This document shows positions 1-22,767 of a DNA stretch of 22,767 bases, in pieces; the stretch's first letter is position 1; each line of letters begins with the position of its first letter. The DNA lies in the IMG/VR virus record IMGVR_UViG_3300023176_002507, positions 1-22,767 of that record; one strand, 5' to 3'. Under the pieces are notes generated by a model that was given only the letters and a program-made list of their open reading frames with translations, did no database searches and was not told the origin of the DNA. The position numbers and the translations under genes were made by a program. Origin of the DNA: a virus.

Positions 1-162
1 CGCCTCCTGACCCTGATCTATGAGGCTGTATAGTTCGCCTCTGGTATATTCATAATCTTTTTGGCGATCGTCATCAGTTTTCTCAACCTTTACTGGTGGT
101 TTATCCACCACAGGTTCAGCACTGATATTGAGGATCCCCTCCATGTTTTCTTCTAGGCTCAT
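1..162 (-). CDS. 16: Small terminase subunit gp16, N-terminal part (runs off the window)
   Basis: This is the first 54 codons of a gene that continues past the left edge. The product begins MSLEENMEGILNIS and continues through VEKTDDDRQKDYEYTRGE to LYSLIDQGQEA, a pattern I recognise from the N-terminus of the small terminase subunit of marine T4-like phages. In T4 the small subunit regulates the large terminase gp17 and helps initiate packaging at the prohead portal. Its place directly after gene 15 matches T4 order. The ATG overlaps the TGA of gene 15 as ATGA, which implies translational coupling. A second in-frame ATG (MEGIL) seven codons in is an alternative start and leaves the overlap with gene 15 out. 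The assignment rests on motif recall plus synteny; the catalytic and oligomerisation regions are outside the window. Confidence 0.8.
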   Translation of the reverse strand, partial: MSLEENMEGILNISAEPVVDKPPVKVEKTDDDRQKDYEYTRGELYSLIDQGQEA

Positions 163-959
163 AAGAATTCAATTCCTTCATTAAATCCAAAGTCATCACC
201 AGCATCAACCAGAGCGTCATCATTAACATCAATGACACCATCTTCGTTGATATCGGTAACTGCTTTGGGAGTATATGTTCGTGTAACTGTTCTGCGATTG
301 ACAGATAAATCTCCAATTGTTTCGTGGATGATTGCTTTCTTGATGACATCCGCAGTATTGTAAGGACCGTAGAGATAAGACTTCATTGTGAAGTTTAGAG
401 TGTAAACAATATATCTACGCTCTAAAAAACTATCATCCCATGCATCTTCATAACTTACATTATTCAAAACAATAGCAATATCTCTCTTCTCATTCATGTC
501 TGGGATCATGTTGAGAGTTAATGAAAATGATGGTTGAAAATATGGTAGAATTTGCTCTACAATTTGCAAAGCATCGTCTTGAGATTTTGCAATAACTCCT
601 AGTTCAAAACTTAGATTATAAGGAATAGGAACATATTGCACTCGGACTTCATTACCATTACCATCAATGATCGTTTTATATTTTTGAATTGGTGATGTCT
701 TACGGGTAGAATCGTAGTCAATGCTTGTCATCTCAAAATAGAGACGTGGTAGAGTGATTGCTACTTTTCTAGTTGATGCTCCTTCTTCTAAACGAACTAG
801 GAATTTTTGTTTAGGTCCATAAGCTAATGGAACTTTTATTTCTTCCAGAACTGTCCCATCACTAGGATCTGTACTTTTCAATGTGATATTATTGAAAAGC
901 GTACCAAATGCTACAATATTTTTGCGAACAATTTGATTGTAAAAATGTGACCCTAACAT
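159..959 (-). CDS. 15: Tail completion / sheath stabilisation protein gp15
   Basis: A 266-residue protein starting MLGSHFYNQIVRKNIVAFGTLF, with a family-typical N-terminus and a length close to T4 gp15 (272 residues). In T4, gp15 forms a hexameric ring that caps the tail tube and sheath after polymerisation and provides the surface to which the head and neck dock. Recognisable internal stretches are VPLAYGPKQKFLVRLEE (about residues 43-59), VPIPYNLSFELGVIAKSQDD (about 111-130) and VSYEDAWDDSFLERRYIVY (about 168-186). The C-terminal tail is acidic and rich in D, N and V (DINEDGVIDVNDDALVDAGD), which resembles a calcium-binding or dockerin-like DxNxDG loop, although no such role is known for gp15. 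The start overlaps the gene 14 stop as TAATG, and the stop overlaps the gene 16 ATG. Confidence 0.88.
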   Translation of the reverse strand: MLGSHFYNQIVRKNIVAFGTLFNNITLKSTDPSDGTVLEEIKVPLAYGPKQKFLVRLEEGASTRKVAITLPRLYFEMTSIDYDSTRKTSPIQKYKTIIDGNGNEVRVQYVPIPYNLSFELGVIAKSQDDALQIVEQILPYFQPSFSLTLNMIPDMNEKRDIAIVLNNVSYEDAWDDSFLERRYIVYTLNFTMKSYLYGPYNTADVIKKAIIHETIGDLSVNRRTVTRTYTPKAVTDINEDGVIDVNDDALVDAGDDFGFNEGIEFL

Positions 960-2083
960 TAGATACTACCTGTATAATTACCAGCTTCACCAAACGGATT
1001 TCCTTCCGTCCAATCAATGATGTCGTCAGCTTCATCTTCGATCACTCTATTTTGATCGTAGTTGCTGTTCACATTATTTAGAGTGTCAAATGTCTCTGGA
1101 GACCACTTAGCACCAGAAGTTAGACCAGTAATTACTTCAGCAGTAGTAAACGTTCCTGTTCTGTTGATGACTTGGAGAGATCTGGTTGTGCTATCCCAAG
1201 ACTTGACTTCTGCTCTGTTGTCTTTTGGTGAGTAGTCAATGGTAACGATAGGTGCTGAAGTATACCCAGAACCACCGTTAGTGATAAGGATGCCATTAAC
1301 AATACCAGTCGAGCTAACTGTTGCAGTTGCTGTTGCACCTATACCACCTCCTCCAGAAATAGTTACCGATGGTGGTGTCGCTTGCTTATAGTGTGATCCA
1401 CCATCGGTAATAGTTATGCTAGTAACAGCATCACCTGTAATAGTTGATGTTGCTTTTGCTAGGAATTCATCACCAACAATTTCCTCACCTACAATAAAAT
1501 CTCCAGATCCACCAGGATCCATGTAAAGTCTGATAGCATTATCAAAGAGTTGTTCCATCTCATCAATTTCTGCAACTCCAGTATCAAAGTCATCACTACC
1601 ATATTCATAGATCTCAGCAGTGATAGCATAGAATTGGATCTTGCCAAACTGGAAAAATGGTTCTTCCTTACCAACAAACTTGATTTCGTAGACATCTTTT
1701 GTTAGTGGAAAGTATAGTAGATCCCCTTCATTGGGTCTACTATCGATTACTAGGTTTGGATTGTGTTGTGCTACTTCTTCATCCCAACGTCTTGTAGACA
1801 CACGAAAAATAATCTCATCTGTAATTCTTAGACCGAACTTGGAGATGAACTCTGCATTGTCAGCAAAACCCTGAACATTTTGCAACAACATTTCAATTTG
1901 AAACTGTTCTTCGTACTTAGAGAAGCGTACTTCATCCAGAGTGCTGTCTTGTAGAACTATCCTAGGGATATAGTATACATCTGAACCAAACAGTTTGATT
2001 TGCTCATCCACAAGATCCTGAACGAGACCTTGTTCGCCACTGTGACCTTGGTAGTAAGTTGGAAAGTAGGGACTGGTAGGCAT
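959..2083 (-). CDS. 14: Neck protein gp14, with fiber-like beta-repeat insertion
   Basis: A 374-residue protein, longer than T4 gp14 (256 residues). The N-terminal 190 residues look like gp14 of marine T4-like phages: MPTSPYFPTYYQGHSGEQGL, then VQDLVDEQIKLFGSDVYYIPR, FGLRITDEIIFRVSTRRWDE and AEIDEMEQLFDNAIRLYMDP. With gp13, gp14 closes the packaged head and forms the neck to which tail and whiskers attach. Residues about 222-283 carry two glycine-rich repeats (ITITDGGSHYK..PPSVTISGGGGIGA and ILITNGGSGYTSAPIVTI) that match repeats in the giant fiber protein. The part after them (AEVKSWD..LQVINRTGTFTT) again resembles gp14 or fiber linker sequence. Gene 13 stops one base upstream (TAAGATG), and GGATAAG there can serve as ribosome-binding sequence. 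Identity is firm; the role of the inserted repeats is unknown. Confidence 0.87.
   Translation of the reverse strand: MPTSPYFPTYYQGHSGEQGLVQDLVDEQIKLFGSDVYYIPRIVLQDSTLDEVRFSKYEEQFQIEMLLQNVQGFADNAEFISKFGLRITDEIIFRVSTRRWDEEVAQHNPNLVIDSRPNEGDLLYFPLTKDVYEIKFVGKEEPFFQFGKIQFYAITAEIYEYGSDDFDTGVAEIDEMEQLFDNAIRLYMDPGGSGDFIVGEEIVGDEFLAKATSTITGDAVTSITITDGGSHYKQATPPSVTISGGGGIGATATATVSSTGIVNGILITNGGSGYTSAPIVTIDYSPKDNRAEVKSWDSTTRSLQVINRTGTFTTAEVITGLTSGAKWSPETFDTLNNVNSNYDQNRVIEDEADDIIDWTEGNPFGEAGNYTGSI
1235..1420 (-). repeat. Two GSGYT-type beta repeats inside gp14
   Basis: Residues 222-283 of gp14 hold two units of the form xITxGGSxYxxxPxVTIxGG, separated by an ATATATV glycine/alanine spacer and an NGI linker. 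The same pattern (for example ITDGGSGYTSPPTVTISGG) occurs several times in the giant fiber protein of this window. Proline, glycine and alternating beta-branched residues suggest small beta-sandwich or beta-roll decorations. Seen directly in the translation; the fold is inferred. Confidence 0.75.
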
Positions 2084-2084
2084 C

Positions 2085-2885
2085 TTATCCGATCATATCC
2101 ATTGGTGGGATTGCATACTTGCTGAGAACTTCGCTTTCGATTTTCTCAATTTCTGCTAGTGCGTCTGTGTATAGTTCTCTACCATTTAGAGTGATGCCAC
2201 CAGGCAACTGAACATTGTTATACTTAATCAAGTTCTGACCCCACTGCTTCTTCATGAGAGCAGTAGCATATCTCTTGACAAACATATCATTGTTCATCTC
2301 TGTAGCATCTGTAGGATCGATAAGACGATGACACTCAATCAGGATGTTAGATCCTTCTTTGAGGAAGTCTTTGTCTAGATCCATATAGAGACGATCACGA
2401 CGCATTGTGTATCTGAACTGCTGGAATGATCCATTGTTGAGGACCATATCTAGAGTTTCTAGATACTGTTTATTCATATAGTAGTTGAGGATATCAAGTG
2501 ATCCAAACGCATACAAGTCGTTCAGGAACAACTGATACTCAACACCAAAAAGATTAGAACGGATTGAATTGCTGACAAGACCAAAGACTCTGGTAATGCC
2601 AACTACATGAGACGGGATGTCAATGTAGTTTGTTGTTTCTTTCCAGTCAGTTGTGCCAGTTGTAGTTGTTACACTAGCAGCAAACCTTGTCTTATCGTCA
2701 GCAGTGATTTCGTGGAATAGATATGCACGCTCCATACCGTTGTAGCAGTTCTCTTGGAAGAACTGATACGTGTCATCAATAACGTTATTAACCTGTTCGT
2801 CGTCAATGTTTACTTGTAGGACAGGCTCACCAAGCTGTCTCTTACAATATGTGATGAGTTCAGCTCTTGAATTTGGAGATGCCAT
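2085..2885 (-). CDS. 13: Neck protein gp13
   Basis: A 266-residue protein starting MASPNSRAELITYCKRQLGE, a start characteristic of gp13 in cyanophage-type T4-like viruses, followed by PVLQVNIDDEQVNNVIDDTY and QFFQENCYNGMERAYL. In T4, gp13 (309 residues) binds the portal and with gp14 completes the head so that the tail can join. The protein is soluble, with no membrane segment. Translation could also begin three codons upstream (MCVMASP), but MASPNS is the family start. The upstream region contains a hairpin whose 3' arm carries AAGGGA 13 bases before the ATG, the only Shine-Dalgarno-like sequence available. This is the first gene of the 13-14-15-16 run and probably has its own late promoter at 2933-2940. 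Confidence 0.87.
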   Translation of the reverse strand: MASPNSRAELITYCKRQLGEPVLQVNIDDEQVNNVIDDTYQFFQENCYNGMERAYLFHEITADDKTRFAASVTTTTGTTDWKETTNYIDIPSHVVGITRVFGLVSNSIRSNLFGVEYQLFLNDLYAFGSLDILNYYMNKQYLETLDMVLNNGSFQQFRYTMRRDRLYMDLDKDFLKEGSNILIECHRLIDPTDATEMNNDMFVKRYATALMKKQWGQNLIKYNNVQLPGGITLNGRELYTDALAEIEKIESEVLSKYAIPPMDMIG

Positions 2886-2895
2886 TACACACAAA

Positions 2896-2930
2896 AAATC
2901 CCTTCTTACCTATTTAGGAAGAAGGGATTT
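2896..2930 (-). terminator. Rho-independent-terminator-like hairpin ahead of gene 13
   Basis: A perfect 12-bp inverted repeat (2896-2907 with 2919-2930, AAATCCCTTCTT on the plus strand) is extended past a one-base bulge by two GC pairs around a six-base loop. Read on the minus strand, the 3' arm ends GGGATTTTTTGTG, giving a six-T run. It lies 5 bases after the stop of the 62-residue gene and 10 bases before the gene 13 ATG, so it fits a terminator separating the enzyme/fiber transcription unit from the neck genes. It lies just downstream of the promoter-like octamer, so transcripts started there would also carry it in their 5' leader. Confidence 0.7.
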
Positions 2931-2932
2931 AG

Positions 2933-2940
2933 TATTTATT
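2933..2940 (-). promoter_or_regulatory. T4-type late-promoter-like octamer (AATAAATA) for gene 13
   Basis: The minus strand reads AATAAATA, one base away from the T4 late consensus TATAAATA and fitting the looser NATAAATA form reported for cyanophages. It overlaps the stop codon of the 62-residue gene and lies about 48 bases before the gene 13 ATG. Initiation a few bases downstream would produce a leader containing the hairpin. No sigma-70 -35 element was looked for or is needed for late promoters. Inferred from sequence only. Confidence 0.5.
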
Positions 2941-3124
2941 CAGCGGGAGTTTCTTCTGCTGGTGCTTCTGGTTCTCCCTCTAGAAGTCCGAGAGTCTCAA
3001 GACCTCCTTCTAGTTTGATTTTATATTCTTTTGCTTTACGCAAGTTCTCTTCGAGTTCTCCAATTTGCTTTACTGTAGTAGCAATTTGCTCCTCAAAGTT
3101 TTTCTTTAGTGCTGCTGGGTCCAT
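2936..3124 (-). CDS. Small coiled-coil protein, 62 residues, function unknown
   Basis: The product starts MDPAALKKNFEEQIATTVKQ. Residues about 5-45 are a charged heptad-like helix (QIGELEENLRKAKEYKIKLE), followed by an acidic proline/alanine tail (EGEPEAPAEETPAE). It has no membrane segment or signal peptide. The length and layout resemble small conserved proteins that sit just before gene 13 in marine T4-like phages. T4 has the trimeric coiled-coil whisker protein fibritin (wac) in this place, but 62 residues is far too short for fibritin and homology cannot be claimed. The gene starts 6 bases after the stop of the preceding oxygenase with no clear Shine-Dalgarno sequence, so it is probably translated by coupling. 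A hairpin follows directly. Confidence 0.7.
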   Translation of the reverse strand: MDPAALKKNFEEQIATTVKQIGELEENLRKAKEYKIKLEGGLETLGLLEGEPEAPAEETPAE

Positions 3125-3130
3125 AATTAT

Positions 3131-3673
3131 TCAGGGAATGAAATTAAAGTTGATGACAAATCGAGAGTTGTGTGTAGGTTTACTACTTGAATGAAAGCGC
3201 AAACCATCAAAGAACACACAACGTCCTTTCTTTGGTGTGACAGTGCTATTTATGGGATATTCGGCAATCGGATCTCCGTACATCCTTTCACTAAAATACG
3301 TATCACCGTCACTATCATTGACATAATACAGACATACCATATGTGGATCTGCCAGATCTACATGCATAGAATCATATTCTTTATGTCTAATGCCAGGTGT
3401 CTGCAAAAAACATCTACCACGGATGACTTTCGAAACACTGATACCTGTATTATAACACGCTTCAAATAAAAGCGGCATAAACAATCCAGTGTATGATGTA
3501 GTAGATTTACCATCTAACAAAAACATATGAGAGAATCCTGGTAGTTGACTCTCTCCATCTTCGGATAGATTGTCATGGTAGACCCACCTAAAATCTGTAT
3601 CAAATCTCATAGTTTCTTCGATGAGATTTTGGTAGTTAGGATTGATGCAATTGTCTTTAATAATGTTCTTCAT
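3131..3673 (-). CDS. 2OG-Fe(II) oxygenase, sixth of the cassette
   Basis: A 180-residue protein with the double-stranded beta-helix signature of 2-oxoglutarate/Fe(II) dioxygenases. The metal ligands are H104 and D106 in SMHVDLADPH, the distal H161 in FDGLRFHSSSKP and the 2OG-binding R171 in HNSRFVINFNF. These enzymes couple oxidative decarboxylation of 2-oxoglutarate to hydroxylation of a substrate; the substrate is unknown here. Translation most likely starts at MKNIIKDN because GGAGG stands 6 bases before this ATG; an in-frame ATG five codons earlier (MWRDQ) has no such site. The start overlaps the previous oxygenase by 17 bases. This is the only cassette gene with a strong ribosome-binding site of its own, so it may be made at a higher or independent level. 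Confidence 0.85.
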   Translation of the reverse strand: MKNIIKDNCINPNYQNLIEETMRFDTDFRWVYHDNLSEDGESQLPGFSHMFLLDGKSTTSYTGLFMPLLFEACYNTGISVSKVIRGRCFLQTPGIRHKEYDSMHVDLADPHMVCLYYVNDSDGDTYFSERMYGDPIAEYPINSTVTPKKGRCVFFDGLRFHSSSKPTHNSRFVINFNFIP

Positions 3674-4262
3674 CTGGTCCCTCCACATTCCAAGTAAGAT
3701 TTCCAGATACAGTCACTCGCTCATCAGTAGTAGATTTGAATGGATAGACTGCATGTTTTGTGGTGGACGGGAACATAAGTATAACACCATTCCAAGATTT
3801 ATCAACTGGTAATACTTCTGCTTCTAACTGAAACGCACCATTACTACTATGAGTGGTTCTCTCTTCTGCTCCGTATGGTATATTGACAAAGATAACAAAA
3901 CTTACAATACCAGAGTGTGTATGGACTGGATTGTATTCATTCTGTCTTTGGTAATTTACCCAAAGGTTTCTTAGTTTGATAAAAGGTGATACGTCTCTTG
4001 TCTCTTGAAAATCCCATGGACAAGTTTTATATACTTCATTCCATAGATCTCTAGACAAATCAACAACATAGTCTTCAAATCCAGGACATTCATACTTCCA
4101 CTCAGACAAACTTGACTGTTGTTCTAGAGCACCAGCCAATCTTGTGTTGTAGTTCCATGTCTCATCTCCTCTACGATTTCTTGTATAAGCAAGAAGATCT
4201 CTGTATAAGTTGTCTGGTATCTTCTCAGATATAAATGAAAGATTACTTTGTTGATAAATCAT
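3657..4262 (-). CDS. 2OG-Fe(II) oxygenase, H-x-H type, fifth of the cassette
   Basis: A 201-residue protein resembling the putative 2OG oxygenase family with an HxH first motif (Pfam 2OG-FeII_Oxy_5 type), which I recognise from marine phages. Key positions are H114 and H116 in NEYNPVHTHSGIVSFVIFVN, distal H170 in MFPSTTKHAVYPF and R182 in DERVTVSGNLTW. The usual metal-binding aspartate is replaced by histidine, as seen in this family, so activity is likely but not proven. LRNLWVNYQRQNEYNPVHTH is the most family-like stretch. The ATG overlaps the stop of the preceding gene as ATGA and has no Shine-Dalgarno sequence, so translation is probably coupled. Substrate unknown. Confidence 0.82.
   Translation of the reverse strand: MIYQQSNLSFISEKIPDNLYRDLLAYTRNRRGDETWNYNTRLAGALEQQSSLSEWKYECPGFEDYVVDLSRDLWNEVYKTCPWDFQETRDVSPFIKLRNLWVNYQRQNEYNPVHTHSGIVSFVIFVNIPYGAEERTTHSSNGAFQLEAEVLPVDKSWNGVILMFPSTTKHAVYPFKSTTDERVTVSGNLTWNVEGPDEEHY
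3680..3684 (-). promoter_or_regulatory. Ribosome-binding site (GGAGG) that fixes the start of the sixth oxygenase
   Basis: GGAGG on the minus strand lies 6 bases before the ATG at 3673, inside the end of the upstream oxygenase gene. It favours this start over the in-frame ATG at 3688, and is the best Shine-Dalgarno match in the enzyme cassette. Confidence 0.75.
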
Positions 4263-4774
4263 GGATACAAATCAGCACTTATACTATATCGTTTTTGATC
4301 TTCCACTCCTTTGCCAGGTGTATGTGGTAGATTCGATGGAAATATAAACCACGTCATTAAATTACTTGGTAAGTAATACGGGTCTCTTCTTGGCATGGGG
4401 AACATAGTAGTTCCAGACTCACCTAACTTCACATACATTATACCAGACAACGTAAATGGATTCTCTGGGTTATGGCAGTGCATGTATGGTTCTATCGGAT
4501 TTTTATCCCAATCAACATACACCCACGAATTCATATTGTAATCAAATATATCCATACCCCAAAACCTAGAACAAGCATCGTAGAATGACCATCTAAGTTT
4601 TTTGATCATAGGGTTATCTTGCTCTAAGAAATCATCCTTACCGTCATTGAAAGTAAGTTTAGATACGTGAGCCATCTTCTTAGAAAGACTGCCCTCTGCA
4701 ATAGAAGCATCGATGAATTCTATGAGTTCGTCAGCATCAATATCGACAGGGTATTGTTTGATTCCTAATACCAT
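4259..4774 (-). CDS. 2OG-Fe(II) oxygenase, H-x-H type, fourth of the cassette
   Basis: A 171-residue protein of the same broad type as its downstream neighbour: MHCHNPENPFTLSGIMYVKL (H99, H101) matches the HxHxxxxxxxSGxxYV pattern, distal H151 lies in IFPSNLPHTPGKG, and R162 lies in QKRYSISADLYP. It shares the SGxxYV motif but little else with the next gene, so the two look like distinct paralogs rather than a recent duplication. It is shorter than the others because the N-terminal region is reduced. The ATG overlaps the end of the preceding gene by 10 bases; the leader is A-rich with only a weak GAAA. Substrate unknown. Confidence 0.8.
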   Translation of the reverse strand: MVLGIKQYPVDIDADELIEFIDASIAEGSLSKKMAHVSKLTFNDGKDDFLEQDNPMIKKLRWSFYDACSRFWGMDIFDYNMNSWVYVDWDKNPIEPYMHCHNPENPFTLSGIMYVKLGESGTTMFPMPRRDPYYLPSNLMTWFIFPSNLPHTPGKGVEDQKRYSISADLYP

Positions 4775-5346
4775 TTTCTTTTTGTTTGTGCAATAATTTT
4801 ATCATGGATATCAGGATCACAAAATGAGAATGCTATGGTAGTCCTGAGTTCATTACCAATCAAACTATTAGGAGGTTGACCTTTGTGTAACCAGTTAGAT
4901 GGAATGAATACACCACTGTTAGGAACATATGGAGTAAAATGATATTCTTCATCGGGAGTCTGACATACAAACTCTCCTCCCCATTCTACATTCCAGTATG
5001 GTTGGTTAAAATAGATGAACGTCCATACTCCATGTTCTTCCCAATCTTTATGGAAGAGAGTATTCTGACCTGCAGTCTGACCATTAGCATGGATCTTGCA
5101 TAGTTTGATATCTCTACGCAAGTGCTTCATCATTTTCAATCTAACTGTAGTAGCGCACTTAGTAAAGATCAAATCTGTCCTAAGAGGATGTTGCCATGAC
5201 ACAGGATCGCCCTGACCATAAGACGCATTGTTGTACGTCCACGTGGCAAGACTATTCATAGAAGGTGATTTACGATCAAAGTAGTCCCACAAAGTAAGTC
5301 GTTCTGATTTTGATAGAACGTTATTAATAACAATCGGTTTATTCAT
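4765..5346 (-). CDS. 2OG-Fe(II) oxygenase, third of the cassette
   Basis: A 193-residue protein starting MNKPIVINNVLSKSE. The conserved facial triad and 2OG arginine are visible: H99 and D101 in NTLFHKDWEEHGVWTFIYF, H154 in FIPSNWLHKGQPPN and R168 in NELRTTIAFSF. WNVEWGGEFVCQTPDEE between them is the usual GGE/F strand of this fold. The start is chosen at the ATG that overlaps the preceding TGA as ATGA; the frame is open five codons further but an ATG there would lie inside the upstream gene. It is probably a prolyl-hydroxylase-like enzyme acting on a peptide or nucleotide substrate, but nothing in the sequence identifies it. Confidence 0.85.
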   Translation of the reverse strand: MNKPIVINNVLSKSERLTLWDYFDRKSPSMNSLATWTYNNASYGQGDPVSWQHPLRTDLIFTKCATTVRLKMMKHLRRDIKLCKIHANGQTAGQNTLFHKDWEEHGVWTFIYFNQPYWNVEWGGEFVCQTPDEEYHFTPYVPNSGVFIPSNWLHKGQPPNSLIGNELRTTIAFSFCDPDIHDKIIAQTKRKWY

Positions 5347-5906
5347 ACCCACCAAAGCCAACCAGTCATGATATATTTCTCTTGAGTTTCTGAGATTTGT
5401 CCCCTGTGTTTGTGAGTTACTCCAGCGGGAAAAATTACTGTCTTACCTTTTTCTGCTTTGACAGTATAATCTTGATAGAAAAATTCTGTGCCACCATCTG
5501 GAACATCATTTAGATATGTAATGTATACAAATGCTCTATCACATCCATCTTTGCCAGAACCATCAACATGCCAGGTGTAAAATCCATCTCCAGGTTGATA
5601 GTATTGAATCTGAGGCAAACGTTGCATTACAAACTCATGCCCTTGAATTGTCAAATCTTCTAGATACGATTGAATGAATCTATCAAGTTCTCTCTTATAA
5701 GAATCAAATTTATATTTCTCTGGTGGTCCTAGAGGTTCACCATCTTCCACAAAAAAGTCTTCACTCTTTTTAATTTCTGGAATGACACTGCCTCCGCCAA
5801 CGCGACCAGCATAAGTTAGGTCTGCTTCCTTAGCGTCATGAAATAATTCAATCAATCTATCACATATGGATAGATCTTCAAATTTATATTCTTTAATAAA
5901 ATTCAT
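5343..5906 (-). CDS. 2OG-Fe(II) oxygenase, prolyl-4-hydroxylase-like, second of the cassette
   Basis: A 187-residue protein with the clearest prolyl-4-hydroxylase-type motifs: H113 and D115 in GFYTWHVDGSG, the GGTEF strand (VPDGGTEFFYQDYTVKAEKG), distal H165 in FPAGVTHKHRGQ, and K177 in QEKYIMTGWLWW. A lysine in place of arginine for 2OG binding is normal for P4H-type enzymes. It probably hydroxylates a protein side chain, but this is family inference. The N-terminal half (MNFIKEYKFEDLSICDRLIE) is helical. Translation starts at the ATG overlapping the preceding TGA (ATGA), typical of this cassette. Confidence 0.87.
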   Translation of the reverse strand: MNFIKEYKFEDLSICDRLIELFHDAKEADLTYAGRVGGGSVIPEIKKSEDFFVEDGEPLGPPEKYKFDSYKRELDRFIQSYLEDLTIQGHEFVMQRLPQIQYYQPGDGFYTWHVDGSGKDGCDRAFVYITYLNDVPDGGTEFFYQDYTVKAEKGKTVIFPAGVTHKHRGQISETQEKYIMTGWLWWV

Positions 5907-6469
5907 TTGTATGCAGGTCCTTGTGTCCAACCAACTAGAGAATGTCTAACACCAGATGTAACAGGTTTGACTTGATGTGGTGTATCGGCATGAAAAAGAA
6001 TAATGTCTTTCTTCTTCAATTCTATCACCTTTTTTTCTGATGTATGTATTTCAAATTCACCACCCTCAAAATCATCATTGAGTAGAACAGTGAAACTAAT
6101 TTTTCTAATTCTATTATTTTCTCTCTTACCAGGACTCCAATTGGATTCGTCAATATGCCAACCATAGAAATCACCAACATCATACTTTGTCAATTGAAGT
6201 GGTTCGATATAATCAACATCCAAATTCCACTCGCATTTTTTATTTGCAAATTGTATGAGACCATCAACTAATTCATACACATTTGTGTCATCTACCCAAC
6301 AAGCCTTTGAACTTCTATCTGGATGATCTTCACTAGTATAATTTTGTCCATCCCATTGATCAGTCTTGCATTGTTCATACTCATTGTATGGTTTCAAAGC
6401 TTTCTCTAGCAATGGAAAAAAATCATCGTCTAGATGAACTATCATATACTGATGTCGAAATGAATTCAT
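5903..6469 (-). CDS. 2OG-Fe(II) oxygenase, PKHD/PiuC-like, first of the cassette
   Basis: A 188-residue protein starting MNSFRHQYMIVHLDDDFF. H105 and D107 lie in YDVGDFYGWHIDESNW, EGGEFEIH forms the next strand, H165 lies in LFHADTPHQVKPVTSG, and R175 in GVRHSLVGWTQGP. The YGWHxD and HxVxPVTxGxR pattern resembles PKHD-type hydroxylases such as PiuC/YbiX. The start is the ATG overlapping the TGA of the U32-methyltransferase gene as ATGA; the frame extends 12 codons further inside that gene and is not used in my call. The substrate is unknown; PiuC relatives are linked to iron uptake, but in a phage operon this says little. Confidence 0.86.
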   Translation of the reverse strand: MNSFRHQYMIVHLDDDFFPLLEKALKPYNEYEQCKTDQWDGQNYTSEDHPDRSSKACWVDDTNVYELVDGLIQFANKKCEWNLDVDYIEPLQLTKYDVGDFYGWHIDESNWSPGKRENNRIRKISFTVLLNDDFEGGEFEIHTSEKKVIELKKKDIILFHADTPHQVKPVTSGVRHSLVGWTQGPAYK

Positions 6470-8148
6470 TTTGAAATTACCATAACATGTATACCATTCC
6501 ACCATCCATTAGGATCTTCTGGAATCTTGGTTAGAATCTTTCTTTCAAATAAAAGATTTAAGTTGTTCTCTTTTACAAAGAACTCTGCTGCTTGCACAAC
6601 ACCAATAAAGTTTGCATCATCAATAACAAGAATAAACTTGTCTGCGAATGCTGGAATCAGGAATGTGAGATTATCATATTGAGCTTGTGGATCGTGATCA
6701 GCGTCATAGAAAATAACATTGGGTTGTTTATGTACGTGTCTGGGAGTCAGATCCTGAATAGTATTGGGACAGAAGTATTGCTTCTCTCTCAATCCACGGA
6801 AGAAAATCTTTTTTGGATCATCATATGATTCCATTTCAATGTCATCTCTAAATGGAGAGATCTCTTTCTCTGAATAATCATCAACAGCAAACGCTTCTAC
6901 ATCTCTGTTCATGGTAGCAGCAAAGAATGTACTACCAGCATGTACACCCAATTCCATGTAGATAGCGTCAGGTTTGGATAGTAGATTATTCAAGAAGTGT
7001 CTTACAGTATTAGAAGATAATCCTTCGTAATTAAATCCCTCTTCTACAAACTCACTATCACCTCTTGCTGCTTTTTCAATAGATGACAGAACCAATTCGA
7101 TATCCTCATCAAAGTGTCTATCGCTTCTCTTCATTCTAGATTGCACAACAGAGTCGCAGTAGTTGCACTTCCAACAATCAAAACCACATGTCTTGATCTT
7201 CTCTCTCCAAATATCAATTGGTTTTTCTTCGAGAGTTACATCTTCAATGTAGTCATTGAACTGTGGGTGTAGCAACTCCTCATCTGCTGCCCATCTCTTG
7301 ATGATGTCCATGCTTTCCATAAGACGCATTGCATTCTCTCTGCCATGCATCTTGAATACATCAATACCTAGATCAAGAAACTCTTCCCAATCTTTTTTCC
7401 ATGGTGGAATGGTTGCTGCTTTCAGTGATGCAGCAGGATCTCTCTCGTCCCAGGTAGAACAAGATACTCTACTCAAACTGGTATTGAAATACTGAGGATC
7501 ATCTTTCTCTCTCACCATATTATAGTGATAGTGTTCTGGCATGATAGGACAACCACCCCAGCACCACTCGTTAGCAAGTAGTGAGATCTTGACTGGTTTG
7601 CCAATCTCAGCACAGTATTCTTTTGCTTCTTTGATTCTCAGTAGAGTATCTCTGTCACGCATGAGATCTCTATCTAGGTTGACATAATGAAACCCTGCTT
7701 TTGCTAGGTTTACAATTTCATTAGGTCTAGTAACTTCCCTAAGGATAGTGTTTTTGATGAACAGTTCGGGAAACTCCTTCTGCAACTGTCCAGTCAACAC
7801 CCATGATGTATGTGGAATAGTAATGATACGAACTCCTGCATCATACAGGAATCTAAAATTCTCAATGAAAATATCCAGGTTCTCTTGAGTAGGTGGAACT
7901 TGGATATTATTAAATGTAGCAGACAGGGGGATACCTGTCTCCTGAGAAACAAACAAGGCATTGAGAGTAGTATCTCTCATGTCCCCATCAATAACATCAC
8001 CCATCGCATCCTGCACAAACGGCGGCATACGACAGGTGAAGTAAATATCGTAGATGTATTCCTTATGTTCCTTGAGAAAAGGAATAAAGGTGTTTAGTAC
8101 AAAGTCTTCAGGAAGCTTTGTATTCAGCGGGATCGAGAATCTTGCCAT
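6466..8148 (-). CDS. Two-domain enzyme: U32-like Fe-S TIM-barrel protein fused to class I SAM methyltransferase
   Basis: A 560-residue protein with two parts. Residues 1 to about 335 look like the peptidase-U32/UbiU-type fold: a barrel-like alternation (VRIITIPHTSW, FHYVNLDRD, KPVKISLLANEW), the motif NEWCWGGCP (C196, C200), C230, DVFKMHGRE, and a cysteine cluster CGFDCWKCNYC (C321, C325, C328, C331). U32 relatives such as UbiU/UbiV and RlhA/TrhP bind an Fe-S cluster and support oxygen-independent hydroxylation. Residues about 375-560 look like a SAM methyltransferase of the Methyltransf_24 kind: YMELGVHAGSTF is the SAM-binding loop, VIFYDADHD and FILVIDDANF the following strands. It is the first gene of the cassette, overlaps the 76-residue gene by 41 bases, and ends in an ATGA overlap with the first oxygenase. 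The methyltransferase call is firm; the U32 call is moderate. Confidence 0.65.
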   Translation of the reverse strand: MARFSIPLNTKLPEDFVLNTFIPFLKEHKEYIYDIYFTCRMPPFVQDAMGDVIDGDMRDTTLNALFVSQETGIPLSATFNNIQVPPTQENLDIFIENFRFLYDAGVRIITIPHTSWVLTGQLQKEFPELFIKNTILREVTRPNEIVNLAKAGFHYVNLDRDLMRDRDTLLRIKEAKEYCAEIGKPVKISLLANEWCWGGCPIMPEHYHYNMVREKDDPQYFNTSLSRVSCSTWDERDPAASLKAATIPPWKKDWEEFLDLGIDVFKMHGRENAMRLMESMDIIKRWAADEELLHPQFNDYIEDVTLEEKPIDIWREKIKTCGFDCWKCNYCDSVVQSRMKRSDRHFDEDIELVLSSIEKAARGDSEFVEEGFNYEGLSSNTVRHFLNNLLSKPDAIYMELGVHAGSTFFAATMNRDVEAFAVDDYSEKEISPFRDDIEMESYDDPKKIFFRGLREKQYFCPNTIQDLTPRHVHKQPNVIFYDADHDPQAQYDNLTFLIPAFADKFILVIDDANFIGVVQAAEFFVKENNLNLLFERKILTKIPEDPNGWWNGIHVMVISK

Positions 8149-8338
8149 ACTCTACAATCACTTTCTCCATATAAATGTGTTCAGCTTCTGGATTAGTTTC
8201 CAGAATATACTTGTTCTCTTCCGCAAGCGCCATTAGCTTCTTGCGATCAAGATCTTTGTTCTTATCTTCCAACTCAAATCTATCATAGATTGAGTAATGG
8301 ATGATGGGAAGTAATTCAAGGTGTCTCTGACTCGCCAT
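8108..8338 (-). CDS. Hypothetical protein, 76 residues, helical and acidic
   Basis: The product starts MASQRHLELLPIIHYSIYDR and continues with a charged helical region (FELEDKNKDLDRKKLMALAE, NKYILETNPEAEHIYMEKVI). No membrane segment, cysteine pair or catalytic motif is visible, and I do not recognise the family. The start overlaps the preceding gene by 23 bases and the end overlaps the U32-methyltransferase gene by 41 bases; both overlaps are long, but the frame is open and its composition is protein-like. A late-promoter octamer 33 bases upstream of the ATG supports this being the first gene of a transcript leading into the enzyme cassette. An alternative is that the 22 codons upstream in the same frame are also translated; no start there has better support. 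Confidence 0.6.
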   Translation of the reverse strand: MASQRHLELLPIIHYSIYDRFELEDKNKDLDRKKLMALAEENKYILETNPEAEHIYMEKVIVEYGKILDPAEYKAS

Positions 8339-9164
8339 CGTTAGATTGCTCGATTTGTAGTTGTCCTGAGTATTTATGTTGCTGAAGTTTAGGTAATGCA
8401 ATACCCTCTTGTTGCAACTGTGCCTGAACCTGTGGAGCGATCATCTTATTAAGTTTATCAATTCCACCACCAATCATACCAGAGTATTTGACTGCGATAC
8501 CAAGTGCTTCTACTTGATCCTCTTCTGGCATGTCCATGATTGATGTCATATTACCAGCACCAATCCTACCATATGAAATGATGTCCATTGCTGCTTGCTT
8601 ACCCATACGGGCAATCCAATAAGTCTTGACTTCGTGCGGTTGCTCTGTTGTAAAATACTCTAGAGGATAACCATTTTCTTCGTCAACATATTTGTCAACA
8701 ATATTCAAGAAATACTTGAGTTCCAGTTCAGACTGTCTAAGTTTCCTTTTCCAGATACTAATATCATAATCGTTCTTTTCTAGATCGATCTGCATTAGTT
8801 CTCTATCAAGTTCGTCGGGAACTTGTTCCATGTCCCTAACTATTCTCTTTCTTAGAATTTCTGCTTTTCTGAGACTGTTTCTATTTTCCATGTAGGCATG
8901 ATATCTAGTCTCAAGTTCCATCAATGCTTGACGAACTTTTCTCCATGGAGTGAGTTGAGTATCAGCAACAAAGTGCTCACACTCATATTCTGTCATGCCA
9001 CTATTGAATCTCATACTGGCAGACAATACATCAAAGTCTTTCGATGATAGACCGAACTCGTCTACAAAAGATTTTGATAAATGAATTTCGCCCGTATCCG
9101 AGCTAACAATGTTTCTTACGTCCGAAACGATATCAGATAAACTTGCGTCAGAATTTAAAGACAT
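8316..9164 (-). CDS. Conserved-looking helical protein of unknown function, 282 residues
   Basis: The product starts MSLNSDASLSDIVSDVRNIV. Residues about 75-180 are strongly helical and charged with coiled-coil character (MELETRYHAYMENRNSLRKA, EILRKRIVRDMEQVPDELDR). The C-terminal third contains a glycine-rich turn (YGRIGAGNM, YSGMIGGGIDKL) and a Q-rich end (APQVQAQLQQEGIA). No signal peptide or membrane segment is seen. The chosen ATG has GAGG 9 bases upstream and overlaps the previous gene by 17 bases; an ATG two codons earlier (MHMSLN) would have it only 3 bases away. The context, between fiber and enzyme genes, suggests a virion or assembly protein, but I do not recognise it and give no function. 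Confidence 0.72.
   Translation of the reverse strand: MSLNSDASLSDIVSDVRNIVSSDTGEIHLSKSFVDEFGLSSKDFDVLSASMRFNSGMTEYECEHFVADTQLTPWRKVRQALMELETRYHAYMENRNSLRKAEILRKRIVRDMEQVPDELDRELMQIDLEKNDYDISIWKRKLRQSELELKYFLNIVDKYVDEENGYPLEYFTTEQPHEVKTYWIARMGKQAAMDIISYGRIGAGNMTSIMDMPEEDQVEALGIAVKYSGMIGGGIDKLNKMIAPQVQAQLQQEGIALPKLQQHKYSGQLQIEQSNDGESETP
8371..8378 (-). promoter_or_regulatory. T4-type late-promoter-like octamer (CATAAATA)
   Basis: The minus strand reads CATAAATA inside the end of the 282-residue gene. It is one base from TATAAATA and lies 33 bases before the ATG of the 76-residue gene, almost the same spacing as the perfect octamer at 12417-12424 has to its gene. It would drive the 76-residue gene and the enzyme cassette independently of the fiber genes. 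Because it lies in coding sequence a chance match is possible. Confidence 0.5.
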
Positions 9165-9957
9165 ATGCATCAACCTCATACTCTGGTTTACGATCCCAAT
9201 CAGTTTCAGAGATCGTTCTGCCCATTTCAATTGCTTGTTTTTGGGGCAAGAGGATTCCCATGTAATCCTCATATAATATATTTAGGTCCCAAACAGTAGT
9301 GCAACTTTCAAACTTTTTGACTAGTGTTTGATACTCTACAAGCATTGTAGAAAGTTTATCTTCCCACTCTTCCGCTTTTTGTAGAATCTTATTTGCTAGG
9401 GCATCCTTATCGATATGTCTCTCCACAGAGAGATAATCTAGGAAAGGAGTTTTGTGTCCATCTGCTCCTCTGTAAGTCAACCACTCTCTTGCTTCATGCT
9501 TCTGGATTTCCCAGGATGCAGCCTCAAGATCTGTAGTATCTTTTAGATTTCTAAATCTAGTATTATATTCATCCTCAATGATTTCTTTTGCAAAAGCAAC
9601 CATGAAATCAATAACATCCTTAAGAATGTTATCTGTCAACTCAATGGGCACCTTCATAATTTCGTTTGCAGGCGTCCATGCAAAACCTGCTTCACCTGTA
9701 TTTACAGCGACCTTACCAAATGGTCTGATCTCAGAGAAGAAGTTAGATCCGTTATAAGCTTGCTGCTTAGTAACTTCTCTATACTTGTGCTCCCACTCTT
9801 TGTAAATAATTTGGAAGATATTTTCACTAACTTCTACACACGAGAAGTGCATCAGCGAAAACATTTCGTTGTAATGCAAGCGAAGATCCCCAGTTGCAGA
9901 TGCGTTGACAAACTGTTCTGGCTTGATTTCCTTTTCGTTGATGATTAGATATCTCAT
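9148..9957 (-). CDS. Conserved-looking protein of unknown function, 269 residues
   Basis: The product starts MRYLIINEKEIKPEQFVNAS; its ATG shares one base with the stop of the fiber-like gene upstream (TAATG), which fixes the start. The middle is mixed (FGKVAVNTGEAGFAWTPANE), followed by long helices (LKDVIDFMVAFAKEIIEDEY, DKDALANKILQKAEEWEDKL). The end, TVWDLNILYEDYMGILLPQK, then DWDRKPEYEVDAYVFKF, is aromatic and acidic. No catalytic motif, cysteine cluster or transmembrane segment is visible. It is coupled to the fiber-like gene before it and to the helical protein after it, so the three may belong to one structural or assembly subgroup. I do not recognise the family. Confidence 0.72.
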   Translation of the reverse strand: MRYLIINEKEIKPEQFVNASATGDLRLHYNEMFSLMHFSCVEVSENIFQIIYKEWEHKYREVTKQQAYNGSNFFSEIRPFGKVAVNTGEAGFAWTPANEIMKVPIELTDNILKDVIDFMVAFAKEIIEDEYNTRFRNLKDTTDLEAASWEIQKHEAREWLTYRGADGHKTPFLDYLSVERHIDKDALANKILQKAEEWEDKLSTMLVEYQTLVKKFESCTTVWDLNILYEDYMGILLPQKQAIEMGRTISETDWDRKPEYEVDAYVFKF

Positions 9958-11240
9958 TATTGTGCCTGTAATGCGGTGACAGCAGCGGCAGCAGAAAGGC
10001 AACCGCCAGAAGATTGACCATAATGTCCCTTGGGTCTTGCAGCAGCACCAAGGTTGGTCTCAACGTCAGTAGTATAATCCCACTTAGTTGTGTGATTATT
10101 CTGCTGACCATCATACTGACCCATCATGTAACCATGGTCTTGACCCATTTGGAAGTTCTCTTCACCATAAGAACGAACTTTGGTTCCGTTCTTAAGACCA
10201 GATCCAGAGGAACCGCTGTATTTGGTCCATGGTGAAGTAACATTGTTTCCAGTACCAGCATAGAAATGTCCGTACTTGGAAGGAAGGAACTTACAAACTC
10301 CGTCAGGAGCAGCGTTGGAAGACCATCCAGCCCAACTATCGTTGGAATGATTGACATAATGTCTGCTACCACGGAAGGATGCCCAAGATCTATTTTCATC
10401 ACCACAAGATGCAGTGTGGTCAGAACCAGAAGGCGAATTGCCTACCTGATACATGATCTCAGAAGGATAGTGTAGTTTACCAACAGCAGAATTACCTCCA
10501 CCGAGGTTGTAACCAAACTGTTGCACCTGTGCTGTTGCACATGCGTTTCTGTCTCTGTTGACAGGCATGTTCCAACCACCAACAACGGTGTATCCCATCA
10601 CGCCTCTGGGGTCATCACCTTCATAACCGTAGTTCGATGGAGAGTAAGTACCACCACCAGGGTTACTTCCTGTAGTACCAAACATTCTCCTCATACCTGT
10701 GTGCAAGTTAACGGAGTCTGTGTGTGAAGATGATCCAGTGAATGAGTTAACACAACCATGAGCATATCCAAAGTAGTCACTCCAGGTACAGTCAGCATAT
10801 GTTAGTGCTCTAGTCAACTGCTCGCCGCAATAGAATGTAATGTCATTTGCGTGCCAAGTCTTATTGACTGTTCTCCAAGGGTTAGATCCCTTGTACCCCG
10901 CCACCAGATATCCGTGTGTAATAATACTTCTGTATCTAAATCCAGTTAGAGGAGCAGATGCTACAGTCTGTCCTGGATACGCCCAGAATACACCATTCTC
11001 ACCATCGGATACTAGATAAGAACCTCTAGTTTCATTTGCTGGTTCTGGAATACCACCACCAACTTCATCCCACTCAGATCCATTCCAGATCTGTGCTTTA
11101 TTCTCTTCAGTATTGTAAATAATCTGACCGACATTTGGAGTAGCTGGTCTGCTGCTGTTAGTAAAGGATGGTAGTTTAAGACCCTGTGTGGTCAAACTAG
11201 CATTACCTGTAACAACTGTTCCAACAGTTAATTGAGACAT
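9957..11240 (-). CDS. Fiber-like virion structural protein, 427 residues
   Basis: The N-terminus (MSQLTVGTVVTGNASLTTQG, PATPNVGQIIYNTEENKAQI, WNGSEWDEVGG) is a phage-fiber attachment-type segment; the IWNGS motif also occurs near the N-terminus of the glycine-rich protein in this window. The remaining 340 residues are rich in G, S, N, Y, W and H, with stretches such as FRYRSIITHGYLVAGYKG, and have no transmembrane segment or catalytic motif, fitting an extracellular beta-rich receptor-binding or baseplate-fiber protein. I recall similar proteins annotated only as structural in marine T4-like phages. The leader between the preceding stop and the ATG is 31 bases and holds TAAATAAA, a possible late promoter, and TAGGA 8 bases ahead of the ATG. 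It ends in a TAATG overlap with the next gene. Confidence 0.75.
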   Translation of the reverse strand: MSQLTVGTVVTGNASLTTQGLKLPSFTNSSRPATPNVGQIIYNTEENKAQIWNGSEWDEVGGGIPEPANETRGSYLVSDGENGVFWAYPGQTVASAPLTGFRYRSIITHGYLVAGYKGSNPWRTVNKTWHANDITFYCGEQLTRALTYADCTWSDYFGYAHGCVNSFTGSSSHTDSVNLHTGMRRMFGTTGSNPGGGTYSPSNYGYEGDDPRGVMGYTVVGGWNMPVNRDRNACATAQVQQFGYNLGGGNSAVGKLHYPSEIMYQVGNSPSGSDHTASCGDENRSWASFRGSRHYVNHSNDSWAGWSSNAAPDGVCKFLPSKYGHFYAGTGNNVTSPWTKYSGSSGSGLKNGTKVRSYGEENFQMGQDHGYMMGQYDGQQNNHTTKWDYTTDVETNLGAAARPKGHYGQSSGGCLSAAAAVTALQAQ

Positions 11241-11261
11241 GGGTGTATTCCTATCCTGATT

Positions 11262-11269
11262 TATTTAGT
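11262..11269 (-). promoter_or_regulatory. Possible degenerate late promoter (ACTAAATA)
   Basis: The minus strand reads CACTAAATAAATC in the 31-base gap ahead of the 427-residue gene; ACTAAATA matches six of eight positions of TATAAATA. It is the only candidate in this gap and lies about 22 bases from the ATG, closer than the two better octamers. The call is tentative; A+T-rich gaps produce such matches by chance. Confidence 0.3.
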
Positions 11270-11271
11270 GA

Positions 11272-11628
11272 CTATTCTGGTTTGGGATGATTCTCTTTGA
11301 CAGATTTCACAGCAGCATACCAAGATGAGGTGTCTTTTCCTGGTACAAGACCAGATTCCATATCATGAAACAACATATCTAATTGATCTGATAGTTCTGG
11401 ATATTCCATTCTTCTACCAAGATCGTATGGAACTTCTTTTGGTTGCACTCTGTTAATACTTCTATCCTGAAAATTATAGAAGTAGTCTGCTTCTGTAGTT
11501 TTTGGTTCTAGTTCATATGGACCTTCGACCCAAAAGAAACCTTCATGAACTTCAAATCTTACATCAGTGCCGCCTCTCTTCATTTCGATGATGCGACCTG
11601 TTTCTCTATTTACTAGTGATTGATACAT
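11272..11628 (-). CDS. Small protein, possible fiber-assembly helper, 118 residues
   Basis: The product starts MYQSLVNRETGRIIEMKRGG; its ATG is one base after the TGA of the glycine-rich adhesin gene (TGATATG). The N-terminal half is a compact beta-like segment (GTDVRFEVHEGFFWVEGPYE). The C-terminal half, YPELSDQLDMLFHDMESGLV then WYAAVKSVKENHPKP, resembles the YPxxxDQLDxLxHD..KxxYP motif found in small phage proteins next to fiber genes (XkdW-like). In T-even phages small proteins after adhesin genes act as fiber chaperones or tip proteins; the same role is inferred here from position only. The frame is open for a further 122 codons upstream, but that stretch is out of frame with the real adhesin gene and is not coding in my view. 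Confidence 0.7.
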   Translation of the reverse strand: MYQSLVNRETGRIIEMKRGGTDVRFEVHEGFFWVEGPYELEPKTTEADYFYNFQDRSINRVQPKEVPYDLGRRMEYPELSDQLDMLFHDMESGLVPGKDTSSWYAAVKSVKENHPKPE

Positions 11629-11629
11629 A

Positions 11630-12385
11630 TCAAGTATACTCCCATACGATAACGCAACCAGCACCGCCGTTGCTATTGTTGTGTGCAAAACCATTCTGAG
11701 AATAGTATCCATATGCACCGCCCGAACCCCACATTCCGTGAGTGTTCGCTGCACCATCACTGGAGTTGTGGTGGTTTGATCCAGCTTTATGCCAGAATGT
11801 AGATCCACCAGATCCTTCTCTGTTTGATCCGTGAGACATTTCACCAGGACCACCAGGAAGATTGATGTCACCACCAGAAGCGTCACCGCCTCTACCACCT
11901 TCATATGGGTTATCGGTATATCCACCAGACCCACCACCTGCTGTGCAGTAAGAACCAAAGGTGGATGTTCCACCTCCGCCTCCTCTTCCACCATTTCTTA
12001 CATATCCACCGCCACCACCATATGAGTAGTTCACACTGTTGACGTTGGAAACATCGATATATTTAATAGCGGTAGCACCACCGCCGCCACCAGCACCACG
12101 ATAGTTATTATCGTTGGTACGTGCTCCACCACCACCACCAGTGACATACACTAGAACGTGGTTACAACCTGCAGGTTTTGTCCAAGTTCCAGATCCTCCA
12201 GCAGTGGATGTAACACCCCAAGATCCAGTTTGAGATGTGTACACTTTGATGCCAATCAAAGCACCAGGAATAGACATTTCGGAATAACCACTGCCATTCC
12301 AAATTTTCAATTTATCATCTTGCAGATCCATAATATTAACACCAGCGGTGTTTTGGATCTGGTCAACCTTTAGAATACCAGCCAT
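11630..12385 (-). CDS. Glycine-rich tail-fiber adhesin-like protein, 251 residues
   Basis: The N-terminus (MAGILKVDQIQNTAGVNIMD, KLKIWNGSGYSEMS) is a short fiber-attachment segment. About residue 65 begins GTWTKPAGCNHVLVYVTGGG, the characteristic start of the phage Gly-rich fiber domain. The following 170 residues carry many polyglycine runs (GGGGG, five or more in a row) alternating with S, N, Y and H, and it ends GGAGCVIVWEYT. Such domains form packed polyglycine helices with variable loops that contact the host surface, as in gp38-type adhesins; here host recognition is inferred. Two cysteines (about 79 and 244) bracket the domain. The gene starts 5 bases after the giant fiber gene stop, with only a weak AAAGA ahead of it, and has a perfect late octamer 32 bases upstream. 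Confidence 0.82.
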   Translation of the reverse strand: MAGILKVDQIQNTAGVNIMDLQDDKLKIWNGSGYSEMSIPGALIGIKVYTSQTGSWGVTSTAGGSGTWTKPAGCNHVLVYVTGGGGGARTNDNNYRGAGGGGGATAIKYIDVSNVNSVNYSYGGGGGYVRNGGRGGGGGTSTFGSYCTAGGGSGGYTDNPYEGGRGGDASGGDINLPGGPGEMSHGSNREGSGGSTFWHKAGSNHHNSSDGAANTHGMWGSGGAYGYYSQNGFAHNNSNGGAGCVIVWEYT

Positions 12386-12390
12386 AATCT

Positions 12391-15300
12391 TTATACAATA
12401 GCCCAGTTACCACCACTATTTATAGTTACAGTGTAACCGTTCGCAATAGTGATAGGTCCTGCACTTACACAGTTAATGTTTGCGGGGATTGTGATATTTT
12501 CAGCAACAGTATTGCTGTTGGACTTGAAGATACCGTAGGAGTCAATCCACTGTCTGACACCGTTAGCATACAGAGCACCATTCTCGATGTTAGTATCACC
12601 AGAAATGTGTAGTTGATATGTAGGATCAACTCTATTAATACCAACTCTAGACAGTCTGTAGATGTCTGCTTGGTTTGATGCTTCAGTCCATCTGGAAGTA
12701 ACGAATTCAGAGTTGTTCTGGAACAACTGACCATTGATGTTCATGTCTCCCTGAACATTCAACTTATAGTTTCTGGTCTGGTTGTTCTCTGGATCAACAC
12801 CAGAGAATGCAGAAGTGTTGACTGCAATTGCGTTCTCAGAACCATCAATCAAGAGAGCAGGTGTTCCCTTCCAGGAAGTACCGCCATTGTTGCTGGATGG
12901 TGTGATTTCAAAGCAATCGTTGAATCCGATCTGGTTACCAACTCTGAAGTTTCTTGCAGAAGAAGAACCAAGGAAGTATAATGGAGCACCAGAGTTATCA
13001 TTAGCAGTATCAATAGTCATACTGATAATGTTGGTGAGATTTCTAGCTTGGTCTAGAATTCTCGTTCCGTTTACATGATAACCAAATACTGCGTTTACAC
13101 CAGTGTCATCATAAACTTGGAAATGAACTTTATCTCCATCTTCTGGTTCGTAGATGTCAAGACCTTCAGGTGTTGCCCTGATTGCCATGTCAATTCCAGA
13201 ATCAGAAGATCCATTGAAGAAAATAGTTGGTTGTGTAACACCAGAAAGGAGCATGTTTCCACCAACATGTAGTGCTTGTGCTGGATTGACTCCAACATTG
13301 ATACCAACACGATCGGTAGATACATCGACGAATAGTGTGTCGGTATCAACTGCAAGATCGTTTGTGATAGAAACAGTGCTCAGGAATGTACCTGTACCTT
13401 GTACTTGGAAGTTAGATGCAGCACCAGTTAGGGTCAGCGAACCAGTCATGGTATCGCCTGCCTTGAGAACGTTCAGAGAAGCAGCACCAGTGATAGATGC
13501 TGTGATTGTACCAGCGGCAAAGTTGCCACTCGCATCACGCTTGACTGCTGTATTTGCAATGTTTGCAGATTGGAATTCGATATTACCTTCGTTCCAAACC
13601 TTGCTACCGTTGACAGAGAAACCATCAGCATTGACAACCTGTACGTTGAGAGTACCAGATCCGTCAGATGCATTACCACCAGAAGCGATAATTGCTGAGT
13701 TGTAGTTTGCTGCCTGAGTAGAAGAGTTGAAGTATAGACCAGGAGAAGATTGAACTCCGTCCTTTCTACCTAGTCTTAGGTTTGCTGTGCCACCATCACT
13801 TTCCCACTTAGCAACTTCTACTGTGTTGTCATCTTCAATAGTGAACTCTTGGAATGGTACGTTGATAGCAGTGCTACCAATGTTAATTGCACCAATGAAG
13901 TTACCAGTCGTTAGTCTACCAACAATGATGGTGTAGTCATTGAAGTTGTCAGCGGTGTCATCGTTGACGATGATGTTGTCAATTGCGATCTGACCCGTAC
14001 CCTGACCATTTGCGTTGTACAGGTTGACGTTGTTACCAGGAGTGAATGGAGAAGTAGTTAGAGTTCTGCCACTTACATAGATTTGATACTTAGGATCACC
14101 ATTGAAAGACTTGATGGTAATAGTATCTCTGAATACTGTTGGACTAATAAATCTTGGAAGTCTGTTATCAGAGAGTGTTCCATCATTAATGTTTAGAGCA
14201 TTCTGATACCATGATCCTTGCTTATCATCTAGTCTGTCTGCGTTTAGACCAGATCCAACACCATCATTTAGAGAAGACCAAATCTTTGCCCAGGAACCGA
14301 AGCTGGTAACACCAGTTCCAGATCCACGCAACCACATGTTGTCATTGTCGGTAAATGCAAGTTGTCTTACACCACCACCAGATGCGTCAAAGTTGCTACC
14401 AAACTGTCTGATAGTCATGACGAGGTGCTTGTTACCACCGTCTAACAACTGGTTAGAAGAGTTGTTTACAGTGTTAGCAACAATACCTTCTTGGAAGAAG
14501 TTTGGAGTTGGGTTGGATGTTGGGTTGTTAGTACCAGTTAGAACTCTGAGTGTGTTACCAGAAGAACCAGAGATGTCAATGTTGTAAGTACCAGACAGTC
14601 TATCTGTTGGTAGCGTACCAGCGTTCTGGTTGCTAGAGTTCAGGTAGAAGGAACCTTGTGCGCCGTCGAGAAGGTCAGCGTCAAGACCAGAGTCAGGACC
14701 GACGTTTAGATCGACAGAACCATTTCCAGATTGACCAATGGTGAACTGAGACTTCTTAAATCTTGCAACACCAATCGTTCCATACAGGTCAGAGGAGATC
14801 GTCAGATCAGTAACTCTCTGAACGTCAATAGAAACGTTTGCATACTGTCTGTTGACTGTACTTAGTTTTGCTTCTAGAACCAGACCAGATCCTCCACCAA
14901 TTTCTGGTGGTGGATTTGTGATTGAGAAGTCAGCATTGTATCCAGTACCACCGTCAGTAACAGTGATCTCGGTGACTGCATTGTTTGCAACAATCACGTT
15001 GCAACGTAGTCCAGTGCCAGTTCCACCAGACAATCCAACGTCAAAGTATTGACCATTGGTGAATCCACTACCACCAGAGGAAATGATAACGTCATCGATG
15101 AATCCACCTTGAGTGTAGCTGGACTCGAAGATCATTGGAGATCCACCACGCTCAAACTCGATGATGGTTCCTGCAGGAATTGTAGCAGTGACTGGGTTGT
15201 TGATCGAAACTGTCGTCAGACCAGCAGCAGTAATAACACCTGTAATATTGGTATTGGCTTGGATACCAGAAACATTGTTTAGAACTTCATGTCCAATCAA

Positions 15301-18300
15301 TACATCCGAGTTGGTTGTAAAGATCAGAGAACTAGATCCAGCATTTACGTTAGAGTAGAGTTGAGCAAAGTATCTTGTTTCAGAACCCTTGACCGACTGA
15401 ACTGCAAGTGCAAAGTTCTGGTCACCACGCAGGAATGTGAAGGAGTTTGCAGCACCACCAGTTGCCAATCTGTCAGTCTCTAGAACACCAGATGTGATGT
15501 CAGAAGCAGCGATCTGGTTGGAGGATAGAGATACCCAGTTATTAGCGTTGCTGGAAGAAGTATTGACGACTCTGCTAATGTTGACAGCAACTGGAGGAAC
15601 ATCACTAGAATCAATATTGTCAGTATCGGTGATCTTGACGTTATTAACAATGTTACCGTACAGTCTGCTTTCGATGAATGCATCACCTTGTGCTTGTGTA
15701 CCTGCACCAGTTGGAGCAGCAAACGTAACAGTTGGTTGAGTTGTATATCCTTTACCGCCCTTGATACCCTGGAACTCGATGATTGTAACGGTAACAACCT
15801 CGCCGTTAGCAATGGTACATTCTGCTTGTGCAGGAATTGCACCTAGTCCAGGATTACCACCAGAGATTGTAACCGTTGGTGGGGAAGTGTATCCAGAACC
15901 ACCATCAGTGATATTGATCTGGTAGACTACACCAGTTCTGTATTCAGTTGCCTGAATTCTACCACCAGAGATACTACCAGTGAAGATATCATTGATAGTA
16001 AACTGCAGTGTGGGATCTACAGGGAATCCAGCGAACAGACTGGAGTTATCATTGTTCAGAATGAACGATGTAGATGTATCCTGTTGAATTGCGATGTCAC
16101 CAGCAAGTGCGCCTTCGATAGCAAGTCTTGCATTTTGATCGGGAACAGTGTAGACACTGAATGGTCTGAGTGCTGGGATCTGGTCGATAGAAATCTTACC
16201 AGAGTCGGTCAATTCAACCAGTGCTCTAGGAACAGCGTTAGTGGAGTATGGTTTGTTGATGTATGGACCAAGGTTGTTGGTGATGTAGTCTCTAACTGCT
16301 TTCTGAGTAGGTAGTTTAGAGTCAGTTGCGTTAGCACCACCAAGTGTGTTGGATGCGTCGAAACCAGTAACAACAACGTCGCCACCTTTCAGTTTCAAGA
16401 ATTCAACTTCAGAGATCGTAACCGTACCCGTGAAAGTAATAGCACCAGTTCTGTTTTCGATTCTTGCGAATGTACCAACCTTGAAGTCACCAAGTTCGTC
16501 AGTACCAGAAACATAAACACGACCATAGTTTTCAGAGACTTGTTCGAATGCCTCAACCTTAGTACCACCGTTCTCGGGTAGTGCTAGGTAGTTAATACCA
16601 GAACCTGCAAATTCCCAAGTGTGGGAAGAAGAGTTGACGATGGATGGTCTGTGTAGGTTGATTGTAGAACCAGTTAGTGTTCCTACAGAAACTGGGTTTC
16701 CAGTAGCAATACTGGTTAGATCCATTGCCTGACCAGTTCCATCATCGATGGTCAACTGTGCAGAGAAAGGAGGACCAACAGTTACCGAACCAACAGCATC
16801 GATAAAGTATTCAATTTCAGGATTGGTGTTTGTAACACCATCAATCTTGACGACATAGTGCTCAAGAGGTTCTCTTCCAAGTCCGCTAACTGTTAGAATA
16901 GTTCTACCAGTTGGAGTTGCGGATACATTGGTGATTGTTGCAATATCAAAGACGTATGGATCTTTTCTGAATCCTGTACCTCTTAGTGCATATTGTCCAA
17001 AGTTGGTAGCGGAGTTGGTGATAGATGCATAACCACCAGACTCACAGAGGACACCATCAGAACAGAAGATAACAAAGACCGAAACCAACTGGGTATAACC
17101 ATCGTTGATAACTTTATATCCTGTACCACCAAAGGAGACGATCGTGAATGCCGCAGCAACCATCGATTTACCTTGGTTGGGGAAGGATGCAGAACCGTCT
17201 AGTTCCAGACCAGGGAAAGGACAGTTGGGTTGCTTGACCTTAGAACCGTCAATTAAAGCACCGCCACCACCTAGGAAGGAGATAACAGATGCGTTCTGGG
17301 TGTAAGGAGATGCTTCAATAATTGGGAAGTCATCAAAGTCACCACGAACCGCCATTCTGACGCCATCCTGATCATAGATGTAGCTGTCAGGATAGGTTAG
17401 AATTTGTGAAGTATCATACAGAGTTCCTGTGTTCTTAGTTGTAGCACCAGGAGCAACTGTACCGTCTAGAATATCTTCTAGTAGAGCGAATAATGTTGTA
17501 ATTGTGGATGCTACGTTTGCACAATCTGGGTTTCCAGGATCAGCAAGAATAGTTCCGTCAGTGAATTGTGGGATTGGCGAAGATGTAGTTACAGCAGTGC
17601 CAGCACCATCAGTCCAGTTACGCATTGCAGCAATAGCGTAATCTCTTACTTGCTGATATGCATATAGAGTTTGTGGTAAGTATGCAGAATCAATACCTGT
17701 TAGTTGTGCTCCAGTGTAGTAGAACTCTGCATTAGTTACGGTTCCTGAATTACCACCTAAGCACAAGTCTCTTACAAGACCTTTGAGGATGAATCCAATA
17801 TCTCTTCTGCACTTTCTTTCATCTACATTATTAAGTGCTAGTGCTGGATACTGAACAAGAGTATCTAGATATGCCTGATCAGCAATAAGATCCTTGTTAC
17901 GAGCGATCAAATATGCTGCATCTAGATATGTTCCAGAAGCATTATTTGCAATAACGTCTACCCAGAGGTATGATAAAGTATCAATAGCAGATGCTACGTT
18001 AGCACAAGCAGGTGTTCCTGCTGTTGTTGTGATAACAGTATCATCAAAGTATCTTGGTAGAGTGGAATATACAGGTGTGTAGACAGGATCACTTGGAGTT
18101 CTATTATTAGTTCTCCAGTTACACATTGCAAAGGTTGCTAGTTCTCTAGCATACTCAATTGCACGAACTGTTTGAATAATCTCATTCTCTACATATGCAA
18201 CCTTGGCACCAACAATATACTTCTTAGCAGCTTCGATTACGTTAAAGTTAGATCCAAATTCTAGATCTCTAGATAGAGCATTCAAGAAGTGAACAACGTC

Positions 18301-21300
18301 TTCACGACACTGATCATCATCAACAGGAATGCTGAAACTTGGATATAGTTTCTGACCATTATCACATTCCAGTAGAATGTTGTTGATCTGAACAGTGTCA
18401 TCCTCTGCGATTCCAGGGATTGGAGATGCTAGAGTAACTGTTGCAGCACCACTGACTACATTATCCCAAACAAAGTTTGTGATATTGTAAGAGTTTCCAC
18501 CATACGTAACCGTACCGCCACTTACATACGTATGCGTTTGACTTGTAAAACCAAGATAAATCTTGAATTCTGAACCACCAACACTCAATGCGTTGGATAC
18601 AGATCTGACAAATGTATGTGCAGACTGTGGTAAATGCTTGACAGCATTAGCAGTTGCACCAACAAACGAATGTGGAGATTGTGGTTCAAACTTAATTGCA
18701 TTGGAAGTAGCAGAAACAAAGGTGTGAACTGAACCAGATGCAGTTCCTGCGCTACCAACATTGATAGTCATCCAACCATCTTGTCTTCTGATCGCATTGG
18801 CAGAAGCACTAACAAACGTGTGTGCTCCCGTATATGGGGAAGATCCTACATTGATTGTAAACGTATTTACGTCAACAACCACAATTGGCATCCAACGTCC
18901 AGATGGATAATCATAACCAGCACGTGGATATGTCTTTTGTGCGGTATTTCCATCTAGATCACAAGTGTATGTGAGAGATCCATCTTGAATCTGTACATAG
19001 TCACCACTAGTAAATCCGTGACCAGCAACTGTAAATGTTACCGTTCCTGTTGCAGCATTATAAGGTGCGTCAGTGGGAGTATGCTCCGTATATCCAACAT
19101 CAATAATAGGGATAGACTGACCAGCATATGGGTCGGAACCAGGACGTGGATAGGTGTGCTGGGTTGCGTCTCCATCTTGATCACAAGTAAATGTAAACGA
19201 ATTATCAGAAAGAACTACACTGCGTCCAACTCCAAGACCATGCTGTCCAATTTGACAAGTCATTGATCCAGTGGAAGGATCATAGTTTACCGCAGATGGT
19301 TGGAAATACTGGTTTGGTTGAGATGCACCAGCATTTACAGTGATAGTGTTTGCACCAACTGCTGTGATAGGCATAGACCTACCAGCAAATGGATCGATAC
19401 CAGGACGAGGATATGTTTTAACCGACTGATATCCATCCATGTCGCAAGTAAACGACAGGGAGTTATCATCAATAACAATACCTTCACCAACAGAAAGTGT
19501 ATGTGTACCGATTGTGAGAACTAAATCTCCAGTAGCAGGGTCATAAGAAGCACCAGATGGAGTCCACTGTTGATTTGCTCCAGATGCACCTACATTTACA
19601 GTAAAGGTATTTGTGTCTGCGGCAGTGATAGGAAGTGCTTTTCCACTTGCATACTGGTCAGATTCAGGCAGAGCGTGCTCTGTCTTATTGCCGTCCATCG
19701 TACAAGTGAATGTGATGGATTCATCGGCAATCTTAACACCATCACCAACCGTCAGACCATGGTTTGCTACTGTGAATACAGCATCACCTGTAGCAGGATC
19801 GTATGTTACATTGGTTGGAGTGTAAGCGGAATCTACAGCACCGCCAATATCGTATACAGAGTAGTATTCTTTCTTGAATTGGTCGTTGATCTTTCCTACA
19901 ACTTCATCAGCGATGAAATCTCTGTTGTTACGGATGAAGGTAACAGCATCCTGATATCTTCTATCAACAGGAGAAGATAGTGGGAATTTGTTTGGAGAGT
20001 TTAGTAGGGATAGGGTGATACTCTTGGAGTATGACTTTACAACAGCAGCAGATCCTGGTTGGAAGTTAGCATCTGTAATTGCTGGGAACTTCTTAGGAAT
20101 TACGAATCTTCTGCAGCGACCGTCAGCGTCTTCGATAACTTTGTAGATTCTCTGCTTACCATTCAATGCAGACAAGTCAGGACCAGCAGTAGGAAGACCG
20201 CTAATTTCAATCTCCTGACCTTCTTTGAAATCGTGGAAGTTTGTTCTACCGACTAGTTCACTGGTGTAGAATACAACACCACCAAGGTCTTCGGCATTGC
20301 CAAATTGTGCAGAATGTACACCATCTTGAGTAATAGATGGGTCTCCTTGTAATGAGAAATCAATTCTTTGAATTGGTAGAGTTGCTGTGATGTTCTCATC
20401 AACAGATACAACTTCACCTTCTGCTCTAATAGAAACTAGTTCAGTGGTATCAATTTCTTCTACAATAATGTTTGCATCATTGATGGTGAAGTTGCATGGT
20501 CCAATAGTATCAAAAGTAGGTGCGCCTAGAATTGGCGAGAATGATACGTACCACTCAGTAGCAGGAATGCTATTCTCAACATCCTCGTTATCATTTACCT
20601 CAATGATTTCGTAGAACTGAGTTCCAGTAAAGAATGTATTTGGAACGTCATCGATAGCAACATAAACACCACCAGTAAATGATACACTTTCTGGATTGCT
20701 GTTAAACTTGAGAGTATTAGATGCGTAAATTTCTGACGATGACTGTAGTAAACTGCCTCCATCAGAACCGCTGATTAGGTATCTAAAACTTTCACCCTGA
20801 ATAAAGGAACCAGACTTCAGTGTAACATCAATTGTACCTGTTAGGTATGCACTAGCACCAATTGCGGTTGTGAAAGATACATCAATAATTTCTGCTCTAG
20901 CACCAGAGTTAATACCAACAATTTCTAGACCAGTTTGTAGTTGTGATAAACCTGTGTTATCTTGGAAGCTTAGACGGAACTGATCGGGTCCAAAAATTTG
21001 GTGACCGATAGGGAAGTTAGTTCCAAAGTCTCCGTTGGTATCATAATCAACGATAACACGCTGTTTATCGTCAAATACCATCGCAAAATCCCAAGTTGCG
21101 ACAGAATCACCAAATGCGTCAACTTGGTCTCTATAAGTAACACCAGTAACGTAGTTCTTATCGCCAAACTTAAAGATGTGCTTCTTGGGGTTAGCAGGTC
21201 TGATGATTACCAGACGCAAGTTGTCACCAACAACAGAGCAGTCAGGAGGTAGGGAGATTGGGTTATCTTCTACGTAGTCTCCGCCAGAAACAATCAGTGT

Positions 21301-22308
21301 TTCTTTGACACCAGGAGTTGCCCATGCTAACTGTGCTGCTTTTTTGATAGTGCGAACAGGACTGACAGCAGAGCGACCATCGTTTTCGTCAGAACCAATC
21401 TGCTGAGAGACATAGATTCTGCCACCAACGTCATTGGTTGCTAGGTTTAGAACGTATTCTGTAGTAGCAATCTTGTCTGATCTGTCACCCAATAGTGGTG
21501 TGATAGATCTTGGGAATACGCCTGCTTCTCCAGTAGTATTGTAACCAAATGCTTCCTCGTCAATAACTCGGAAACCAATATGCTTGAAGTTGACTTCTCC
21601 GTTTAGAACTACACCATCTACGTGCTCAGGTGCATCGGATCCAGTCTGTCCAGTGTTTAGTGCCTGATAAACGTTGGCACCAAAATATCTGTAAGAATCT
21701 TTTTGGATAATAACATTGTCAGCCCAGGGAGTACCTGTATTGTTGACATATGTTTTGAAATTTGGACCTCTTAGGTTTAGGTCAGGTGTAATAAAGTTGT
21801 CAATATCAAGGTTTAGAATTCTCGCCGTATCAGAAATGATAGACGTGGAGGTTCTAATAGCACCGTTGATGTCAAGTTCAAAGTCAACTGTGTCAAGTTG
21901 TACTGTTGCAGTAGCACCAGCACCGCCACCACCACCAGTAATGGTGGCATTGGGAGCAGATGTATATCCACTACCAGGGTTATTAACAGCAACGTTGATT
22001 ACTCTGCCGTTGAAGATAAACGCAGAAGCAAGTGCTTGTACACCACCAGGAGTGGATGGAGGATCAATCGTAACAGAAGGAACAACAGTGTAACCAGCAC
22101 CACCATCTGTTACGGTTACAGTGTTTACTCTCTGTCCAGTTCGGTTGATACCAACACGTGGCAAGGATGTATCAGGGTCGAGTTGAGTTCTGAGAATTTC
22201 TTTCTCAGCTGCCCCAACTCCTGCCCTAATTGTTAGTTCATTATCACCGATAAAAGCAGGTTTTGAACCTCTAAAAGTCTCTTTATCGGAATTAATGTTA
22301 AAACTCAT
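12391..22308 (-). CDS. Giant mosaic tail-fiber / virion structural protein, 3305 residues
   Basis: An uninterrupted 3305-codon gene. The order of visible parts is: an N-terminal cap (MSFNINSDKETFRGSK) and two GSGYT-type repeats (about 60-135); a beta-helix start at about 294 (GGRIYVSQQIGSDENDGRS); a long mixed region; four tandem YDPATGD repeats (about 830-1160); short HTFVSATANAI repeats (about 1160-1235); a duplicated helical module (about 1331-1590); the other end of the beta-helix (GYASITNSATNFGQYALRGT, about 1760); an ALVELTDSGKISIDQIP linker (about 2030); further GSGYT repeats (about 2125-2460); DADLLDG-type fiber repeats (about 2540-2700); and a C-terminus ITIANGYTVTINSGGNWAIV. No S74 chaperone domain is visible. 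It probably forms a long fiber that meets the host. An AGGAG lies 12 bases ahead of the ATG. No receptor can be named. Confidence 0.85.
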   Translation of the reverse strand: MSFNINSDKETFRGSKPAFIGDNELTIRAGVGAAEKEILRTQLDPDTSLPRVGINRTGQRVNTVTVTDGGAGYTVVPSVTIDPPSTPGGVQALASAFIFNGRVINVAVNNPGSGYTSAPNATITGGGGGAGATATVQLDTVDFELDINGAIRTSTSIISDTARILNLDIDNFITPDLNLRGPNFKTYVNNTGTPWADNVIIQKDSYRYFGANVYQALNTGQTGSDAPEHVDGVVLNGEVNFKHIGFRVIDEEAFGYNTTGEAGVFPRSITPLLGDRSDKIATTEYVLNLATNDVGGRIYVSQQIGSDENDGRSAVSPVRTIKKAAQLAWATPGVKETLIVSGGDYVEDNPISLPPDCSVVGDNLRLVIIRPANPKKHIFKFGDKNYVTGVTYRDQVDAFGDSVATWDFAMVFDDKQRVIVDYDTNGDFGTNFPIGHQIFGPDQFRLSFQDNTGLSQLQTGLEIVGINSGARAEIIDVSFTTAIGASAYLTGTIDVTLKSGSFIQGESFRYLISGSDGGSLLQSSSEIYASNTLKFNSNPESVSFTGGVYVAIDDVPNTFFTGTQFYEIIEVNDNEDVENSIPATEWYVSFSPILGAPTFDTIGPCNFTINDANIIVEEIDTTELVSIRAEGEVVSVDENITATLPIQRIDFSLQGDPSITQDGVHSAQFGNAEDLGGVVFYTSELVGRTNFHDFKEGQEIEISGLPTAGPDLSALNGKQRIYKVIEDADGRCRRFVIPKKFPAITDANFQPGSAAVVKSYSKSITLSLLNSPNKFPLSSPVDRRYQDAVTFIRNNRDFIADEVVGKINDQFKKEYYSVYDIGGAVDSAYTPTNVTYDPATGDAVFTVANHGLTVGDGVKIADESITFTCTMDGNKTEHALPESDQYASGKALPITAADTNTFTVNVGASGANQQWTPSGASYDPATGDLVLTIGTHTLSVGEGIVIDDNSLSFTCDMDGYQSVKTYPRPGIDPFAGRSMPITAVGANTITVNAGASQPNQYFQPSAVNYDPSTGSMTCQIGQHGLGVGRSVVLSDNSFTFTCDQDGDATQHTYPRPGSDPYAGQSIPIIDVGYTEHTPTDAPYNAATGTVTFTVAGHGFTSGDYVQIQDGSLTYTCDLDGNTAQKTYPRAGYDYPSGRWMPIVVVDVNTFTINVGSSPYTGAHTFVSASANAIRRQDGWMTINVGSAGTASGSVHTFVSATSNAIKFEPQSPHSFVGATANAVKHLPQSAHTFVRSVSNALSVGGSEFKIYLGFTSQTHTYVSGGTVTYGGNSYNITNFVWDNVVSGAATVTLASPIPGIAEDDTVQINNILLECDNGQKLYPSFSIPVDDDQCREDVVHFLNALSRDLEFGSNFNVIEAAKKYIVGAKVAYVENEIIQTVRAIEYARELATFAMCNWRTNNRTPSDPVYTPVYSTLPRYFDDTVITTTAGTPACANVASAIDTLSYLWVDVIANNASGTYLDAAYLIARNKDLIADQAYLDTLVQYPALALNNVDERKCRRDIGFILKGLVRDLCLGGNSGTVTNAEFYYTGAQLTGIDSAYLPQTLYAYQQVRDYAIAAMRNWTDGAGTAVTTSSPIPQFTDGTILADPGNPDCANVASTITTLFALLEDILDGTVAPGATTKNTGTLYDTSQILTYPDSYIYDQDGVRMAVRGDFDDFPIIEASPYTQNASVISFLGGGGALIDGSKVKQPNCPFPGLELDGSASFPNQGKSMVAAAFTIVSFGGTGYKVINDGYTQLVSVFVIFCSDGVLCESGGYASITNSATNFGQYALRGTGFRKDPYVFDIATITNVSATPTGRTILTVSGLGREPLEHYVVKIDGVTNTNPEIEYFIDAVGSVTVGPPFSAQLTIDDGTGQAMDLTSIATGNPVSVGTLTGSTINLHRPSIVNSSSHTWEFAGSGINYLALPENGGTKVEAFEQVSENYGRVYVSGTDELGDFKVGTFARIENRTGAITFTGTVTISEVEFLKLKGGDVVVTGFDASNTLGGANATDSKLPTQKAVRDYITNNLGPYINKPYSTNAVPRALVELTDSGKISIDQIPALRPFSVYTVPDQNARLAIEGALAGDIAIQQDTSTSFILNNDNSSLFAGFPVDPTLQFTINDIFTGSISGGRIQATEYRTGVVYQINITDGGSGYTSPPTVTISGGNPGLGAIPAQAECTIANGEVVTVTIIEFQGIKGGKGYTTQPTVTFAAPTGAGTQAQGDAFIESRLYGNIVNNVKITDTDNIDSSDVPPVAVNISRVVNTSSSNANNWVSLSSNQIAASDITSGVLETDRLATGGAANSFTFLRGDQNFALAVQSVKGSETRYFAQLYSNVNAGSSSLIFTTNSDVLIGHEVLNNVSGIQANTNITGVITAAGLTTVSINNPVTATIPAGTIIEFERGGSPMIFESSYTQGGFIDDVIISSGGSGFTNGQYFDVGLSGGTGTGLRCNVIVANNAVTEITVTDGGTGYNADFSITNPPPEIGGGSGLVLEAKLSTVNRQYANVSIDVQRVTDLTISSDLYGTIGVARFKKSQFTIGQSGNGSVDLNVGPDSGLDADLLDGAQGSFYLNSSNQNAGTLPTDRLSGTYNIDISGSSGNTLRVLTGTNNPTSNPTPNFFQEGIVANTVNNSSNQLLDGGNKHLVMTIRQFGSNFDASGGGVRQLAFTDNDNMWLRGSGTGVTSFGSWAKIWSSLNDGVGSGLNADRLDDKQGSWYQNALNINDGTLSDNRLPRFISPTVFRDTITIKSFNGDPKYQIYVSGRTLTTSPFTPGNNVNLYNANGQGTGQIAIDNIIVNDDTADNFNDYTIIVGRLTTGNFIGAINIGSTAINVPFQEFTIEDDNTVEVAKWESDGGTANLRLGRKDGVQSSPGLYFNSSTQAANYNSAIIASGGNASDGSGTLNVQVVNADGFSVNGSKVWNEGNIEFQSANIANTAVKRDASGNFAAGTITASITGAASLNVLKAGDTMTGSLTLTGAASNFQVQGTGTFLSTVSITNDLAVDTDTLFVDVSTDRVGINVGVNPAQALHVGGNMLLSGVTQPTIFFNGSSDSGIDMAIRATPEGLDIYEPEDGDKVHFQVYDDTGVNAVFGYHVNGTRILDQARNLTNIISMTIDTANDNSGAPLYFLGSSSARNFRVGNQIGFNDCFEITPSSNNGGTSWKGTPALLIDGSENAIAVNTSAFSGVDPENNQTRNYKLNVQGDMNINGQLFQNNSEFVTSRWTEASNQADIYRLSRVGINRVDPTYQLHISGDTNIENGALYANGVRQWIDSYGIFKSNSNTVAENITIPANINCVSAGPITIANGYTVTINSGGNWAIV
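12417..12424 (-). promoter_or_regulatory. T4 late promoter octamer (perfect TATAAATA)
   Basis: The minus strand reads TATAAATA exactly, the T4 late-promoter consensus, inside the last codons of the giant fiber gene and 32 bases ahead of the ATG of the glycine-rich adhesin. T4-type late promoters start transcription a few bases downstream, so the leader would be about 25 bases. It would let the adhesin and downstream genes be transcribed separately from the 10-kb giant gene. Confidence 0.7.
17600..18330 (-). repeat. Duplicated helical module with Cys/Arg-Asp motifs in the giant fiber
   Basis: Two copies are seen in translation: CREDVVHFLNALSRDLEFG followed by AIEYARELATFAMCNW, and CRRDIGFILKGLVRDLCLGG followed by VRDYAIAAMRNW. 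Each is followed by a proline/threonine loop, then FDDTV.. or FTDGTI.., then CANVASxIxTL (both copies). The predicted helices are unusual inside an otherwise beta-rich fiber. The function is unknown; it may be a trimerisation or hinge unit. Confidence 0.75.
18590..18830 (-). repeat. Four short HTFVSATANAI-type repeats
   Basis: Within the giant protein the sequences HTFVSASANAI, HTFVSATSNAI, HSFVGATANAV and HTFVRSVSNAL follow one another. The last three start about 54 bases (18 residues) apart, while the first is spaced more widely because INVGSAGTASGS is inserted. They cap the four longer tandem repeats and look like residual copies of the end of that unit. Seen directly in the translation. 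Confidence 0.75.
18830..19830 (-). repeat. Four tandem repeats of roughly 75-87 residues in the giant fiber
   Basis: Units begin TYDPATGDAVFTVANHGLTV, SYDPATGDLVLTIGTHTLSV, NYDPSTGSMTCQIGQHGLGV and PYNAATGTVTFTVAGHGFTS. Each continues with VxIxDxSxTFTCDxDG, a YPRxGxDPxxGxxxPI loop and, in most, NTxTxNVGxS. Starts lie near 19810, 19550, 19290 and 19068, so spacing is about 87, 87 and 74 residues. DNA identity between units is visibly lower than the protein identity, indicating old duplication under selection. They are probably small beta domains strung along the shaft. Confidence 0.85.
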
Positions 22309-22345
22309 GGTGCCAACTAGCTCCTAGCCCGTTTATCCTCGTTTA

Positions 22346-22353
22346 TATTTAGC
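22346..22353 (-). promoter_or_regulatory. Weak late-promoter candidate before the giant fiber gene
   Basis: The minus strand of the 46-base gap reads GCTAAATATAAACGAGG; GCTAAATA matches six of eight positions of TATAAATA, and it sits about 38 bases ahead of the ATG. The gap also carries AGGAG between two CTAG arms (about 22317-22327), which is the ribosome-binding sequence. The promoter call is tentative. Confidence 0.3.
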
Positions 22354-22354
22354 A

Positions 22355-22767
22355 TCATGCCCAAGCAATGCTTACAACTTCAGTAGAAACTACCCATTTG
22401 ATATTTGAAGTAGTACCTGCTCTAGTAGTGCTATAACTAAAACGATTGGAAGCTCCTTGTGGTGTGATACTCCAAGTCTGACCGATGGGAATATCATCTT
22501 TGATAACCGTTGTCATTGTAGACATGATTGTAACATTTCCAGCACCATCACATAATGCTGTGCTTTCTTGCTTTGCAGAATACACTACACCCTGAGGATT
22601 GACGGCAATAATATGTCCTGTAATAAAATTTAGTGTTGCATTATCAATAGGAATCTGTGTACCAACAGGATCTAACGCTAGAACTGCGGTATTCAGTCCT
22701 CTAAGAATATATCTGATAATTTTACTATCAGAATACTCAGAATTCTTAATTTCTAAAGTGTTTATAT
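22355..22767 (-). CDS. C-terminal part of an unidentified, probably structural protein (runs off the window)
   Basis: An open frame of 136 codons enters from the right edge with no stop and ends in TGA 46 bases before the giant fiber gene. The translation reads IKNSEYSDSKIIRYILRGLN, TAVLALDPVGTQIPIDNATL, NFITGHIIAVNPQGVVYSAK, then a beta-rich end TWSITPQGASNRFSYSTTRA and TSNIKWVVSTEVVSIAWA. A GTG inside (position 22585) could be read as a start, but the frame continues upstream with the same protein-like composition, so this is taken as the end of a larger gene. Valine, threonine and glycine alternation suggests a beta-rich virion protein, in keeping with its neighbour. I do not recognise the family. 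Confidence 0.65.
   Translation of the reverse strand, partial: INTLEIKNSEYSDSKIIRYILRGLNTAVLALDPVGTQIPIDNATLNFITGHIIAVNPQGVVYSAKQESTALCDGAGNVTIMSTMTTVIKDDIPIGQTWSITPQGASNRFSYSTTRAGTTSNIKWVVSTEVVSIAWA

Follow-up and report, generated by a model that had tools for sequence, protein, structure and literature searches.

2OG-Fe(II) oxygenases are well known from T4-like cyanophages, with up to 5 reported per genome (PMC3037559), 10 in S-CREM1 (PMC9964418) and 24 in S-SCSM1, many of the latter in the replication region (PMC9602691). In these papers the genes are counted over whole genomes, and metabolic, DNA-repair or nitrogen roles are proposed. The six oxygenases described here resemble the known ones in belonging to the PF13640 and PF13759 subfamilies, in coming from the same kind of phage and in the low identity between paralogues, but differ from the published cases in being contiguous, in following a fusion enzyme and a fibre gene within a late block, and in their ordered modular turnover across relatives. 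In S-RSM4 (FM207411), the same slot upstream of g13 holds about nine 2OG-type genes and an Fe-S protein (three of the run are annotated as 2OG in the deposited record), but there is no fusion enzyme in the region, the fibre is different, and the set and its order are only partly shared. Although cyanophage 2OG oxygenases are known, the module and its link to a fibre gene appear to be undescribed.

The DNA analysed, called the window below, is a 22,767-nt stretch of sequence from a virus of marine cyanobacteria (IMG/VR record IMGVR_UViG_3300023176_002507). The first-pass annotation had proposed a cassette of seven genes, a two-domain enzyme followed by six oxygenases, and all seven were found intact on the minus strand at approximately the positions it gave. 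The ATGA overlaps that it reported at 6469, 5906, 5346 and 4262 are all present as described, and the remaining junctions overlap by 10 bases (OxD/OxC) and by 17–32 bases (OxF/OxE). As to the extent of the unit, the seven genes do belong together, but so does a small ORF just upstream (8338–8108), and the conserved core reaches further upstream to the tail-fibre gene at 11240–9957. Scans of the window for tRNAs and Rfam families gave no matches. The features are as follows.

9957–11240, minus strand: fib1417, tail-fibre protein of 427 aa and proposed substrate (phrog_1417; T4-GC 351, 'sericin 1 precursor-like'), with the conserved C-terminal motifs GEEN...GYMxGxYxGQQNN...KGHxGxSSG
9148–9957, minus strand: h1604, protein of the core module, function unknown (phrog_1604; T4-GC 352)
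8316–9179, minus strand: h1409, protein of the core module, function unknown (phrog_1409; T4-GC 353); position of start codon approximate
8371–8377, minus strand: ATAAATA, a motif resembling a late promoter, some 33 nt ahead of the small ORF and U32MT; relatives have it at a conserved position
8108–8338, minus strand: small ORF of 76 aa between h1409 and U32MT, present in 28 of the 50 loci having enough upstream sequence
6466–8148, minus strand: U32MT, fusion enzyme of 560 aa (phrog_1458; T4-GC 354), with a TIM-barrel domain (about 1–340) and a class I methyltransferase-like domain (about 380–560)
5903–6469, minus strand: OxA, 2OG-Fe(II) oxygenase (PF13640), HxD...H...R
5343–5906, minus strand: OxB, 2OG-Fe(II) oxygenase (PF13640), HxD...H...K
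4765–5346, minus strand: OxC, 2OG-Fe(II) oxygenase-like (PF13640 below cut-off; phrog_274), HxD...H...R
4259–4774, minus strand: OxD, 2OG-Fe(II) oxygenase-like (PF13759, weak; phrog_81), HxH...H...R; several relatives have lost it
3657–4262, minus strand: OxE, 2OG-Fe(II) oxygenase (PF13759), HxH...H...R
3131–3688 (start may be 3673), minus strand: OxF, 2OG-Fe(II) oxygenase-like (PF13640 below cut-off; phrog_274), HxD...H...R

Judged from their sequences, OxA–OxF belong to the 2OG-Fe(II) oxygenase superfamily and have intact active-site residues. Matches to Pfam 2OG families lie above the curated cut-off for OxA (2e-16), OxB (6e-12) and OxE (3e-11) and below it for OxC (2e-4), OxF (3e-4) and OxD (0.013), while PHROG '2OG-Fe(II) oxygenase' families are matched by OxA (9e-37), OxB (2e-39), OxE (5e-23) and OxD (3e-8); OxF matches phrog_61 weakly (2e-6). 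The catalytic pattern, numbered on the longest ORFs, is HxD(117/119)-H177-R187 in OxA, HxD(121/123)-H173-K185 in OxB, HxD(104/106)-H159-R173 in OxC, HxH(99/101)-H151-R162 in OxD, HxH(114/116)-H170-R182 in OxE and HxD(109/111)-H166-R176 in OxF, so that OxD and OxE carry HxH where HxD is expected. Across 22–34 distinct homologues examined for each oxygenase, the metal- and 2OG-binding residues are invariant, with the single exception of D123 of OxB, which is kept in at least 90%. These profile matches and conserved catalytic residues bear out the initial description of six consecutive 2OG-Fe(II) oxygenase genes on the minus strand (6469–3131), and the six differ from one another as it had claimed: only OxA and OxB align clearly with each other (E 2e-6), which is why we treat the six as distinct subfamilies. 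All are under purifying selection, with dN/dS of about 0.02–0.23 between true orthologues, similar to the fibre and neck genes.

Members of the OxF family are often labelled 'DNA endonuclease V' (denV), apparently in error. Pfam scans of OxF and of the P-SSM4 and Syn33 'denV' proteins returned 2OG or nothing, and HxD...H...R is kept in all three; the OxF homologues have only the name in common with phage T4 denV, from which they differ in carrying the 2OG pattern and in having no DNA-glycosylase family match. The phrog_274 'denV' label therefore looks like a propagated error. This weakens the idea that the enzymes modify or repair phage DNA in an AlkB- or TET-like manner, for which one could cite the denV name given to OxC/OxF-type genes by phrog_274 and many cyanophage records, as well as the DNA-repair role cited for cyanophage 2OG oxygenases (PMC3037559). 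Since, in addition, PF13640 or nothing is what these proteins match, no AlkB or TET family is matched by the genes of the window, and the genes lie in the late structural region and not in the replication region, we consider a role on DNA very improbable.

The gene preceding the oxygenases had been read as a fusion of a U32-like protein with a methyltransferase. Its two domains and the methyltransferase half stood up to analysis, and the likeness of the first half to U32 proteins is plausible but weakly supported. The second half is probably a class I SAM methyltransferase, as suggested by its profile (PF13578, E 2.5e-4, below that family's cut-off) and its Rossmann fold, with Foldseek returning O-methyltransferases (TMt about 0.5–0.63) and BFVD methyltransferases. 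The U32 'peptidase' family (RlhA, TrhP, UbiU/UbiV) comprises O2-independent hydroxylases with 4Fe-4S clusters (PMC6747719). Like them, U32MT has a predicted TIM barrel, an (alpha-beta)8 barrel in the AF2 model, in which candidate Cys ligands follow strand 7, while strand 8 is followed by an FKxxGR motif that lines up with FKIEGR of the E. coli U32s. Unlike them, it is fused to a methyltransferase, is apparently phage-only, has a different Cys spacing and lacks a match to PF01136 (peptidase U32), which was not found in the window even at E<=10, nor by hmmscan; it was this failed PF01136 search with the fusion domain that led us to downgrade the 'U32' label. The Foldseek match of the barrel to U32 Mk0906 (5d88; E 3.6e-5, TMt 0.57) is outranked by methylenetetrahydrofolate reductase (MTHFR) folds, and a phage 'Peptidase' is among the BFVD matches. 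Profile alignment (hhalign) with four E. coli U32s is borderline (E 6e-4, but probability 28%), the full-length run passing through the FKMHGR/FKIEGR motif at E 0.011, and PDB sequence searches with U32MT and its profiles gave nothing significant. The barrel has seven invariant cysteines (196, 200, 230, 321, 325, 328 and 331) spaced CX3CX29C and CX3CX2CX2C, which does not fit the four-Cys 4Fe-4S motif expected of U32 proteins, CX6CX15CX3/4C; C39 after strand 2, which resembles the UbiV arrangement, is S or T in three homologues. The barrel probably binds one or two Fe-S clusters. A scan of GTDB genomes for bacterial homologues of the barrel domain found two short marine MAG contigs only, both of which are likely to be misbinned phage contigs.

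Comparison with relatives showed that the conserved core consists of four genes, fib1417, h1604, h1409 and U32MT. By tblastn, each occurs in 123 phage records among the 463 cyanophage records with g13, with the same breakdown for each core gene (77 Synechococcus, 38 'Cyanophage' and 8 Prochlorococcus), a co-occurrence judged by counts and breakdown rather than full record lists, many of the 123 being near-identical isolates. Both fib1417 and h1409 precede U32MT in 50/50 contigs having enough upstream sequence, and h1604 does so in 46. One locus (L079) carries fibre-h1604-h1409-U32MT-2OG in two tandem copies, the core being duplicated as a unit, and four loci have the core without any oxygenase. 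In S-ShM2, a distance of some 6 kb containing unrelated metabolic genes separates U32MT from h1409. The core is inseparable from the tail-fibre gene.

The setting is also late. ATAAATA is found ahead of the block in 30 of 36 loci, and in these 36 its occurrences upstream of g13, of small ORF/U32MT and of the fibre gene are confined to the coding strand and conserved in spacing; the reported cyanophage late promoter is NATAAATA (PMC2984593). In total number, such motifs do not depart from chance in the window (4 versus 4.5 expected), and only strand and conserved position are informative. Scans for sigma-70 promoters and terminators gave chance-level results only. Together with the tie of the core to the tail-fibre gene, the late motif upholds the view of the first-pass annotation that this is one coupled block in a late, virion-side setting.

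This setting bears on two other readings. It is unlikely, in our estimate, that the targets of the oxygenases are surface glycans or lipids of host or phage, or a small molecule, as in a biosynthetic or cell-envelope tailoring route, and that the genes lie beside the fibre only because this is a hot spot that tolerates insertions. Metabolic genes do occur in the region, namely petE and gnd in S-ShM2 and, in relatives, SpeD and a DUF401 permease; the nearest named relatives, at weak scores, are FlmC-type and YbiX/PKHD models; and the literature views cyanophage 2OG oxygenases as host-metabolism genes (PMC3037559, PMC9602691). Nevertheless, U32MT is firmly linked to the fibre gene, duplication of the module included its fibre, and the block has the late promoter motif and contains no glycosyltransferase or sugar-nucleotide gene. 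It has also been proposed that cyanophage 2OG oxygenases serve chiefly to consume 2-oxoglutarate and thereby manipulate the NtcA nitrogen response of the host (PMC3037559). For the genes described here we regard this as highly improbable, as bulk turnover would not call for six subfamilies that are diverse, each conserved in its own right and located beside fibre genes, and late timing speaks against an early metabolic takeover. Turnover of 2OG uncoupled from substrate is, moreover, normally slow.

The oxygenases behave as a variable appendix of the core, with preserved gene order and zero to seven members. Behind U32MT we found 13 architectures in 53 complete intervals, and the OxA–OxF types, where found, always follow a sub-order of A-B-G-C-D-E-F. 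Some members of one clade keep all six, at amino acid identities as low as about 55–75%, while OxD or OxF is lost singly in close relatives; in one locus (L009) with surroundings 96–98% identical, OxA is replaced by a different one (49%), OxB is divergent (79%) and OxD is missing. As the run in S-RSM4 stands without U32MT, the oxygenases belong with the slot no less than with the core. Relatives have further genes there, among them DUF6445, Fe-S proteins and, in one locus (L065) directly after h580, a tryptophan halogenase (PF04820, 6e-71); we found no usable paper on halogenase/TonB clusters of bacteria that share these enzyme families.

A comparison of co-occurrence and order in relatives thus gives a mixed answer to the original proposal of one multi-step modification pathway: gene order holds and the active sites show no erosion, which indicates neither random scatter nor decay, but membership varies and members are swapped or lost, which argues against one fixed pathway. 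Conserved order, translational coupling and the clade retaining all six would fit seven enzymes acting in sequence on one product. However, the same fusion enzyme is followed by anything from no oxygenase to seven, and members vanish or are replaced while the rest stays 96–98% identical. We rejected the model in which the whole block is one pathway on these turnover data, and consider it improbable.

Our preferred reading, held tentatively and with slightly less than even confidence, is that of an exchangeable late virion-tailoring module in which the oxygenases and the fusion enzyme modify a virion protein, most likely the fibre encoded next to them or else another tail protein nearby. The substrate, the reactions and the effect on host binding we infer as follows. 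The core would make fib1417, h1604, h1409 and U32MT, the last with a TIM barrel probably holding Fe-S and a SAM methyltransferase as its second half, and the exchangeable oxygenase set (six here) sits directly behind it. During particle assembly the oxygenases would hydroxylate side chains of the fibre or neighbouring tail protein, and the fusion enzyme would modify such side chains further. If each oxygenase served a site of its own, gain, loss or exchange of one member would leave the rest working, and the fibre surface chemistry would differ between otherwise similar phages. The fibre is a much better-supported candidate target than a glycan or DNA. Not all cyanophage 2OG oxygenases can be fibre enzymes, given the many in the replication region of S-SCSM1. 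The four loci whose core lacks oxygenases, the separation of U32MT from h1409 in S-ShM2 and the S-RSM4 run without U32MT also speak against this reading.

It is possible, if doubtful, that marine T4-like phages possess an evolvable protein-tailoring system of this kind, in which an adhesin, an Fe-S/methyltransferase fusion and swappable oxygenases (in relatives also other enzymes) diversify the host-contact surface. The numbers of 2OG oxygenases in cyanophages, up to 24 per genome, are unexplained and usually ascribed to host metabolism, and a late block tied to a tail-fibre gene offers an idea that can be tested, namely that the receptor-binding apparatus is covalently modified. If true, receptor binding would change through the exchange of modifying enzymes in addition to mutation of the fibre. 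Abundant marine viruses would then have a new way of evolving their host range, and many orphan oxygenases, along with a possibly new family of Fe-S/methyltransferase fusions, would gain substrates.

The window, a 22.8-kb viral contig, comes from a T4-like phage of the cyanomyovirus type, judging from structural genes that match families of T4-like phages and from best DNA matches to Synechococcus phages. The genes discussed here all lie on the minus strand, in this order of transcription:

22308-12391, minus, giant fibre
minus, fib863, between giant fibre and fib1417
11240-9957, minus, fib1417, tail fibre
9957-9148, minus, h1604, core module
to 8316, minus, h1409, core module, after h1604
8338-8108, minus, small ORF between h1409 and U32MT
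8148-6466, minus, U32MT, the fusion gene
6469-5903, minus, oxygenase OxA
5906-5343, minus, OxB
5346-4765, minus, OxC
4774-4259, minus, OxD
4262-3657, minus, OxE
3688-3131, minus, OxF
minus, h580, 62-aa ORF after OxF, before g13
minus, g13, g14 (959-2083) and g15, last, after h580

The gene overlaps reported by the first-pass annotation from U32MT through the oxygenases were confirmed, with reading frames intact. Separately, g14 carries a GGxGYTxxPxVTIxGG-type segment that recurs in the giant fibre (12391-22308) and also matches many unrelated structural PHROGs, a mobile structural repeat.

U32MT, h1409, h1604 and the specific part of fib1417 were each found in 123 of 50,697 phage records (tblastn), with an identical breakdown by organism name, compared with 463 cyanophage records for g13. 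The T4-GC 351-352-353-354 order is kept in P-SSM4, Syn33 and P-HM2 and, by homology, in S-CAM4; in S-ShM2, 351-352-353 stay together and 354 lies ~6 kb away. In all 50 IMG/VR loci that extend far enough upstream, the fusion gene is preceded by both fib1417 and h1409, and one contig (L079, 2362-13635) carries the whole fibre-h1604-h1409-U32MT-2OG unit twice in tandem, as divergent copies. The C-terminal motifs of fib1417 are conserved though overall identity drops to ~25-40%, and in L053 the fibre-type match sits in a giant fibre ORF directly before h1604.

U32MT (P0001) matches phrog_1458 (3e-231), a family of unknown function. Its AlphaFold2 model combines an (alpha-beta)8 barrel with a methyltransferase domain of Rossmann fold, and Foldseek with the full model matched the C-terminal half to O-methyltransferases, bearing out the methyltransferase half of the earlier assignment. 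The other half, annotated as U32, is better called U32-like than U32: PF01136 did not match the barrel, and MTHFR ranked first in Foldseek while U32 Mk0906 ranked twelfth, albeit with the lowest r.m.s.d. (4.1 A) among the leading matches. A phage 'Peptidase' was among the BFVD matches. Profile comparison with four E. coli U32 proteins was borderline (E 6e-4, probability 28%), and a longer alignment set FKMHGR, invariant except for M267, opposite the U32 FKIEGR motif. Seven cysteines (196, 200, 230, 321/325/328/331) are invariant across 33 homologues with identity down to 53%, in loops modelled at low confidence. One pattern-based GTDB scan found no cellular homologue; close relatives occur in two MAG contigs, DANB01000001.1 (L118) and PBPE01000072.1 (L119), assigned to Euryarchaeota and Dehalococcoidia, which are probably of phage origin and were wrongly binned in marine MAGs.

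The six predicted 2OG-Fe(II) oxygenases held up. Pfam, PHROG and NCBIfam scans placed all six in such families (PF13640 for OxA, OxB, OxC and OxF; PF13759 for OxD and OxE), and, because OxC, OxD and OxF scored below curated cut-offs, homologues were aligned to check the ligands. Among the 22-34 distinct sequences aligned for each gene, the Fe and 2OG ligands did not vary, apart from one position conserved in at least 90%, with HxH replacing HxD in OxD and OxE. Pairwise dN/dS between the window and eight relatives was ~0.02-0.23 for each orthologous oxygenase, within the range of fibre and neck genes. Apart from OxA/OxB, the six profiles barely recognise each other, which rules out recent tandem amplification as their origin. 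Genes labelled 'denV / DNA endonuclease V' in phrog_274 and many GenBank/RefSeq cyanophage records (window 3131-3688 and 4765-5361; L003:10686-11195; L004:10698-11198) encode OxF-type proteins that show the 2OG pattern HxD...H...R and match no glycosylase; the label is probably a widespread, propagated mis-annotation.

Across 53 loci, the interval from the fusion gene to h580/g13 showed 13 architectures: A-B-G-C-D-E-F, including a seventh 2OG gene, in 11, A-B-C-D-E-F in eight and none in four. Others were subsets without D, F or both; B-E only; 2OG, Fe-S protein, 2OG; DUF6445; OxF-type plus DUF401 permease; and others, with SpeD inserted in L031. The sharpest case is L009, where neighbours are 96-98% identical to the window while OxA is replaced (49%), OxB divergent (79%) and OxD absent. 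Appendix members thus turn over singly, with order kept.

Several other genes occupy this region in relatives. In L065, a phage that has no oxygenase behind its fusion gene, positions 3871-5283 encode a flavin-dependent tryptophan halogenase (PF04820, 6e-71) just downstream of that gene and h580. Ferredoxin-like 4Fe-4S proteins of ~230-280 aa, possibly electron donors or further tailoring enzymes, lie between 2OG genes both in relatives (L055:9682-10533, L059:12324-13121, L007:5945-6646) and in S-RSM4. A DUF401-type membrane permease recurs right after an OxF-type gene in one lineage (L076:12107-13195, L079:7567-8601). Proteins of PF20043 (DUF6445)/phrog_1644, labelled 'minor coat protein' (L083:11808-12518, L002:10700-11410, L005:4553-5269), show a PHxD...H...R arrangement, so that instead of coat proteins they may represent a further family of the 2OG type.

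The window contains four copies of ATAAATA, which forms the core of the late promoter reported for cyanophages (PMC2984593), always on the coding strand: ~32 nt upstream of fib863, ~33 nt upstream of the small ORF, upstream of h580 (within OxF) and upstream of g13. Its count by itself is not above chance, and the evidence rests on position: among 36 related loci it lies just upstream of the small ORF and fusion gene in 30, within 130 nt of the start of any oxygenase gene in none, and never on the opposite strand.

Large, diverse 2OG sets in cyanophages are already published, with metabolic, nitrogen or DNA-repair interpretations (PMC3037559, PMC9602691, PMC9964418), whereas no description of the module, its fibre link or the fusion enzyme was found in the open-access literature searched. 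The main weakness of reading it as a tailoring module comes from S-RSM4, whose corresponding slot contains about nine 2OG-type genes but no fusion enzyme at that place, so that the slot beside the fibre genes draws 2OGs even without the core. This fits a tolerant hot spot too, and is still compatible with virion tailoring. The best reading is a late tailoring module, its core tied to the fibre and its oxygenases exchangeable; as we infer the chemistry, each oxygenase would hydroxylate independently of the others, and a redox and/or methyl step would fall to the fusion enzyme. The likeliest substrate would be the fibre, the only structural gene found here with full co-occurrence with the fusion enzyme.
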